From assembly GCF_902459655.1 (NCBI RefSeq), contig NZ_CABPSB010000011.1, forward strand, positions 124,001-188,000: a stretch of 64,000 nt of DNA, read 5' to 3'. The stretch comes from Pandoraea anhela (GTDB lineage: Bacteria; Pseudomonadota; Gammaproteobacteria; Burkholderiales; Burkholderiaceae). The position numbers were made by a program, and so were the translations under genes. The notes beneath the pieces were generated by a model. That model made no database searches. It was not told where the DNA came from and worked only from the letters and a program-made list of their open reading frames with translations. Below, one piece after another: positions 1-64,000 of the stretch; within the stretch, counting starts at the first letter, position 1; every line of letters starts with the position of its first letter.

Positions 1-1017
1 CGTTTCAAGCCCCGGGCCACCGGAAGCGTTCTTGAAGACGTTCGGATCGCGTTTGCGCTCCAGCCCCCAGCTGACGTGATCCGACGAGACGAACGTGCAG
101 TTGCCTGCGGCAATGTGCGTCCAGAGCTGGTCGACCTCGGCCTTCGGGCGAATCGGCGGATAGTGTTTTGTCAACGCACCGAATTTCGCCGTGTGTTCTT
201 CGTGGTTGAGCATCAGGTATTGGACGCATGTCTCGATGCTCACGGCGTGTCCTGCGTTGCGGTACGTCTTGAATATCTCGAAGCCGCGCGACGTCGACAC
301 ATGCACCGCGTGCGCGCGCGCACCGGATTGCGCGCCGATCTCGTAAATCAGGGCGGTCGCCAGGTTTTCGATCAGCGGTGTGTGCGCGCGGTGAAACGCG
401 TCCCAACCGACGTCGTTCGCCGCCATCAGCCGCTGCACGTTTTTTCGCGTGAGTTCCTGCATCTGGTTGTGGACCCCGCACGCCAGGCCAGCCGGGGCGA
501 TGCGGGTGAAGGCCGCGAGAAGATCGTCTTCTTCGATGCGGGGGAAGCGCCCCGGCGCGGCTTCGAACGTGGAAAACTTGAACGCGCAAACGCCGCCTTC
601 GATGAGGCCGGCAATGGCGTCGAGCCCATGCTCTGCGTCGATCGTGCCGTAAAGCGCCACGTCGACATGGCAGTCACGTTCCGTTTCCGCGATCTTCTCG
701 TCAAGACGGGCGCGGTGCGATACCGGACCGCTCGCGTCATACGGCATATCCACCATGACGGTAATGCCGCCGGCGGCGGCTGCGCGTGAGGCATGACCGA
801 GGCCTTCCTGATCCGCCTGACTGCCGGCATGCACCTGGCCGTCGACGATGCCTGGCAGGACCCAGCAACCGCGCGCGTCCACCGATTCGCCGGCCGACGG
901 GGGCGTGCCATGGCCTCGGGCGACGATCCTGCCGTCTCGAATGCCGAGCCATCCGTCGTGTTGAACGCGATCGGCATCGACGAGGTTTCCGCGCACGATT
1001 TTTTCGAAATCGCTCAT
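1..1017 (-). CDS. Amidohydrolase (dihydroorotase/hydantoinase-like), 3' end outside window
   Basis: Cyclic amidohydrolase of the dihydroorotase/allantoinase/hydantoinase superfamily, a cytoplasmic metal-dependent ring-opening enzyme. It is read on the minus strand from ATG at 1017 and runs off the left edge, so about 339 residues are visible. Superfamily landmarks are in order: the strand-1 motif (VDGQVHAG), a GGVCAFKFS segment with the lysine that is usually carboxylated, CGVHNQ, AVHVSTSRG and SSDHVSWG. The usual HxH of strand 1 is QxH here. It is divergent from the LysR gene at 1129. If the neighbouring operon degrades a thiohydantoin, a hydantoin-propionate hydrolase role is plausible; that is inference. 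Confidence 0.85.
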   Translation of the reverse strand, partial: MSDFEKIVRGNLVDADRVQHDGWLGIRDGRIVARGHGTPPSAGESVDARGCWVLPGIVDGQVHAGSQADQEGLGHASRAAAAGGITVMVDMPYDASGPVSHRARLDEKIAETERDCHVDVALYGTIDAEHGLDAIAGLIEGGVCAFKFSTFEAAPGRFPRIEEDDLLAAFTRIAPAGLACGVHNQMQELTRKNVQRLMAANDVGWDAFHRAHTPLIENLATALIYEIGAQSGARAHAVHVSTSRGFEIFKTYRNAGHAVSIETCVQYLMLNHEEHTAKFGALTKHYPPIRPKAEVDQLWTHIAAGNCTFVSSDHVSWGLERKRDPNVFKNASGGPGLET

Positions 1018-1128
1018 GTCACGTTGCCCTTTGATAGTGGAGTGAACACGAGAATGGTACGCAAGGAGAACTTGAGGTCGCATATACTTAATCTTCGTGC
1101 ATCCATAACGCGAAGTTAATAGACCGCC

Positions 1129-2016
1129 ATGCGACTCAATTTGCGACAGATCGAAGTCTTCCGGGCCATCATGATCACCGGTTCGATCAGCGGGGCCGCG
1201 AAGTATCTGCACGTGTCGCAACCCGGTATCTCCAGATTGATCGCCTACACCGAGAATCGCCTGGGCCTGAAGTTGTTCGATCGGGTCAAGGGACGCCTCT
1301 ATGCCACGCCCGAGGCGCGCAGCTTGTTCGCGGAGCTGGAAAGCGTGTTCGAAGGGCTTCAGCGCGTGAACGACTTTGCGCAGGATCTGGTGGAAAACAA
1401 GACCGGCGTGTTGCGTATCGTATGCAGCCCGAGCCTTGGCTTGTCGCTGATTCCCCGCGCGGCGGCGCTTTTCTACCAGCGGCATCCGGATGCGCGCCTC
1501 ATCGTCAAGACGATGCTGCCGGACACCATGGTCCACTCGCTGCTCACGCAACAAGTCGAGGTCGGCATCGTGTTCTTGCAGGAGTCGCATCCGAACTTGC
1601 AGTCGCAGCTGCTCTACGACAACAAGATGGTCGTGGTCATGCCGCCCGATCATCCGCTCAGCGAGCGCGGTACGCTGACGGTCGCCGATCTCTGCGGCTA
1701 TCCGTTTATCGGCTACAGCAGCGACATTCCGATGGGGCGCGCCATTCGGGAGTTGTTCAGCGAGACGGAGGTCATGCCCCGGATGAAAGCCGAAGTGCAG
1801 CAAGTGCACATGGCATGCGCGATGGTTCATGCGGGCTTGGGACTCGCGCTGGTCGACGAATTGACGATGAGCGACCCGATCTGGTCGAGTTCGCTGGCGG
1901 TTCGCCCGCTGATCCCGACGGTCACGCTCCCGGTCAGCGCCCTGCATCTCGCGCACTCGCCGCTTTCCCGTCTGGCGCAGGAATTCGTGGGCCTTCTGGC
2001 GTCTCTCGCCCCGTAA
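1129..2016 (+). CDS. LysR-family transcriptional regulator
   Basis: LysR-type regulator of 295 residues, the usual family length. The N-terminal winged helix-turn-helix (LRQIEVFRAIMITGSISGAAKYLHVSQPGISR) is followed by a periplasmic-binding-protein-like effector domain from about residue 90. It sits between the divergent amidohydrolase and the transporter-lyase operon that begins at 2299, so it is the obvious local regulator. A perfect 7-1-7 palindrome at 2123-2137, between this gene and the operon, is a candidate binding site. The effector is unknown; a substrate or intermediate of the downstream pathway is likely. Confidence 0.93.
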   Translation: MRLNLRQIEVFRAIMITGSISGAAKYLHVSQPGISRLIAYTENRLGLKLFDRVKGRLYATPEARSLFAELESVFEGLQRVNDFAQDLVENKTGVLRIVCSPSLGLSLIPRAAALFYQRHPDARLIVKTMLPDTMVHSLLTQQVEVGIVFLQESHPNLQSQLLYDNKMVVVMPPDHPLSERGTLTVADLCGYPFIGYSSDIPMGRAIRELFSETEVMPRMKAEVQQVHMACAMVHAGLGLALVDELTMSDPIWSSSLAVRPLIPTVTLPVSALHLAHSPLSRLAQEFVGLLASLAP

Positions 2017-2122
2017 TCTCTCGTGAATCGGTCGGTGATCCTGACCGAGTTTTCCGCCTGTCCACTGCCGCGCGCAATGCAAAGCACATAACCGCGTGTT
2101 ATGGGTGGCACTCAAAAAAGTA

Positions 2123-2137
2123 ATTTCGTGACGAAAT
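2123..2137. promoter_or_regulatory. Palindromic operator candidate ATTTCGT-G-ACGAAAT
   Basis: Perfect inverted repeat with 7-bp arms around one base, about 160 bp upstream of the ABC operon start. It lies in the 282-bp gap between LysR and the substrate-binding protein, otherwise empty of genes. It has the T-N11-A form typical of LysR sites. Binding is inferred. Confidence 0.5.
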
Positions 2138-2298
2138 ATGGCTCCCTAGACTGGGGACACCTTAGCCATGGGTCACGGCTTTTCGACGGTAGTTCTCGAC
2201 GTGCGTTGACCTGTTGGCTCTGAAGCGCCGGTGTCGTGCCGGCAACGGCCGCAGCGGGGAGCACGTTGCGGCGAAATCTACGTCAAGAACGAGCCGAA

Positions 2299-3960
2299 AT
2301 GAGCCACCAAAACAGTAGCGTGATCGAGTGTCTTCGTCGTCAAGCGGGGGAGCCTGGGAATGATCTTGTCGATGCCTTCGTGTCGCAAACGATCGATCGA
2401 CGCGCGTTCATGCGCGCCGCCAGCGTTCTCGGTCTGACGTCGGTTGCCGGGGCGCTCCTCGGGGTCGGCACGGCCGCCCATGCCTCCGAAGCGAGGGCAG
2501 GAAAGGTCGGCGGCACGCTGCGCATCGCCCACATGGTGCCCGCCGGCGTGGTCGATCCGATGACCGTCATCGATGGACCCGGCACCGCCCTCATCAGTCA
2601 GACGGGCGAGTATCTGATCTTCAGCGACGCCGCAAGCCAGGTGCTCAAGCCGTCGCTGGCGACGGCCTGGCAGGCGAACGACAAAGGAGACGTCTGGACG
2701 TTCAAGCTGCGCAACAACGTGAAGTTTCACGACGGTCGCGCCATGACCGCGAAGGATGTCGTTGCGACCTTCGATCGCCTGACGGACAAATCGAAGGTGT
2801 CCGCCGCGCTGTCGATCTTCCGTAACGTGCTGTCCAAAGGCGGCGTCAAGGCCATCGACGATTTCACCGTCCAGTTCCATCTGGACGCGCCCAACGGCAA
2901 CTTCCCGTCCTACGTTTCCTCCGATACGGCCAACGCCGTCATTCTTCCGTACGACTACGCGGGGAGTTACGAGAAGTCGTTCATCGGCACCGGGCCGTTC
3001 AAGCTGGAGAAGTACCAGACCAAGGTCGGGGCCTCGTTCGTGCGGAACCCGGATTATTGGGGCGCTCCGGCTCGCCCGGACCGTGTCGAATTCTCGTTCT
3101 ACGCCGATCAGCCTGCGCTCATGCTGGCCCTTCAGGGCGGACGTGCCGACGTCATGACGAACTTCAGCGCGCATGCCGGACTCGGCGTGCTGAACAACCC
3201 GGCCTACAAGGTGCTGAGCGTGCGCTCGAGCTCCCACCGCCAGATCCACATGAAGACCGATGCGGGCCCGTTCAAGGACAAACGCGTGCGCCAGGCGCTT
3301 GCCATGACGCTCGATCGGGAGTTGATCGTCAAGGGATTGCTGCGCGGATGGGCGGTCATCGGTAACGACAGTCCTTTCGCGGCGGTATTCCCCTCGACGG
3401 ACACCTTTGTGCCGCAGCGCAAGAAGGATATCGAAGGTGCGAAGAAGTTGCTGGCGGCTGCCGGTGTTCCGAACGGCTTCAAGGCGACGTTGACCACGGG
3501 GCGCTTCAAGGAGATTCCCGACCTCGCAGTCATCATCCAGAACGGCGCCAAGGAGATCGGCATCGACATCGATCTCAAGCTCGAGAGTCAGGAGCTGTAT
3601 TACGGTGCGGGCAAGCCGGGCCGCTCGGATTGGCTCGACGCGAACTTCGGCATCACCGATTACGGCCACCGTGGCGTGCCGAACGTGCTGATCAACGCGC
3701 CATTCGTCACGGGCGGGACTTGGAACTCGGCGCGCTTTGCAAATGACGCTTACGACAAGCTCGTCGCGCAATACACCGCTGCGCTCGACCTGACGACGCA
3801 GCGCCGTGTGGCCGGCGAGATGCAGCGGCTGTTGCTCGACGAGACGCCGGTCATCATTCCGTACTTCCTCGACTCGCTGATGGTCAGCAAGGCCAATATC
3901 AGCGGTGTGAAGTTCTCGCCGATCGGGCAAGTCAACTTCAGCGACGTGTCGATTGGGTAA
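2299..3960 (+). CDS. ABC transporter substrate-binding protein, family 5 (peptide type), Tat signal
   Basis: Extracytoplasmic solute-binding protein of the DppA/OppA class (SBP_bac_5), 553 residues from ATG 2299. A GTG at 2236 would give 574 residues but lacks support. The N-terminus has a twin-arginine motif (IDRRAFMRAA) before a hydrophobic stretch ending near AHASEA, so export by Tat is predicted. The mature part shows the typical ALATAW-like, WTFKLRNNVKFHDG and TGPFKLEKY segments. It is the first gene of a continuous importer operon with two permeases and a fused double ATPase. Family-5 binding proteins also take non-peptide solutes; the downstream enzymes suggest a betaine or imidazole-thione type substrate. 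Confidence 0.93.
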   Translation: MSHQNSSVIECLRRQAGEPGNDLVDAFVSQTIDRRAFMRAASVLGLTSVAGALLGVGTAAHASEARAGKVGGTLRIAHMVPAGVVDPMTVIDGPGTALISQTGEYLIFSDAASQVLKPSLATAWQANDKGDVWTFKLRNNVKFHDGRAMTAKDVVATFDRLTDKSKVSAALSIFRNVLSKGGVKAIDDFTVQFHLDAPNGNFPSYVSSDTANAVILPYDYAGSYEKSFIGTGPFKLEKYQTKVGASFVRNPDYWGAPARPDRVEFSFYADQPALMLALQGGRADVMTNFSAHAGLGVLNNPAYKVLSVRSSSHRQIHMKTDAGPFKDKRVRQALAMTLDRELIVKGLLRGWAVIGNDSPFAAVFPSTDTFVPQRKKDIEGAKKLLAAAGVPNGFKATLTTGRFKEIPDLAVIIQNGAKEIGIDIDLKLESQELYYGAGKPGRSDWLDANFGITDYGHRGVPNVLINAPFVTGGTWNSARFANDAYDKLVAQYTAALDLTTQRRVAGEMQRLLLDETPVIIPYFLDSLMVSKANISGVKFSPIGQVNFSDVSIG

Positions 3961-3975
3961 GGACGGGAGAGTCAT

Positions 3976-4983
3976 ATGCATCGACGGTTCATTCTCGGCA
4001 TGTTGACGCCATCCGCGCGCGTTCGCGGGGCCGCCGGCGTGCTGCTCGCGAAATGCGCACTGCTGTTCGTCACGCTCGTGCTGCTAAGCCTGCTGGTTTT
4101 CTTCGGAGGCCAGTATTTGCCCGGCGACATCGGGCGCGCCATTCTCGGTCCGCTCTCCGACCCGCAGGCCGTGGCCAACCTCAATCATCAGCTTGGGGTG
4201 GATCGCCCGCTCTTCGAGCAGTACTCGGGGTGGATCGTCGCGTTCGCCCAGGGGGATATGGGGGTCTCGTACCTGTTGCGAGAGCCCGTGGCGCCCATCG
4301 TGCTCGGCGCGCTGTTCAACTCGCTGAAACTGGGCGCAATGGCGTTTCTCATCGTCGTCCCGCTCGGCATTCTGGGCGGTGTCGCCGGTGCTTTGCACCA
4401 AGGTCGCTGGATCGATCGCGCCATCACGATCGGTGGCGTCTCCGCAACGGTCGTGCCGGAATTCGTGTCGGCGCTCGGGCTGATCCTGGTGTTCGGCGTC
4501 TGGCTCCAATGGCTTCCCATCGATGCCGTGGTGCCCGAAGACGCGGGTTGGGTGGAGCAACTGCGGCATCGGGTGCTGCCGGTACTGCCGCTCATTCTGG
4601 GTTACTTCGGCTACATCGCCCGAATGGCTCGCGCCGGCATGATCGAGGCGCTCGACGCGGACTACACCAGAACCGCCACGCTGAAGGGGCTGCCGCGCCG
4701 GGTTGTGGTGGTCCGCCATGTCCTGCGCAATGCGCTTTTGCCCACGCTCACCGTGTCGGCCACGCAGCTTGGCTACATGATCGGCGGACTCGTCGTGGTC
4801 GAGACACTGTTTCACTACCAGGGCATCGGCTCGGTCATCTACAACGCGGCGAAGTCGAAGGACTTTCCGGTACTCGAGGCGAGCGTTCTGCTCATCGGCG
4901 TGGTCTACACGCTCTCGAATCTGAGTGCCGACATTCTTAACGTGTTACTTAACCCTCGCTTGCGCAGCAGGGGGAACGCATGA
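3976..4983 (+). CDS. ABC transporter permease (DppB type)
   Basis: Inner-membrane permease of a dipeptide/oligopeptide-type importer, 335 residues. The binding-protein-dependent transport signature is seen around residues 210-260 (YIARMARAGMIEAL, YTRTATLKGLPRR). A DppB-like N-terminal segment ends in PGD, followed by a short loop with LGVDRPLFEQY. It starts 15 bp after the binding protein and overlaps the next permease by 4 bp (ATGA), indicating translational coupling. Confidence 0.93.
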   Translation: MHRRFILGMLTPSARVRGAAGVLLAKCALLFVTLVLLSLLVFFGGQYLPGDIGRAILGPLSDPQAVANLNHQLGVDRPLFEQYSGWIVAFAQGDMGVSYLLREPVAPIVLGALFNSLKLGAMAFLIVVPLGILGGVAGALHQGRWIDRAITIGGVSATVVPEFVSALGLILVFGVWLQWLPIDAVVPEDAGWVEQLRHRVLPVLPLILGYFGYIARMARAGMIEALDADYTRTATLKGLPRRVVVVRHVLRNALLPTLTVSATQLGYMIGGLVVVETLFHYQGIGSVIYNAAKSKDFPVLEASVLLIGVVYTLSNLSADILNVLLNPRLRSRGNA

Positions 4984-5894
4984 GTATTGATGTGATCACC
5001 CAAACCAAAGTCGACGACGTTGCCAAGCGCAACCCGCCAGGTCGCCAGGCGACGTGCGATACCGGAAGAAAGCCTCGCGGCCCGGCACATTCGTTGCTGC
5101 GCTCGCCAACCTTCATGTGCGGCGCCGCCGTCATTGTTTTCTGGGCGGTATGTGCGGGGTGGGGCGTGCATCTGGTGCCCTGCGACCCCTACGCGTCGGA
5201 TCCGCTCGCGGCGCTTCAGCCGCCGTCGCTGGACCACTGGTTCGGAACGGATCAGTTGGGTCGGGACGTCTTTTCGCGCGTCATCGTGGGCTCGCGCGAC
5301 ATATTGACGATTGCGCCGCTCGCCACGCTGCTCGGCGCGGTGGGCGGAACGATGCTCGGCCTGACGATGGGCTATTACCGGGGCGTGGTGGATCAGCTCC
5401 TGAGCCGCGTCGTCGATGCCATGCTGGCGTTGCCGATGGTGATCGTGGCGCTGCTGGCGCTGGCGGGACTCGGGCCGTCGAACGCCACGGTGATCTACGT
5501 GATCGGCATCGTGTTCGCGCCGGTCGTGGCGCGAACGGTGCGCACCGCCGTGATCACCGAGCGCTCGCTGGACTATGTCGCTGCGGCGCAGGCACGCGGT
5601 GAATCGGCGCCCTACATCATGTTCGCGGAAATTCTCCCCAACGTGCTGCCGCCGATTCTGGTGGAGTCGAGCGTTCGTCTGGGCTACGCCATCTTTACGG
5701 TCGCGACCCTGTCCTTCCTCGGATTCGGCATTCAACCGCCCTCGGCGGACTGGGGGCTTGCGTTGGCCGACAACTACGGCTTCATGCTGGGCGGCGCGTG
5801 GTGGAACGTGGTTTTCTACGCGCTGGCCATCGCCTCGCTGGTGGTGGCGATCAATCTGGTCTCGGACGGCTTTCAGGGAGCATGTCAGCGATGA
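4980..5894 (+). CDS. ABC transporter permease (DppC type)
   Basis: Second inner-membrane permease, 304 residues, of the DppC/OppC class. The conserved HWFGTDQLGRDVFSR motif is at about residues 80-95 and the EAA loop (DYVAAAQARGES) near 200. It overlaps the upstream permease by 4 bp and the ATPase start by 4 bp. It is expected to form a heterodimer with the 3976 permease. Confidence 0.94.
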   Translation: MSIDVITQTKVDDVAKRNPPGRQATCDTGRKPRGPAHSLLRSPTFMCGAAVIVFWAVCAGWGVHLVPCDPYASDPLAALQPPSLDHWFGTDQLGRDVFSRVIVGSRDILTIAPLATLLGAVGGTMLGLTMGYYRGVVDQLLSRVVDAMLALPMVIVALLALAGLGPSNATVIYVIGIVFAPVVARTVRTAVITERSLDYVAAAQARGESAPYIMFAEILPNVLPPILVESSVRLGYAIFTVATLSFLGFGIQPPSADWGLALADNYGFMLGGAWWNVVFYALAIASLVVAINLVSDGFQGACQR

Positions 5895-8020
5895 ATGCTC
5901 GGGTGCCGAATGTGAATATCTCCTTGGGCGAGCCGCAACGCCCCGTGCTGCGCGTGAGTGACCTGTCGATCGCCTACGCCGAGCAGGGAAAGCGCAACGA
6001 CATCGTCCATCACCTCACGTTGAGTATCGGCGAGGGCGAGGCTTACGGGCTTGTCGGTGAGTCGGGGTGCGGGAAGTCGACGGTGGCAATGGCGATCATG
6101 AGCCACTTGTCCCGCAACGGCAGGGTCGTGAACGGACGCATTGAAATCGCCGGGAAGGACGTCGCACGGCTCAATCGTGCCGAATTGCGGCAACTGAGGG
6201 CGAACGATGTCGCGATGGTGTACCAGGATCCGGGGCGCGCATTGAACCCCTCGCTGACGATCGGTCGCCAGATGGCCGAAGCGTTCGAAGCGTCCGGCGT
6301 CGGCAAGACAAAGGCCGTGGAGGGGGCGCTGGACATGCTCCGGCGGGTGCGCATTCAGCGCGTCGAAAGTGTCATGCAGAGTTACCCTCACGAGCTCTCC
6401 GGGGGGATGCAGCAGCGCATCGTGATCGCAATGGCGCTGGCGAAGAACCCGTCGCTGCTGATTCTCGACGAGCCGACGACCGGTCTGGATGTCACGATCG
6501 AAGCCGAGGTTCTGGATCTGATTTCGGCGCTGCGTCGCGAATTCTCGACAGGCATTTTGCTGATCAGTCACAACCTCAGCGTTGTGCGTCGCGTCTGCGA
6601 GCGAATCGGCGTGCTGTATGCCGGGCGTTTGGTGGAAGAGGGCCGCGTAGACGACGTGCTCGACTCCCCCCGTCACCCCTACACCGCCGCATTGCTTCAA
6701 TGCATTCCCGGGGCCAACGGCAGCCCGTCGAACAAGTTCGAGGGCCGGCTGAACACCATTTCGGGCGAGTTGCCCTCGCCGGGCGAGCGGATTGCCGGGT
6801 GCGCTTACGCGCCACGCTGCGCCCGGCGCAGCGCCGAGTGCGAGGTCGTCGCCCCGGTGCTGACGCCGCTGGACGACGCCAGGCATGGCCGCTTCGTAAG
6901 TTGTCACTACGCCGGGGCCGCGATGGCGCGGGTCGAGCCGGTTGAGTTGGCTGAGCCGGTTGAGCCGACCGTGCCGCCGGCGCCACAGGTAAGCCGCCCG
7001 TCCGCCCGCGACGATGTGCCGATGGTTCGCGTGAGAAACGTGAGCAAATCGTGGCGCGTGAAAGGACGCGCCGTGCGCGGCCTCGATGAGATTTCATTCG
7101 ACATCCTGCGAGGCGAAACGCTTGGGCTCGTCGGCGAGTCCGGCAGTGGCAAGACCACGCTGGCGAAGCTGATCATGGGGATGATCGCGGCGGACGAAGG
7201 CGGTGTCGTCGAGTTCGACGGGGCGGCGCTCGCGTCGCGCGTGACGGCGCGAAGCAAAGCGCAGATCGGTGCGATGCAGATCGTCTTCCAGAATCCGGAC
7301 TCGGCGCTCAATCGTTCGCATTCGGTCAGGAAGATCGTCGCAAGATCGCTGACGAAGCTCTCCGGCGGTTCGGGTACCGCCGAGCGCATCGGCGCACTGG
7401 TGAAGTCGGTCCGTTTGCCGTTGCGCTACCTTCCGGCAAAGCCACGACAACTCTCCGGCGGACTCAAACAACGCGTCGCCATCGCCCGCGCGTTCGCCGG
7501 CAGCCCGAGCCTGGTCGTGTGCGACGAACCCACCTCCGCGCTGGATGTGTCCGTTCAAGCCTCGATTCTCAATCTGCTGGCGGATTTGCAGGCGCGCGAA
7601 CGCGTGAGTTATCTGCTGATTTCGCACGACGTCAACGTCATTCGCTATCTGGCCGACCGGGTGGCGGTGCTTTACCACGGCTGGCTGCTGGAGATCGGGC
7701 GGGTTTCCGACGTTTTCAGCTTTCCGGTGCATCCCTACACGGAGGTCTTGCTCGGGGCGTCCGCCAGGATGAAGCAAGGCGAGGCGGGCGCCGTATCGGT
7801 CGACGCGTCGTCGCCGATGCCATCGGATGCGGCGAATGAAGCCGATGCAGCGGAGGCTGCGCATGTTCATGGCTGCAAGTTCGAGTCGCGCTGCCCCCGT
7901 TCGTTAGGCGAGGTCTGCAAGACGTCGCTGCCGGCGTGGCAGGAGATCGGGGCACATCGGATACGTTGCCACATTCCCCTGAACGACCTGAAGCGCTATC
8001 AGGCTTCGGATTCGCGTTGA
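5891..8020 (+). CDS. ABC transporter fused double ATPase (DppD-DppF type)
   Basis: Energising subunit with two complete nucleotide-binding domains in one chain, 709 residues. Domain 1 has Walker [10 protein letters not shown], signature LSGGMQQR and Walker B LLILDEPT. Domain 2 has [17 protein letters not shown] and LVVCDEPT. Each half ends in the oligopeptide-type Cys-containing C-terminal segment (CAYAPRC, CKFESRC). ATG 5891 is preferred because AGGGAG at 5875-5880 lies 10 bp upstream; ATG 5882 is almost in contact with that site. Fusion of DppD and DppF is common in Burkholderiaceae. A proline- and valine-rich linker joins the halves. Confidence 0.93.
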
Positions 8021-8170
8021 CGCATTGAGCTTCTGCTGACCGCCGAGCTCGTTCGACGCGTCGGGATCGCAAATAGAACTGGAGATTCTGTCTCGCTTCG
8101 GGGGCTTTTCCCCGAGGCGATCGGGGGTGGGCGTGTCATACGATGAAGTCTATTTAATTAGGAATACTAT

Positions 8171-9316
8171 ATGAAATCGCTTTGGGTTGCAGGGGTGTTG
8201 GCGGGAGTCGTGGGGGTGGGCGTGGCACACGCGCAGAGCAACGTGACGATTTACGGCGTCATTGACGAGGGATTCAACTATACAAACAACGTCAATGGGG
8301 TATCGAACTACGAGCTCCAGAGCGGCTATGTGCAGGGAAGCCGCTTCGGATTGCGCGGCTTCGAGGATCTCGGCGATGGAACCAAGGCGATTTTCCGCCT
8401 GGAGAACGGGTTCAACATCAACAACGGCAAGTTGGGGCAGGGCGGACGCATGTTCGGCCGATCCGCCTACGTCGGACTCTCGGATAACAAACTCGGCACG
8501 CTCACGCTCGGGCGTCAGTACGACTCAGTCGTCGACTTCATCGGACCGCTGACGGCCAACGGCAACTGGGCCGGGTACATGTTTTCGCATCCGTTCGACA
8601 ACGACAACACGGACAACTCGTTTCGGGTCAACAACAGCGTCAAGTATCAAAGTCCGGATCTGGGCGGCTTCCAGTTCGGCGGCCTGTACGGTGCGAGCAA
8701 TCAGGTCGGCGGATTTTCGAACAACCGGCTCATGAGCCTGGGGGCAACCTACGCCAACGGCCCATTGACGTTCGGTGCGGCGTTCATGAACGTCGACAAC
8801 CCCGCGAGCGCGGGGAATACCGGCGGGGCCGTGGCCGGTGGCGATGGCAGCTTCGTTGCCGAACGTCAGCGCATCTTCGGCGCGGGCGTGAATTACGTCT
8901 ACGGCCCGGCGACGTTCGGGTTCGTGTACACGAATACGAATCTCAGTCGCCCGACCGCCAGCCTGTATGTAAGCGGGTCTATCGGTACGCCGTCGTCCAT
9001 CAAGTTCAACAACTTCGAGCTGAACGTGAAGTATCAGATCTCGCCGATGCTCTTCCTCGGCGCGATGTTCCTTCACACGGAGGCGACTTACACCGCGAGC
9101 AAGCCGTCGCATCCGAAGTGGAACGAGGTGGCGCTGATGGCGGATTACAACCTTTCCAAGCGCACCGATGTTTACGTGCAGGGTGCCTATCAGCGGGTTT
9201 CCGGGGACACGACAGGTGCGCTCGGCATCGATAACGCCTACATCCCGGGGGCGGACGATTCGTCCGCCAATCGCAGTCAGTCGATCGTTCGCATTGGACT
9301 TCGGCACAAGTTTTGA
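8171..9316 (+). CDS. Gram-negative porin (OmpC/Omp32-like)
   Basis: Outer-membrane 16-strand trimeric porin of the betaproteobacterial type, 381 residues. A signal peptide ends at AHAQS, followed by the usual NVTIYGVIDEGFNY first strand, the internal GSRFGLRGFEDLGDG and FGRSAYVGLS motifs, and a C-terminal IVRIGLRHKF ending in Phe, the outer-membrane sorting signal. It lies 150 bp after the ATPase and only 24 bp before the lyase gene, so it is probably co-transcribed and serves as the outer-membrane entry route for the same substrate. TTAGGA upstream of the start is a plausible ribosome site. Confidence 0.94.
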   Translation: MKSLWVAGVLAGVVGVGVAHAQSNVTIYGVIDEGFNYTNNVNGVSNYELQSGYVQGSRFGLRGFEDLGDGTKAIFRLENGFNINNGKLGQGGRMFGRSAYVGLSDNKLGTLTLGRQYDSVVDFIGPLTANGNWAGYMFSHPFDNDNTDNSFRVNNSVKYQSPDLGGFQFGGLYGASNQVGGFSNNRLMSLGATYANGPLTFGAAFMNVDNPASAGNTGGAVAGGDGSFVAERQRIFGAGVNYVYGPATFGFVYTNTNLSRPTASLYVSGSIGTPSSIKFNNFELNVKYQISPMLFLGAMFLHTEATYTASKPSHPKWNEVALMADYNLSKRTDVYVQGAYQRVSGDTTGALGIDNAYIPGADDSSANRSQSIVRIGLRHKF

Positions 9317-9340
9317 TCATTCCTAATCTAGGGGAAAACG

Positions 9341-10864
9341 ATGGAGATTCTTCTCGGAGAACAGGCGCTGTCTGTTCGCGATGTCACGAAAGTCGCACGC
9401 GGTGAGTGCGGGGTAGCGCTGTCCCCGGTCGCACGTGCGCGGCTTGAACGCTCGCGTGAGCTATTGGAACGTTGGGCCAGCGAGGATCGGGCGATCTACG
9501 GAATGACGCGCGGTCTCGGGCACAAGGTCACTCAGGCCATTCCGCGAGAGGCTCGCTCGCGGTTTAGCGAAATGCTCCTCCGAGCGCGAGCCACCGGTGC
9601 GGGCGGTTACTTCGGCAACGACGTGGTTCGGGCGTCGATGTTCGTGCGTTCGGCGGGCCTGGCGCTTGCCGGGGCCGGCGTGCGGGACATCGTCGTCGAC
9701 ACGCAACTCGCCATGTTGGAAAAAGGCGTGTACCCAAGAGTCCCGAAGGTCGGGTCGGTCGGCGCTGCCGATCTGGTGTTGTGCGCCAATCTTGCGTTGC
9801 CGATCATCGGAGACGGTTTCGTCGAGTATCAGGGCCAAGTCGTTGCCAGCGCCGAAGCCATGGCCGCCGCGGGCATCGGGATCGTCCAGCTAAAGGAGAA
9901 GGAAGGGCTGGCGCTGTGCAGCTCCAATGCCGTGTCCGTGGCCCTCGGGGCGCTCGTCGTCGATGAACTCGAGACGCTGCTGCTTGCCACCGAAGCGACC
10001 GCGGCGCTCTCGCTGGAAGCATTTCGCGCCAACCTCAGTCCGATCGACGAGCGCCCCGCACAGGCACGCCCGGCGCCGGGGCAGGTGCGAAGTGCGAAAG
10101 CCTTGCGTGCGTTGTTGAAGGGATCCGAACTGTTCGCCGAAGGCACGGCACGTCGCCTGCAAGATCCGGTGAGCTATCGGTGCATCGTGCAAGTCCACGG
10201 GGCCGTGCGCGCCGAACTCGATCGGGCGCGCGAGAATGTGGAGATCGAGCTCAACAGCGCTTCCGACAATCCGTTGATTCTGCCCGAAGCGGACGTCATC
10301 ATTCCGACCGGCAACTTCCACACGCCATCGATGGCGATTGCGTTCGATGCGCTGCGTATCGCCATTACGCAAATGGGAACGATGATCGCCGCGCGCGTTG
10401 CCAGAAGTCTCGACGCCGCGATTACCGGCTTGACGGTCGGGCTGGCGCCGGTCTCCGACCCGACGCACACCGGCTATGGGTTGATCAAGCTCGTTGCCCA
10501 GACGCTCTCGCGAGAGTTGCGCTATCTCGCGAATCCGGTATCGATCGACGATGTCGGCCTCATCGCCGTCGAGGATCAGGTGCCCATGACGCCGGTCGCC
10601 GTGCGGCGTGCCTCCGAACAACTGGACTATCTGCGGCAGTTGATCGCCTGCGAGATGCTGGTGGCGGCGCAGGCGATCGAGTTGCGAAGCCCGGCGAGGA
10701 TCGCTGAGGCGCCCCGGCGTCTGCACGAGGCCATTCGAGAGGTGGTGCCGTCGCTGGGTGAGGACAAGAGCACCACGCGCGATATCGAGCGGTTGTCCGA
10801 GAGCTTGCGTAGCGGCCCGGTGCGGCTGGCCGTCGAGGACCTGTTCTCGCAGTGGAGCAAGTGA
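9341..10864 (+). CDS. Aromatic amino acid lyase family protein lacking the MIO triad (ergothionase-like candidate)
   Basis: Homologue of histidine ammonia-lyase, 507 residues. Family landmarks present are the YGMTRGLGHK loop (canonical YGVNTGFG), QDPVSYRC, SASDNPL, GNFHTPS and VEDQVPM. The sequence that should read GSVGASGDLAP reads GSVGAADLVLCAN: Ala142-Ala143-Asp144 replaces Ala-Ser-Gly-Asp, so the methylidene-imidazolone cofactor cannot form. Ergothionases, which eliminate trimethylamine from ergothioneine to thiourocanate, belong to this family and work without MIO. With the urocanase and DUF917 homologues downstream, a trimethylamine-releasing elimination from a betaine such as ergothioneine or its S-methyl form is the best guess. 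It overlaps the next start by 1 bp. Confidence 0.85.
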   Translation: MEILLGEQALSVRDVTKVARGECGVALSPVARARLERSRELLERWASEDRAIYGMTRGLGHKVTQAIPREARSRFSEMLLRARATGAGGYFGNDVVRASMFVRSAGLALAGAGVRDIVVDTQLAMLEKGVYPRVPKVGSVGAADLVLCANLALPIIGDGFVEYQGQVVASAEAMAAAGIGIVQLKEKEGLALCSSNAVSVALGALVVDELETLLLATEATAALSLEAFRANLSPIDERPAQARPAPGQVRSAKALRALLKGSELFAEGTARRLQDPVSYRCIVQVHGAVRAELDRARENVEIELNSASDNPLILPEADVIIPTGNFHTPSMAIAFDALRIAITQMGTMIAARVARSLDAAITGLTVGLAPVSDPTHTGYGLIKLVAQTLSRELRYLANPVSIDDVGLIAVEDQVPMTPVAVRRASEQLDYLRQLIACEMLVAAQAIELRSPARIAEAPRRLHEAIREVVPSLGEDKSTTRDIERLSESLRSGPVRLAVEDLFSQWSK

Positions 10865-12483
10865 TGGCGCGCAACATTCGTGCGCAGCGCGGCGACGTGC
10901 TGCGCTGCCAAGGCTGGCGGCAGGAATCCATTCTCCGGATGCTCGAAAACAACCTCGAGAACGGGGAGGACCCGGAGCACCTGATCGTCTACACGGGGGC
11001 GCGCGCGGCGCGTTCGTGGGACGATTTCGATCGGATTGTCTCCGCGCTCAAGTCGCTGGGAGACGATGAGACGCTGGTTTGCCAGTCCGGCCGGCCCGTC
11101 GCACGTTTCAGATCCCACGCGCGCGCGCCCCGCGTCATCATGGCCAACGGGAACGTGCTGGGACGGTGGGGCAGTCCCGACCAGTTCTTCGAGTTGACAC
11201 AGCAGGGGCTGACATGCCGCCCCGGGATGACCGCCGCTGCCTGGCAGTACATCGGCAGTCAAGGGGTGTTGCAGGGCACTTATCAGTCCTTTGTCGGCGC
11301 CGGCGCGCGGTTTTTCGGTGGCTCGCTTGCCGGGCGCTTCATTCTGAGCGCCGGCTGCGGGGGGATGGGCGGCGCACAGACGCTCGCCGGCAAGATGGCC
11401 GGGGCGGTGATCATGGTCGTGGAGCCGTCGCGGGAAAAGATCGAACGCCGCATCGCCAACGGCTACTGCGACAGGATCACCGACGACCTGTATGAAGCGT
11501 TGGGCTGGGTCGGTCGGGCCAAGGCGGCAGGCACGGCGTTGTCGATCGGGTTGGTCGGCAATGCGGCCGAGGTGCATCCCCGGCTGGTCAGCGCCGGCGT
11601 CGTTCCCGACATCGTGACGGATCAAGTCAACACGGAACCCAACCGCGGCTACATCCCGGCGGGTATGACACCGCTTGAAGCGGAGGCATTGGCGAAATCG
11701 GACCCCGAGCGCCGCAGGCAGTTGGCCAACGAGAGCATGCTGATCCATGCGCGAGCCATGCTGGCATTCAAGGACGCGGGGGCCGTCGTCTTCGAATACG
11801 GTAACGGACTCAGGCTGCGATGCGCCGATCTGGGAGAGACGCGCATGTTGTCGCTCGAGAGCTTCCTGACGATGTTCATTCGTCCGCTTTTTTGCGACGG
11901 CGTGGGGCCGTTTCGCTGGCTGGCCATGTCCGGCGATCCGGCCGATATCGACGTGATCGACGAACTGGTGGCGCAGACGTTCGCGTCGGAACACCCGATC
12001 AATCATTGGATCCCGCTGGCCCGCAAATACGTGCAGTTCTCCGGGTTGCCCGCGCGTATCGGCTGGCTTGGGCACGGGGAGCGCAGCGCACTCGCGCTCA
12101 AGGTCAATGCGGCGGTCGCCGACGGACGACTTCGCGGCCCGGTGGCGTTTACCCGCGACCATCTCGACGCCGGTTCGGTGGCGAATCCCTTCCGGGAGAC
12201 GGAAAAGATGGCCGATGGCTCCGACGCCATTTCGGATTGGCCGATCCTCAACGCGATGCTGGCGTGCTCGAACGGGGCCGATCTCGTCGCCGTGCACTCG
12301 AACGGCGGTTATGCCAATCAATCCGCCGGGCAAACGACCATCGCCGATGGCGACCCCGACTCGGCGGATCGGCTTCGTGCCGTGCTCGATGGCGACACTG
12401 GCATCGGGATCGTGCGGCACGCCGAAGCGGGGTACGAGCAAGCGCTCGGGAACCGCGCCAGGTTCAAGCTCGGAGTCCGATGA
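10864..12483 (+). CDS. Urocanate hydratase family protein (thiourocanate hydratase candidate)
   Basis: NAD-dependent hydratase of the HutU family, 539 residues (HutU is about 555). Seen are YIGSQGVLQGTYQSF, the glycine-rich GCGGMGGAQ NAD-binding loop, GLVGNAAEVHP, VTDQVN, IRPLFCDGVGPFR with the catalytic-type Cys344, FTRDHLDAGSVANP and SDAISDWP. The canonical C-terminal HHGGG-GMGYS loop is changed to HSNGGYANQSAG, so the substrate differs from plain urocanate. It directly follows the MIO-less lyase and precedes the GST with overlapping codons. Predicted reaction: hydration of (S-methyl-)thiourocanate to a thiohydantoin-type propionate. Confidence 0.88.
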   Translation: MARNIRAQRGDVLRCQGWRQESILRMLENNLENGEDPEHLIVYTGARAARSWDDFDRIVSALKSLGDDETLVCQSGRPVARFRSHARAPRVIMANGNVLGRWGSPDQFFELTQQGLTCRPGMTAAAWQYIGSQGVLQGTYQSFVGAGARFFGGSLAGRFILSAGCGGMGGAQTLAGKMAGAVIMVVEPSREKIERRIANGYCDRITDDLYEALGWVGRAKAAGTALSIGLVGNAAEVHPRLVSAGVVPDIVTDQVNTEPNRGYIPAGMTPLEAEALAKSDPERRRQLANESMLIHARAMLAFKDAGAVVFEYGNGLRLRCADLGETRMLSLESFLTMFIRPLFCDGVGPFRWLAMSGDPADIDVIDELVAQTFASEHPINHWIPLARKYVQFSGLPARIGWLGHGERSALALKVNAAVADGRLRGPVAFTRDHLDAGSVANPFRETEKMADGSDAISDWPILNAMLACSNGADLVAVHSNGGYANQSAGQTTIADGDPDSADRLRAVLDGDTGIGIVRHAEAGYEQALGNRARFKLGVR

Positions 12484-13097
12484 TGTATCGCCTTCACGAC
12501 AGCAAACTCTCCGGCAACGCGTGGAAGGTACGGTTGCTACTCTCGCGGCTGGGCATCCCTTTCGAGCGCATCACCTACGTGCTGCCCGAGGGGAAAACCC
12601 GCCAGCCATCGTTTCTGCGGATGCATGCGTTGGGCAAGGTCCCCGTGCTCGAAACACCTTCGGGCGAACACCTGTTCGAGTCGAACGCGATCTTGTGCCT
12701 GCTCGCACAGGGCACCGACATGTTGCCCGACGGATTCGCGCATGCGCAGGTCATGCAATGGTTGTTCTTCGAACAGTCCGAAGTGCTCAAGCCGTTCGCG
12801 TCGGCCCGTTACTGGATCAGCATCGCCCGTCGCGCCCACGAAAAGATCGACGAGATCTCGGCCTGGCATCTCGCGGGCAAGCGAGTGCTTTCGATCCTGA
12901 ACACGCATCTGGCCACTCGCCGGTTCATGGTGGCGGAGCGCTACAGCATCGCCGATATTGCGTTGTTCGTTTATGTGTCGATGGCGCCGGAAGGCGGATA
13001 CGACCTGACGCCTTTTCCGAACGTGACCGACTGGATCACGCGCATTCGCTCGCAAGCCGGGTTTGTGCCCCTGACGCATGAGGAGGCCGTCGCATGA
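12480..13097 (+). CDS. Glutathione S-transferase family protein
   Basis: Soluble GST-fold protein, 205 residues from ATG 12480 (ATG 12483 is equally possible). The thioredoxin-like N-terminal domain (SKLSGNAWKVRLLLSRLGI, then GKVPVLETPSG and LFESNAILCLLA with the Glu-Ser glutathione-binding pair) is followed by the helical domain with YSIADIALF. The start overlaps the hydratase stop and the stop overlaps the DUF917 start (ATGA), so it is firmly part of the pathway operon. A role in glutathione-dependent handling of a thiol, thione or methylthio group is inferred from context only. Confidence 0.9.
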   Translation: MMYRLHDSKLSGNAWKVRLLLSRLGIPFERITYVLPEGKTRQPSFLRMHALGKVPVLETPSGEHLFESNAILCLLAQGTDMLPDGFAHAQVMQWLFFEQSEVLKPFASARYWISIARRAHEKIDEISAWHLAGKRVLSILNTHLATRRFMVAERYSIADIALFVYVSMAPEGGYDLTPFPNVTDWITRIRSQAGFVPLTHEEAVA

Positions 13098-14155
13098 GCC
13101 TGCTCATCAACAGCGATAACATGGGGGCGGCCTTGATGGGCGGGCTGATCCTGTCGGCGGGCGGAAGTGGCGAGAGGAAGGCCGAGCGCAACCGTGCGCT
13201 TGCACAAATGGCGTTGATTACCGGGCCGCTGATACTGAAACAGCTCGATGAGTTGAAGGACGACGCGCAGATCATCGTCGCAACGGGCGTGAGCGCGCCC
13301 GGCTTCGGCGCGGGCCACGCAGGACCGGAAGATGCCGTCGAATCGGCCCGCATGTTGTTGCGGCACACCGGTTTCAAGCACCCTGCGGGGGTCATGCCGG
13401 CGCATGTGCCGGGTGTACTTGCGTGGGTGCAGGCGGCAGTCCTCGGACTGCCGTTGATCGATGCGGCCACCAATGGCCGGGGACACCCGACATTGATGCT
13501 CGGGAGCATGAGTGCGCCGGGCGACGATCCCGTCTCGATCTGTCAGGCGGGGTGCGGCGGCGCGAGAGATTCGCGCATCACCGTTCTCACCACCGGACCC
13601 CTTCCCATGACAGCCGCGGTGATGCGCGCCGCATCCATCGAGAACCGGGGCACGTTGCATGCGACACGCGGCCCGTACTCGGCGGCGTTCGTGAAAAAAG
13701 GCGGTGCACCGGGGGCCGTCTCGCGGGCGATGGCGATTGGCAGCACCTGGCTCGACGCGCCCCGGGGCATGCCGCAGATCGAGGCGGTCGCCGAGTGTCT
13801 CGGTGGAGAAGTCGTCGCGCTCGGACGTGTCGCGCGCTGCGACGTGACGTATCGCAACGGTTACGACATTGGCCGTGTGGCGATCTGGGACGGCGGCAAC
13901 ACGCTTGAGCTCAACGCCTGCAACGAATGGATGACGGCCGCGTACGGCGGTTTTCGCATCGCCACGTTTCCGGACCTGATTTGCACGTTCGATCCGGAGA
14001 GCGGCAAGCCGCTTGCGGTGAGCGAGATGACCGTCGACCGACGGGTGGCCGTGGTGCGCTGTGCGTCGACAGCGTTGCCGGTGGGCGCGGGAGCGCGCGA
14101 CCCCGCGGCGTTGGCGGAAGTCTCCCAGTTGATGGGGGTGTCCATGCAGGCGTGA
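13094..14155 (+). CDS. DUF917 / S-methyl-thiohydantoin desulfurase family protein
   Basis: DUF917-family protein, 353 residues, related to the hydantoin-utilisation HyuA-associated proteins. The family is now linked to S-methyl-thiohydantoin desulfurase activity, a metal-dependent hydrolysis that releases methanethiol and leaves a hydantoin. Conserved-looking stretches include LLINSDNMGAALMGG, GTGVSAPGFG-like VATGVSAPGFG, HVPGVLAWVQAA, LIDAATNGRGHPT and FPDLICTFD. RBS GAGGAGG lies just upstream of ATG 13094. Its place after a MIO-less lyase and a urocanase homologue fits desulfuration of the thiohydantoin intermediate. Confidence 0.85.
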   Translation: MSLLINSDNMGAALMGGLILSAGGSGERKAERNRALAQMALITGPLILKQLDELKDDAQIIVATGVSAPGFGAGHAGPEDAVESARMLLRHTGFKHPAGVMPAHVPGVLAWVQAAVLGLPLIDAATNGRGHPTLMLGSMSAPGDDPVSICQAGCGGARDSRITVLTTGPLPMTAAVMRAASIENRGTLHATRGPYSAAFVKKGGAPGAVSRAMAIGSTWLDAPRGMPQIEAVAECLGGEVVALGRVARCDVTYRNGYDIGRVAIWDGGNTLELNACNEWMTAAYGGFRIATFPDLICTFDPESGKPLAVSEMTVDRRVAVVRCASTALPVGAGARDPAALAEVSQLMGVSMQA

Positions 14156-14174
14156 CACGGACACACAAGCAAAG

Positions 14175-15065
14175 ATGCGCGAGCACGAACCCATGTTGAA
14201 TACCGATACGGATGCAATTCCAATGACGATGAAAGACCTGGCCGGGGCGCCGCCCCTGGTCGATGTGCAATGGCTTGCCGAGAACCTTGGCAGGGAAGAT
14301 ATCGTGGTGCTCGATGGCACGCTGTTTCTCCCGGGCGAAGGCAAGTCCGGATTCATGTCGTATCTCGACGGGCACATTCCGGGGGCTCGCTTCTTCGATA
14401 TCGACGTCTTTTCGGATCCGGACACCGATCTGCCTCACATGGTGCCCTCCGCCGGACGATTTGCTTCGCTGGCGGGCGCTTTGGGGATCGAGAATCGTCA
14501 ACACCTGGTCATTTACGACGCCAAGGGGCTTTTCTCCGCCGCGCGCGTCTGGTGGCTTTTCCGCCTGTTCGGGCATGACCGTGTGTCGGTGCTGGACGGG
14601 GGGCTGCCCAAGTGGCGCTCGGCAGGCCACCCCGTGGAGCAGCGGGGCGGGGCTCACTGGTCGCCGACGACTTTTGCCGTGGCCTTTCGCGCGGCGCTTC
14701 TCAGGGGGCTGGGCGACATGGACGAGAACTTGCGCACCGGCGCACAACAGGTGCTCGATGCCAGGCCCGCGGCCCGCTTCGACGGTCGTGTGCCGGAGCC
14801 GCGACAGGGCGTGCGTTCCGGCCATGTGCCGGCGAGCCGAAGCTTGCCGTACACGGATCTCCTTCGCGAAGACAAGACGATGCTGGCCCCGGACGTATTG
14901 CGCGCGACGTTCCAAAGTGTGGGCGTCGACGCCTCGACCCCTGTCGTCGCCACTTGCGGGAGTGGCGTGACGGCGGCCGTACTGTGTCTGGCGATGGAAG
15001 TCGCCGGGCTCTCGAGAGGTGCGTTGTATGATGGCGCATGGGCCGAGTGGGGCACGTGTCGCTAG
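14175..15065 (+). CDS. Thiosulfate/3-mercaptopyruvate-type sulfurtransferase (two rhodanese domains)
   Basis: Tandem rhodanese protein, 296 residues. The N-terminal inactive domain has DGHIPGARFFDID and LDGGLPKW. The C-terminal active domain carries Cys261 in CGSGVTA, the loop type of 3-mercaptopyruvate sulfurtransferases, and LYDGAWAEWG. It ends about ten residues earlier than typical SseA proteins. It follows DUF917 by 19 bp and closes the operon. In this context it may accept the sulfur released by the desulfurase, an inference. Confidence 0.9.
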   Translation: MREHEPMLNTDTDAIPMTMKDLAGAPPLVDVQWLAENLGREDIVVLDGTLFLPGEGKSGFMSYLDGHIPGARFFDIDVFSDPDTDLPHMVPSAGRFASLAGALGIENRQHLVIYDAKGLFSAARVWWLFRLFGHDRVSVLDGGLPKWRSAGHPVEQRGGAHWSPTTFAVAFRAALLRGLGDMDENLRTGAQQVLDARPAARFDGRVPEPRQGVRSGHVPASRSLPYTDLLREDKTMLAPDVLRATFQSVGVDASTPVVATCGSGVTAAVLCLAMEVAGLSRGALYDGAWAEWGTCR

Positions 15066-15239
15066 CGCCGGGCCCTGCCGCCAGGCGGGGTTCCGAAGGC
15101 TTTCCATTTTGGAAACACGCCGTTCAAAGTTCGACATTCCCTGATGTCCGTCGCTTTGCGATGATGACGACACGAACACGATCCGAGGACTAGGAGGGGC
15201 TTCGGGTTAGGGTGTTCGACGCATTCGGAGTGTATTCCC

Positions 15240-15629
15240 ATGTCCCTTATCGATCATCTCGATCATCTGGTGCTGACCTGCACCGATCAGGCCAGGACCG
15301 TTCGCTTCTACACCGAAGTCATGCAGATGCAGCTCGAAACCTTCGGTGCGGGCCGTATCGCTTTCCGATTCGGTCATCAGAAAATCAACTTGCACGTTCG
15401 GGGCGCGGAGTTCGAGCCGAAGGCCCACCTTCCGGTGCCGGGCGCCCTGGATCTGTGTTTCATTGCATCGGTGCCGCTGGACGCCGTCATCGAACACGTG
15501 AAGGCATGCAACGAGCCCATCGTCGAAGGTCCGGTGATGCGCACAGGGGCGACGCAGAAAATTCGTTCGATCTATCTGCGCGATCCCGATTTCAATCTGA
15601 TCGAAATTTCCGAGCTCGTGGACGACTGA
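15240..15629 (+). CDS. VOC-family protein (glyoxalase/bleomycin-resistance fold)
   Basis: Small metalloenzyme-fold protein of 129 residues. It opens with IDHLDHLVLTCTD and has FYTEVMQMQ, and closes with IYLRDPDFNLIEISE, where His, Glu and related metal ligands are expected. It resembles the STM3117-type VOC proteins. It stands alone with 174 bp upstream and 156 bp before dctA, in the same direction. Substrate not recognisable. Confidence 0.85.
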   Translation: MSLIDHLDHLVLTCTDQARTVRFYTEVMQMQLETFGAGRIAFRFGHQKINLHVRGAEFEPKAHLPVPGALDLCFIASVPLDAVIEHVKACNEPIVEGPVMRTGATQKIRSIYLRDPDFNLIEISELVDD

Positions 15630-15683
15630 CCACGACGGAAGTCGACACTCCCGGCCGTAGGTGCTGTTCGCCGGGAGCGGCGC

Positions 15684-15731
15684 CTGCCCGCCTGCGTCAG
15701 GCTGCGGGGAACGGCTGGCGCAGGCGGGCAG
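15684..15731. terminator. Strong stem-loop, 13-bp arms, upstream of dctA
   Basis: Perfect 13-bp inverted repeat (CTGCCCGCCTGCG at 15684-15696 and its complement at 15719-15731) with a 22-base loop, followed by a second 6-bp hairpin at 15736-15751. No T-run follows. It could stop the VOC transcript or shape the dctA leader. Confidence 0.45.
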
Positions 15732-15785
15732 CGGCAGTCGGGATGCCGACTCGCCAAGTATTCAAATAACGACAGGAGACAGTTT

Positions 15786-17090
15786 ATGGAGACGACGCTC
15801 GAATCGGGCGCGGTGGTTACGCACGCCCGTCGATCCAAACGTTGGTATCAGCACTTGTATGTGCAGGTGCTGATCGCAGTAGTCATCGGCATTCTGATGG
15901 GCCATTTCTGGCCGGGGGCGGCCGAGCAGATGAAGCCGCTGGGCGATAACTTCCTCAAGCTGATCAAGTTGACGGTCGCGCCGCTGATCTTTTGCACCGT
16001 CGTTCACGGCATTGCGGGAATGAAGGATCTGCGCGCGGTCGGGCGAGTGGGCGTCAAGGCCCTGATCTACTTCGAAGTGATGACGACCATTGCGCTTGTC
16101 ATCGGGCTTCTGGCGGCAAATCTGCTCAAACCCGGTGTCGGCATGCACGTCAATCCGGCCACGCTGGACGTCAGCGCGATTGCCGGATACACCAAAGTGG
16201 CGCATGACCAGACGATCGTGGGCTATCTGGCGCACATCATTCCGGCAACGGTCTTCGGCGCGTTTGCCGAGGGTGACATTCTCCAGGTGCTGTTCGTGTC
16301 GATCCTGTTCGCGTTTGCGCTTCAACTGCTGGGCGATACGGGCGAGCCGTTGCTCAAGGTGATCGAGGTCGGTGCGAACACGTTCTTCAACATGGTCCGG
16401 ATCGTGATGTACGTCTCGCCGCTCGGCGCGTTCGGTGCGATGGCCTACACCATCGGCAAGTACGGTGTCGCGACACTCGCGTCCTATGGGCAGTTGCTGC
16501 TGACGTATTACCTGTGTGCATTCGTTTTCGTCTTCGTGATTCTCGCGATCGTTTGCCGTCTCGCCGGTTTCAGCCTCTTGCGCTTCCTGCGCTACATCAA
16601 GGAGGAGTTGCTGGTCGTGCTCGGCACGTCCTCATCGGAGTCGGCATTGCCCCGACTGATGCAGAAGCTCGAACGGCTCGGCTGCAAGAAATCGGTGGTC
16701 GGACTGGTCGTGCCCGCGGGCTACACGTTCAATCTCGACGGTAGCTGCATCAACATGACCGTACTGGCCATCTTCATTGCGCAGGCCACGGATACCGAGC
16801 TGACGTTGTGGCACCAGATCACGTTGCTGCTGATTCTGCTGCTGACGTCGAAGGGCGCGGCGAGCGTGAGCGGGGGCGCTTTCATCGTGCTGGCCGCGAC
16901 GCTAGGCGCCGTCCCCGCCATTCCGGTGGCCGGTCTGGTGCTGGTGCTGGGCGTGTACCGATTCATCTCCGAAGGCGGCGCTCTCATCAACGTGATCGGC
17001 AATGGCATCGCAACCATCGTGGTCGCGAGATGGGAAGGCGCGTTGGACCGGGAAAAGCTCCAGGCGGCGCTGGCAGGACACAGTGCCTAG
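15786..17090 (+). CDS. dctA: C4-dicarboxylate:cation symporter DctA
   Basis: Inner-membrane sodium/proton-coupled dicarboxylate symporter of the DAACS family, 434 residues, close to DctA length. Typical motifs are VAPLIFCTVVHGIAGM near the start, the serine-rich LGTSSSESALPRLM hairpin, YTFNLDGSCINMT and LLLLTSKGAASVSGGAFIVLAA. AGGAGA lies 6-7 bp before ATG. It heads an operon of hydroxyacid enzymes and probably imports their acidic substrate. Confidence 0.93.
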   Translation: METTLESGAVVTHARRSKRWYQHLYVQVLIAVVIGILMGHFWPGAAEQMKPLGDNFLKLIKLTVAPLIFCTVVHGIAGMKDLRAVGRVGVKALIYFEVMTTIALVIGLLAANLLKPGVGMHVNPATLDVSAIAGYTKVAHDQTIVGYLAHIIPATVFGAFAEGDILQVLFVSILFAFALQLLGDTGEPLLKVIEVGANTFFNMVRIVMYVSPLGAFGAMAYTIGKYGVATLASYGQLLLTYYLCAFVFVFVILAIVCRLAGFSLLRFLRYIKEELLVVLGTSSSESALPRLMQKLERLGCKKSVVGLVVPAGYTFNLDGSCINMTVLAIFIAQATDTELTLWHQITLLLILLLTSKGAASVSGGAFIVLAATLGAVPAIPVAGLVLVLGVYRFISEGGALINVIGNGIATIVVARWEGALDREKLQAALAGHSA

Positions 17091-17194
17091 CGGTGTCGCG
17101 ACACACGCGCGACGTAGGTATAGAAATGAGCGAGATGCGAATGCGGCGCGGCGCACGGGCGCGCTTGCCCTGCGAACGCACCATCGTGAGAGCC

Positions 17195-18124
17195 ATGGGA
17201 ATCAATTTGCAAATGAACGAACTTCGTAACCCCGTAGAGATCGCCTTCGTCGGACTTGGACAGATGGGGCGTCCGATGGCGCTGAACCTGCTCTCGAGCG
17301 GTGCGCGTCTGACCGTCATGTCGCAGATTCAGGACTCGTACGCCGAGTTCCGCGCGAAAGGGGCCAGCACGGTCGACGCGGTGCGCGACCTGAAGCACGC
17401 CGATCTCGTGTTCCTGAGTCTGCCGAACGACGCCGCCGTGCAGAGCGTGCTCTTCGGCCCGGACGGCCTGGCCGGCGTACTGCGCCCGGGGGCCGTAGTG
17501 GTCGACACCAGCACGATCACCCACGCGGCCACTTTGAGCATTGCCGACCGGTTGGCAGCGCTCGGGATCGAGTTCCTCGACGCGCCGGTCTCGGGCATGC
17601 AATCGCGCGCGGAAGACGGCACGCTGACCGTGATGTGCGGCGGCAAGCCAGCGGTCTATGAAAGGGTCCGGCCCTGGCTCGCGCGCATGGGCAAGGAGAT
17701 CCTCTTCATGGGGGATTCGGGAAGCGGCCAACTGACCAAGCTGATCAATCAGTTGCTGTTCGACATCAACTGTGCCGCCGTCGCGGAGATTATCCCGATG
17801 GCCGTCAAGATGGGACTGGACGCCGGGAAAGTGTCCACCGTCGTGAACAGCGGGACCGGTCGAAGCTATGCGTCGGAATTCTTCCTGCCTAGGGTGCTGG
17901 CGCGTCACTTCGCCGATGGCTACCCGATGGAGAACGCGTACAAGGATCTGGTGAGCGCGGCGGAGCTGGGCGCGAGGCACTGCGTTCCCATGCCGGTGCT
18001 GGCGGCCGCGACGACGACGTATCAGATGAGCTTGCTGCGTGGTCACGGCAAAAAGGACAAGGGCGCAATGATGCTGCTCTTCGAGGAACTATTGGGCGTC
18101 GAGTACAAGGCGTCGAAGCAATGA
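17195..18124 (+). CDS. NAD(P)-dependent beta-hydroxyacid dehydrogenase (3-hydroxyisobutyrate dehydrogenase family)
   Basis: Cytoplasmic oxidoreductase of the 3-HIBADH/GarR family. An N-terminal Rossmann motif (IAFVGLGQMGRPMA), DAPVSGM substrate loop and the catalytic GSGQLTKLINQ lysine motif are visible, followed by the helical C-terminal domain. From ATG 17195 the protein is 309 residues; ATG 17213 and ATG 17126 are in-frame alternatives. The stop overlaps ATG 18121. It probably acts on a product of the adjoining dehydratase. Confidence 0.9.
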   Translation: MGINLQMNELRNPVEIAFVGLGQMGRPMALNLLSSGARLTVMSQIQDSYAEFRAKGASTVDAVRDLKHADLVFLSLPNDAAVQSVLFGPDGLAGVLRPGAVVVDTSTITHAATLSIADRLAALGIEFLDAPVSGMQSRAEDGTLTVMCGGKPAVYERVRPWLARMGKEILFMGDSGSGQLTKLINQLLFDINCAAVAEIIPMAVKMGLDAGKVSTVVNSGTGRSYASEFFLPRVLARHFADGYPMENAYKDLVSAAELGARHCVPMPVLAAATTTYQMSLLRGHGKKDKGAMMLLFEELLGVEYKASKQ

Positions 18125-18138
18125 AGGAGATCAATGCC

Positions 18139-19830
18139 ATGAGCGAACCCCTCGGGTTGGATAACGGGTTGACGAACTACGGCGACAAGGACTTCGCGCG
18201 CTATCTGCGCCGGTCGATGGCGCATTCGATGGGCGTTTCCGGCGAACTGCTGTCCAGGCCGGTCATCGGCATTGCGCAGTCGCCGAGCGATTTCAACAAC
18301 TGTCACCGCTACATGCCGCAACTGGTCGAAGCCGTCTCGCGTGGCGTTCTCGCGGCTGGCGGGTTGCCGCGGGCATTTCCGACGGTGTCGCTAGGCGAGG
18401 TGTTCCTCAACCCGACGAGCATGGTCTATCGAAACCTGATGTCGATGGACATCGAGGAGATGATCCGCGCTCAGCCGATGGACGCCGTCGTGCTGATCGG
18501 CGGTTGCGACAAGACGGTGCCCGCTCAACTGATGGGGGCTGCGTCGGCCAATCTTCCGGCCATCCAACTGGTGACGGGGCCGATGTCGACGGGACGGCAC
18601 AAGGGCGAGCGCCTCGGGGCGTGCACGGATTGCCGTCGCTTCTGGGGGAAGTATCGCGCCGGCGAAATCGAAAAGCAGGAGATCGATATCGTCGAGACCC
18701 GGCTCGCGACGACGGCGGGCACCTGCGCGGTGATGGGCACGGCAAGCACGATGGCGTGCATCGCCGAGACGCTGGGCATGTCGCTTCCGGGAACGGCGGC
18801 GATTCCCGCCGTGGACGCGCAACGGCTCGTGGCTGCGGAGGCTTCCGGCCGGGCGGCCGTGCGCATGGCGTTCCACCCGATTCGTCCTTCCGAGATCATT
18901 ACCGAAGCGTCGGTCGAAAACGCGTTTCGGGTCCTCATGTCGCTCGGCGGATCGACAAACGCGATCATCCACCTCACAGCGGTGGCGGGGCGCCTGGGCA
19001 TTCATATCGACCCGAAGCGGCTGAACGAGATCTCCGATGAAACGCCGGTACTGGTGGATCTCAAGCCGGTCGGACAGGGCTACATGGAGGATTTCCACGC
19101 CGCCGGCGGCGTTGGCGCCGTGTTGCGCGAATTGCGTGCGCTGCTCAATCTGGATTGCCTGACGGTCGACGGAACGACGTTGCGTGAACGTCTGGACGGC
19201 CCGTCGGGCTGGGTCGACCGCAACGTCATTCGATCCGTGGCCGAGCCGGTCTCGCCGGTGGGCGGGCTCATCAGTCTGTCGGGTTCGCTGGCGCCGCAAG
19301 GTGCAATCTTCAAGCGGGCGGCGGCCACGCCGGCGCTGTTCGAAAAGGAAGGCCGGGCGATCGTGTTCGACGGACTGGAGGATCTCAGCCGCCGGATCGA
19401 CGACCCGGATCTCGACGTGACGGCAGACGACATTCTCGTGCTGAAGAACGCCGGCCCGCTGGCTGCCGGCATGCCGGAGGCAGGCTACCTGCCGATCCCG
19501 GCGAAACTCGCCCGGGCAGGCGTGAAGGATATGGTGCGCATCTCCGACGCCCGGATGAGCGGTACGGCATACGGCACGATCGTGCTGCATGTCTCGCCGG
19601 AAGCGGCGGCGGGCGGCCCGTTGGCTGCGGTGCAGACCGGGGATCGCATCCGGATGTCGATCGATAACAAGACCATCGATCTGCTGGTGGACCCGGCCGA
19701 GATCGAACGACGGCTCGCGCGCGTTCCCAAACTTGCCGAGGTCAAACGCGGATACAAGGCGCTTTATCAGCGAACCGTACTTCAGGCCCCGCAGGGGTGC
19801 GATCTCGACTTCCTCGTGGCCCGGGAGTGA
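18139..19830 (+). CDS. IlvD/Edd family dehydratase (sugar-acid or dihydroxy-acid type)
   Basis: Fe-S dehydratase of 563 residues. Cluster and active-site cysteines lie in GGCDKTVPAQL, GACTDCRRFW and TCAVMGTASTM; the C-terminal swivel domain has SDARMSGTAYGT. Start ATG 18139 is chosen because AAGGAG at 18124-18129 is 9 bp upstream; ATG 18121 overlaps the previous stop but has no site. The sequence style is nearer to sugar-acid dehydratases (arabinonate/xylonate type) than to biosynthetic IlvD. Converts a dihydroxy acid to a 2-oxo acid. Confidence 0.9.
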   Translation: MSEPLGLDNGLTNYGDKDFARYLRRSMAHSMGVSGELLSRPVIGIAQSPSDFNNCHRYMPQLVEAVSRGVLAAGGLPRAFPTVSLGEVFLNPTSMVYRNLMSMDIEEMIRAQPMDAVVLIGGCDKTVPAQLMGAASANLPAIQLVTGPMSTGRHKGERLGACTDCRRFWGKYRAGEIEKQEIDIVETRLATTAGTCAVMGTASTMACIAETLGMSLPGTAAIPAVDAQRLVAAEASGRAAVRMAFHPIRPSEIITEASVENAFRVLMSLGGSTNAIIHLTAVAGRLGIHIDPKRLNEISDETPVLVDLKPVGQGYMEDFHAAGGVGAVLRELRALLNLDCLTVDGTTLRERLDGPSGWVDRNVIRSVAEPVSPVGGLISLSGSLAPQGAIFKRAAATPALFEKEGRAIVFDGLEDLSRRIDDPDLDVTADDILVLKNAGPLAAGMPEAGYLPIPAKLARAGVKDMVRISDARMSGTAYGTIVLHVSPEAAAGGPLAAVQTGDRIRMSIDNKTIDLLVDPAEIERRLARVPKLAEVKRGYKALYQRTVLQAPQGCDLDFLVARE

Positions 19831-19882
19831 GCGGAACGGCCTGGACGCAAAACCCTTCAGCAACAACCATGGTGACTTCTGA

Positions 19883-21235
19883 ATGAACTACTTTTCTGGC
19901 TTGCAGCGCATTGCGTCGCAAGGAAATCCGTTGCGGGTGGCGCTTATCGGCGCCGGCAAATTCGGCTCGATGTATCTGGCGCAGGTGCCGCGCACCCCTG
20001 GCGTGCATCTGGTGGGGATCGCCGACCTCTCTCGCGACAATGCGCTTCGCAATCTCGCGCGCGTGGGCTGGGAGCCCGAGCGTTACGCCGCCACGTCACT
20101 TGAGCAAGCGGCGAAAGACCAGACGACGTTCGTCACGGAAGATTGGCAAACGCTGGTGAGCAGCCCGCAAGTCGACATCGTGATCGAGTGCACCGGCAAT
20201 CCGATCGCCGCCGTCGACCATTGCCTGGAAGCGTTCCGTCAGGGCAAGCATGTGATCAACGTGACGGTCGAAGCGGATGCCTTTTGTGGACCGTTGCTGG
20301 CGAGAAAGGCGGCGTCTCATGGCGTGGTCTACTCGCTCGCTTATGGCGATCAGCCCGGTTTGGCGGTAGAACTTGTCGACTGGGCCCGTACCTGCGGCTT
20401 TCCCATCGTTGCCGCCGGGCGCGGCCACAAGTGGCTGCCGCACTATCGCGAGTCGACACCGGATACGGTCTGGGATCATTGGGGGGTAAGCGCCGAGCAA
20501 GCCCGGATCGGGGGGATGAACCCCAAGATGTTCAATGCGTTCCTGGACGGCTCGAAGCCGGCCATCGAGAGCACGGCGATCGCCAATGCGACGGGGCTTC
20601 GCGCGCCGACCGGCGGCCTCACGTTTCCGCCTGCGTCGATCAACGAGATCGCGACCGTCATGCGCCCCCGCAAGGACGGCGGTGTCCTCGATGAGACGGG
20701 CGTGGTGGAAGTCGTGTCCTCGCTTCGTGAAGACGGCACGTCGGTGGGATACGACATCCGCAAGGGCGTATGGGTCTGCGTGGAAGCGCCGACCGAGTAC
20801 ATCAGGCGATGCTTCAAGGAGTATCAGGTGGTGACGGACCCGGAAGGGCGATGCATGGTGCAGTACAAAAAGTGGCACCTGATCGGACTCGAACTCGGCA
20901 TTTCCGTAGCATCCGTCGGGCTGTTTCAGGAGCCGACGGGGGTGGCGACCTGCTTCAACGCCGATGTGGTGGCGACGGCGAAGCGGGCTTTGCAACCCGG
21001 TGAAATGCTGGACGGCGAGGGCGGTTTCACCGTCTACGGGAAGTTGTTCCCGGCGAAAACATCGATGGCGCTCGGTTCGCTTCCGCTCGGACTGGCCCAT
21101 AGCCTGAAGTTGCGCCGCCCGGTGGCGAAGGACCAGTCGCTTACCTGGGACGATGTGGAGGTGGACACGAGCCTTCGTGCGTACACGATTCGCAAGGAGA
21201 TGGAAGCGATGTTTGCGGATGTCGTCGCGGCATAA
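19883..21235 (+). CDS. SAF-domain NAD(P)-dependent oxidoreductase (homoserine-dehydrogenase-like)
   Basis: Protein of 450 residues with an N-terminal Rossmann fold (RVALIGAGKFGSMYLAQV, VDIVIECTGNP) and a C-terminal portion with GEMLDGEGGFTVYGKL, typical of the SAF-domain oxidoreductases often found in sugar-acid and polyol catabolic operons. It follows the dehydratase by 52 bp and is the last gene before an apparent terminator. Exact reaction unknown. Confidence 0.82.
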   Translation: MNYFSGLQRIASQGNPLRVALIGAGKFGSMYLAQVPRTPGVHLVGIADLSRDNALRNLARVGWEPERYAATSLEQAAKDQTTFVTEDWQTLVSSPQVDIVIECTGNPIAAVDHCLEAFRQGKHVINVTVEADAFCGPLLARKAASHGVVYSLAYGDQPGLAVELVDWARTCGFPIVAAGRGHKWLPHYRESTPDTVWDHWGVSAEQARIGGMNPKMFNAFLDGSKPAIESTAIANATGLRAPTGGLTFPPASINEIATVMRPRKDGGVLDETGVVEVVSSLREDGTSVGYDIRKGVWVCVEAPTEYIRRCFKEYQVVTDPEGRCMVQYKKWHLIGLELGISVASVGLFQEPTGVATCFNADVVATAKRALQPGEMLDGEGGFTVYGKLFPAKTSMALGSLPLGLAHSLKLRRPVAKDQSLTWDDVEVDTSLRAYTIRKEMEAMFADVVAA

Positions 21236-21248
21236 GCGATCGGTGGGG

Positions 21249-21267
21249 GCGCCTTCTGCGAAGGCGC
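21249..21267 (+). terminator. Hairpin terminator candidate
   Basis: GCGCCTT/AAGGCGC, 7-bp arms with a 5-base loop, 13 bp after the oxidoreductase stop and followed by TCTCTC rather than a pure T-run. A second 7-bp hairpin lies at 21308-21328. The rest of the 400-bp gap to 21637 holds nothing recognisable. Confidence 0.45.
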
Positions 21268-21636
21268 TCTCTCGAGTTCGACGCGGGGCGTGCAACGCGC
21301 CCCATTGGCCGCTCGCGCCAAGAGCGGCGTCGATAGTCATGCTTCGCGCGCTTTCTGCCGCGCGCAATACAAAAACTTACCTCTCCCGCCGGCCCCCCTC
21401 GACTGCCCTCTCTCCCGCGCTACCGCTCCCGCCCATCGACGAGAGGCGAGGGCCGAGGGCCGAGGCGACTGCCGCATACGGCGCTGTCGCCCCACAACGG
21501 CTGCCTGCCAAACGAAACCCGTATTCAACTCTATTTAAATAGTGAAGAGTGTCTCCCGAAATGAGAGAGTCTGCGGGAGATATTGTCGATCTATTATTCG
21601 CAGCGTCAAGACAATAAATCGGATGGAGAGAAGTCG

Positions 21637-22284
21637 ATGAACCCAATCAAGAACGTCGCCGATCTTACGGAATTCGGAAGAATCCAATTGTCGGAGCATT
21701 TCTTCATGCGGGAGATGCTGTATTCGGAAGTGGGCAACTTTTACGCAGTCCCCAATATTCCCGACGATCCGGCATTGGTGGCGGAAGTCGCCACGCAGTT
21801 GGCGGTCAACGTTCTCGAGCCGCTGCGAAGCGCGTTCGGTCACATCAACATCCGCAGCGCCTACCGCTCGTCGCGGCTGAACGACTTTTGCAGCAAACGC
21901 TATATCGAAGGCGATAAGGCGTGCTGGTGCACCAGCAATGACGACAACGCCGCCCAGCATATCTGGGATAAGCGCGACAAGGCGGGAAACATCGGCGGCA
22001 CCGCCACGGTGGTCATTCCCGGCTACCTCGAGCACTACCGCAAGACCGCGGATTACCGCCCGCTCGCCTGGTGGATCGTCGACAACATTCCCGCGTTTTC
22101 CGAGATCTTTTTCTTTAAACACCTTTGCGCATTCAATATCCGCTGGTATTCCGGTGAATCGAATAAAGCGATTTGGTATCTGGATCCGCCTACGCGTGAA
22201 TTGCTGACCCGCAAGGGTATGGATGGCTTCGATGGAGACCACTCCACGGAATATGCGGGAATTATTCCCGGGCGTAACAAGTAA
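21637..22284 (+). CDS. Peptidase M15-like protein
   Basis: Protein of 215 residues resembling proteins annotated as M15 (D-Ala-D-Ala carboxypeptidase fold). Supporting stretches are LSEHFFMREMLYSEV near the start, FGHINIRSAYRSSRLN in the core and NAAQHIWDKRDKAGN, which may retain one metal His. The usual C-terminal WxH is replaced by FNIRWY. GGAGAG at 21625-21630 supports ATG 21637. No signal peptide is visible, so a cytoplasmic non-peptidase role in the downstream catabolic set is possible. Confidence 0.65.
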   Translation: MNPIKNVADLTEFGRIQLSEHFFMREMLYSEVGNFYAVPNIPDDPALVAEVATQLAVNVLEPLRSAFGHINIRSAYRSSRLNDFCSKRYIEGDKACWCTSNDDNAAQHIWDKRDKAGNIGGTATVVIPGYLEHYRKTADYRPLAWWIVDNIPAFSEIFFFKHLCAFNIRWYSGESNKAIWYLDPPTRELLTRKGMDGFDGDHSTEYAGIIPGRNK

Positions 22285-22299
22285 GTCAGCGGAGGAAGC

Positions 22300-22719
22300 A
22301 TGTTTGCAATTTCCAGTTTCGATCATGTAGGCGTTCGTGTCACCGACATCGAACGTGCCCAGTCGTTCTACGAAAAGCTCGGCTTCAAGGTCGACCCGAC
22401 CGAGGAGTCGCCGAACGCGAAAGCTCGCGGATTGGTGAATGCGGACGGTGTGCGCATCCATCTCATCTACAACGGCAAAACACGTGAGGGCGGGAACGTG
22501 TTGATGGATGTTCCCGAGAAGTGGCCGGGGTACACCCATGCGGCTTACATCGTCAAGAACCTCGATGCGCTGGTCGACTGGTTCCACAAAGAAGGGATTC
22601 GCATCACCGAGGGGCCGGTGGTCTATGGCGAAGGCCGCCGCAAGGTCTGCTTCGTGCGCGACCCGGACATGAATGTCCTCGAGTTCAACGAAATTCTGGA
22701 GCACGAGTCGTCGTGTTGA
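22300..22719 (+). CDS. VOC-family protein
   Basis: Single-domain VOC metalloenzyme, 139 residues, starting FAISSFDHVGVRVTDIERAQSFYEKLGF and ending VCFVRDPDMNVLEFNE, with the His and Glu positions of the family. It follows the M15-like gene by 15 bp and precedes gloB, so it may be a glyoxalase I-like partner or a ring-cleaving/isomerising enzyme of the module. Confidence 0.87.
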   Translation: MFAISSFDHVGVRVTDIERAQSFYEKLGFKVDPTEESPNAKARGLVNADGVRIHLIYNGKTREGGNVLMDVPEKWPGYTHAAYIVKNLDALVDWFHKEGIRITEGPVVYGEGRRKVCFVRDPDMNVLEFNEILEHESSC

Positions 22720-22784
22720 CTTCCGCGAGAGATGTGGCACGGCGGGCAACGCCGTCCCTCATCTCGCGTGATGCGAGCCATGAA

Positions 22785-23531
22785 ATGTCCGTCAAAATCG
22801 TGCAGTTTCCCTGTCTCCAGGACAATTACGGATTTCTTGTCCGGGACGAGCAAAGTGGGGCCGTCGCCGCGATCGATGCGCCCGATCCCCACGTCATTCT
22901 GGCGCAGTTGACGGCGCTGGGCTGGACGCTCTCTTGTGTGTTGACGACCCATTGGCATGCGGATCACGCCGGCGGTAATGCGTTGCTCAGGGACGCGACC
23001 GGCGCCCGGATCTTCGGCCCTCGGGAGATTGCCCGGCACTCGCCGCTGGACGTTCCGGTGGACGACGCAGACGAGATCATGCTCGGGGCGACCCGGATTC
23101 AGGTGCTGAACACCGGCGGGCACACGCTGGAGCATGTCAGCTATTACCTCCCCTCGGAAGACGTCGTCTTCGTTGGCGACACCCTTTTCGCGCTCGGTTG
23201 CGGACGCGTATTCGAAGGGACATTTCCCCAGATGTGGGAAAGCCTCTGCCGACTCATGGCGCTTCCCGATCGAACCGACGTCTACTGCGCGCACGAGTAC
23301 ACGCAGGCAAACGCCCGGTTCGCGTCGCGCTGGGCCGGCGCCCCCCATATCGAGCGCCGTTTCGCAGAGGTCGCCGAGTTGCGCCGCCGTGGTGTGCCCA
23401 CGGTACCGACGCAGATCGGGATCGAGAAGGCGACCAATCCCTTCCTGAGAGTGGCTGAGCTGTTCCCGGACATGGCGCCGGCAGCCGCCTTCGAAAAACT
23501 CCGAACGGCGAAGGACCACTTCACGGGCTGA
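22785..23531 (+). CDS. gloB: Hydroxyacylglutathione hydrolase (glyoxalase II)
   Basis: Metallo-beta-lactamase-fold thioesterase, 248 residues. It has the dinuclear metal motif THWHADHAGG, GHTLEHVSYY, GDTLFALGCGRVFEGT and CAHEYT, all typical of GloB, and the C-terminal NPFLR substrate segment. It hydrolyses S-lactoylglutathione-type thioesters to the acid and glutathione. It lies 65 bp after a VOC protein, suggesting a glyoxalase-like pair within this catabolic operon rather than the housekeeping copy. Confidence 0.9.
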   Translation: MSVKIVQFPCLQDNYGFLVRDEQSGAVAAIDAPDPHVILAQLTALGWTLSCVLTTHWHADHAGGNALLRDATGARIFGPREIARHSPLDVPVDDADEIMLGATRIQVLNTGGHTLEHVSYYLPSEDVVFVGDTLFALGCGRVFEGTFPQMWESLCRLMALPDRTDVYCAHEYTQANARFASRWAGAPHIERRFAEVAELRRRGVPTVPTQIGIEKATNPFLRVAELFPDMAPAAAFEKLRTAKDHFTG

Positions 23532-23566
23532 AAACGTCCGTACACCTTCACAACCCAGGTAAAGCA

Positions 23567-24715
23567 ATGCACTCATTTCCTCATACGGACATGATTTCGC
23601 TCATGGGCGACGGTCCCCAACACGACCTTGCGGCCAGCGTTGGCCCCGAAGCCAGCTTCGCAGACCTGTTCGGTGGCGCGATGCCACCGGGCCTGGAGGA
23701 TTTGCGACTCGGCTACGGCTCGTTGCAGGGCAACGCGTCGATACGGGAAATCGTGGCGCAAGCGCACGGCGTGCTGGCCGACGACGTGGTGCTCACAGTG
23801 GGCGGCATGCACGCGTTGTTCCTGATGGCCTTCGTTCTTTGCCGTCAGCAGCAGGAAGTCGTGCTGACGGTGCCGGTGTTCCCGCTGTTCAAGAACTGTC
23901 TGGATGCCGTGGGCGCGTCGAGCAGGATCGTCAGGTTGACATTCGATCAGGGGTATCGGCCGCACACGGCGCAGTTCCATAGCGCGTTGACGCGTCAGAC
24001 CAAGCTCGTCTGCCTCACGTCTCCGCAGAACCCCTCCGGTGTGGTGCTGGGTACGGAATGCCTCCGGGAGTTGCATTCGCTGATGGCATCGGTTTGCCCG
24101 GACGCCTACCTTCTGCTCGATGAGACCTACCTCGAGGCGGGGCTCGATGCGGCGACCGATCTGCGCAGCAGCGTCGGTATGTCGTCGAAGGTCGTGTCGG
24201 TCGGCTCGCTATCCAAGTGCCACGGCGCGCCGGGCCTGCGGCTGGGATGGGTGATTACCCGGGACCCGGAACTCAAACGTCACCTTCTGCTGGCGAAATT
24301 CAACACCGTCACGAGTTGTTCCACGGTCGACGAAGCGTTCGCCCTGCAACTTCTCAAACGTCGGGCCGACATCGTCATGGAGCGCAGACGTTTTCTGTCG
24401 GGCGCACTGACGCATGTCTCGCGCTGGGTCGAACAGCACAGCGAGTACGTCGAGTGGGTGCGCCCGGATGCGGGGGCGTTGTGCTGCATCCGGTTGCGGC
24501 GCGACGCATTCGACGACGCGGCGACGCAGGATTTCTACGCGTCCTTGCAACGCCTGAACGTGCGGGTCGCCAGCGGTGACTGGTTCGGCGACGAGCGACG
24601 TGTCTTTCGACTCGGATTCGGCGCGATGGATATCGCCGCGCTCAACGACGGCCTCGCGCAACTCGCCAAGGCGGTGCAGGCGTGTGCCGCGCGCCCGCGC
24701 GCCTGCGCCGACTGA
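23567..24715 (+). CDS. PLP-dependent aminotransferase, class I/II fold
   Basis: Fold-type I aminotransferase-like enzyme, 382 residues. The cofactor-pocket landmarks are VGGMHALF, TSPQNPSGVVLG, LLLDETYLEAG and the Schiff-base lysine in SLSKCHGAPGLRLGW. It is the first of two aminotransferases flanking an amino-acid permease, so it probably deaminates the imported amino acid or an intermediate. Substrate unknown. Confidence 0.88.
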   Translation: MHSFPHTDMISLMGDGPQHDLAASVGPEASFADLFGGAMPPGLEDLRLGYGSLQGNASIREIVAQAHGVLADDVVLTVGGMHALFLMAFVLCRQQQEVVLTVPVFPLFKNCLDAVGASSRIVRLTFDQGYRPHTAQFHSALTRQTKLVCLTSPQNPSGVVLGTECLRELHSLMASVCPDAYLLLDETYLEAGLDAATDLRSSVGMSSKVVSVGSLSKCHGAPGLRLGWVITRDPELKRHLLLAKFNTVTSCSTVDEAFALQLLKRRADIVMERRRFLSGALTHVSRWVEQHSEYVEWVRPDAGALCCIRLRRDAFDDAATQDFYASLQRLNVRVASGDWFGDERRVFRLGFGAMDIAALNDGLAQLAKAVQACAARPRACAD

Positions 24716-24869
24716 CGCGCGAGCGCCATCGAAATCCCTATTCCCTATTCCCTATCCGTGCACAGGAATCAGGAGGTTGCATCCATTGGCTGAGGGGAGC
24801 GAACGGCGACCCTTGCCATCCACATAACGTGCCAATTCCATAGGCGCGAAAAAATATCGGAGACAGGCA

Positions 24870-26261
24870 ATGAGCAATAAAAACCGAGAATTGCACAGAG
24901 GTCTGGAGGAACGGCATCTGAGCATGATGGCGCTGGGCGCCACGATTGGCGTGGGGCTGTTTCTCGGCTCGGCGAGCACCATCAAACTGGCCGGGCCGGC
25001 GATTTTGCTGGCCTATCTGATCGGAGGTCTGGCCATCTTCATCATCATGCGGGCGTTAGGCGAGATGGCCGTCGATAACCCGGTGGCGGGGTCGTTCAGC
25101 CGTTACGCCCACATTCACGTCGGCCCGCTCGCCGGGTACCTGACCGGCTGGACCTACTGGTTTCAGTGGATCGTCACCTGCATGGCGGAGGTGACGGCCG
25201 TGGGCGTGTACATGCACCTGTGGTTTCCGGGCGTGCCTACCTGGATATGGGCGTTGATTTCGTTGTGCAGTATCGGTGCGATCAACTTCATTGCCGTCAG
25301 GGCGTATGGCGAGTTCGAGTTCTGGTTTTCGCTCATCAAGGTCGTCACGATCATTCTGATGATCGTCGCCGGATCGGGGATGATCGTCTTCGGCTTCGGC
25401 AACGGCGGTGTACCGACGGGCATCTCGGCGTTGTGGAAGCATGGCGGCTTCATGCCCAATGGCGTGAGCGGCGTCGTGCTCGCGTTGCCGATGGTCGCGT
25501 TTGCCTACGGGGGCGTGGAAATGCTCGGGCTGACCGCAGGTGAGGCGAAGAACCCCAGGAAGTCGCTGACGAGAGCCGTGGACGCCGTGTTCTGGCGCGT
25601 GCTCGTCTTCTATGTCGGGGCGTTGCTCGTGCTGATGAGCATCTATCCGTGGAATCAGATCGGCGTCGAGGGCAGTCCGTTCGTCATCACATTCGAGCGT
25701 CTCGGGATTCCGGCAGCGGCGGGACTCATCAACTTCGTTGTGCTCACGGCGGCGCTCTCGTCGTGCAATAGCGGCATCTTCAGTACGGGGCGCATGCTCT
25801 TCAACCTTGCGCAACAGGGTCAGGCGCTGCGCATCTTCTCGAAAGTCGGCGGCAACGGTGTGCCGAATGTCGCGGTGGCGGCCTCGCTGTTGCTGCTGCT
25901 CATCGGTGTGCTGTTGAACTATCTGGCGCCGAAATCGGTGTTTGTCTGGCTGACGGCCATTGCCACGTTCGCCGTCGTCTGGACGTGGGCCGTCATTCTC
26001 CTGGCGCACTGGAACTTCCGGGCCCGTACGCGCCGGGCGAGCGACGAGTCCCGGTCGATGCGTCTGGGCCTCTTTCCCTTGACCTCCTACCTGGCCGGCG
26101 CATTTTTGCTGCTGATTCTGTGCGTCATGACGCTCAACGAGCAGGCGCGCATCGCTCTGTACATCGGCCCGGCGTGGCTGGCGTTCCTGTGCGCCGTGTA
26201 CTTTTTGCTGGGATACGAACGCACTTGCCGCGAATACGTCGAGGGAGGTTCGCAGTCTTAG
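24870..26261 (+). CDS. Amino acid permease, APC superfamily
   Basis: Inner-membrane amino-acid/proton symporter, 463 residues, about 12 membrane segments. It begins ELHRGLEERHLSMMALGATIGVGLFLGSA, the signature of the ProY/AnsP/GabP group, with GWTYWFQWI and AGEAKNPRKSL. The 154-bp upstream gap contains three tandem TCCCTAT units (24735-24755). It likely supplies the substrate of the flanking aminotransferases. Confidence 0.92.
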   Translation: MSNKNRELHRGLEERHLSMMALGATIGVGLFLGSASTIKLAGPAILLAYLIGGLAIFIIMRALGEMAVDNPVAGSFSRYAHIHVGPLAGYLTGWTYWFQWIVTCMAEVTAVGVYMHLWFPGVPTWIWALISLCSIGAINFIAVRAYGEFEFWFSLIKVVTIILMIVAGSGMIVFGFGNGGVPTGISALWKHGGFMPNGVSGVVLALPMVAFAYGGVEMLGLTAGEAKNPRKSLTRAVDAVFWRVLVFYVGALLVLMSIYPWNQIGVEGSPFVITFERLGIPAAAGLINFVVLTAALSSCNSGIFSTGRMLFNLAQQGQALRIFSKVGGNGVPNVAVAASLLLLLIGVLLNYLAPKSVFVWLTAIATFAVVWTWAVILLAHWNFRARTRRASDESRSMRLGLFPLTSYLAGAFLLLILCVMTLNEQARIALYIGPAWLAFLCAVYFLLGYERTCREYVEGGSQS

Positions 26262-26346
26262 TCATGGCATCGACGAGGTCGGTGCGGGCAACAGAGGCAG
26301 GATGGGCAATCAAGGCGACGCGTGCGCCAATCGAAACGGAGGAAAA

Positions 26347-27543
26347 ATGTTTGCGCAACGGATCGGCGGCATCAGGCCGTCACCTACATTGGCGCTGGCG
26401 TCTCAGGCGGCGGAGCTCAGGAAGCTCGGCAGGGATATCGTCAACATGGGGGTCGGTGAGCCGGACTTCGACACCCCGCAGGAGGTCTGTGCCGCTGCGC
26501 TCGATGCCATGAAGTCCGGTGAAACACGATATACGCCGACTGCGGGAACCGCTGTCCTTCGCGCCGCCATTGCGCGCAAACTCGCAAACGACAACGATCT
26601 GCGGTACGGCATCGATCAGATCGTCGTATCGAACGGTGCGAAGCAGTCGATCTTCAATCTCGTCGGCGCGTTGATCGATCCCGGCGACGAGGTGATCGTG
26701 CCCGCGCCGTACTGGGTCAGCTACTGGGATGTCGTCACACTCTTCGGTGGCGTGCCCCGCAGCATCGAGTGCCCGATCGAGGACGGCTTCCGGCTCCGTG
26801 CGGATCGGCTCGAAGCGAGCCTGACCCCGGCGACGCGACTGCTCTTTCTGAACAGCCCGAGCAACCCCAGCGGCGCGGTGTATTCCGATAAGGAACTCGC
26901 TGCGATCGGCGACGTGCTGCGGCGTTACCCGAAGGTCTGGATCGTCAGCGACGATATCTACGAGCACATCCTTGTCGGGTCGCGTCCGTTCGTCAACATT
27001 CTGAATGTCTGCCCGGATCTGGCGGATCGCACCGTAATCGTCAACGGGGTTTCGAAGGCGTTTGCCATGACCGGGTGGCGCATCGGCTACTCGGCCAGCT
27101 CCCGCGCGCTCGCGCTGGCGATGGAGACCGTGCAGTCGCAGGCGACCGGGTCGCCCAATGCGATCGCGCAGCGCGCCGCCGCCGAGGCGCTCGATCAGGC
27201 TGCGACGTTGATCCCGAGGATGACCGACCGCTACCGTCAGCGCCACGCATTGATGTGTGGGGCGCTGGCCGGTATCGACGGCTTGCAGTTCAGGCCCGCC
27301 GAGGGCGCTTTTTACCTCTTCGCGAAAGTCGAAGACGTCATTGCCGAGTTGCACCGGCGTGGCAAGCTTTCGGCGCCGACCGATGTCGCCTTCTCCGCGT
27401 ACCTGCTGGAGCACTTCGGACTCGCCGTCGTACCGGGGAGCGCCTTCGGACTGTCGGGCCATCTGCGCATGTCGTTTGCGACCTCGGAGAAGAACATTGA
27501 AATTGCCTGCCAACGCCTGAGGTTGGCATGTGCGTCGACTTGA
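26347..27543 (+). CDS. Aspartate-aminotransferase-family PLP enzyme (class I)
   Basis: Class I aminotransferase, 398 residues. Motifs are GVGEPDFDTP, YTPTAGTAVLR, NSPSNPSGAVYS, IVSDDIYEHI and the lysine motif GVSKAFAMTGWRIGY. Start ATG 26347 is fixed by GGAGG at 26338-26342. It fits a role in transferring an amino group to a 2-oxo acid in the local amino-acid pathway. Confidence 0.92.
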   Translation: MFAQRIGGIRPSPTLALASQAAELRKLGRDIVNMGVGEPDFDTPQEVCAAALDAMKSGETRYTPTAGTAVLRAAIARKLANDNDLRYGIDQIVVSNGAKQSIFNLVGALIDPGDEVIVPAPYWVSYWDVVTLFGGVPRSIECPIEDGFRLRADRLEASLTPATRLLFLNSPSNPSGAVYSDKELAAIGDVLRRYPKVWIVSDDIYEHILVGSRPFVNILNVCPDLADRTVIVNGVSKAFAMTGWRIGYSASSRALALAMETVQSQATGSPNAIAQRAAAEALDQAATLIPRMTDRYRQRHALMCGALAGIDGLQFRPAEGAFYLFAKVEDVIAELHRRGKLSAPTDVAFSAYLLEHFGLAVVPGSAFGLSGHLRMSFATSEKNIEIACQRLRLACAST

Positions 27544-27565
27544 ACAAGCGGAGCGATGACGATCT

Positions 27566-28369
27566 ATGGAGCCAAACAACGTGAATACCCCAACGAGTGA
27601 CAATCGCGGGCCGCACGCGAACGATTTTCTCGCGGCGCTCGAAGCCAAATGGCGCACGGAGATCGGACTGTGGTGCAGTCTGGGCAGCCCCGTCACCACG
27701 GAAATATGTGCGGGGGCCGGCTACGACTGGCTGCTGCTCGACATGGAGCATGCGCCGAACGAATTACGCGACATCTACGCGCAGTTGCAGGCCGCAGCGC
27801 CATATCCGGTGTCGTGCATCGTTCGCCCGGACGCCAACGACCCCGTGAAGATCAAGCGGTTGATGGACATCGGCGTCAAGTCGTTTCTCATTCCCTTCGT
27901 CGAATCGGCATCGGACGCAGAGCGCGCCGTTCGCGCCACGCGCTATCCGCCGCACGGCGTGCGGGGGTTGACGCTGTCTTCGCGCGCCAATCGCTTCGGC
28001 CGGGATAAGCATTATCTGAGCCGGATTCAGGACGATGTCTGTGTCATCGTTCAGATCGAGACGCGCAAGGCCATCGAGGCGCTCGATGATATCTGCGCGG
28101 TGGAGGGGGTCGATGCCGTATTCATCGGGCCCTCGGACCTTTCCGCCGACCTGGGGTATCTCGGAGAGCCCGGCGCGCCCGAACCGGTCGCGCTCATCCG
28201 TAAGGTGATCGACAGGTTGACGGCGCGAGCAATCCCCTGGGGGATTCTCGCGCCGGTGGAGAGCGACGCCCGAATGTACTGCGAACTCGGCGCCGCATTT
28301 GTGGCGGTGGGCTCGGATCAGTCGAGATTGGTGGCGGGGGTGGATGCGCTGGCGCGTCAGTTCGATTGA
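27566..28369 (+). CDS. HpcH/HpaI-family aldolase
   Basis: Class II metal-dependent pyruvate aldolase of the HpcH/HpaI family, 267 residues. Motifs are GLWCSLGSP near the N-terminus, LLLDMEHAPN, GVRGLTLSSRANRFG, the VQIET glutamate ligand and FIGPSDLSADLG aspartate ligand. It starts 22 bp after the aminotransferase and can retro-aldol cleave a 4-hydroxy-2-oxo acid made by transamination of a hydroxy-amino acid. Confidence 0.92.
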   Translation: MEPNNVNTPTSDNRGPHANDFLAALEAKWRTEIGLWCSLGSPVTTEICAGAGYDWLLLDMEHAPNELRDIYAQLQAAAPYPVSCIVRPDANDPVKIKRLMDIGVKSFLIPFVESASDAERAVRATRYPPHGVRGLTLSSRANRFGRDKHYLSRIQDDVCVIVQIETRKAIEALDDICAVEGVDAVFIGPSDLSADLGYLGEPGAPEPVALIRKVIDRLTARAIPWGILAPVESDARMYCELGAAFVAVGSDQSRLVAGVDALARQFD

Positions 28370-28487
28370 GGGGGGAGGCAGGGCACTTCGCCCGGGCAAG
28401 GTCGAGCGTCGCCCGGCGAGGTAGCGGGATAGTGGAATGGCAGGATAGCGCACGGATCTGCTGGTAAGCTTCGAACAGGTCTGCGGT

Positions 28488-28519
28488 GCGTGTGTGTGCC
28501 CGGGGGGGAACACACACGC
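28488..28519. promoter_or_regulatory. Perfect 10-bp stem-loop in the leader of a LysR gene
   Basis: GCGTGTGTGT (28488-28497) and ACACACACGC (28510-28519) form perfect arms around a 12-base G-rich loop, 51 bp before the LysR start. It could be a terminator for the upstream operon without a T-run or a control structure for the regulator. Confidence 0.5.
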
Positions 28520-28569
28520 GAACCGTGGTGACGGGCTTGCGCTTGCGGCGGATGGAGAAGGGGCGGGAA

Positions 28570-29493
28570 ATGTTGGATCGACTGGGCGAGTTGGAAGTCT
28601 TTCTTGCTATCGCGGAGGCGGGGAGTCTCTCGCAGGCAGCCATCCGGCTAAGGAAGTCGTTGGCCGCCGTCAGTCGCATTCTCGGCGAGCTGGAAGAACG
28701 GCTCGGCGTGGTTTTGGTCGATCGTACGACGCGCCGCTGTGTCCTGACCGCCGAAGGGCGGCAACTTGCCATCGAAGCGGAGAGCCTGCTCTCGCGCTAT
28801 CAGGATATGGTCGGGGCCACCGCCGACGAGGTGATGGCGCCACGCGGCACGATACGCCTGACGGCGCCGCTGGTGTTCGGCCGGGAGTACGTGGCGCCTG
28901 CGCTCTCGTCGTTTCTGGCGACGTATCCGTTGCTGAGCGCGGAATTGGAGCTCGCGGATCGCATCATCGATTTGCGTTACGACGGCTTCGATCTGGGGGT
29001 GCGCATCGGCGCCATTGAAGACGACTCGCTCGTTGCACGTCGTCTGGGGCACGTCGGGCGGGTGATCGTCGCCAGCCGCGAGTATCTGGCCGCTGCCGGC
29101 ACACCGGCGACGCCTGCGGATCTGGTCGATCACGAGATCGTGCAGCAGATCAACAACGGTGAAGTCGACTTGTGGCGGCTCGTCGAGCCCGACGGCAAGC
29201 GCATCACCTTGCGCCCGTCGTCCCGGTTTCTCGTCAACTCGGCGGACGCGGCGATCAACGCCGCCAAAGCCGGACGCGGCCTTGTCCGGGTCTTGTCGTA
29301 TCAAGTGAGCGATGCACTGGCCTGCGGCGAGTTGGTGCGTGTGCTTACCGGATTCGAACCGCCGAAAGTCCCTGTCAGTCTCGTGTGGCCGGAATCGAAG
29401 AAGTTCACCCGACGTGTCCGGCTGTTGTCCGACTTCCTGTTAGCGGAGCTTGGCCGCCTGCCGGTGCTCACGGACGTAGCACCGCGCTGCTGA
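28570..29493 (+). CDS. LysR-family transcriptional regulator
   Basis: LysR protein, 307 residues from ATG 28570. HTH segment LGELEVFLAIAEAGSLSQAAIRLRKSLAAVSRIL, effector domain from about residue 90 (GTIRLTAPLVFGREYVAP). The C-terminal QVSDALACGELVRVL and FLLAELGRL place it with the CrgA-like group. It lies after the aminotransferase-aldolase operon in the same direction and converges with the minus-strand gene at 29546. Confidence 0.92.
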   Translation: MLDRLGELEVFLAIAEAGSLSQAAIRLRKSLAAVSRILGELEERLGVVLVDRTTRRCVLTAEGRQLAIEAESLLSRYQDMVGATADEVMAPRGTIRLTAPLVFGREYVAPALSSFLATYPLLSAELELADRIIDLRYDGFDLGVRIGAIEDDSLVARRLGHVGRVIVASREYLAAAGTPATPADLVDHEIVQQINNGEVDLWRLVEPDGKRITLRPSSRFLVNSADAAINAAKAGRGLVRVLSYQVSDALACGELVRVLTGFEPPKVPVSLVWPESKKFTRRVRLLSDFLLAELGRLPVLTDVAPRC

Positions 29494-29518
29494 ACCCTGC
29501 ACGTCGCCGTGCACGGTT
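29493..29518. terminator. Bidirectional terminator candidate between convergent genes
   Basis: AACC-C-TGCACG / CGTGCA-C-GGTT imperfect hairpin starting at the last base of the LysR stop codon and lying before the end of the minus-strand gene. No T-run on either side, so moderate support. Confidence 0.4.
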
Positions 29519-29545
29519 GCGCGTCGGCGAGGTCGGCCCGACGGC

Positions 29546-30499
29546 TCATCGGGAAAATGCCAGACACGGCCCGTCGACCGAGTATTCGACGAAGCTCCCT
29601 GTTGCCCCCTCGAAACGCCGTTGAAGCGGATCGCCAAGCAGCGAGATTTCGGTGACCTGCTCGGCGGACGTCGCGCAATGGGTGCGAAATGCAGGAATGC
29701 CCGCCTGTCCAAGCCATTGGGAGACCTCGCAGAATTGCGACAGCCGCACGATCACCTTGCGCAGGGCATGCCCTTCGGTGGCGAACCAGGAAATCCCTTT
29801 CGAGTGCGAGGCGATCGCCTGATACGCGTCGAGCCTCGGAATCCCGTGAAGGCGCTCGAAGCAACGGGCGATCTTGAGAACCAGATCGCTGGCGTCGTGA
29901 AAGTTGAGGGGCTTGCCGTGTTCGAGTTCGCCTAACTGCGCCGACGCCGAAACCGCCTGCGCAAGCGGATTGACGCTCGGCACCGTGACGCCTGCCAGCG
30001 GTTCGCGAATGTGGCTGGGCAGACGATCGAGCTGAATGTCGTGAACGATCATTTTCGGCACGTCGTCGGGATAGTCCGCATGCCGGTAGCGACATATGCG
30101 GAACCCGGCATCGCCGCCCCAGCCTTCCCAGTCCACAACGAAACCGAGCGACGTGAGAATCCTGGGGATCATGTGAGCGACGTCCCCGTACTCGCCGCAT
30201 GCCTGGCCGGATACCGTGTAGAGATCGCAGCGCTCGAGCGCGATCCGCACGGAGGCCGGCTTGACTTCGACCAGGAAGTTACGCGCCGTTGGCGCGCGCC
30301 GCAGGAAGTCGTGGAACTGGATGAGGGCGACCGCCTGGGCCACGATGCTGCGATCCACGTGGCCTTTGGCGGCGCTCACCAACAGCGGCGCCGAGACGTC
30401 GACGTTCGAGATCAGGTCGATGGCTTCCGCATCGCCCAGCGCGTACACGAGAAGTTGGAAGACCGCAGAGGAGGTGAGTGTCTGATCGAGTCGTGCCAT
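29546..30499 (-). CDS. Unrecognised conserved-looking protein, last gene of the Liv operon
   Basis: Protein of 317 residues from ATG 30499; no family recognised. It is soluble in appearance, with a helical N-terminal third (FQLLVYALGDAEAIDLI), then HDFLRRAPTARNFLVEVKP, several histidines (VAHMIP, YRHADYP, VHDIQL, NFHDAS, IASHSKGISWF, TEGHALRK) and paired cysteines/aromatics. It starts 8 bp after the SDR stop and so is co-transcribed with the branched-chain-type importer. The scattered histidines would allow a metal site, but no motif is decisive. Codon use resembles the neighbours. Confidence 0.7.
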   Translation of the reverse strand: MARLDQTLTSSAVFQLLVYALGDAEAIDLISNVDVSAPLLVSAAKGHVDRSIVAQAVALIQFHDFLRRAPTARNFLVEVKPASVRIALERCDLYTVSGQACGEYGDVAHMIPRILTSLGFVVDWEGWGGDAGFRICRYRHADYPDDVPKMIVHDIQLDRLPSHIREPLAGVTVPSVNPLAQAVSASAQLGELEHGKPLNFHDASDLVLKIARCFERLHGIPRLDAYQAIASHSKGISWFATEGHALRKVIVRLSQFCEVSQWLGQAGIPAFRTHCATSAEQVTEISLLGDPLQRRFEGATGSFVEYSVDGPCLAFSR

Positions 30500-30507
30500 G
30501 ATTTTTT

Positions 30508-31224
30508 TTACTGCGAGTATTTTCCGACGGTCAGGCCACCGCATACGAACAAGGTCTGCCCGGTGATGTATGCCGCCGCTTCGGAGGCAAAGAAATCGAC
30601 GGCGGCGGCCACGTCTTCAACCGAACCGAGCCGCCCCATCGGGATCGAACGGATCATTTCGCGCGTTTTCGGGCTGTCCGGTTGATTGTTGGCGGCCCAG
30701 AGCGTCGTCAATATCTGTCCCGGCGCCACGCAGTTGACCGTGATGCCGTGCTGGCCCAGCTCGATCGCCAACGTTCGGGTCATGCCGACGATCGCCGCCT
30801 TCGACGCGGCGTATCCCGTGCGGCCGGGCTTCCCGAGCATCGCGCCGCTGGCGATATTGATCACTCGCCCGTTGCCATTGGCGATCAGGCCGGGAAGCAG
30901 CGCCTGAATCCCGATGATCGAGGCTTCGACATTGACGCGCCACTGATGATCCAGCGCGGGCACCGTAATACTGCCGACGGGTTGGGCTTCGACCGCGCCG
31001 GCGTTGTTGACGAGTACGGAGATGCCCTCCATTGCACGGACTTCGGCAAACGTCGCTTCCGTCTCGACAGGATCGTCGAGATCGCATCGGAAGAACGTGC
31101 CGGCAAAGTGCTGGGGCGTCTCCCGGGCAATGCCGACGATTTCGAACCCGCCCCGCGTAAGCCGGTCCGCAATGGCGGCGCCGATACCACGGGTAGCGCC
31201 GGTGATGACGGCTCGCTTAGGCAT
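30508..31224 (-). CDS. SDR-family NAD(P)-dependent oxidoreductase
   Basis: Short-chain dehydrogenase, 238 residues. GATRGIGAA cofactor loop near the start, NNAGA, the catalytic GYAASKA tyrosine-lysine pair and NCVAPGQI are all present; the C-terminus has YITGQTLFVCGG. Its start overlaps the ATPase stop by 8 bp. A role in oxidising or reducing the compound imported by the adjoining Liv-type transporter is inferred. Confidence 0.92.
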   Translation of the reverse strand: MPKRAVITGATRGIGAAIADRLTRGGFEIVGIARETPQHFAGTFFRCDLDDPVETEATFAEVRAMEGISVLVNNAGAVEAQPVGSITVPALDHQWRVNVEASIIGIQALLPGLIANGNGRVINIASGAMLGKPGRTGYAASKAAIVGMTRTLAIELGQHGITVNCVAPGQILTTLWAANNQPDSPKTREMIRSIPMGRLGSVEDVAAAVDFFASEAAAYITGQTLFVCGGLTVGKYSQ

Positions 31225-31951
31225 GGACGACCTCCTGATCCACGGGGGCTTCCTGACCCAGGTAGTGTTGCGTCAGGTCGGTATTGCGAAGCAGATCGAT
31301 CGGCCGACCTTCGGCGGCGACGCGACCGAGGTCCAGCAGATAGGCGTAGTCGGCGGCGTCCAGCGCTCGCTGCACACTCTGCTCCACGAGCAGGACCGTG
31401 ACGCCGCTCTCCCGCAACGTGCGCAACGTCTCGAAAATTTCGTCGACGATGGCGGGCGCGAGCCCCATGCTCGGCTCGTCGAGCAGCAGCAATCGGGGTT
31501 GCGCCAGCAGGGCGCGCGCAATCGCCAGCATTTGCTGCTCGCCGCCGGAGAGCAATCCGCCCAGATGGTGAAACCGGTCGCGCAATCTCGGGAACATGGC
31601 CATGACGCGCTCAAGCGCTTCCGGATAACTGGCGCGCGCCAGCCAGAAGCCGCCGAGGCGCAGATTCTCCTCGACACTCAGACGTGAAAATATCTGCCGG
31701 CCTTCGGGCACGAGGGAGATCCCGCGCCGGGCGATCACCGACGGGCGGCATTTCGACATAGTCTGCTCCTCGCATGCGATCTCGCCGCCTGCGAGCGGGA
31801 CCAGGCCGGAGATCGCACGCATGAGGGTGGTCTTGCCGGCGCCGTTGGCGCCGATGACCGCGACAGTCTTGCCCTTCGGTACTTGCAGCGAGACCCCTCT
31901 GAGGGCGTCGACGGCGCCATAGCGCACATGAATATTCCTGACGTCAAGCAT
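31217..31951 (-). CDS. ABC transporter ATP-binding protein, LivF type
   Basis: Nucleotide-binding subunit of a branched-chain amino acid-type importer, 244 residues from ATG 31951. Walker A GANGAGKTT, LivF-typical VPEGRQIFSRLSVEENL, signature LSGGEQQML and Walker B LLLLDEPSMGLAP. It overlaps LivG-like gene by 8 bp. Confidence 0.93.
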   Translation of the reverse strand: MLDVRNIHVRYGAVDALRGVSLQVPKGKTVAVIGANGAGKTTLMRAISGLVPLAGGEIACEEQTMSKCRPSVIARRGISLVPEGRQIFSRLSVEENLRLGGFWLARASYPEALERVMAMFPRLRDRFHHLGGLLSGGEQQMLAIARALLAQPRLLLLDEPSMGLAPAIVDEIFETLRTLRESGVTVLLVEQSVQRALDAADYAYLLDLGRVAAEGRPIDLLRNTDLTQHYLGQEAPVDQEVVHA

Positions 31952-32720
31952 GGACGCTCCTTTGGTGCGCCGCACCGAGATAGGCGCTGATGACGTCGGG
32001 GTGCCGGCATACATCGTGCGCCGCGCCGTCTGCGATGATGCGTCCGAAGTTGAGCACGGTAATTCGGTCACTGAGCCGGTTGATGAATCGCAGGTCGTGT
32101 TCGACGATCAGGACGGTCACCCCTTCGTCGCGAATCGATTCGATCAGTCCCGACAAGGTGTCCCGTTCGTCATCGTTCATACCGGCGACCGGTTCGTCGA
32201 GCAGCAGCAGGCGAGGATCGCTCGCCAGCGCCCGCGCGATTTCCAGACGGCGCTGCGCACCGTACGGAAGATGGCGCGCCGGGGTGAGCGCCTGTTGCGC
32301 GAGTCCGACGCGGCGCAGCAGGGCATACGCACGGTCGATCTCCTGTTGCTCCTTGCGATTCGACGACGGCAATCCCAGCGCGGCGCCGAGGATCGAATCG
32401 CTGGCCTTGCAGGACGCGCCGAGCATCGTGTTTTCCAGCGCGGTCATGGTGCCGAAGAGCCGGAGATTCTGAAACGTGCGCGCGATGCCTACCCGTGCCC
32501 GGCGGTGCATCGGGCTTGCGGTGATGTCGGCGTCGTCGTTGAAGCGAATCGTGCCGGACGTGGGGCGGTACAAGCCTGCAATCACATTGAACAGCGTGGT
32601 CTTGCCCGCGCCGTTCGGGCCGATGACGGCGTGAATGTCTCCGGACCTGACGGAAAAGCTCACGTTCTCGAGCGCGACGACGCCCATGAAACGCATGGAG
32701 AGGCGATCAACGTTTAGCAT
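31944..32720 (-). CDS. ABC transporter ATP-binding protein, LivG type
   Basis: Second nucleotide-binding subunit, 258 residues. Walker A GPNGAGKTT, LivG-typical GIARTFQNLRLF, LPYGAQRRLEIARAL signature, LLLLDEPVAGMNDDE and the C-terminal SAYLGA. It overlaps the permease downstream of its start by 14 bp. Confidence 0.94.
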   Translation of the reverse strand: MLNVDRLSMRFMGVVALENVSFSVRSGDIHAVIGPNGAGKTTLFNVIAGLYRPTSGTIRFNDDADITASPMHRRARVGIARTFQNLRLFGTMTALENTMLGASCKASDSILGAALGLPSSNRKEQQEIDRAYALLRRVGLAQQALTPARHLPYGAQRRLEIARALASDPRLLLLDEPVAGMNDDERDTLSGLIESIRDEGVTVLIVEHDLRFINRLSDRITVLNFGRIIADGAAHDVCRHPDVISAYLGAAHQRSVHA

Positions 32721-33561
32721 GGCCGCGGACCCTCAGCAGAGAAAATGGGAAGACACCGGCGGGCAGCAGGAGCACGACGAGAACGATCGACAGCCCGGTC
32801 GCCATGGTTCGGTACTCGCTAAGCACACTGAACAGCTCCGGCATCACCGTCAGAAAGATCGCCCCCAGCACGGCGCCCAATGGGGATGCCACACCGCCAA
32901 GCGCCACGAAACTCAGGACCGTGACGGATGCCACGAAGGAAAAGCCGTCAGGCGAGAGGGTGCCCAGACTGTGCGCGGACACGCCGCCGGCAAATCCCGA
33001 GATGGCGGCCGACGCAAGGATGCTCAATCGCTTGACGCGCCTTACGTCGATGCCCATCGACTGCGCTGCAAGCTCATCCGTGCGGGTGGCCTCGACGATG
33101 CGCCCGAGCCGAGAACACGACGCCCAGCAGGTCAGTGCGATCAGCAGCGCGTCAAAGACATACAGCTCGAACGGCGACACGGCCAGCGGGATGCCGGACA
33201 GTCCGAGCGCCCCGCCGAGTACGCCGATGTTGACGAGACTCGAGCGCACCACTTCCCCGAACGCGATGGTCGCAATCGCCATATGCACGCCGGACAGGCG
33301 AAGCATCGGCTCCACCAGTAGTGCGGAGATCGCCAGCGAGGCGATCGTCCCGCTCAGGATCGCCACGGCCGGCGCCAGTCCGAAAACCGTCGTCAGCACG
33401 GCGCTCGTGTAGGCCCCGATCGCCATGAAGCCGATTTGCCCCAGGAACAATTGCCCTGTCGCGAGAACGCAATACATGGCGATGGACATCAGAATGCTGA
33501 GCGCGACTTGAATCAGCGTGGTCTGGTACGTCCAGACAAAGTTCGACAAGAGTTCTTCCAT
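32707..33561 (-). CDS. ABC transporter permease, LivM type
   Basis: Inner-membrane permease, 284 residues with about 8-9 hydrophobic segments. Typical LivM text is GQLFLGQIGFMAIGAYTSAVL and the LGTLSPDGFSFVASV / GGVASPLGAVLGA region. It lies 1 bp after the LivH-like permease. Confidence 0.93.
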   Translation of the reverse strand: MEELLSNFVWTYQTTLIQVALSILMSIAMYCVLATGQLFLGQIGFMAIGAYTSAVLTTVFGLAPAVAILSGTIASLAISALLVEPMLRLSGVHMAIATIAFGEVVRSSLVNIGVLGGALGLSGIPLAVSPFELYVFDALLIALTCWASCSRLGRIVEATRTDELAAQSMGIDVRRVKRLSILASAAISGFAGGVSAHSLGTLSPDGFSFVASVTVLSFVALGGVASPLGAVLGAIFLTVMPELFSVLSEYRTMATGLSIVLVVLLLPAGVFPFSLLRVRGHAKR

Positions 33562-33562
33562 G

Positions 33563-34441
33563 TCACACCTTCTGTGCGGTTGGCGCGGGCAACAACCCGT
33601 TGGGGAGCAGCCATAACGCCGCGAGCAGCAATGAGAACGTCACCGCGTTGCGGTAGGCCGACGACACGTATGCCGTGACGAGAATCTCCAGAATGCCGAT
33701 CAGCAGCCCTGCGAGCAGCGCGCCGGGCATGCTCCCCAAGCCACCGACGATGACCACGGCAAAGCCCTGGAGCATCATCGTCTCTCCCATGAACGGCTGA
33801 ACTGCACCGAAGTTCATGCCGATCAGCGTACCGGCGACGGCCGCGAGCGCGCCGCCCAGGAAGGAGACGATGGCGAACAGCGAGCGCGGCGACAGGCCCA
33901 TGAGTTGCGCCGCCACCTCGTTGTCGGCGATGGCGCGGATCGCTGTGCCCCAGCGGGTTCGCCGCAGGAACCAGAACAGCGTGCCGACCATGAGGAGTAC
34001 CAGAGCGACGATCATGAGCTGGAGTTGTGTGACCGAGACTGCCCCCAACGACAGGGAGGCGTCGCCGACCGGCGTGGCGAACGTGCGTGTCTCCGTTCCC
34101 ATGAGGCGGGTCAGCAACGCGTAGGAAAACAGCGACATCCCCATCGTGGCCAGCAGCGAGGCGAGGTGGCGCTCTTCGCGACGGCGCAATGGCGACACGA
34201 CCAATGTGTCGCACACCACGGCCAGCGCGCCGGTCGCAATGGCAGCCAGCATGGCGGCGCCGAGAATGCCCAGGCCCAAATGTTGCGTTGCGTAAAGCGC
34301 GATGTACGCGCCGACGGCGAAGAAGACGCCGTACATCAGATTGATGACGTGAAGCACGCCGAAAATGATCGTGAAACCGAGGGAAAACAATGCATAGATG
34401 GTCCCCAGTACGACGCCATTGAGCAGTTGCTGGCCTAGCAT
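33563..34441 (-). CDS. ABC transporter permease, LivH type
   Basis: Inner-membrane permease, 292 residues. It opens LLNGVVLGTIYALFSLGFTIIFG, with the RRTRWGTAIRAIADNEVAAQLMG coupling loop and GGLGSMPGALLAGLLIG, all LivH hallmarks. Separated from the binding-protein gene by 82 bp containing a hairpin. Confidence 0.94.
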   Translation of the reverse strand: MLGQQLLNGVVLGTIYALFSLGFTIIFGVLHVINLMYGVFFAVGAYIALYATQHLGLGILGAAMLAAIATGALAVVCDTLVVSPLRRREERHLASLLATMGMSLFSYALLTRLMGTETRTFATPVGDASLSLGAVSVTQLQLMIVALVLLMVGTLFWFLRRTRWGTAIRAIADNEVAAQLMGLSPRSLFAIVSFLGGALAAVAGTLIGMNFGAVQPFMGETMMLQGFAVVIVGGLGSMPGALLAGLLIGILEILVTAYVSSAYRNAVTFSLLLAALWLLPNGLLPAPTAQKV

Positions 34442-34471
34442 GGTTGGTAACTCCTAAAGGCGGACAAGCGG

Positions 34472-34508
34472 TGCACCGGGCGCCAGGGGCGGCGTCCGGC
34501 GCGGTGCA
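34472..34508 (-). promoter_or_regulatory. Intergenic hairpin between binding protein and permease
   Basis: TGCACCG (34472-34478) pairs with CGGTGCA (34502-34508) around a GC-rich loop that can pair further. Such hairpins often protect the binding-protein mRNA and lower permease expression; here that is inference. Confidence 0.45.
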
Positions 34509-34523
34509 TTGCCATCGTGACGG

Positions 34524-35660
34524 TCAGAGGGGCTGGAACCGGCCATCCTTGATCTGCAACGTGATCGCGTTGCCGACGCTGGCGGGGTCGCGGTTCGGGG
34601 CAAAGGAGAAGGGGCCGAAGAGACCGTCCATGCGCGTGCCGGCCATTGCGTCGCGCAGTGCCTGGGGGGTACGCGCGGTCTCCCTGTTCAACGCCGAGGC
34701 GAGCAGCATCATTCCTTGATAGCCCTGCGCGGCATAGGTATCGGGGTCCTTTTGGTACTTCGCCCGGTAGCGGGCGACGAAGGTCTGGTTCGCCGCGTCG
34801 CGGTTGTCGACGAACCAGGGGCTCGACACGATGAGCCCTTCGGCTGCCGTTCCCGCCAGCGTTACCAGACTCGGCGAGTTGAAACCGTTGCCGCCGATGA
34901 AGACGATGTTGCGCCCCATCCCGATCTTGCGCGCCTGCGTGAGGATTGCGGCCCCGGTCTCCGGATACGAGCCGAGCCAGATGGCGTCGACGCCGAGACT
35001 CTTCACCTTGGTAATCTGCGCCGAGAAATCGGTGTCGTGCGTTGCGAACGCTTCGACATCGACCACTTCGATGCCGAAACGCGCGGCCGTCTCCTTGTAG
35101 ATGGTGTAAGACTCAACCATGTTGGGATCGTCGTTGGCATAGAAAATTGCGACGCGCGCCATCTTGTGCTTGGTCATCGCGTTCTTGACCGACAAGGGAA
35201 TGAGCTGCCGCTCCGAGAGCGAGGTGCGGAAGATGAACTGACACACATCGGGAATGCCTTTGGCGGTGGCGTTCACAGTCAGCATCGGGATGCCTCGCTG
35301 ACACGCGACGGGGGCGGCGGCAATCGACTCGGCACTCAGTGTCGGTCCGACGACGACATCGACTTTCTCGTTCGCGATGAGCCTTCGCATGGCGCTGACG
35401 GCCTGCTCCTTGTTGCCTGTGCTGTCCTCGGTAATGAGGCGTAGCTTGACCGAGCCTTTCACGCCACCCCCGGCATTGATTTCCTCCGCGGCCAGTTGAA
35501 TGCCCGAATAGGTCTGTGCGCCGAATCTGGCGTTGGGACCCGTGAGCACCTGAATGACGCCCACCTTGATTTCGTCCGCATGCGCCAGGGCGGCGCACCA
35601 AGGCAACATCGACGCCCATAGCAGGGTCCGTAGGGCTGAGCGACACGCTTTCGCGTTCAT
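34524..35660 (-). CDS. ABC transporter substrate-binding protein, LivK type
   Basis: Periplasmic binding protein of the branched-chain amino acid class (Peripla_BP_6), 378 residues from ATG 35660, preceded by GGAG. Signal peptide ends ALAHADE; mature start EIKVGVIQVLTGPNARFG. Further motifs are NAGGGVKGSVKLRLI and VVGPTLSAESIAAAPV. It heads the operon livKHMGF-SDR-unknown. LivK-type proteins bind amino acids, amides, aromatic acids and others; the substrate is not evident. Divergent from the operon at 35940. Confidence 0.93.
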   Translation of the reverse strand: MNAKACRSALRTLLWASMLPWCAALAHADEIKVGVIQVLTGPNARFGAQTYSGIQLAAEEINAGGGVKGSVKLRLITEDSTGNKEQAVSAMRRLIANEKVDVVVGPTLSAESIAAAPVACQRGIPMLTVNATAKGIPDVCQFIFRTSLSERQLIPLSVKNAMTKHKMARVAIFYANDDPNMVESYTIYKETAARFGIEVVDVEAFATHDTDFSAQITKVKSLGVDAIWLGSYPETGAAILTQARKIGMGRNIVFIGGNGFNSPSLVTLAGTAAEGLIVSSPWFVDNRDAANQTFVARYRAKYQKDPDTYAAQGYQGMMLLASALNRETARTPQALRDAMAGTRMDGLFGPFSFAPNRDPASVGNAITLQIKDGRFQPL

Positions 35661-35855
35661 GTCCGTATCTCCGTGAGGATAAAAGTGCTTGCACGCAAGG
35701 GTTGCGCGGCGGTTCCGACTTGGTTGCTGGAGCGTAGGAGGGCAAAAAATCGGCAGCAAACAAAAGAACTGCGATTGGCTTGAAGAAAATTTGAGTCACC
35801 GCCGGGCACGCCGAGTCGCCCTGTCGCGTAAGGCCTTGCGCCGATGTCCTGAAAA

Positions 35856-35873
35856 TTTCAAGCCGACTTGAAA
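35856..35873. promoter_or_regulatory. Palindrome TTTCAAG-CCGA-CTTGAAA in a divergent promoter
   Basis: Perfect 7-bp arms around 4 bp, in the 279-bp gap between the divergent transporter and enzyme operons, 66 bp before the plus-strand start at 35940. Candidate operator serving one or both directions. A related half-site (CTTGAA) occurs near 35780. Confidence 0.5.
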
Positions 35874-35939
35874 AGAAATTTATCGGCGCGCGAGACGAAC
35901 GTCGAATAATCGGATCGAGCACATTCAGGGAGATCGCTC

Positions 35940-36482
35940 ATGTCCAAGTTCTACCCATCGATTGACGGCCAGTTTCAGGAATTCATCGAAGACCAGAAAT
36001 TGTTTTTCACGGCCACTGCGCCCGTCAACGGACGCGTCAACGTCTCGCCCAAGGGCATGGATACCTTTCGTGTGATCGGGCCGAACGTCGTGGCCTACCT
36101 GGACCTCACCGGCAGCGGCAACGAGACGGCTGCCCACATCGGGGACAACGGCCGGCTGACGATCATGTTTTGCAGCTTCGGGCGTCAGCCGATGATCATG
36201 CGGCTGTTCACGATTGCGCGCGTCGTTCAGCGGGACGACCCCGAGTGGTCGGGGCTGATCGATCGGTTTCCCGATCTGCCGGGCACGCGCCAGATCATCG
36301 TCGGTGACGTCGCGCAAGTGCAGACGGCGTGCGGCTTCGGCGTGCCCGAGTATGAATTCAAGCGAGTGCGCCCCACCTTGCAGCAATGGTCGGAGACCAA
36401 GGGCGAGGAGGGCATGCAGGAATACTGGGCGGACAACAACCTGCAAAGCATCGACGGTCTGCCTACCCATCTCCGAGTTTGA
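35940..36482 (+). CDS. Pyridoxamine 5'-phosphate oxidase-family protein
   Basis: Split-barrel flavin-binding-fold protein, 180 residues. It has FTATAPVNGRVNVSPKGMDTFRVI and VAYLDLTGSGNETAAHIGDNGRLTIMF, typical of the PNPOx-like general stress/heme-utilisation type family rather than PdxH. First gene of an operon with RraA-like, reductase and nitrilase genes. It may use FMN or F420-like flavins or act as an oxidase; unknown. Confidence 0.87.
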   Translation: MSKFYPSIDGQFQEFIEDQKLFFTATAPVNGRVNVSPKGMDTFRVIGPNVVAYLDLTGSGNETAAHIGDNGRLTIMFCSFGRQPMIMRLFTIARVVQRDDPEWSGLIDRFPDLPGTRQIIVGDVAQVQTACGFGVPEYEFKRVRPTLQQWSETKGEEGMQEYWADNNLQSIDGLPTHLRV

Positions 36483-36492
36483 GGGAACGACT

Positions 36493-37140
36493 ATGTACGA
36501 CGCGAACGATCTGGCTCACCTCGAGCACGCTTCGACGGCAGCGATTGCGGACGCCCTGGACACGATGACGCGCAAGCCGTTCGTCGTTTTGCCCCCGGTG
36601 AAATTGCAGTGTGGCAAGCGTATCTTCGGCCCGGCCGTCACGGTCATGATGGCGCCCACAGGTGAAAAAGCGCCCCATAACGTGGCCATGAAATTGCTCG
36701 ACGAATGCGCACCGGGCACGGTGCTGGTACTGAGCGGGGAGCCTGACCCGGTGGCGGGGGTCTTCTGCGAGCCGGAGATCGCTGCGGCCACCGCTCGCCG
36801 GCTTGGCGGATTGCTGACCGATTGCGCCGTGCGCTGGAGCCTGGGTCCGACCGAGCACCTGGTCGGCGTGGCAGGCGCTTCGCTGTCGCCTGCAAGTGCC
36901 TTCGGCCGGTTGAAGACGATGGCGGTCTCGCAGGCTTCACCGTGCGGCGGCGTGCAAGTGCACACGGGCGATCTGGTCGTTGGCGACGCGCTGGGTGTCG
37001 TCGTGGTGCCGGCGAGATACGTCCCGGACGTCGCGGGCAAGGTACAGCACGCGGCGGACCGTGTGAAGCGCATCGTCGCGGACGTGGCTGAGGGCCGGTC
37101 GATTCGCGATGCGGTCAACCATCATCGAAGCGGAGCCTGA
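36493..37140 (+). CDS. RraA-like / HMG-aldolase-family protein
   Basis: RraA-fold protein, 215 residues; the fold covers RNase E inhibitors and 4-hydroxy-4-methyl-2-oxoglutarate (HMG) and oxaloacetate aldolases. Seen are ALDTMTRKP, GPAVTVMMAPTGE and the loop LLTDCAVRW, where the aldolase pattern G-x-x-x-D-G-x-x-R-D would stand; Asp and Arg remain but Gly and the final Asp do not. RBS GAGGGA 6 bp before ATG 36493. The context suggests catabolism, but activity is uncertain. Confidence 0.85.
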   Translation: MYDANDLAHLEHASTAAIADALDTMTRKPFVVLPPVKLQCGKRIFGPAVTVMMAPTGEKAPHNVAMKLLDECAPGTVLVLSGEPDPVAGVFCEPEIAAATARRLGGLLTDCAVRWSLGPTEHLVGVAGASLSPASAFGRLKTMAVSQASPCGGVQVHTGDLVVGDALGVVVVPARYVPDVAGKVQHAADRVKRIVADVAEGRSIRDAVNHHRSGA

Positions 37141-38160
37141 ATGTTGCCATCCACCGATGTTTTTCTGCACTTCGCCGACGCGGAGCGCGTGCATATCGAT
37201 TGCCGCCACGACAGCACGGTGTTCGATGCCGCGAAACACGCGGGCGTAAGCCTCGCCCATGACTGCCTCAACGGGTCTTGTGGCACGTGTCACGGCGCAT
37301 TGCTCTCGGGCGCCGTGCGTTATGGCGTTCACGAAGACGCGTTGAGCTTGCCCAGGTTTGTCGACAAGCCGGTACTGCCCTGTCAGGCGAAGCCCGCCAG
37401 TGCACGAGTGGAAATCGCGCTGCCTTACTCGCGCGCTTCCGTGTTTCCAAAGAAAAAGCGGACCGTGCGGGTCGCCTCGTGTCGGCGCGTGAGCGAATCC
37501 GTGTGGGACATTCGCTGCGTGAGCGAGGGCCTTCGGATGTTCAGTTTCCTGCCCGGGCAATACGTTCGCGTATCGCCGCGTGGCAAGGGCTTCACGCGTG
37601 CTTACTCGCCTTATACGGTTCCCGGCGCAAGCGAGGTCGGCTTTCTCGTGCGCGAGGTCCAGTCGGGCGCGATGTCCGGATATTTGGCGGGGAGTTGCGT
37701 CGAGTCAGACGTGTGGGACGTCGAGGGGCCCTTCGGGGTCTTCTACCAGCGCAGCGTGCAAGCGCCGTCGCTCTATATCGCCGGGGGAACCGGCCTTGCG
37801 CCGATTCTTTCCATGCTTACGTCGCAGATTGGACTCGGCAACGGGCATTGGCCCCGGAAGGTCGTGTTCGGGGTGAGCCGCGCGGAGGACCTTTTCTTCG
37901 TCGACGAGCTTCGGCAACTGGGGGAGCGCCTCGGCAACACGTCGGTGATCGTGACCTGCGTGGCAGAGAGCGTGAATCCGGGCGTTCGTCGGGGAGGCGT
38001 TATGGAGATGCTCGACGAGGACGATTTCATCCGGCTCGGCGAATTCGGACCGGTCTATCTGTGCGGTCCGCCCGGCATGATCCGTTCGGCACGCGAAGCG
38101 GCGCTCGCCCATGGTGTGGCATCGCAGAACCTGCTCTTTGAAGAATTTACCGCCTCTTGA
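37141..38160 (+). CDS. 2Fe-2S/FAD oxygenase reductase component (ferredoxin-NAD(P)H reductase type)
   Basis: Electron-transfer flavoprotein, 339 residues. The N-terminal plant-type ferredoxin domain has CLNGSCGTC and a fourth Cys in VLPCQA. The FAD domain has RAYSPYT and the NAD(P) domain IAGGTGLAPILSML and LCGPPGMI. This is the architecture of class IB/III oxygenase reductases (BenC-, AscD-like). It is adjacent to the RraA-like stop, but no oxygenase partner is visible in the operon; the PNPOx-like protein at 35940 is the only candidate redox partner nearby. Confidence 0.92.
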   Translation: MLPSTDVFLHFADAERVHIDCRHDSTVFDAAKHAGVSLAHDCLNGSCGTCHGALLSGAVRYGVHEDALSLPRFVDKPVLPCQAKPASARVEIALPYSRASVFPKKKRTVRVASCRRVSESVWDIRCVSEGLRMFSFLPGQYVRVSPRGKGFTRAYSPYTVPGASEVGFLVREVQSGAMSGYLAGSCVESDVWDVEGPFGVFYQRSVQAPSLYIAGGTGLAPILSMLTSQIGLGNGHWPRKVVFGVSRAEDLFFVDELRQLGERLGNTSVIVTCVAESVNPGVRRGGVMEMLDEDDFIRLGEFGPVYLCGPPGMIRSAREAALAHGVASQNLLFEEFTAS

Positions 38161-38168
38161 GGATGCCT

Positions 38169-39104
38169 ATGACGCCGCAAAAAGTAGTGGTTTGTGCCGC
38201 GCAGATCGCACCGGTCTATATGGATCTGGAAGCGACGACGGACAAGATTGTCGACATGGTCCATCAGGCCGGACACGATGGCGCGCGACTGGTCGTGTTT
38301 CCGGAGACCGTGCTGCCCGGGTATCCGTACTGGACGCTGATTCACGATCCGTTCAGCGCGCGAACGCGGTTTGCCCGCAAGCTCTATGAGCAGGCCGTTC
38401 GTCTCGACTCCGGTGTGGTGGATCGGATTCGCACGGCCGCACGCGAATCGGGATGCGTCTTGTCCGTCGGCATCAATGAGTTGGATGGGGGCACGATTTA
38501 CAACAGTCAACTGCTGATCGACGGCGACGGCGAGATCCTGAGTTGCCGCCGCAAGCTCGTGCCGACGCACCACGAACGGATGACCTGGGGTAGGGGAGAT
38601 GGCGCGGATCTCGGCGTGCACGACACGTCGATCGGCCGAGTCGGCGCGCTGGTCTGTTACGAGCACACCAATCCGTTGTTCCGATTCGCGCTCCAGGCGC
38701 AGGGCGAGCAGATTCATATCGCGAACTGGCCGGGCGGCATGCCGTGGACCGATCCGCTCATCGACGCCTGCGTTCGGGGGTACGCGATCGAATCGGCGTC
38801 CTTTGTCGTAAGCAGCACGTCGGTTCTGACGCCGGCCATTCGGGACTGGCTGGGCGAGGAGGCCTGCGCGCCGCTTGCGTCCGGCGGCGGCGCCTCTGCC
38901 ATTGTTGCCCCCGGCGGCAAGTATCTGGCGAAAGCCAGCGCCGATCGCGAGGAACGCCTCGTCGCCGAGCTGGATTACGCCCTGATCGCCGACTGGAAGC
39001 ACATCGTCGACGGGGCAGGCCACTACGCACGTCCCGATGTGGTGCGTCTGCACGTCAATGCCGGGCGTCAGACCTGTGTCGAAACTTCCTACCAACGATA
39101 TTGA
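38169..39104 (+). CDS. Nitrilase / carbon-nitrogen hydrolase
   Basis: Nitrilase-superfamily enzyme, 311 residues, with the full triad: Glu46 in FPETVLPGYPYW, Lys129 in RRKLVPTHHER and Cys163 in ALVCYEHTNP. The CYEHTNP and PTHHERMTWG loops are those of true nitrilases rather than amidases, so hydrolysis of a nitrile to acid and ammonia is likely. ATG 38169 is preferred over ATG 38163 by spacing from GAGG at 38159-38162. Confidence 0.92.
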   Translation: MTPQKVVVCAAQIAPVYMDLEATTDKIVDMVHQAGHDGARLVVFPETVLPGYPYWTLIHDPFSARTRFARKLYEQAVRLDSGVVDRIRTAARESGCVLSVGINELDGGTIYNSQLLIDGDGEILSCRRKLVPTHHERMTWGRGDGADLGVHDTSIGRVGALVCYEHTNPLFRFALQAQGEQIHIANWPGGMPWTDPLIDACVRGYAIESASFVVSSTSVLTPAIRDWLGEEACAPLASGGGASAIVAPGGKYLAKASADREERLVAELDYALIADWKHIVDGAGHYARPDVVRLHVNAGRQTCVETSYQRY

Positions 39105-39117
39105 TCTTCACGCCAAC

Positions 39118-39777
39118 ATGACCAAGAAAGTCACGATTTCTTTTGATGACGGCCCGGAGCCGGAATCCACCCACGCTGTGCTCGATGCGCTCGCCGAACA
39201 CAATGTGAAGAGTTCGTTCTTCTCCATTTGCTCGAAACTCGCGGATCCTCACGCCCGTGCGGCGGCCGAGCGGGCCGTCGCCGAGGGCCACTGGTACGGC
39301 AGTCATTCCCACTTTCACAAGACGCCGATGGGGTGGATGGAGGATTTCAACGATGCCGTCGCCGAGATCGATCTGGGTTTCGACGCCCTTGGCGATCTGG
39401 CGACGCCCCGATCCATGTATCGCCCCTTCGGCTTTGGCGGCGTTTTGGATACGCGGTTGCTAAATCCTGTCGCCGTGCGGCATCTCATCGAGAAAGGGCA
39501 CCAATGCGTGCTGTGGGATTTCACGCCGCGCGAATGGCGCAATGAAGAGGGGTGGGTCGAGATGTGTCTGGACTACTGCGAGCAGCATGCGTGGAGCTGT
39601 CTGGCATTGCGTGACAGTGAAAAGACCATCGGGGAGCGTCTGGACCTGCTGTTGAGGGAGCTGAAGGCGCGTGGTTTCGAGATCGTGCAGGAATTCCCGC
39701 CGCACGTGGTGCCGATCTCCGATGGGGCGGTCGTGGGATCGCTTTCGGGATTCGTGGCTGGCGAGAGCGCGCCATGA
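39118..39777 (+). CDS. Polysaccharide-deacetylase-fold hydrolase (NodB domain)
   Basis: NodB-homology protein, 219 residues, with TISFDDGPEPEST (catalytic Asp pair), GSHSHFHKTPMGW (metal His-x3-His type) and YRPFGFG. No signal peptide, so it acts in the cytoplasm; soluble members of this fold hydrolyse cyclic imides or allantoin-like compounds as well as N-acetyl groups. Lies 13 bp after the nitrilase and overlaps the next start. A small-molecule amidohydrolase role is likelier than cell-wall action. Confidence 0.85.
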   Translation: MTKKVTISFDDGPEPESTHAVLDALAEHNVKSSFFSICSKLADPHARAAAERAVAEGHWYGSHSHFHKTPMGWMEDFNDAVAEIDLGFDALGDLATPRSMYRPFGFGGVLDTRLLNPVAVRHLIEKGHQCVLWDFTPREWRNEEGWVEMCLDYCEQHAWSCLALRDSEKTIGERLDLLLRELKARGFEIVQEFPPHVVPISDGAVVGSLSGFVAGESAP

Positions 39778-40097
39778 TCTTTGTCATCTATCGCATCGAT
39801 GCCCCGCAGACGTCGGGAAAGCGCGACGACTTCCGTCGCGCCCACCTGGACTATCTCCAACGCTTCAATCTGGAGATCCTGTGCGCGGGCGCGTTGCTGG
39901 GCGATCCGGATGATGCGGCGGCGCCCGGGTCGCGCCCGGAGATCGGCAGCCTGTACGTAGTGGACTTCCCGTCGGAATCTTCCGCGCGGCGCTTCGCGTT
40001 TGAAGATCCCTTTCATCAGGCGGGTCTGTTCGCCAGCGTGGAGGTTCGCCCGTTCACGGCGCGGCTCGGGCCGTTGGCGGCGAGCCTGATCCGCTGA
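39774..40097 (+). CDS. YciI-family protein
   Basis: Small ferredoxin-like-fold protein of 107 residues, with the family features VIYRIDAPQTSGKRDDFRRAHLDYL, a GDPDDAAAPGS loop and a FEDPFHQAGLFASVEVRPF C-terminal half. YciI proteins are related to muconolactone isomerase and occur in catabolic operons, some as dehydrochlorinases or lyases. Start overlaps the previous stop (ATGA). Last gene of the operon, converging on LysR. Confidence 0.87.
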   Translation: MIFVIYRIDAPQTSGKRDDFRRAHLDYLQRFNLEILCAGALLGDPDDAAAPGSRPEIGSLYVVDFPSESSARRFAFEDPFHQAGLFASVEVRPFTARLGPLAASLIR

Positions 40098-40118
40098 TCC
40101 GCTGACTCGCTGACCGGA

Positions 40119-41012
40119 TTACCGCTGAGCCGCGTCGGAGAATTCGGCCTGAAGCCACGCCGACAAGGCTTTCACGGCAGGGGACCCGCTCCGGAGGTCG
40201 GAGACGAGCAGGAAATAGGGTCCACTCGCCATCGGCTTGCTGTCGAGCGCCACGGTCAGGCGCCCATGACGTAGATCATCGGTAATCTCTCCTACGCCTG
40301 CCAGCGCGAGACCGAGTCCTTCGAACGCCCCCTGAAGCGCGAGCTCGCGCGTCTCGAACGTCAGTGTTCGCGTCTTCTTGCCGATCGGCACGCCGGTACA
40401 TCTCGCCCATCGCTCCCATTCATTGGGCTGCGACTCGACCTTGAGCAGCCGAAACCCCGTCACGTCCTCGGGTGTCAGCCTGCTAGCGCCACGCAGCAAC
40501 CTGGGGTTGCAGACAACGACCAGTTGCTCGGAGAAGAGCAGGTGCTCGCGAAATCCCGGCCAATCCGCCTGACCGAATCGGATGATGCAATCGAGTTCCT
40601 TGCGGGTGCGTGCGTCGTTGGTGTCCTGACACAGCAAACGCAGATCGATGTCCGGATGCGCCGCTTCGAACTTCCCCAGATTCGGGATGAACCAGCGCGA
40701 CGCGAAACTGGCCGGCATGGAGATCGTGACGGCGCTTGCTGCGCGGTGCGTCTTGAAGTCCGACACCGCCGCCGCCAACGTATCGAAGATGGCTGTCAGC
40801 GTGGGGAGCAATTCTGCGCCGCGCTCGGTGAGTTCCAGTCCGCGTCCCGTCCGGTTAAACAGCTTCGTGCCTAATTCCTCTTCCAGTTGACGGATCTGAT
40901 GGCTCACGCCGGACGGGGTGATGAACAGCTCCTCGGCCGCATCGGCAAGATTCAGATGCGTGCCGGCCACCTGGAATGCGCGAAGTGCTCTTAGCGAGGG
41001 GAGTCGGCTCAT
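40119..41012 (-). CDS. LysR-family transcriptional regulator (GcvA-like)
   Basis: LysR protein, 297 residues. N-terminal LPSLRALRAFQVAGTHLNLADAAEELFITPSGVSHQIRQLE is typical of the GcvA group; effector domain from about residue 92. Transcribed towards the nitrilase operon and probably its regulator; the palindrome at 35856-35873 is a candidate target. Confidence 0.92.
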   Translation of the reverse strand: MSRLPSLRALRAFQVAGTHLNLADAAEELFITPSGVSHQIRQLEEELGTKLFNRTGRGLELTERGAELLPTLTAIFDTLAAAVSDFKTHRAASAVTISMPASFASRWFIPNLGKFEAAHPDIDLRLLCQDTNDARTRKELDCIIRFGQADWPGFREHLLFSEQLVVVCNPRLLRGASRLTPEDVTGFRLLKVESQPNEWERWARCTGVPIGKKTRTLTFETRELALQGAFEGLGLALAGVGEITDDLRHGRLTVALDSKPMASGPYFLLVSDLRSGSPAVKALSAWLQAEFSDAAQR

Positions 41013-41044
41013 AACGTCTCGGCGTGAACGCTCATGGGGGCTTG

Positions 41045-41791
41045 TCAGGGCGTTCTCTTGCGCGCTTTAAAGCGAAGATGAACATAGTCGGCCACCCAGT
41101 CGCCGCGGCTCGTCTTGAGTACCGGGCAAAGCAGACGTTCGGCGTGACGCATTGCGTCATCCCGGTCGCGCTCGGGAATCGTGCCGAAAAATGGTTTGGC
41201 GAACATCTCGAACCAGGCGCGAATGCCCAGCGGTAACGGGGTTGGGCGATGAAACGTCTGGATCATGGTGACGGAGAATCCGCACGCTTCGAGCAGATCG
41301 CAGCATTCGTCCGCCGCCGGGTAGAAAAAGCGCGGAATCTTCTCTTCCGGAACGTCGAACTGGAGCAGCGTGGCGATCAAGGCGGTGTGGATCGCGGCGA
41401 TATTTCTGTGCGCGCCCGTCTCGGCGACGAAGCGGCCGCCCGATTTGAGCGCCCGCCACGCGCCGGTGAAAACGCCTTCGGCGTCGGGCATCCAATGGAT
41501 GGCCGCGTGAGAGAACACGGCATCGAATTGCGCGGGCAGTCGCAGGCCCTGTGCGTCTTGCGTCATGGCGTCGATGCCGCGCTCGCGCGCGGATGCTACA
41601 GCTGCCGGGTCGATATCGATGCCTGTCACGATGGCGCCGCGCTCGCCAAGTCGCGCGGAGAGTTCGCCATCCCCGCAGCCGATATCGAGGATGTGCTCTC
41701 CGGGGCGAGGGTCGAGCAGTTCCACAACCCTCAGGCTGTGGTCCCGGAAGAAACGAACGTCGTTCGAACTGGTAGGCACTTTTTCTGGCAT
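41045..41791 (-). CDS. SAM-dependent methyltransferase (class I)
   Basis: Rossmann-fold methyltransferase, 248 residues from ATG 41791 (an in-frame ATG at 41854 exists). SAM-binding motifs: ILDIGCGDGELSARLG, ITGIDIDPAA-like VTGIDIDPAAV, FDAVFSHAAIHWM and FVAETGAHRNI. Similar to the trans-aconitate methyltransferase-like group. Follows the LysR start by 32 bp on the same strand; substrate unknown. Confidence 0.87.
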   Translation of the reverse strand: MPEKVPTSSNDVRFFRDHSLRVVELLDPRPGEHILDIGCGDGELSARLGERGAIVTGIDIDPAAVASARERGIDAMTQDAQGLRLPAQFDAVFSHAAIHWMPDAEGVFTGAWRALKSGGRFVAETGAHRNIAAIHTALIATLLQFDVPEEKIPRFFYPAADECCDLLEACGFSVTMIQTFHRPTPLPLGIRAWFEMFAKPFFGTIPERDRDDAMRHAERLLCPVLKTSRGDWVADYVHLRFKARKRTP

Positions 41792-41972
41792 GACGTCAGC
41801 GATTCGTCGGCGTGCTTCAGTGCGTTTTCGAACGCCATTCGCCGTTGATCTCACGAAGGAAATGTCAAATTCAGTCTAGCAAAATCGCTGAAATATGCGA
41901 AAGAATCAAAATAGATCGGGCACGCCTTTTCCTTGATGGGGCGGACACAAGGTGGTTCGCAACGACCTGCAA

Positions 41973-42004
41973 TTCGTGTCTTCGTGTCTTCGTGTCTTCG
42001 TGTC
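41973..42004. repeat. Four perfect tandem copies of TTCGTGTC
   Basis: An octamer repeated four times without mismatch in the 347-bp gap between the methyltransferase and the histidine kinase. The unit length is not a multiple of three and the array lies about 135 bp upstream of the kinase start. The remainder of the gap holds no gene that I can support. Confidence 0.85.
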
Positions 42005-42138
42005 GATGCCAGGCGCTCGCGAGAGGGCTGGCCGGCGACCGTAGGCCGAGACATCGACAGCGGGATTCGTGAGGCGTGATACCGATATTTTTCACCGCTT
42101 TCGGCATGGTAGTGTGATTGATCAGAAAAGGAGCCGCC

Positions 42139-43296
42139 TTGATCGCAGATCCCGCCATCCATCCGCCTGCCGACTGGCTGGCCCTGTTGCTGGACAGCAC
42201 TGGCGAAGGTGTCTACGTGATCGATACCGAAGGTCGATGCATCTTTGTCAATCGGGCGGCGCGGGACATGCTCGGCTGGCCGGCCAGCGAAATTATTGGC
42301 CGCAACATGCACGATCTCATTCATCACTCGACATTGTCCGGCCACACCTACCCTGTGTGCGACTGTCCGATCTTCGACGCCTTCCGCAGAGGTACGCCCT
42401 GTCGTGTCGACGATGAGGTGCTCTGGCGCGCCGATGGCACGTCGTTCCCCGCGGAATACTCCAGCTATCCCATCTTTCAGAACGGTGAGGCCCGCGGCGC
42501 AGTCGTCACCATGAACGACATCACCGAGCGCAAGCAGTCGGAGGAATCGCTCAGATCGGCGCATGCGCTGCTCGAACGTCGGGTCGATGAGCGAACGCGC
42601 GAGCTTCGGGAACTCGCCAACCATCTCGAATCCGTGCAGGAAACGGAGCGTAAGCGCATTGCCCGGGAGATTCACGATGAGCTCGGGTCGTTGCTCACCG
42701 CATTCAAGATGGACCTGAACTGGATCAAACGCCGCGCCGGCGATCCCCTCTTGCAGAGCGCGCTCGTCGACAAATGCGTGAGCATGGGCAAGTCCGTCGA
42801 TACCGCCATCGATGCGCTGGGGCGCATCATGACCGACCTGCGGCCGAGCATTCTCGATCACCAGGGGCTCTGGGCCGCGCTCGAATGGCAAGCCAACGAG
42901 TGGCAGCACGGGGTGTCGGACGAAATCGCCGCCGAATTCAAGATGTTCGTGACGAAAGACGTGCCGAGTCCGGAGGGCGGTCTCGCCATTGCCATTTTTC
43001 GAATCTTCCAGGAGATCCTGTCGAACATCTCCCGCCACTCGTGTGCGACGCGCGCGAGCATTCGCATCGATGTCGACGCGCCGCCGGATCCCGTGCTTTA
43101 CATGCAGGTAAGCGACAACGGCATCGGAGCGCGCCGCGAGGCTTTGACGGATCCACGCAGCTATGGCGTGCTCGGCATGCGCGAGCGCGCGGCTTTTTTC
43201 GGTGGTTCGGTTCGTATCGAGAGTTCGGAGAATCATGGCACGACGGTACGCCTGGTCATGCCATTGAAGACATTGAAGACAGGAGGCGCGTCATGA
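42139..43296 (+). CDS. PAS-domain sensor histidine kinase (HisKA_3 type)
   Basis: Two-component sensor, 385 residues from TTG 42139, preceded by AAAGGAG at 42127-42133. A PAS domain (about 15-130; GVYVIDTEGRCIFVNRAA, PVCDCPIF) is joined by a coiled-coil (HALLERRVDERTRELREL) to the dimerisation domain with phosphoacceptor His179 in REIHDELGS, then an HATPase with DNGIGARRE and GVLGMRERA. No membrane segment, so it senses a cytoplasmic signal. The stop overlaps the regulator start. Confidence 0.9.
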   Translation: MIADPAIHPPADWLALLLDSTGEGVYVIDTEGRCIFVNRAARDMLGWPASEIIGRNMHDLIHHSTLSGHTYPVCDCPIFDAFRRGTPCRVDDEVLWRADGTSFPAEYSSYPIFQNGEARGAVVTMNDITERKQSEESLRSAHALLERRVDERTRELRELANHLESVQETERKRIAREIHDELGSLLTAFKMDLNWIKRRAGDPLLQSALVDKCVSMGKSVDTAIDALGRIMTDLRPSILDHQGLWAALEWQANEWQHGVSDEIAAEFKMFVTKDVPSPEGGLAIAIFRIFQEILSNISRHSCATRASIRIDVDAPPDPVLYMQVSDNGIGARREALTDPRSYGVLGMRERAAFFGGSVRIESSENHGTTVRLVMPLKTLKTGGAS

Positions 43297-43940
43297 CCGT
43301 GCGCGTGATGATTTGCGACGATCACCTCATCGTGCGCCAGGGTATCCGGCAGGTGCTGAACGACGCCGGCGATATCGACGTCATCGGTGAGGCCGCCACG
43401 GGGCCGGACGTGCTCCAGAGCCTGCGCGCGTTGCATACCCTGGGGACACTGCCCGATGTCGTGCTCCTGGACATTGCCCTGCCGCAGCGCGACGGTCTGG
43501 ACGTCCTCAGGATGCTGGGGACGGAATTTCCGAAACTCCCCGTGTTGATGCTAAGCACTTACCCGGAGCGCCAATACGCGGTGCGATGCCTCAAACTTGG
43601 GGCCGCCGGCTATCTCAACAAGAGCGCCGACGCCGAGATCATGATCGAGGCGATTCGCAAGACGGCGAGGCGTCAGCTCTTCGTCACCCCCAGCGTGGCC
43701 GAGCTGCTGGCGAGCGCGATCGGCTCGGGCGCCGACGCGGCACCGCTGAGCGCACGGCTATCGCACAGGGAGTATCAGGTTTTCCGGCACCTCGCGAGCG
43801 GCCAGAGCGTGGGTGAGATCGCCACGCTGCTGCATTTGTCCCCGAACACGATCAGCACGTATCGATCGAGAATTCTCGAGAAGGCGGGCGTCAGAAACGA
43901 TGTGGAACTGGCGCTCTACGCGGCCCGTAACGAGCTATGA
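43293..43940 (+). CDS. NarL/FixJ-family response regulator
   Basis: Response regulator, 215 residues: receiver domain with Asp60 (VVLLDIALPQRDG) and KS at GYLNKSADAE, then a LuxR-type HTH (LSHREYQVFRHLASGQSVGEIATLLHLSPNTISTYRSRIL). RBS AGGAGG at 43281-43286, ATGA overlap with the kinase. Partner of the sensor at 42139; it converges on the cyanase/channel operon, which may or may not be its target. Confidence 0.94.
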   Translation: MTVRVMICDDHLIVRQGIRQVLNDAGDIDVIGEAATGPDVLQSLRALHTLGTLPDVVLLDIALPQRDGLDVLRMLGTEFPKLPVLMLSTYPERQYAVRCLKLGAAGYLNKSADAEIMIEAIRKTARRQLFVTPSVAELLASAIGSGADAAPLSARLSHREYQVFRHLASGQSVGEIATLLHLSPNTISTYRSRILEKAGVRNDVELALYAARNEL

Positions 43941-43964
43941 GCGCATGGGGTTGTCCCCATGCGC
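43941..43964. terminator. Bidirectional intrinsic terminator
   Basis: Perfect 10-bp stem GCGCATGGGG-TTGT-CCCCATGCGC starting directly after the response regulator stop and ending 14 bp before the end of the convergent channel gene. No long T-run, but the position and stem strength fit a shared terminator. Confidence 0.65.
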
Positions 43965-43978
43965 CGCTCGCTTGCCGG

Positions 43979-44827
43979 TCAGGCTTGCCGGGTGACGTCC
44001 ATCGCTGCGTCCATTACGGTGTGTGTGCGCTTGGGTGCGGTACGGTAGTGCGTGGCGTAGAGCGCAGCGCCGACGAACACCAGCCCACCGACGAGATTGC
44101 CGACGACGGTCGGAATCTCGTTCCAGATCAGGTAGTCCATCAGTGTGAAATGTCCACCGAGCATAAGCCCCGACGGGAACAGGAACATGTTCACGACCGA
44201 GTGCTCGAATCCCATGTAGAAGAACACGAGAATGGGCATCCACATGGCGATGACCTTGCCCGGTACCGAAGTCGACATCATGGCGGCAACCACGCCGGTG
44301 GAGACCATCCAGTTGCACATCACGCCGCGGATGAATAGCGTCAGCATGCCTGCCGCACCGTGCGCAGCGTACCCCAGCGTTCGGGATTCGCCGATACCGC
44401 CGATTTTCTGACCGATCAGATTCGGCGCCTCCGAAAACCCGAAGGTGAAAATGATGGCCATGAACAGGGCCACGGTAAGCGCGCCGGCGAAGTTGCCCAC
44501 GAAGACCAGGGTCCAGTTGCGCCAGACACCACGCCATGTGGCACCGGGGCGTTGATCCAGCACGGCGAGGGGGGCGAGCGTGAAAACGCCGGTCAGCAGA
44601 TCGAATCCCAGGAGATACAACATGCAGAAGCCGACCGGAAAGAGCAGCGCGCCGACCAGTGCGTTACCGGTATTGACGGTGATCGTCACGGCAAACGCTG
44701 CCGCGAGCGCGAGGATCGCGCCCGCCATATAGGCGCGGATGAGCGTGTCGCGCGTGGACATTTGCAGTTTGGATTCACCGGCGTCCACCATTTTCGTGAC
44801 GAACTCCGTTGGGGCAAGGTAGGCCAT
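43979..44827 (-). CDS. Formate/nitrite transporter (FNT) family channel
   Basis: Pentameric inner-membrane anion channel/transporter, 282 residues from ATG 44827. FNT hallmarks: six hydrophobic segments, NTGNALVGALLFPVGFCML, NWTLVFVGNFAGAL, GVMCNWMVSTGVV and GFEHSVVNMFLFP. It follows cynS by 49 bp on the same strand, so the pair suggests uptake of cyanate (or efflux/uptake of nitrite, formate or bicarbonate linked to cyanase). No classical cynX or cynABD transporter is present. Confidence 0.92.
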   Translation of the reverse strand: MAYLAPTEFVTKMVDAGESKLQMSTRDTLIRAYMAGAILALAAAFAVTITVNTGNALVGALLFPVGFCMLYLLGFDLLTGVFTLAPLAVLDQRPGATWRGVWRNWTLVFVGNFAGALTVALFMAIIFTFGFSEAPNLIGQKIGGIGESRTLGYAAHGAAGMLTLFIRGVMCNWMVSTGVVAAMMSTSVPGKVIAMWMPILVFFYMGFEHSVVNMFLFPSGLMLGGHFTLMDYLIWNEIPTVVGNLVGGLVFVGAALYATHYRTAPKRTHTVMDAAMDVTRQA

Positions 44828-44876
44828 TGAGATTCCCCGTGATTGGTTATCGGCGAGCCAGCGTCTGGCAGCCGGA

Positions 44877-45320
44877 TCAGTAAGTCTTGTAAGACAGGAA
44901 TTTTCCGGACATGACAATGTTGACCCGGTCGCCATTGGGATCGGGTTCTCGTGTCATATCCATCTTGAAGTCGATGGCGCTCATGATGCCGTCGCCGAAC
45001 TCTTCGTGAATCAGCTCTTTGAACGTGGTGCCGTAGACGGACACGAGCTCGTAAAAGCGATAGATGGTCGGATCGGAGGGAACGGCGGTGGGCAGGGCGC
45101 CGCGGTAGGGCGGGATTTGCAACCACTTCCGCTCCTCTTCCGAGAGGCCGAAGATTTCGCCGATCGTTTTGGCATGCTCGGCCGCGAGCGGCATTTGCCC
45201 CAGACATGCGGCGGTGACCCATTCCTTGCTCAAGCCGACATCCCTGGCGATGTCGCTCCACTTGAGACCCTTTGAAACTTTCGTCGAGACGATCTTTTCG
45301 ACAATTGCTGCGCGGTTCAC
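44877..45320 (-). CDS. cynS: Cyanate hydratase (cyanase)
   Basis: Cyanase, 147 residues from GTG 45320, preceded by GGAGAAA. It converts cyanate and bicarbonate to carbamate and CO2, giving ammonia. The N-terminal helical domain has GLKWSDIARDVGLSKEWVTAACLGQ and the catalytic C-terminal domain YRFYELVSVYG (Arg and Glu) and GDGIMSAIDFKMD (Ser). Full length for the family. It is the first gene of a two-gene operon with the FNT channel. The ATG further upstream (45368) would add 16 non-homologous residues. Confidence 0.96.
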   Translation of the reverse strand: MNRAAIVEKIVSTKVSKGLKWSDIARDVGLSKEWVTAACLGQMPLAAEHAKTIGEIFGLSEEERKWLQIPPYRGALPTAVPSDPTIYRFYELVSVYGTTFKELIHEEFGDGIMSAIDFKMDMTREPDPNGDRVNIVMSGKFLSYKTY

Positions 45321-45525
45321 GGTTTCTCCTTTGGGCTGATGAGGTGGTAGTCTCTGCCGGCAAGGCATTGCGTGAACGATATGTCGCGAGCGCGTCCCGG
45401 CATATCACGGGAATCACGACATTCATGTAGTGCTGGCACTACAAGCTGATTCGAGGGGCGTGGTCTCCCGATCGTCGAGGGGCGTAATGCGGTGTGCGCC
45501 CCGTCAGGGCGACGAAGCCCTCGCC

Positions 45526-46263
45526 TCATCCGCGAAGCGAGCGCTGTGCAGGCTCGATAATGCGGAGTACCTCGGTTATCGCGGCTTCCATGACCGCGAC
45601 ATTCCAGCGGCTGGCGGGGCCGGAAATCGTCAACGCCGCAGCAAGCGCCCCGGGCCCCCGAAGCGGAATCGACAACGTGCCGACATCCGGCGTGCGCATA
45701 CCGATGCCGACGATGTGTCCGTGCTTGCGGATCGTCGCGATGTCTCGCTGGAGCGCCTTGGCGTCGGTGCCGGCCTTCGCGGCGGCGTCGATGTAAGCGC
45801 AGACCTCCGCGTCGGGGAGCATGGATAGTAGCGCGCGCCCGGTTTCCCCTGCGTAAATCGGGAGCGTTTCTCCTACTGGCACCACTCGCCGGATAGCGTG
45901 AACGCCCTCGACCACATCGACGCAGACACGCTGGTCTCCGCTTCTTACATGCAGCGACGCCGTTTCTCCGAATCGCTGAACGATCTCCTCCATGACGGGG
46001 CGAAAGAGCCCGCGAATATCGAACCGACTGGTGATCTTCACGCCAATCGAGAACAGCGCCGGACCGTACGTATAGCCGCCTTGCACGGGGTCTCGCGAAA
46101 CGAACCCCGCATTCTCGAGAGAACGAACCAACCGATAAACGATGCTTCGGTGAAGCCCCACGCGCGAGGCGAGTTCGTCCAAAGACACCGGACTCGCCTC
46201 GCTGGCGATCAAGTCAAGCACAACCAGGGCGCGGTCCACTGTCTGCGATCCGCCTTTATTCAA
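45526..46263 (-). CDS. IclR-family transcriptional regulator
   Basis: IclR regulator, 245 residues. Winged HTH with SLDELASRVGLHRSIVYRLVRSLENAGFVSRD, and an effector domain ending DVGTLSIPLRGPGALAAALTISGPASR. It is divergent from the ABC operon at 46430; the intergenic palindrome at 46368-46382 recurs at 59768-59782, so it probably controls both ends of the 46-60 kb region. Confidence 0.94.
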   Translation of the reverse strand: MNKGGSQTVDRALVVLDLIASEASPVSLDELASRVGLHRSIVYRLVRSLENAGFVSRDPVQGGYTYGPALFSIGVKITSRFDIRGLFRPVMEEIVQRFGETASLHVRSGDQRVCVDVVEGVHAIRRVVPVGETLPIYAGETGRALLSMLPDAEVCAYIDAAAKAGTDAKALQRDIATIRKHGHIVGIGMRTPDVGTLSIPLRGPGALAAALTISGPASRWNVAVMEAAITEVLRIIEPAQRSLRG

Positions 46264-46367
46264 GGACGTGTCGATGATGGTTCTCCTTTCGTAAGGCGCG
46301 CGCCGCAGCTTCCTCGGTGGAAGTCATTGACACGCAAAATTGTCGAGTTCACTATTTATAATATTAA

Positions 46368-46382
46368 TCTCTAATATAGAGA
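46368..46382. promoter_or_regulatory. IclR operator candidate TCTCTA-ATA-TAGAGA
   Basis: Perfect 6-bp arms around 3 bp within the 166-bp gap between the IclR gene and the ABC operon. The surrounding ATTAATCTCTA...ATAGAGAC is repeated at 59763-59783 with 19 of 21 identical positions. Confidence 0.75.
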
Positions 46383-46429
46383 CTTAATGACGGATGTGCA
46401 ACTATCCGAACGTTTGCAAAGGAGGCATT

Positions 46430-48187
46430 GTGACCGGTCGGTTAAATATGTTGATATCGTGGTGTTGTCTTGCTGCGCCGCGAACGGGGGCGCGGTTGCT
46501 CGTCCGGCGCGCCATCGCCGGGGCGTTGCTTTTCCTGTGCACGGCGTTCGTTTTTGCTCAGGGGCGCATGGAGACCCTTCGCGCCTCCGGGGAGATTCAT
46601 CTCGGATTTGCCGAGACCTCCATACCTTTCTCATATCTGGGACCCGGTCAGCGTCCCACCGGCTATACCGTTGACATTTGCCGTGCGATTGCTGAGCGCC
46701 TTCAGGCAAAGCTCGGTTTGCGTGAGCTCGATACGCGCTTTATTCCGGTCACGGCGTCCACGCGCATTCCGTTGATCTCCAACGGCACGATCGACATGGA
46801 GTGTGGGAACGCAACCAACACGCCGGAGCGGCAAAAGCTGGTGGCTTTCGCGCCGACGACATTTGTGTCGCACACGGTCATCGTCTCCCGCAGAGGAAGT
46901 GGTTTTGATCTTAATCGAATCGAGTCTTTCAGAGGACAAGCCGTTGTTACGCAGGCGGGCAGTCTTGCGCACAAACTGCTTCAGGAAATCAGCGCGAAGG
47001 CGCATCTCGACCTGACGATCATTGCGGCAAGCGATATCGGCCAAACACTGATGACGGTTGAGACGGGACGTGCGGCGGCGGGGATCACCGACGACGGATT
47101 GATCTACGCCGCGGTCGCTGCGTCGAAACATCCGGCCGCGTTCGAGATCGGGAGTCGCGGCATCAACGTTCTGCCGTACGCCATCATGCTGCCCAAGGAC
47201 GACCCTCAGTTCAAATCGGCTGTCGACGCCGCCGTCGTCGAACTCATTCGCAATGGGACGATAGCGCGGCTGTACGACCGGTACTTCATGTCGCCGCTCC
47301 CGCCGAGCGACATCAATCTTCAGTACCCGATGAGCGAGGACTTGAAGCGGGCACTCGCGAATCCGTCAGATTCCAGCGATCTATCGGCCTATGTCCCGGC
47401 CAGGCCCACCGGCAATGCATTCATGAATTATCCCTGGCAATGGGGAGCATTTTTCGATTTGTCGCCCGACGGCGTGCACACATATTTTCAGACGATGTTG
47501 ATAGGGCTCGCATGGACGTTAGCGCTTGCGCTTGGCGCCACGGCTTTCGGGATGGCGCTGGGCATCGCCGTTGGGGTAATGCGCACAACCGAGTCCGCGA
47601 TAGCGGTTGCTGTCGGTACGACTTATGTAGAAGTCTTTCGAAATATTCCGCTGCTCGTACAAATGTTTCTGTGGTATTTCGCGTTGCCTGAGTTGCTGCC
47701 CGTGTCCCTGGGCACGGCGCTCAAACAGATGACTCAGCCGTGGGGGTCCTTTCTCCCGGCATGGCTTTGTCTTACGTGCTATTGCGCCTCTCGCATTGCC
47801 GAGCAAGTGCGTGCGGGCATTCAGTCGGTATCTCGTGGGCAATTCAACGCTGGAAAAGCGCTCGGCCTATCCAATGTCGACGTGTATCGGTATGTCGTTT
47901 TGCCGCAGGCGTTGCGTTTGATATTGCCCTCGCTGACGTCGGAGTTTGTCGGTGCAGTCAAGTATTCCTCGGTGGCGCTGACGATCGGGCTGCTCGAACT
48001 CACGGGCGAAGCGCGATCGATGCAAGAGCTTAGCTTTCACATATTTGAAGCCTTTACGGCAGCGACGATCGGTTATCTGTGTATCAACACCTTCATTGTG
48101 CAAAGCATGCGATTCCTTGAGCGCAAGGTTGGTACGGCGTCATACCGCGCTGGTGGCGCCGCAAAGCTGGATGGAGGCATGAGATGA
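46430..48187 (+). CDS. Fused amino-acid-type ABC substrate-binding protein and permease
   Basis: Single chain of 585 residues joining a binding protein and a permease. GTG 46430 is chosen because of AAAGGAGG at 46418-46425; ATG 46394 lacks a site. Signal/anchor segment (AIAGALLFLCTAFVFAQG), SBP_bac_3 domain to about residue 290 (RASGEIHLGFAETSIPFSYLG, DMECGNATNTPERQ), then a polar amino acid permease domain with YVEVFRNIPLLVQMFLWYF and FNAGKALGLS. Overlaps the next permease by 4 bp. No ATPase is encoded beside it. Confidence 0.92.
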   Translation: MTGRLNMLISWCCLAAPRTGARLLVRRAIAGALLFLCTAFVFAQGRMETLRASGEIHLGFAETSIPFSYLGPGQRPTGYTVDICRAIAERLQAKLGLRELDTRFIPVTASTRIPLISNGTIDMECGNATNTPERQKLVAFAPTTFVSHTVIVSRRGSGFDLNRIESFRGQAVVTQAGSLAHKLLQEISAKAHLDLTIIAASDIGQTLMTVETGRAAAGITDDGLIYAAVAASKHPAAFEIGSRGINVLPYAIMLPKDDPQFKSAVDAAVVELIRNGTIARLYDRYFMSPLPPSDINLQYPMSEDLKRALANPSDSSDLSAYVPARPTGNAFMNYPWQWGAFFDLSPDGVHTYFQTMLIGLAWTLALALGATAFGMALGIAVGVMRTTESAIAVAVGTTYVEVFRNIPLLVQMFLWYFALPELLPVSLGTALKQMTQPWGSFLPAWLCLTCYCASRIAEQVRAGIQSVSRGQFNAGKALGLSNVDVYRYVVLPQALRLILPSLTSEFVGAVKYSSVALTIGLLELTGEARSMQELSFHIFEAFTAATIGYLCINTFIVQSMRFLERKVGTASYRAGGAAKLDGGMR

Positions 48188-48867
48188 ATCCGTCTGCCAT
48201 CGCCGTCATTGTTGATGCACTCCCGTATCTTGCCAAGGGAATGGGACTCACGCTGGGACTGACGGTCCTGGTAACTTGCTTGGGGCTCTGTCTGGGGGCA
48301 GTGCTTGCGTTGATGAAACTCTCCCCGATTCGTGCACTCTCGGCGATCGCGTCGATGTACGTCGATACCATTCGCGCTATCCCGCTTTTGTTGGTGATCT
48401 TTTGGTTCTATTTCCTTGTCCCGTATTTGGGGGCTTGGATCGTTGGCGCTGCGTCGCCCATTCAAGTGGGAGCGTTCAAGTCCGCACTCATCAGCTTCAC
48501 GTTTTTCGAAGCTGCGTACTTTTGCGAGATGTTTCGCGCGGGCATCGGATCGATCGGACATGGACAGAAGGCCGCCGGTTATGCGCTCGGGCTGACCTAC
48601 TTTCAGACGATGCGCTATGTCGTTTTTCCTCAGGCGATCCGTAATATGGCGCCGCCGATTGCGACTCGCATCATTGTCATCTTCCAAGACACGTCATTGG
48701 TCTACGTATTGTCGATGACGGATTTCCTCGGTGCGGCCTCGAAAATTGGACAGATGAGTGGGCGATTGACCGAGCTCTATCTACTTGTCGCCGTGGTGTA
48801 TTTGCTGATGTGCTTCGCGGCGTCCCGGGCCGTGCGTCGGTTGGAGCATCGTGCACGAGCGGTTTAG
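48184..48867 (+). CDS. Amino-acid ABC transporter permease (GltK/HisM type)
   Basis: Inner-membrane permease, 227 residues, with YVDTIRAIPLLLVIFWFYF and the EAA loop GHGQKAAGYALGLTYFQTMRYV. Partner of the fused protein at 46430. The two-gene transporter lacks an ATP-binding subunit; the ATPase at 54037 is the likely donor. Confidence 0.93.
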   Translation: MNPSAIAVIVDALPYLAKGMGLTLGLTVLVTCLGLCLGAVLALMKLSPIRALSAIASMYVDTIRAIPLLLVIFWFYFLVPYLGAWIVGAASPIQVGAFKSALISFTFFEAAYFCEMFRAGIGSIGHGQKAAGYALGLTYFQTMRYVVFPQAIRNMAPPIATRIIVIFQDTSLVYVLSMTDFLGAASKIGQMSGRLTELYLLVAVVYLLMCFAASRAVRRLEHRARAV

Positions 48868-48944
48868 ATCGCTTGTCGGTTGCCGAATAAACATCACCGA
48901 TGTCTTGGTGCCCCCAGTATTCCGTTAGTCAGGACCCGATATTC

Positions 48945-49985
48945 ATGAATGTGATCGAACACGAAACCTCCATGTGGCGCTATGCAGACTTGTTCTCCGA
49001 GAGCGAGCGCGTTCACCGAGTCAGTCTCGGAGAGGGATTTACCCCGGTTCTCGATGCCCCCCGATTAGCCGCATCACTAGGCTGCAAGCGGTTGGTTATC
49101 AAGGACGAATCGCAAAACCCTACGGGGTCGTTCAAGGATCGGAGCGCGTCTTACACGGTCACAAAGGCGGTGCAGGAGGGGGCGCACGGCATTACGCTGC
49201 AGAGCACCGGCAACGCGGCAGCTTCGTTTGCAGTGTATGCGGCGCGTGCGGGAATCGCATGTCACGCCATCGTTCCGGCGGATGTGCTCGACATCAATGT
49301 TGAGCAAATACTTCGGGTGGGGGCGAGGCTCACGAAGCTCGACGACTGGCGCCGTGCGTCGCAGTTTTGCGCGGAAGTTGCACGGGACAGCGGATTCACC
49401 AACGTGTCTGCCGCTAACACGCCCCATCGAGCCCATGCCAAGCGGTCGTTGGGTTTCGAGATCGTGGAGCAGAGCGCAGCGACGGTGCCGGACGCCATTT
49501 TCTGCCCCACCGGGGGCGGTCTGGCGTTGCTTTCGATGGAGAAAGCGTTCGAAACGTTGATCTTCCCAGACGGCGATGTCGGGTTTCCTCGCTTGTTTGC
49601 TTGTCAGTATTCAGGGTGTGCACCTATCGCGCGTGCATATGCTCAAGGGGCCAATGAGGTGACGCCATGGGGAGCCATCGATACGCCACGAGGTGGAATG
49701 CGCACACCGTCGCCGAGTCTGGGGGCGCGTGTTTTGAACGCAGTGAGTCGCGGTGGGGCATTTGCGATCGCGCCGCAAGCGGCGGCCCGGCTTGCCCTCG
49801 ATGCGGCACGCCGCGACGGTTTGCTCGTCGGGTTGGAGTGCGGCGTGGCGCTGGCGGCGCTCGAAGCGGCGCTCAAGCAAGGGGGACTTGAGCGGGATCT
49901 GTCAATTATGGTGATCAACACGGCTGGCCCGTTCAAGCTGGACCCCGAGTACATGCTGTCTTTGCACGCAGGACAGAACATGTAG
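48945..49985 (+). CDS. Threonine-synthase-like PLP-dependent enzyme (fold type II)
   Basis: PLP enzyme of 346 residues from ATG 48945 (ATG 48900 also in frame). Schiff-base Lys64 in NPTGSFKDRSAS, LQSTGNAAASFA, and the phosphate-binding glycine-rich CPTGGGLALLS. Family members include threonine synthase, serine/threonine dehydratase and diaminopropionate ammonia-lyase. The phosphohomoserine-specific features cannot be judged. In this cluster a deaminating beta/gamma-elimination on an amino acid is more plausible than threonine synthesis. Confidence 0.88.
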   Translation: MNVIEHETSMWRYADLFSESERVHRVSLGEGFTPVLDAPRLAASLGCKRLVIKDESQNPTGSFKDRSASYTVTKAVQEGAHGITLQSTGNAAASFAVYAARAGIACHAIVPADVLDINVEQILRVGARLTKLDDWRRASQFCAEVARDSGFTNVSAANTPHRAHAKRSLGFEIVEQSAATVPDAIFCPTGGGLALLSMEKAFETLIFPDGDVGFPRLFACQYSGCAPIARAYAQGANEVTPWGAIDTPRGGMRTPSPSLGARVLNAVSRGGAFAIAPQAAARLALDAARRDGLLVGLECGVALAALEAALKQGGLERDLSIMVINTAGPFKLDPEYMLSLHAGQNM

Positions 49986-50018
49986 GCTCGGGGGCGCGTG
50001 CCTGGTGTCGGTCGTATC

Positions 50019-50047
50019 TGGCCCGCAATTGGCACGGGCCATTTTTT
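50019..50047 (+). terminator. Intrinsic terminator after the PLP enzyme
   Basis: TGGCCCG-CAATTGGCA-CGGGCCA, 7-bp stem, followed immediately by six T (50042-50047). Textbook rho-independent terminator for the 46430-49985 operon. Confidence 0.85.
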
Positions 50048-50119
50048 CCTCGCAGTTCGACCGTTTGACAGGGAGCGTCTGGCGCGCGGGGACGCCCCTT
50101 GCGCGCGCTTCAGTGGACG

Positions 50120-50629
50120 TTACGAACCCGGCGATTCGTTTGCCGCTTTGCCGATGGGACAGAAGTTTCGCCGGAAATGGACTAGTCCATTGCCGGTGCT
50201 TTGGCGAACGGCTTCGACTTCCACAAAGAACACCGTGTGCGTTCCTTTCTCGACAAGATCCGTAATTCGTCCGTCAAAAGACGCCAGCGCGTCTTGCAAG
50301 ATGGGCGAACCTGTCGCAAGCCGCTCCCACGCACCACATTCAAATCGCTTCTCTATCGTGCAGCCGGTGGAGCCTGCGAAAACCGAAGCGATTTCGGCGT
50401 GCGATGAAGCAAGCGTATTGACACAAATGACCCCATTTTCTTTAAACAATGGATTGCTGCGGCTCGAACGGTTAACGCACACCGCGAGCATCGGGGGATC
50501 GTCGCTGACGCTACATACTGCGCTCGCCGTCATGCCGGTAACGCCGGCGGTGCCGGCCGACGTGACAATGTTGACTGCGGCACCCAGCTGCGCCATGGCG
50601 TCGCGAAATTGCTGCCGTGGAATAGACAT
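50120..50629 (-). CDS. Flavin reductase domain protein
   Basis: FMN-binding split-barrel flavin reductase of the HpaC/RutF/NtaB class, 169 residues from ATG 50629 (AGGAG directly upstream). FRDAMAQLGAAVNIVTSAG at the start, MTASAVCSVSDDPPMLAVCVN flavin-binding region, GVICVNTLA and the C-terminal LVHFRRNFCPIG. It would supply reduced FMN to the divergent luciferase-like monooxygenase at 50939. Confidence 0.93.
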   Translation of the reverse strand: MSIPRQQFRDAMAQLGAAVNIVTSAGTAGVTGMTASAVCSVSDDPPMLAVCVNRSSRSNPLFKENGVICVNTLASSHAEIASVFAGSTGCTIEKRFECGAWERLATGSPILQDALASFDGRITDLVEKGTHTVFFVEVEAVRQSTGNGLVHFRRNFCPIGKAANESPGS

Positions 50630-50769
50630 CGGTAACTCCTGATCCATGAAATTCAAATCGCAGCGGGTTGCCTCTTTAGGTTAAGCACCACTGCTTGATC
50701 AGCATATTGGGGGCCGACGCGAGGCGGAAGGCGCAGCACTGCGAAGCACTCTGTCATTTCTGAATCAAC

Positions 50770-50785
50770 TGCCTCAAATGAGGCA
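50770..50785. promoter_or_regulatory. Palindrome TGCCTCA-AA-TGAGGCA
   Basis: Perfect 7-bp inverted repeat with a 2-bp centre, in the 309-bp divergent region between the flavin reductase and the monooxygenase. A second long inverted repeat follows at 50792-50822 (8-bp outer arms TCGACACG/CGTGTCGA). Either could be an operator for the pair. Confidence 0.5.
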
Positions 50786-50938
50786 CAGGTATCGACACGG
50801 CGGGCCTTTGGCCGCGTGTCGACCTCACTCTTGCAAATGTGAAAGGATGCTTGCCAATCCAGCCTCTTCTGAACGGCTCGTCATGTAGCGATACTGCCTC
50901 CGAGGGTTTGTTGACCCGTTACACGCAAGGAGATTGAC

Positions 50939-51943
50939 ATGCAGTTTGGATTGTTTGGCAGCGCTCAGGCTGACAGTTCTGGTCTGGGTGCCGGAGTTGG
51001 TCAGGGATTTCGTGATTACATCGATTTCAATGTCGAAGCGGAAGCGCTCGGGTATTGCAGCACGTTCCTTGTTGAACACCATTTCACCGGATGGGGACAG
51101 GTCTCCTCGACACTGAATCTGCTGACGTGGTTGGCCGCGCGCACCAGCACGCTTCGCTTGGGGACCGCCACGATGGTGCTCCCGTGGCACAACCCCGTGT
51201 TACTCGCGGAGCAAGTATCGACGCTCGAACTGCTCTCGAACGGTCGGTTCGACTTCGGCGTGGGACGGGGATATCGTCATGCCGAATTCTCCGGTTTCAA
51301 CATCCCGATGGAAGAGTCGGAGGGGCGCTTCGAGGAATGCCTTGATGTGATGCTCAAGGCCTGGAGTGGAGACGGGCGGTTTTCGCACCGGGGGAAGTAC
51401 TGGTGCTTCAACGACATTTTGGTCGAGCCAAGCATCGAGAGAGGGCCCGCGATGTGGATGGGGGCCGGCAGCGAGTCGTCTATCCGTAAAGTCGCATCGC
51501 GAGGCTTCAACTTGTTGCTCGACCAGTTTGCCGACGCGACGCTCACGGGGCAGCGTATCCAGCAGTTCAGGCAGGCGCTCTCGGACTTGGGGAGAGCTTA
51601 CGACCCGAATGCAGTCGCGGTGGCCCGCGAGCTTTACGTGGCCACTGACGATGATGACAAGCTTGCCGCGATCGAACGATTGAATGCTGCGAGAAAACGT
51701 ACGATCAATCACGCGCAGGCGCCGGGCAAGGCCGGAGGGGCGCACATTCTGTCGTACGCAAACGGCAGCCTGCCGCCGACAGACAGTGCGTTGATCGGCA
51801 CCCCCGACGAGATTCGCGAAATGATCCGGGCATTGCACGACGCCGGGGCAAACTATCTCATCCTGACCGTTCTCGGCGGTTCCCTGAACACGCTTCGACG
51901 ATTTGCCCACGAGATCATGCCTGAGTTCCAGGCGGCTGTCTGA
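50939..51943 (+). CDS. LLM-class flavin-dependent monooxygenase
   Basis: Bacterial luciferase-like monooxygenase, 334 residues. YCSTFLVEHHFTGWG, RTSTLRLGTATMVLPWHNPVLLAEQV, GRFDFGVGRGYRHAEF and the C-terminal ANYLILTV match the family. It needs FMNH2, presumably from the reductase at 50120 transcribed divergently. Typical reactions are C-N, C-S or Baeyer-Villiger cleavage of small imported compounds. RBS AAGGAG lies 8 bp upstream. Confidence 0.93.
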   Translation: MQFGLFGSAQADSSGLGAGVGQGFRDYIDFNVEAEALGYCSTFLVEHHFTGWGQVSSTLNLLTWLAARTSTLRLGTATMVLPWHNPVLLAEQVSTLELLSNGRFDFGVGRGYRHAEFSGFNIPMEESEGRFEECLDVMLKAWSGDGRFSHRGKYWCFNDILVEPSIERGPAMWMGAGSESSIRKVASRGFNLLLDQFADATLTGQRIQQFRQALSDLGRAYDPNAVAVARELYVATDDDDKLAAIERLNAARKRTINHAQAPGKAGGAHILSYANGSLPPTDSALIGTPDEIREMIRALHDAGANYLILTVLGGSLNTLRRFAHEIMPEFQAAV

Positions 51944-52010
51944 TAGTCAGGGGATATCGGATTACCGATCTTCGGATCCGTCGAGCAGTAGAGACACCGG
52001 GAAATTTTTC

Positions 52011-52337
52011 ATGATCGTAAATATTGCAGAGAACGCATCGGCATCACTTTCTATGGCTGACGATTTCAAGCGGTTCAGTGTTCGGATTGTCGCGCGTGCG
52101 GGGGAAATGTCCGTGCTTCGCGACCGTCTCTCCGGGATCGGGCGCCTGGTTGACCTTCACACGATGTGGATCGATGAAAACTGGCTAAGAAGTGCGCCGG
52201 GGCGCGGGCAAGGGGAAGATTGGCAGGACGCCCTGTCAATCATGATCGCTAGCGCGAAACAACACGGGTGGATCGACGAGGCGAACCGTCTGATCAAGGC
52301 CCACGTCGAATGGATCGGACCAGAGATTCACAATTGA
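52011..52337 (+). CDS. Small protein of unknown family
   Basis: Protein of 108 residues from ATG 52011; the in-frame region upstream is unlikely to be coding. No family recognised. It is soluble, with FSVRIVARAGEMSVLRDRLSGIGRLVDLHTMWIDENWLR followed by a helical, Trp-rich C-terminal half. Placed between the monooxygenase and the GlcG-like protein with short gaps, so probably co-expressed and perhaps a subunit or accessory factor. Confidence 0.7.
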   Translation: MIVNIAENASASLSMADDFKRFSVRIVARAGEMSVLRDRLSGIGRLVDLHTMWIDENWLRSAPGRGQGEDWQDALSIMIASAKQHGWIDEANRLIKAHVEWIGPEIHN

Positions 52338-52353
52338 GTCAGTGAGGTTGGAA

Positions 52354-52794
52354 ATGTATCAGATCAAACTTGAGACAGCGTTACGGATCATCGATGCCGC
52401 GCTGGAAAAATCGAATCAACTCGGATTGGCGCCGCTCTGCGCGGCCGTGTTGGATGCCGGAGGTCGGTTGATCGCGGTGAAACGGCAAGATGGTGCGAGT
52501 TTCTTTCGCCCGGACATTGCCATTGGCAAGGCATTCGGATGTCTGGCGATGGGCTTTGGCGGCGCGGAGATGGCCCGCCGTGCACAGATAGCCCCGCAGT
52601 TTTTCAACTCACTCACGGTGCTTAGCGAGGGTAAGATGGTGCCTGTCCCGGGCGGTGTCCTGATCCGGAATCATGATGGGATGGTGTTGGGGGCGATCGG
52701 AATCAGTGGTGATACGTCTCTGAAGGATGAGGAGTGCGCGATCGCGGGCATTGCCGCGGTGGATCTGAAGGCCGATTGCGGGAACGCGGAATAA
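52354..52794 (+). CDS. GlcG/HbpS-family heme-binding-fold protein
   Basis: Protein of 146 residues from ATG 52354 (GAGG at 52345-52348). The family pattern is clear: LETALRIIDAALEKSNQLGLAPLCAAVLDAGGRLIAVKRQDGA, the mid KAFGCLAMGF and VPVPGGVLIRN...GAIGISGD. Such proteins often sit in catabolic operons with flavin or iron enzymes; exact role unknown. Confidence 0.88.
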   Translation: MYQIKLETALRIIDAALEKSNQLGLAPLCAAVLDAGGRLIAVKRQDGASFFRPDIAIGKAFGCLAMGFGGAEMARRAQIAPQFFNSLTVLSEGKMVPVPGGVLIRNHDGMVLGAIGISGDTSLKDEECAIAGIAAVDLKADCGNAE

Positions 52795-52982
52795 CGTGGA
52801 TTTCCCGCGATTTTTGAGGGATGGGACGCGAAGGCAGGTCCAACGTGCGGTATGTATCCGGCGCAACGCAGGGCTCTCGACTTCGCGTCACAAGCAAAAA
52901 TCGGTGTATGACTTCCGGGTAGCTAGGTTTGCGCTCCCTTTGTGCGTGAATTGCGCGCCAATTCCATCGCCTGCTCGTTAAT

Positions 52983-53894
52983 ATGACCAATACTCGCATC
53001 GATGCAATGGCGCTGTTTGTCGCAGCGATCGATACAGGAAGCCTGTCTGCTGCGGCCCGAGAGTGTGGGGTATCTCTTTCGTCGGTCAGCCGACATCTGA
53101 CGTTGCTTGAGGAGCGGATTGGAACACGTCTGATTGTTCGCTCCACCCGAATGCTGGCGCTAACCGAAGCAGGACGGGCTTATTACGAGAAGGCGAAACG
53201 TCTCCTCTCGGAGATCGATGAGCTTGAGTCGGGACTCAATACGCACTCGGAGATCCCGACGGGAAAGCTGAGCGTGAGCGGCCCCATCTTGTTGGGCCGC
53301 GTGTTCATGTTGCCGATTCTCGCTAAGTTTCTCGCCGAGCACCCAAAAATCACGCTGGATGTAACGCTGCTCGATAGTCAGGTGAATCTGATTGAGGAAG
53401 GTATCGATATCGCGGTACATGTTGGCGAACTGGTCGATTCAAGCCTTGTCGTGCGTAAGCTCGGTGCCTTGCGATGGGTGTTTAGCGCCTCTCCGGCCTA
53501 TCTCAGTACGAAAGGCATACCGCAAAGCGTTGATGATCTCGAAAGTCACGATTGTCTGGTGTACGGCCTGCAAAGTCTTAGCTCGGATTGGCAGATGCTG
53601 GTTGCAGGCAAGCCAACACGGGTGCAAGTCCCGGTGAGAATGCGATCGAATACGCTGGACGGTGTCGTTGCCGGCGCGCTTGAAGGTGCCGGGATCGTGT
53701 ACGCCCCGGCGTGGGCGGTTGCCGATCACGTCGAGGCGGGCCGTCTGCAGGTCGTGTTACGGGATTTTGAAGTGCCGCCGCGTCCCATCTATGCGGTGTT
53801 GTCACACCATCGGCTGATGGCCATGAAGGTCAGAGCGCTTCTGGACTGCTTTGTCGAGAATCTGGCAAAGATCGATTTCAATAGTGTTCCCTGA
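52983..53894 (+). CDS. LysR-family transcriptional regulator
   Basis: LysR protein, 303 residues, DALFVAAIDTGSLSAAARECGVSLSSVSRHLTLLEERIGTRL-type HTH (here MALFVAAIDTG...). It lies 188 bp after the GlcG-like gene in the same direction and converges on the ABC ATPase. Second regulator of this region besides IclR. Confidence 0.92.
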   Translation: MTNTRIDAMALFVAAIDTGSLSAAARECGVSLSSVSRHLTLLEERIGTRLIVRSTRMLALTEAGRAYYEKAKRLLSEIDELESGLNTHSEIPTGKLSVSGPILLGRVFMLPILAKFLAEHPKITLDVTLLDSQVNLIEEGIDIAVHVGELVDSSLVVRKLGALRWVFSASPAYLSTKGIPQSVDDLESHDCLVYGLQSLSSDWQMLVAGKPTRVQVPVRMRSNTLDGVVAGALEGAGIVYAPAWAVADHVEAGRLQVVLRDFEVPPRPIYAVLSHHRLMAMKVRALLDCFVENLAKIDFNSVP

Positions 53895-54036
53895 CGTCTC
53901 GATAAACTGGCTGCATCGCGTGAGCGTGCCGTGGAAGTGCTGGTGATGGCCTTCAGGAGTTGCGTCGGCACCCGTCGGCGATCAACACCTTGCCGGGGTA
54001 TCCGGGCAGGGTTTGCGTCGGCCGGTCGGCCAGGCG

Positions 54037-54843
54037 CTATCCCAGCACTTTGCGCAAAAATTGGCGCGTGCGGTGATTGCGCGGTGTTTCGAAAATTTGT
54101 TCGGCCGGGCCGTGTTCGACAATCTTTCCCGCTTCCGTGAAATAGACTTGGTGGCTGATCTGCGCAGCAAATCTCATCTCATGCGTGACCAGCACGCAGG
54201 TCATGCCATCCGTTACGAGATCACGGATCACGGCGAGGACTTCGCCGACGGCCTCGGGGTCCAGGGCCGACGTGACTTCATCGAAGAGGATCAGTTCGGG
54301 TTGCATGGCGAGTGCACGGGTGATGGCCACACGCTGTTGCTGACCGCCGGACAGTTCGCCGGGGTAGGCGTCGGCCTTATGGGCCAGCCCCACGCGATCC
54401 AGCAGTGCGTGCGCTTCATCCTCCACCGATACACGGTCGCGTCCCCCGACACGAACCGGGGCAACGACCAGATTCTCGAGTACGGTGAGGTGAGGAAATA
54501 GATTGAATTGTTGAAAGACGAAACCGACACGTTTTCGCAGCGCAATGAAGTCAGCTTCGGTCTTGAGCGCATCGACGCGCGTATTGCCGACCCTGATCTC
54601 GCCCCATTGCGGCCTGAGCAAGCCGGTCATGCACCGAAGTATCGTGGATTTTCCCGATCCGGATGGCCCGATGATAGACACGGCTTCACCGCGATGGACC
54701 TGCAAGTCGATGCCTTTGAGCACTTCGTTTTGACCGAAAGACAGATGCACGTCGTGGAGATCGATCAGTAGCTCAGGCCTGGACGGGTTACGAAAATCCG
54801 CATGGGGACTCAACGACGTCAGGGCGAGATCAATGGCGGTCAT
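54037..54843 (-). CDS. Amino-acid ABC transporter ATP-binding protein (GlnQ type)
   Basis: ATPase of 268 residues with Walker A GPSGSGKST, FVFQQFNLFPHLTVLENL, signature LSGGQQQRVAI and Walker B LILFDEVTSALDPE, typical of polar-amino-acid importers. Its start overlaps the adjoining permease by 14 bp. It serves that permease and possibly the ATPase-less importer at 46430-48867. Confidence 0.95.
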   Translation of the reverse strand: MTAIDLALTSLSPHADFRNPSRPELLIDLHDVHLSFGQNEVLKGIDLQVHRGEAVSIIGPSGSGKSTILRCMTGLLRPQWGEIRVGNTRVDALKTEADFIALRKRVGFVFQQFNLFPHLTVLENLVVAPVRVGGRDRVSVEDEAHALLDRVGLAHKADAYPGELSGGQQQRVAITRALAMQPELILFDEVTSALDPEAVGEVLAVIRDLVTDGMTCVLVTHEMRFAAQISHQVYFTEAGKIVEHGPAEQIFETPRNHRTRQFLRKVLG

Positions 54844-55651
54844 AGCGTTTTTCCAAGGCTCGCGTAAGAAGCGCGATCGGATAGCAATACATGAAGAAGA
54901 GCGCCAGGAGCGCGAAGTACACGCAAATCGTGAAGTCCGTTCGGCCTACTGTGTTGCTGGCGATTTGTGCGGTATCCACCAGTTCATGGACACCCATGAG
55001 CGACGCGAGTGACGTGCTCATGGTGAGACTGGCGTAGAAGTTCATCCATGGCGGCAACATTCGGCGCAGGCACTGCGGCAGCACCACCAGTCGGAAAATT
55101 TGAGTGCGCCGAAAAGCGAGCGACTGCGCGGCCTCCCATTGAGCGCTGGGAATGGACTGGATCGCACCACGGAAGATTTCGGCAACGTAGGCGCTTGTCG
55201 GCAGTGCAAGACCCAAAACGACCTTGACGATGTCGGGAAACGGCAGCGTCCAAGCCGCGACCCGGATCTCGAAGGGGAACACGTAGGTCGTGAAGTAAAT
55301 GAGCACGAGCAACGGCACATTCCGGAAGAGCTGAACATAAGCCCGAGCGCAAGCGCGAACGGCCCGAACCGGAGAAAGCGCTGCCGGGCCGAGTCCCAAT
55401 CCCAGCAGTGAGCCGATCGCCACCGCTTGTACGCTAATCTGCACATTGACCCAGAGCCCGCGCAGCAGCGCGGGCATCCAACTTCTCAAATACGCGACGG
55501 CGGGCGGCAGGTCGATGGCCATGAGCCACCATGCGGCTAGCGATAATGCAACGATCGTGAGGACAATCGTTTTAGCGCTGCCAATACCCCTCAGGGTGCT
55601 CGATGCAAGCTGCGTCAACGCCACCGCTGGCACAAAAAATTTAAGTGCCAT
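54830..55651 (-). CDS. Amino-acid ABC transporter permease
   Basis: Inner-membrane permease, 273 residues. YVQLFRNVPLLVLIYF and the EAA loop PSAQWEAAQSLAFRRTQIFRLVV are the HisMQ signatures. Overlaps both flanking genes, giving a tightly coupled operon. Confidence 0.93.
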   Translation of the reverse strand: MALKFFVPAVALTQLASSTLRGIGSAKTIVLTIVALSLAAWWLMAIDLPPAVAYLRSWMPALLRGLWVNVQISVQAVAIGSLLGLGLGPAALSPVRAVRACARAYVQLFRNVPLLVLIYFTTYVFPFEIRVAAWTLPFPDIVKVVLGLALPTSAYVAEIFRGAIQSIPSAQWEAAQSLAFRRTQIFRLVVLPQCLRRMLPPWMNFYASLTMSTSLASLMGVHELVDTAQIASNTVGRTDFTICVYFALLALFFMYCYPIALLTRALEKRYDRH

Positions 55652-56390
55652 AGCCGGGCATTCTCCAGTGCTGCTCGAGCCAACGGCCCGTGAGGCTAAC
55701 CAGCCAGGTCAGCAAACCGAACCACAGAACGATCAACAGGAGCAGTTCAAGCACGTTGTCGTGTTGGGACCAGATCATGATGGATTGATAGGTCACATCG
55801 CCCACGGCAATTGCCGACGCAATTGCCGTGCCTTTTACGAGTTCCACCAAGTTGTTGACCAGCGATGGCAGCGCGAAGCGCAGCGCGAGGGGGAGCTGAA
55901 CGTCTCGCAGGATTTGACGCTGCGAGAACCCCAGGGATCTGGCGGCTTCCAGGGTGGTGGCGGGAACGGCATCGATGCCTGCACGCAGCGCTTCCGCATG
56001 GAATGCTCCCTTGTGCAGCGAAACCACGAGCACCACCCAGAAAAATGGCGTGAGCGGATTCTGGCCGATCCCCCAGTCGCGCAGTTGCTGTGTGATGAGC
56101 ATGTTCAATACCAGAAAAGCGCAGTAAAGCTGCACGAGTGTCGGCGTGTTGCGCGTGACTTCGATGAAGCCGCGTGCGGGGAGGGCCACCCATCGGCGAC
56201 CTGATGTCACCATGGCCGCGAGGAGCACACCGGTGGCCAGGCTGCCGGGGATCGTCACCGCGCAAAGCAATGCGCTGATGCCGAGCCCCTTGATGAACGA
56301 CTGGCGCTCGGCAACGTCGGTCAGGAAGGTGTAGTTCAGTCCCAGTGAGCGGAGTGTCTCGATCGCCTGGGATATCCAGTCGAGCGTCAT
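55641..56390 (-). CDS. Amino-acid ABC transporter permease
   Basis: Inner-membrane permease, 249 residues. FIEVTRNTPTLVQLYCAFLV and PATTLEAARSLGFSQRQILRDV signatures; forms the heterodimer with the 54830 permease. Overlaps the upstream binding protein by 4 bp. Confidence 0.93.
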   Translation of the reverse strand: MTLDWISQAIETLRSLGLNYTFLTDVAERQSFIKGLGISALLCAVTIPGSLATGVLLAAMVTSGRRWVALPARGFIEVTRNTPTLVQLYCAFLVLNMLITQQLRDWGIGQNPLTPFFWVVLVVSLHKGAFHAEALRAGIDAVPATTLEAARSLGFSQRQILRDVQLPLALRFALPSLVNNLVELVKGTAIASAIAVGDVTYQSIMIWSQHDNVLELLLLIVLWFGLLTWLVSLTGRWLEQHWRMPGYGT

Positions 56391-57292
56391 GACTTGGGGT
56401 GAAGCGCTTTGTAGACGTCGAAGTCGAACGGTGCGCGATCGAACTGTCCCTTGAGCGCCAACGCATGGCGCTCAGCGACCCAGGTATCCGGCATGCCCCA
56501 CTGGCGGACTTCCTTGAGCAGAAAGCCCGAGCGATGCCAGTCCTGAATGGCGCGGTCGACAAACGCCTGCGTATCCGTTTCGCCCTTTCGCATCCAGATG
56601 AGCTGCGGAGACGGGAGGATTTGATCCGACGTGGCGAGCGTGTAGTCCGACCATTCCCCCGCATTTTTGTCATGCAGTTTGCTGTACAGCTCGGGATAGT
56701 CGTGTATTGCCGCGTCACACAGGCCGCCCTTGAGCGCCAGCATGGTTTCGGCGATGCCGCGCAAGCCCTTGACCACTGCACCATACTTTTCGGCCAGCGG
56801 CTTGGCATAGTTGCTCCCTTGCGACATGCACGCGACTTTGCCGCGCAAGTCTTCCCATCGCTTGATACCGCTGCGTTTTGCAACGAGAGGGGAGCCGCCA
56901 AAGAAATCGTAAGGCGTTGGCGCGAAAGCGAGCATGTCGCTGCGCTCTTGCGTCCAGTTCGCCGAGATCATCAAATCGATCTTGCCGCTTTGCAGAAGTT
57001 GGACGCGCGTCGAAGTCGACACGACGACGGTCTCCAGTTGGACACCCAAGCGATGCGCAATGTCGGTGGCGAGTTCTGTCTGATAGCCTCCCGTCTTGCC
57101 AGTGACCGGGTCGAGAATGCCCAACGGAAGATGCGGAGAACTCACGCCGACGATGACTTTGCCGCGCTGTTTGATCTTGTCGAGCGTGGCGTCCGCGTGA
57201 GCGATTGAACAGCCCAGCGAAACGGCGGCCGCTGCGGCGCCGACGAGGCGGCGGGCGATGGAGGGGAACTGCGAGAAGGAGAATCGATGCAT
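56387..57292 (-). CDS. Amino-acid ABC substrate-binding protein, copy 2
   Basis: SBP_bac_3 protein, 301 residues from ATG 57292. Signal peptide MHRFSFSQFPSIARRLVGAA... ends SIAHADAT. Mature part shares long stretches with the protein encoded at 57340, for example LDPVTGKTGGYQTEL, KGLRGIAETMLALKGG and MRKGETDTQAFVD, so the two are recent tandem paralogues. Start is ambiguous (an ATG at about 57343 would add 17 residues). Confidence 0.92.
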   Translation of the reverse strand: MHRFSFSQFPSIARRLVGAAAAAVSLGCSIAHADATLDKIKQRGKVIVGVSSPHLPLGILDPVTGKTGGYQTELATDIAHRLGVQLETVVVSTSTRVQLLQSGKIDLMISANWTQERSDMLAFAPTPYDFFGGSPLVAKRSGIKRWEDLRGKVACMSQGSNYAKPLAEKYGAVVKGLRGIAETMLALKGGLCDAAIHDYPELYSKLHDKNAGEWSDYTLATSDQILPSPQLIWMRKGETDTQAFVDRAIQDWHRSGFLLKEVRQWGMPDTWVAERHALALKGQFDRAPFDFDVYKALHPKS

Positions 57293-57339
57293 TGGTAACG
57301 GCCGCAGACGTGTCCTGGTCCGGTGTCTCTGAATACGTG

Positions 57340-58245
57340 TCATGGCGAGGAATGCTTGGCTTTGTAGATGTCGAAGTCGAACGGTGCGCGGTCGAAGCGG
57401 CCTTTGAGGGCCAACGCGTGGCGGCTGGCGACCCATGCCTGCGGCATGCCCCACTGGCGCACTTCCCTGAGCAGGAAGCCCGAGCGATGCCAGTCCTGGA
57501 TAGCTTGGTCCACAAACGCCTGCGTATCGGTTTCTCCTTTGCGCATCCACACCACGACGGGCGTCGGGGTCAAGGGATCCTTGGGCGTCAGGACGTAGTC
57601 GGACCACTCGCTGGCATTCGCGTCATGGAGCTTGCCGTAGAGTTCCGGGTAGTCATGCACGGCGGCCTCGCAGACACCGCCTTTGAGCGCCAGCAGGGTT
57701 TCGGCGATGCCGCGCAAGCCTTTGACCACGGCGCCATACGTTTCGGATAGGGGTTTGGCGTAGCTGCTTCCCTGAGACACGCAGACGACTTTCCCGCGTA
57801 AATCCGTCCAATGCGTGATGCCGCTTCGTTTGGGCACCATCGCTACGCCGCCGATCATGTCGTAGGGTGTCGGCGCGAACGAGAGGATTTCGGCACGCTC
57901 CGGCGTCCAGCCGATCGCGGCGACAATCAAATCGATCTTGCCGCTTTGCAGAAGTTGAACCCGCGTTGACGATGGCACGGCAACGGTCTCCAACTTTGCG
58001 CCCAACCGCCGGGCAATGTCCGCAGCGAGTTCCGTCTGATAGCCTCCCGTTTTGCCGGTCACCGGGTCGAGAATGCCGATGGGAGGATGGGGCGGACTGA
58101 TGCCGACGACGACTTTGCCGCGTTGTCTGATCTTGTCGAGCGTGGCATCGGCGTGAGCCGTGCCGCAAAGCATCGTTGCAATGAGCATAGTGTCAATAAG
58201 CATCGCGATCATCGTCGGGATGCGGGTTAGCGTAGTGAATCGCAT
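57340..58245 (-). CDS. Amino-acid ABC substrate-binding protein, copy 1
   Basis: SBP_bac_3 protein, 301 residues, signal peptide ending GTAHADAT. A close paralogue of the 56387 protein with the same length and domain order. Differences concentrate around the pocket (AAIGWTPERAEI against SANWTQERSDM), so the two probably broaden the substrate range of one importer. It follows the MmgE/PrpD gene by 9 bp. Confidence 0.92.
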   Translation of the reverse strand: MRFTTLTRIPTMIAMLIDTMLIATMLCGTAHADATLDKIRQRGKVVVGISPPHPPIGILDPVTGKTGGYQTELAADIARRLGAKLETVAVPSSTRVQLLQSGKIDLIVAAIGWTPERAEILSFAPTPYDMIGGVAMVPKRSGITHWTDLRGKVVCVSQGSSYAKPLSETYGAVVKGLRGIAETLLALKGGVCEAAVHDYPELYGKLHDANASEWSDYVLTPKDPLTPTPVVVWMRKGETDTQAFVDQAIQDWHRSGFLLREVRQWGMPQAWVASRHALALKGRFDRAPFDFDIYKAKHSSP

Positions 58246-58254
58246 AGCGGTCGA

Positions 58255-59670
58255 TTACTGCGAGAGCGGGGGCTGGGTCGATGCCGGCTGCCGGCCGCTG
58301 CCTTGGAGCAGCCGTACGACTTCCTTGAGTGCACCGTCCTCATCGATTCGGCGCGCGAGGTAAGCCAGCTCCCTGCTGACGAACGTCCCGTAGCGCGGTG
58401 TCGTCAGCGACGCGAATTTTTGCTCGAGTTCGTCCCAGCTAAGCGGGTTCTCCGGATCGCCTTTGCGCGCGGGAATGTGGCTTCGATAGACCGCACCGTC
58501 GTCCGTCGTCACGGTGAGGAAGGCTTCACGGTAGGGGATGTCTTTGCTGGGTTCGATCTGGATCGTGGGCAAGATAGCCCGCACGAGAGGGTCTTGCAGC
58601 GTCTCGGGAGAAAAATCTTCGGGGCCCAGCTTGTAGCCTGCCAGCGCCATGGCAACGCAAAAATAAATGCTGAATCTGGCTTCTGTCGGCGTTTTCGGGT
58701 CGCGGAAGCCAGCCATCGCCAAGACATTGGATGCGGTTCTGGCAACGACCGACGTGATCTTCTTGTGCTTGAGCTGTTCGCGCAGTTGCATGGCACCCTC
58801 GGAGGACGCGTGCGTCGCTCTGCAACTGGCGTACAACTTGAACGCGTTCCCGAACATGTGCCACTCGTGGCCCAAGTCGGACATGGGGGGAATTTCGCCT
58901 ATTCGGCCGTCCTGGATCAGCATTGCGAGCCAGTTCTCGCCCTCGCGCTCGTAGAAGCCCGTGTTTGCGCTCAGACCATGACTTGCCAACTGCGCCGCGA
59001 TGATGCCGTCCATGGCGGCTTTGCCAACGTGAAATGGCTTGGCGTCGGTGCCGTGAGAAGACTGAAAGCCTGAGAATGTCGTCGCCACTGCCCCGAACGC
59101 GTTCGCCGTCTGGACGTGGTCTAAGTTGTAGAGCACCGAACCGATCGCCGTTGCGCCGACGCGGCCAACCACGGCGGTGGGATGGTAACCGACGCGTTGC
59201 AGATTACGGCCAACGCCGTCGGGGCCGCCGCCACCGAGCCTCGCCATGATTTCAAAGCCCGCGATATAAGCGGCCACCATGGTTTTTGCGTCGCTGCCTT
59301 CTTGCTGTGCGACGGCGATTGCGGCGGACCAGCAGGGGCCGCTAGGGTGTCCTGCCCCCTTGGGCAGGGTGTCGTCCAAGTCTTGCGAGTGCGCCGCAGT
59401 TGCGTTGACCAACGCCGCCAATGCAGGAAGCGTGTCGAATGCGCCCAGCACGCTGGCGCGTCCGGCGACTCCCCAACTCGAAACTGTCTTGCGCACGGCC
59501 ACTGTCGATGGATCGTTCGATCCGCTCAACGTGCATCCCAGATAATCGAGAAACGTGCGACGCACCATGTCAAGCACGGCATCGTCAAACGTCAAGCGCC
59601 TCACGTCGAGACAGAATTCCACCATCGCTTTCCCGCGGAAAGTGGGCTCTTTCGGTCCTAGCGTCATCAT
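58255..59670 (-). CDS. MmgE/PrpD-family protein
   Basis: Protein of 471 residues (470 from ATG 59667) of the 2-methylcitrate-dehydratase fold. DVRRLTFDDAVLDMVRRTFLDYLGC start, NATAAHSQDLDDTLPKGAGHPSGP, GYHPTAVVGRVGATAIGS and KPFHVGKAAMDG are the family landmarks. The family also includes iminodisuccinate epimerase and itaconate enzymes. It heads the second importer operon, downstream of the IclR-type palindrome at 59768, so it probably acts on the imported compound. Confidence 0.92.
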   Translation of the reverse strand: MMTLGPKEPTFRGKAMVEFCLDVRRLTFDDAVLDMVRRTFLDYLGCTLSGSNDPSTVAVRKTVSSWGVAGRASVLGAFDTLPALAALVNATAAHSQDLDDTLPKGAGHPSGPCWSAAIAVAQQEGSDAKTMVAAYIAGFEIMARLGGGGPDGVGRNLQRVGYHPTAVVGRVGATAIGSVLYNLDHVQTANAFGAVATTFSGFQSSHGTDAKPFHVGKAAMDGIIAAQLASHGLSANTGFYEREGENWLAMLIQDGRIGEIPPMSDLGHEWHMFGNAFKLYASCRATHASSEGAMQLREQLKHKKITSVVARTASNVLAMAGFRDPKTPTEARFSIYFCVAMALAGYKLGPEDFSPETLQDPLVRAILPTIQIEPSKDIPYREAFLTVTTDDGAVYRSHIPARKGDPENPLSWDELEQKFASLTTPRYGTFVSRELAYLARRIDEDGALKEVVRLLQGSGRQPASTQPPLSQ

Positions 59671-59767
59671 CTCTCTTCATCATCAACGCGACGAAAATTT
59701 AACGTCGCTCTGCACCGTCGTCCTTTTAAGGATCGGTGGCAAAGGCGTCTTTCATCACCATTATTAA

Positions 59768-59782
59768 TCTCTATAATAGAGA
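59768..59782. promoter_or_regulatory. IclR operator candidate TCTCTA-TAA-TAGAGA
   Basis: Perfect 6-bp arms around 3 bp, about 100 bp upstream of the MmgE/PrpD start. Together with its flanks it matches the site at 46368-46382 at 19 of 21 positions. Confidence 0.75.
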
Positions 59783-59785
59783 CAT

Positions 59786-59806
59786 ATATTTCTTAATAAG
59801 AAATAT
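59786..59806. promoter_or_regulatory. 9-bp palindrome ATATTTCTT-AAT-AAGAAATAT
   Basis: Perfect 9-bp inverted repeat 3 bp beyond the IclR-type site, in an AT-rich stretch unlike its surroundings. Possible second operator. From 59807 to 60134 I see no gene; a GC-rich plus-strand frame there is not credible. Confidence 0.55.
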
Positions 59807-60134
59807 GATTGCGTTAGTCGGTTCGCAGCGTCAACGACGGAATTGCGATTAGCTAATCTGTATGTGCGATAAGTCGGGGGAGGAGGGCAGGAGACGCCGC
59901 TGGGCTTGCTTGCCGGGGGGCTTAAGCGGCCCGGCGCATGGGGGTTGTCGATCATCAGATGACTTGGCCTCACCAAACGGCCAGTCTTCGTGCATCATGA
60001 CCATTGTCAATTCTGACTTTCAACGCTGGTGCTCAAACCGGTCTGGAGATCGAGCGAGCATGACGCGCGCTTGCGGGGTATCCATTTTTGTGGGCAGCAG
60101 CGATAGAGCGGGGCTGATCGCATTGGTCAGTGCT

Positions 60135-60410
60135 TCACCGGGCGTCATGTCCGAGCCTCCCGAAATAACGGCGCTTGATCTGGATTTGCCAGAAAACCCA
60201 CATCGCGGCTACCGCGACGGCGACATTCAACGTCACCTCGGGCGCGCTGTGGCACGCGATCGGCGATCCAATGTTGCCGATCGCCGAGAAGTTCACCAGC
60301 GACAGCACGAGGGCGCCTCCGCTGCGGGTTGGTACGCGATGGGTCAGCACCGCCCAAAGCGAGAGCGCGAAAATTACTGCGTTTGCCGAAAAATTGATGA
60401 TGGCGAGCAT
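60135..60410 (-). CDS. Small phage membrane protein (holin-like)
   Basis: Protein of 91 residues with two hydrophobic segments (INFSANAVIFALSLWAVLTHRV and VTLNVAVAVAAMWVFWQIQI) and a short charged tail. No specific family recognised; size, topology and place at the end of a phage gene set fit a holin or lysis-associated protein. It lies 3 bp after the next gene's stop. Confidence 0.65.
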   Translation of the reverse strand: MLAIINFSANAVIFALSLWAVLTHRVPTRSGGALVLSLVNFSAIGNIGSPIACHSAPEVTLNVAVAVAAMWVFWQIQIKRRYFGRLGHDAR

Positions 60411-60413
60411 GAC

Positions 60414-60719
60414 TTAGCTCCCGAGAATCTTCTGGCGAGCTGCATCCAACCACTTCGGAATCTGCTGGATAAGGCTGCTCACGCCAGATAGGCCGAAGAC
60501 CGACGCCGCCGCGATCGCAGCCATGTGTGTAACGCTGCCTGGCGTGATCGCGTAATACTCGGCCGCCGCTCCTCCTGCAAGACAGCCGATGCCCACGCTC
60601 GCACCGAACGAGAGGCCGCGCTGCCACCAATTCCCCGGAATGAACTTGAGAGATACCGCTGCGCCGAACGCCGCGGCCCCCCCAATCTTCACCAGCAATG
60701 TCGTCTGGTCGTCGATCAC
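60414..60719 (-). CDS. Phage membrane protein of unknown function
   Basis: Protein of 101 residues with at least two hydrophobic, Gly/Ala-rich segments (IGGAAAFGAAVSLKFI, GASVGIGCLAGGAAAE) and a charged C-terminus. Start overlaps the stop of the large virion gene (ATGA). Probably holin-like or a virion-associated small protein. Confidence 0.65.
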   Translation of the reverse strand: MIDDQTTLLVKIGGAAAFGAAVSLKFIPGNWWQRGLSFGASVGIGCLAGGAAAEYYAITPGSVTHMAAIAAASVFGLSGVSSLIQQIPKWLDAARQKILGS

Positions 60720-61226
60720 TTTTTATTTCCTTGTCGAGATGCTTCATACGCCTGCACCGCGCGCATGCCCGCGCGGCCAGCCCCAGTCGCCTTCTCCTTG
60801 AGTGTTTCGATAAACACCTTCTTCGCTTGTGGCTGCCCCTTGAATTCCTCAAGCGCATTGGCTAGCTTCTTCGGGTTGAGTAGGAGGTTGATTGCGGCCT
60901 TCTCGGACCTCGCCATCGCCTTGCTCGCGGCGGCGCGGACGAGATATCCGGCGGCAGCCGAAACGATGTTCCCGGAACCGGCGGCCATTCCAAGTGCAGT
61001 GTCAGTCCCACGGGATTCAGCGAGGCGCGCAAGCAGGCCGCCGCCGAGTTGCATGTTCGCCGCCGTTTGGCTGCCAGCGGCACCGAGCGGAACGTTGGCC
61101 GTCGAGGCACGCTGGAGATCTGCGAGCAGGCTGTTCTTGTATGCCTCAGCGCCCCCCGTCAGCGGTTCTCGTCCCAGCGCCGATTTCGCTGCTTGATAGG
61201 TCATCTGAGCCTCGCCGCTCGCGTTG
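60716..61226 (-). pseudogene. 3' fragment of the large virion gene (separated by inversion)
   Basis: C-terminal 169 residues or so of the broken phage gene, reading NASGEAQMTYQAAKSALG... to ASRQGNKK. A longer open frame extends to 61423 but the part before 61226 is antisense to the inverted middle segment. It has no start of its own that I can support. Confidence 0.8.
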
Positions 61227-62427
61227 TTCCCTGCACGAATGGCAGAGAACAATGCAGCACGGTTTGCCGCAGGCCGTGACGTCGTCGGGCCGAACCTTGG
61301 CCAAGAAGTCGACGATTTCACTCGCGCCCAGGCGCAGCGCCTCGCTGCTGGGCAGGCGGAATTGCCGCCCCTGACGGCCGAACAAGCGCAGATCATGCAG
61401 TCGCCGGCATACGTCCGCGCCATGAAGGTGGCGCAGGGATCGGCAGATAACGCGGGCAGCGATGTGTTCGCAGTTCAGCAACGCCCATTGCAGCAGGCGC
61501 TCGCTCAAGGCATTGACGACGTGGCGGGCACGCCCGCGACGCTCGACGCCTTGCGCGCAGCGCGCGGGAATGTTGCCGACGATATGTTCCGCACGGCGAA
61601 TATTACGTTGCCGGTCACGACGCCGAAATTCGCCGCGCTGCTCGAAAAGCCTGCGTTCCGCAGCGCCATCGATGCAGCCCAGAAGGCGAGCGACAACCTC
61701 GGCGAGGGCTCGATCTTCGCCACCACACAGAACCGTGCGCTGGCGAACATGGGCGGCGCGAGGGGTGTCGAAACTCAGCTCGTCACCGGTCGTGGCTTGC
61801 TCTATGCAAAGGGCGTGCTTGATGACCAAATCGGCCGCGCAATGCAGATGGGTGAAAACGCCAAGGCGCGCCCGCTGATGGCTGTTCGCGACGATCTGGT
61901 GAGCATCATGGACGACGCCACCGGCGGCGAATACGCCGCAGCCCGAGCGAAGTTTCAGGCCGATTCCGCGCCACTCGATGCACAGATGGCGCTGCAAAAA
62001 CGGCTTATTTCTGCCGTCGATCCTGTCACGGGCGACGTGAATCCAAACACTCTCAGTGGCGCCATCAGAAACGTGCTCGGTGAGCAGTTGAAACCAGGCA
62101 TTCGCCAGGCCGACAAGGTGACGCCGGAAATGCTCGATCAGTTGCGCGTGCTCAGTGCTCAAGCGCGCACGACACCGACCAACATGACGGGGCTGTCCGG
62201 AGAGGGGCAGGAATATCTTCGGGGCGCGCTGAACGTCGGCAGCAAGGGAAACGAGTTGGTTCGCGAAGATGCCCAGCGAGCTGCTGAACAATTCTCAAAC
62301 TACCTGCGTACGCAGTCACCGGCCTATTCCGACTACCTCACCCAGCAGGCCACCACCGGCGTCGATCTGACGTCGCGTCAGACCCTGCGTGAAGCACTCG
62401 ACAAGTTGGGTTTGCTCGCCAACGCGA
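61219..62427. other. Inverted segment between 8-bp inverted repeats
   Basis: TCGCGTTG at 61219-61226 and CAACGCGA at 62420-62427 bound a segment of 1209 bp. Turning it round joins the minus-strand frames exactly at both ends: EAGQVAL + FPARMAENN at the right junction and KLGLLANA + SGEAQMTY at the left junction, with codon phase kept at each. Confidence 0.9.
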
Positions 62428-62432
62428 CTTGA
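61224..62432 (+). pseudogene. Middle part of the large virion gene, inverted
   Basis: About 400 residues of open frame on the plus strand, opposite to all phage genes around it. The N-terminus (FPARMAENNAAR) and C-terminus (LLANA) are the natural continuations of the flanking minus-strand fragments. The helical, Gln/Ala-rich composition fits an ejection or internal virion protein. TTG 61224 is only the first possible start; independent translation is doubtful. Confidence 0.85.
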
Positions 62433-63550
62433 CCAGCTTCCGTGTTCTGCATGGCACGTTGCAGACGAATGATCGCCGGGTTATTCGCCGCCTCGGCGGC
62501 TGTCGGCAGACTGCCCGGAATCAGTTCATCGGAGTTCGAGCGAAGTGCGGCGATCGTCGGGGCGAGATCATCGCCAAGCTGGCCAGCGATTCGGCCCGCG
62601 GCTGATTGCTCGCCGCCACGCACTGCTGACCACGCTCGCGACGCCAGCGGACGCGCAGCGTTAATGCCAGCGCCCAGCAGCTGGCCGGCGCCGTATCCGA
62701 GTGCGCCGAGTCCGGCGCCTTCCACAGCGCCAGGCAGTATGCCCGTGTCGTTCAACGCCCCTTGACTGGCGCCATAAGCGCCGCCGGCGGCAATCTGCGG
62801 CAGCAATTCCGGTCCAGCGAAGAGCATAGGCACGACTGCGCCGCCGATGTTGCCCGCCGTGCGCCAGCCCGAGGTACCGAGCTGATCGTTTCCTTGCTGC
62901 GTGAGGTTCCGTGCACCGTTTTGTGCATCGTTGACGAGCCAATCCCCAACGCCGTTGGCGCCGACGGCTTGCAGGCCTCTCCCGACGAGCGCCTGACCGC
63001 CCAGCATTGTCTTTCCGAACCCTTCGCCGATGCCGCCGACCGTCGCGACCAACGGATTTGACGACGGTTGCTGCTGAATCGCAGTTGGCATTGGGTTGTC
63101 GGTGACGCCAGGCACGACGGCTCGTTGCTGTGCACCCTGCGTGACGATGGTTTGCCATTTGCCGAGATACGTCAACGCATCGTCCGGCAAGTCTGCGAGA
63201 CTGCCACCATTGGCAATCCACTTATCGGCCGCCCCGGGCCCCATCTGGTATGCCACGGCGGCAAGCGACGGATCGCCATATCGTTGGCGCAGCATGGCGT
63301 AGTACTGCCGGCCGAGGCGCGCATCGTCCTGCGGCGTGCCGTTCGACGGCGTCAGCCCAAAACCCGGGTCGCGCGCCGTCGAGGCAAGCACCTGCATACT
63401 GCCGCGCGCGCCTGAATCCCGATTAACGATGCCAGGCGTCGAGTCAGCCGCCCCGCTCGATTCGATTTGGTTGATCGCTCCCTCAGGCGTCGAAAACGAC
63501 GCCTTCAGAGCGAGCAGATCCGCATTGCTCAGGCTCGACAGATCATTCAT
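62378..63550 (-). pseudogene. 5' part of phage virion gene with lytic transglycosylase domain
   Basis: Residues 1-377 of the original protein, from ATG 63550. N-terminal SLT-type lytic transglycosylase domain: catalytic-type Glu in NQIESSG, GSMQVLASTARDPGFG, YYAMLRQRYGD and AAVAYQMGPGAADKW. A Gly/Ala-rich membrane-active region follows. Such proteins cross the cell wall during DNA ejection. After codon 377 (62420) the frame is antisense to the inverted segment and stops at 62378, giving 13 foreign residues. The start overlaps the upstream gene by 4 bp. Confidence 0.85.
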
Positions 63551-64000
63551 CGCATGAGCCCCCGGCGCTTGAGTTCGGAATTGATATCGCCGAGAGAGTA
63601 ACGACCGATCTGCGGCTGACCTGCCTGACCCTGTTGGGCGGGCTGTTGCTGAAGCGTTGCCTGAGCGAACGTCGTGCCGGCAGGGAATTGGATGCCATTG
63701 ATCGTGGCGTCACGACTGAGCGGCCCAAGGCTGCCTCGGTTGGCGGCCGAGTAATCCGCCTTCGCCGCCTGGTACTCGGCAACACCCTTTTGCACGCGCC
63801 CGACGGCCTGCAAGTAGGCGAGCCACGTATTCGGCGCAGCGTTGTCTGCGGGCACACCATTGCGCACCAGCGCGATATCCTTGTCGGAAGCAGATCCGGG
63901 CGGGAGTTCGCTGAGAATCGACTTGTTGACGAACTGCGCAAGCTGACCACGCAACTGCTGGCCAGCGTCCTTGTTGCCCGTGATGCGAGTGAGCATGTCG
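63547..64000 (-). CDS. Phage virion protein, C-terminal part (5' end outside window)
   Basis: C-terminal 149+ residues of a phage structural protein, read from the right edge; ATG 63996 may be internal. Composition is Ala/Gln-rich, with a QATLQQQPAQQGQAGQPQ segment before the end GRYSLGDINSELKRRGLMR. Probably a further ejection or tail-associated protein, coupled to the transglycosylase gene by ATGA overlap. Confidence 0.65.
   Translation of the reverse strand, partial: DMLTRITGNKDAGQQLRGQLAQFVNKSILSELPPGSASDKDIALVRNGVPADNAAPNTWLAYLQAVGRVQKGVAEYQAAKADYSAANRGSLGPLSRDATINGIQFPAGTTFAQATLQQQPAQQGQAGQPQIGRYSLGDINSELKRRGLMR

Follow-up and report, generated by a model that had tools for sequence, protein, structure and literature searches.

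A probable, apparently complete gene set for the uptake and breakdown of S-methyl-ergothioneine in Pandoraea anhela

Genes and control sites at the locus

The window (the whole 64,000-nucleotide stretch of Pandoraea anhela DNA that was analysed) carries the following genes and predicted sites at its left end.

1..1017, minus strand: ertD, hydantoin-5-propionate amidohydrolase, start-codon side; continues beyond the left window edge
1106..1118: predicted LysR operator TAACGCGAAGTTA, between ertD and lysR
1129..2016, plus strand: LysR-type regulator (Pfam)
2089..2101: predicted LysR operator TAACCGCGTGTTA, between lysR and the importer genes
2299..3960, plus strand: family-5 solute-binding protein (PF00496, 257.7 bits)
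3976..4983, plus strand: ABC permease 1 (PF00528)
4980..5894, plus strand: ABC permease 2 (PF00528)
about 5882..8020, plus strand: double ABC ATPase, peptide/nickel type (PF00005 in two stretches, PF08352)
8171..9316, plus strand: porin (PF13609)
9341..10864, plus strand: lyase of the histidine ammonia-lyase (HAL) superfamily without the MIO triad (PF00221; best PDB match ergothionase 6s7j)
10864..12483, plus strand: S-methyl thiourocanate hydratase, a urocanase homologue (NF058531, 956.7 bits, cut-off 880)
12480..13097, plus strand: glutathione transferase (GST) with an intact glutathione site (PF13409/PF02798; site residues)
13094..14155, plus strand: S-methyl thiohydantoin desulfurase, DUF917 (NF058532, 494 bits, cut-off 450)
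14175..15065, plus strand: rhodanese, 3-mercaptopyruvate sulfurtransferase type (NF008557, 258.4 bits, cut-off 250)
15240..15629, plus strand: VOC-superfamily protein (3 of 22 ordinary clusters have a neighbouring protein with 58-62% identity to it)

All genes named by the earlier note were found on the plus strand at 2299-15065, in one cluster. Adjoining genes overlap by 1 or 4 bases at four joints, an operon-like arrangement; a 150-base gap precedes the porin gene. The span given for the cluster was nevertheless too narrow, since LysR, ErtD and ErtE belong to it too, as perhaps does the VOC protein (15240-15629). The hydantoin-opening enzymes ErtD and ErtE, leftmost and partly outside the window, had been missed because their genes begin at the window edge. 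The complete ertD occupies positions 123662-125017 of contig 11, with ertE beyond it, just left of the window. Full-length ErtD scores 664.8 bits on NF058538 (cut-off 600) and shares 46% identity with the enzyme of the Agrobacterium cluster; ErtE scores 638.9 bits on NF058540 (cut-off 520).

Comparisons were made across 25 clusters, namely the one in the window, two other S-methyl clusters and 22 ordinary ergothioneine clusters. The rhodanese, earlier thought to be a novel member, passes a model of ordinary mercaptopyruvate sulfurtransferases and occurs in one of the 25 clusters, the other 24 lacking it; a role in the pathway is doubtful. The VOC protein is a possible accessory. Twelve closer relatives were listed, and the one inspected (83%) lies in a 12-kb stretch without annotated ergothioneine genes.

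Pathway, branch and substrate

Ergothioneine is a dietary antioxidant, and together the genes look like a complete bacterial set for the uptake and breakdown of its methylated derivative S-methyl-ergothioneine. Pathways of this type have been catalogued before: ergothioneine catabolism has a known S-methyl branch, on whose enzymes there is earlier work. A literature search, judged by titles and the beginnings of abstracts and with most subscription journals outside its coverage, found no paper apparently on S-methyl thiourocanate, nor one on a GST in such clusters.

The first reading of the locus as an ergothioneine-type pathway gains support and can be narrowed. Its broad form (ergothioneine or S-methyl-ergothioneine) was dropped, as NCBIfam scores and diagnostic positions of the hydratase favour the S-methyl branch; this assignment is made because hydratase, desulfurase, ErtD and ErtE all pass curated NCBIfam cut-offs. 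Histidine degradation was dropped because the genome encodes a separate HutU (1014 bits) and HutH (724 bits) elsewhere.

With a probability of roughly 0.7, judged from sequence, the locus serves the regulated uptake and degradation of S-methyl-ergothioneine. The betaine would enter through the porin and the ABC importer of family 5, and the MIO-free lyase would remove trimethylamine, giving S-methyl thiourocanate. Going by the curated models, whose cut-offs all four enzymes exceed, the hydratase would form S-methyl thiohydantoin propionate, the DUF917 enzyme would hydrolyse this to hydantoin-5-propionate and methanethiol, ErtD would open the hydantoin ring to N-carbamyl-L-glutamate, and ErtE would yield glutamate, CO2 and ammonia. 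From the conserved sites, LysR would activate ertDE as well as the importer operon via two TAAC-N5-GTTA sequences. What the GST does is a guess: probably a glutathione-dependent side reaction specific to the S-methyl branch, for instance the removal of methanethiol or of adducts between glutathione and S-methyl thiourocanate.

The NF058532 score agrees with the earlier link between DUF917 and S-methyl-thiohydantoin desulfuration; as assigned by this curated model, the enzyme would release methanethiol from S-methyl thiohydantoin. The hydratase is 61.9% identical to structure 8q9v, and the trees of both enzymes group the window with the S-methyl set. The desulfurase sits there on a very long branch, and a genome-contig scan with it returned no more than two relatives, both remote (35% and 30%). 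Its divergence (40-42% identity to the other two S-methyl members), the separate lineage of the lyase and an importer unlike the types in other clusters would all fit another natural substrate, that is, another 2-substituted relative of ergothioneine such as the sulfonate or a different S-alkyl or oxidised form. A different sulfur product could also be dealt with by the rhodanese, and a sulfonate pathway has been published, to go by a title cited in PMC13405746. Such a substrate is unlikely, however, as the cut-offs of both S-methyl models are passed.

The S-methyl betaine would also be the importer's cargo. The solute-binding protein has a twin-arginine-like leader (read by eye), and relatives of the porin (43-44% identity) occur in 8 of the 22 ordinary clusters. 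Relatives of the importer were absent from the examined stretches of the 24 other clusters, and family-5 binding proteins are mostly peptide or metal carriers. An unrelated peptide or metal uptake operon might therefore stand before the catabolic genes by chance, the latter being driven from a promoter of their own in the 150 bases ahead of the porin gene; the promoter scan is uninformative here, a sigma-70 consensus search of positions 1-18000 having found no plus-strand promoter anywhere. This coincidence is quite unlikely. The window's sole operon-side operator directly precedes the importer, as does the word TCCCTAGA at ordinary-cluster spacing, and two of six inspected relatives of the binding protein have annotated aromatic ring-hydroxylating dioxygenase genes next to them, in one case together with a trimethylamine methyltransferase homologue; these neighbourhoods give a weak hint of betaines.

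The operator evidence is as follows. TAAC-N5-GTTA has exactly two matches in 64 kb (0.06 expected), both in the cluster's control regions, and as the pattern was derived from regions later counted, its scarcity elsewhere is the independent support. The same operator occurs in ordinary ergothioneine clusters, with the ertD/lysR site at the same place. TCCCTAGA, present in the window as a single copy at 2143, starts 54 bases from the start of TAACCGCGTGTTA; in 10 of 15 ordinary clusters it lies 54 or 55 bases beyond the operator. LysR itself shares 53-60% identity with its counterparts in 15 ordinary clusters from the same family. An ergothioneine-cluster LysR regulon is thus represented by its regulator and by predicted operators before ertD/lysR and before the operon, and LysR likely acts at both. 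The position of one operator directly before the importer genes, and its conservation in ordinary clusters, tie the importer to this regulon.

Regulator type, operator, ErtD and ErtE match the ordinary clusters of the family, as would be the case if the cluster served ordinary ergothioneine catabolism, with a thione substrate and release of hydrogen sulfide, like Burkholderia sp. HME13. That is improbable. The hydratase scores 670 on the ordinary-type model (cut-off 930) and the desulfurase 181 (cut-off 440), both far too low, whereas both exceed the S-methyl cut-offs; one hydratase and four desulfurases checked from ordinary clusters show the reverse pattern. In addition, 13 hydratase positions were chosen independently of the window: at each, four other S-methyl sequences all share one letter and 23 thiourocanate hydratases all share a different one. 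The window's hydratase has the S-methyl letter at 10 of them, the thiourocanate letter at two and a third letter at one, although the positions partly mark 'not thiourocanate', since the genome's own HutU agrees with the S-methyl sequences at 7 of them. An earlier set of positions (10/10 S-methyl) was circular because the window sequence had helped to choose it.

Lyase and glutathione transferase

In the case of the lyase, the claim that the MIO triad is missing stands: the protein reads GSVGA-ADL in place of GSVGASGDL and so lacks Ala-Ser-Gly (ASG), as expected of a MIO-free ergothionase. It carries SSNA, as do ten ordinary-cluster lyases, and is 24-33% identical to the 22 lyases compared, of all types. 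Ergothionase 6s7j leads an ordinary HAL by a small amount (239.7 versus 229.6 bits, about 10 bits). No ergothionase NCBIfam model matched it, nor three ordinary-cluster lyases at E 1e-100. It also falls outside HutH, being without the triad and scoring 364.6 bits against a cut-off of 539. The closest lyases found are five MIO-free plasmid enzymes (37-41% identity), all five without the ASG triad; no relatives of the hydratase, desulfurase, hydantoinase or GST were present near them in the 7-17 kb examined. As these nearest relatives stand outside such clusters, homology leaves the substrate of the lyase unfixed, and the S-methyl betaine is inferred from context. The lyase is probably an S-methyl-ergothioneine trimethylamine-lyase. 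That it is instead an ammonia-lyase for an amino acid (methylated or 2-methylthio histidine) is most improbable: in the S-methyl cluster of Lichenihabitans, the lyase has the full ASG triad and passes the hutH model, so that an ammonia-lyase can apparently feed the S-methyl branch, but ammonia-lyases depend on the MIO triad, which the window lyase lacks.

The GST adjoins DUF917 in all three S-methyl clusters, and none of the 22 ordinary clusters has one. It is thus not a novelty of this operon, as had been supposed, and its confinement to S-methyl clusters among those examined hints at a step outside the curated models. The three cluster GSTs do not join in a tree of 14, so a single origin is neither demonstrated nor ruled out; three GSTs outside clusters have no pathway neighbours among the families searched. 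A tentative proposal, more doubtful than not, is that the GST is a working part of the S-methyl branch and that this branch is a module taking various lyases, with or without MIO. The GST might, for example, displace methanethiol by glutathione, or clear glutathione adducts or cis-S-methyl thiourocanate. If this proposal is true, various 2-methylthio-imidazole compounds would feed one pathway, and the window lyase would be the first of a scattered MIO-free group with a predictable substrate.

Relation to known systems

S-methyl-ergothioneine has been measured together with ergothioneine in human studies, and a standard is named in PMC13405746. With regulation and a likely importer alongside an apparently complete pathway, its breakdown can be tested within a single organism, and the TAAC-N5-GTTA operator predicts additional regulon members.

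Hydratase and desulfurase pass the cut-offs for S-methyl-ergothioneine catabolism (NF058531, NF058532; structures 8q9v, 8q9u). The window's cluster differs from that system in its separate lyase lineage, family-5 importer and rhodanese, and its regulator, ErtD and ErtE are those of its own family's ordinary cluster (NF058529, NF058530, NF058538, NF058540). With the latter it shares LysR (53-60%), ErtD (up to 76%), ErtE (up to 71%), the divergent layout, the operator and, in 10 of 15, the spacing of the promoter word; unlike it, the window has the S-methyl hydratase and desulfurase, an extra GST, and the importer genes first.

The plasmid S-methyl clusters of Lichenihabitans psoromatis and Agrobacterium tumefaciens (L033, L034) share the DUF917-GST pair, the S-methyl hydratase, ErtD, ErtE and a lyase with the window; they differ in having IclR rather than LysR, other importers and lyases of other lineages, one of which has the MIO triad. 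Treponema denticola ergothionase (6s7j) has the HAL fold without the MIO triad, as does the window lyase, at about 30% identity. The uncharacterised MIO-free plasmid lyases (L099-L103) resemble the window lyase in lacking ASG; unlike it, they have no relative of the hydratase, desulfurase or GST beside them.

Extent of the cluster

The earlier note had described a continuous operon at window positions 2299..15065, proposed to degrade ergothioneine or S-methyl-ergothioneine. Reading frames, Pfam and NCBIfam recover every gene it named, in the same order and on one strand. Four joints overlap (permease-permease by 4 bases, lyase-hydratase by 1, hydratase-GST by 4, GST-DUF917 by 4), as expected of one transcript. 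The widest internal gap, upstream of the porin gene, is 150 bases; a sigma-70 consensus scan of window 1-18000 found no + strand promoter, and neither supports nor excludes internal starts. The proposed boundaries were too narrow: the genes for ErtD (hydantoin-5-propionate amidohydrolase) and ErtE (the carbamoylase of the last step) also belong, at or beyond the left window edge. When the hydantoinase and carbamoylase of the Agrobacterium cluster are compared with this genome, their best relatives adjoin each other on contig NZ_CABPSB010000011.1 (contig 11).

Cluster genes at the left window edge
contig 11 122338-123600, - strand, ErtE gene (638.9 bits; ErtE model cut-off 520)
contig 11 123662-125017, - strand, ErtD gene (664.8 bits; ErtD model cut-off 600)

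The window start, 124001, falls within the ErtD gene, and the ErtE gene lies wholly to its left. The next genes at the other end (window 15786-21235) encode a DctA-like transporter, a 3-hydroxyisobutyrate-dehydrogenase-like protein, an IlvD/Edd dehydratase and a DRL/SAF oxidoreductase; together they are probably an unrelated operon for a sugar acid or other acid.

Enzymes assigned to the S-methyl branch

Curated NCBIfam models exist for both the S-methyl and the ordinary chemistry. With 956.7 bits the urocanase homologue clears the 'S-methyl thiourocanate hydratase' cut-off of 880, but its 670 bits fall short of the 930 that the 'thiourocanate hydratase' model requires. For the DUF917 protein, the 'S-methyl thiohydantoin desulfurase' score is 494 bits, above the cut-off of 450, and the 'thiohydantoin desulfurase' score is 181, below the cut-off of 440. 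Controls from ordinary clusters, four desulfurases and one hydratase, give the opposite outcome, and in both plasmid clusters, those of Lichenihabitans and Agrobacterium, the two enzymes score as S-methyl type, like those of the window. Since the ErtD and ErtE models are also passed, each of the four post-lyase steps has an above-cut-off assignment.

Among solved structures, the hydratase shares 61.9% identity with 8q9v, which we take to be the S-methyl enzyme, and 51.0% with 7ned, presumably a thiourocanate hydratase; both structure records say only urocanate hydratase, and the places of the two proteins in the tree agree with these assignments. Thirteen positions were picked without the window: each has one letter throughout four other S-methyl sequences and a different one throughout 23 thiourocanate hydratases. 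Of these, 10 carry the S-methyl letter in the window hydratase, two the thiourocanate letter and one a third letter; each other S-methyl hydratase, left out in the same way, gives 10/10 to 10/14. HutU of the same genome matches the S-methyl letter at 7/13.

Accessory genes were sought by translated search (E 1e-3), which covered about 19.5 kb of each ordinary cluster (31 kb for L035). A GST adjoins DUF917 in all three S-methyl clusters, which are not fully independent because those of Lichenihabitans and Agrobacterium are closely similar (DUF917 68% identical), and is found in 0/22 ordinary clusters over those lengths. Rhodanese occurs in one of the 25 clusters, and a VOC protein in the window and three of the 22 ordinary ones. 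The 25 comprise the window, L033 (Lichenihabitans), L034 (Agrobacterium; five near-identical records counted as one), L035, L037-L048, L053, L054, L063-L067, L077 and L078; of the 22 ordinary clusters, 21 have scores under the S-methyl cut-off, and L035 was classed by similarity. Left out were L036, in which no hydratase was found, L060, which gave no DUF917 hit, L049-L052, whose DUF917 is remote, and the ordinary clusters L004 and L007-L009, covered over about 4 kb only. The window GST retains Ser11, Pro55 and Glu67-Ser68, presumably the glutathione site. Four of its letters recur in both of the other cluster GSTs and are absent from seven outside GSTs; its identity is 38-39% to the cluster GSTs versus 36-45% to outside ones, so it is no closer to its cluster counterparts.

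The Agrobacterium cluster also holds a molybdopterin S/N-oxide reductase (L034:19665-22004) and a betaine-type ABC importer, which suggests oxidised S-methyl compounds or amine oxides. A Paracoccus seriniphilus plasmid (L060:11986-13638) encodes an S-methyl type hydratase (945.9 bits) beside an amidohydrolase and an IclR regulator, with a glutathione-type importer a few genes away; the 25 kb examined yielded neither DUF917 nor GST.

Lyase and possible mosaic origin

The window lyase has no MIO triad (Ala-Ser-Gly), and has SSNA where HALs have NGTQ, as do ten ordinary-cluster lyases of its family. Its identity is only 31-33% with those ten, 30-33% with two true HALs, 30.5% with the Treponema ergothionase and 24-25% with six ordinary-cluster lyases of other families. 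Each of the three S-methyl clusters has a lyase of a different kind: the triad is missing from those of Agrobacterium and the window in different ways, but the Lichenihabitans lyase (L033:19754-21286) keeps it and passes the hutH model. The latter lies on a conjugative plasmid of a lichen isolate.

The closest plasmid-borne relatives inspected, HAL homologues by annotation or search (L099:7992-9494, L103:2992-4476 and L100-L102), are 37-41% identical to the window lyase and lack the triad in 5/5 cases; by sequence they would be an MIO-free lyase group. No hydratase, desulfurase, GST or hydantoinase relatives were found within the 7-17 kb examined around them. The two annotated ones adjoin flavin-dependent (LLM) oxidoreductases and an ornithine cyclodeaminase homologue, and one is also near a glycine betaine importer. 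These relatives count against the window lyase being an ergothionase by descent, and its pathway step is inferred from gene context. On their account, confidence that the cluster serves S-methyl-ergothioneine was lowered slightly, to about 0.70.

The trees place the window hydratase with its S-methyl set (SH-aLRT 92) and the desulfurase with its own (99), with a program warning of long branches. In quick trees, ErtD (at most 76% identity) and ErtE (at most 71%) join ordinary clusters of their own bacterial family, and their Lichenihabitans and Agrobacterium counterparts join those of other families in the phylum. These quick trees suggest that, on more than one occasion, the S-methyl core was inserted into a local ergothioneine cluster. 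An above-cut-off desulfurase occurs in 1/299 sampled genomes of the family, 1/399 of the order, 1/398 of the phylum and 1/229 of the class, overlapping samples in each of which the sole case is this genome itself; two other families gave 0/297 and 0/299.

Predicted operator and importer

A LysR regulator 53-60% identical to the window's occurs in 15 of the 22 ordinary clusters, all from the same family; a Microvirga cluster has one at 41%. The pattern TAAC-N5-GTTA was read off the control regions of the LysR-bearing ordinary clusters, and each of the 16 clusters with a LysR contains two or three sites (38 in total); because of this derivation, the independent evidence for an operator is its scarcity elsewhere. 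The 64 kb window has two sites, 1106 and 2089 (expected 0.06; two reached in 0/100 shuffles), and none was found in seven ordinary clusters that lack a LysR of this kind, in either plasmid S-methyl cluster or in six other stretches. TCCCTAGA, present once in the window, begins 54 bases past the start of the operon-side site; the spacing is 54 bases in eight ordinary clusters and 55 in two, and the sequence is absent from five same-genus ordinary clusters and from Microvirga. Of the evidence linking the importer to the pathway, the strongest is the predicted operator upstream of the gene for the binding protein.

Five same-genus genomes (L041, L043, L044, L046, L053) carry ordinary thiourocanate clusters with a third TAAC-N5-GTTA site each and no HAL homologue in the stretch examined. 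In the two inspected (L041, L053), this third site and an MFS transporter come after a UbiD-type decarboxylase, an arrangement that would fit uptake of thiourocanate itself.

The interest of the P. anhela cluster lies in its regulon, importer, lyase and GST. It is real and complete, yet of no categorically new type, belonging to the S-methyl-ergothioneine kind already known.
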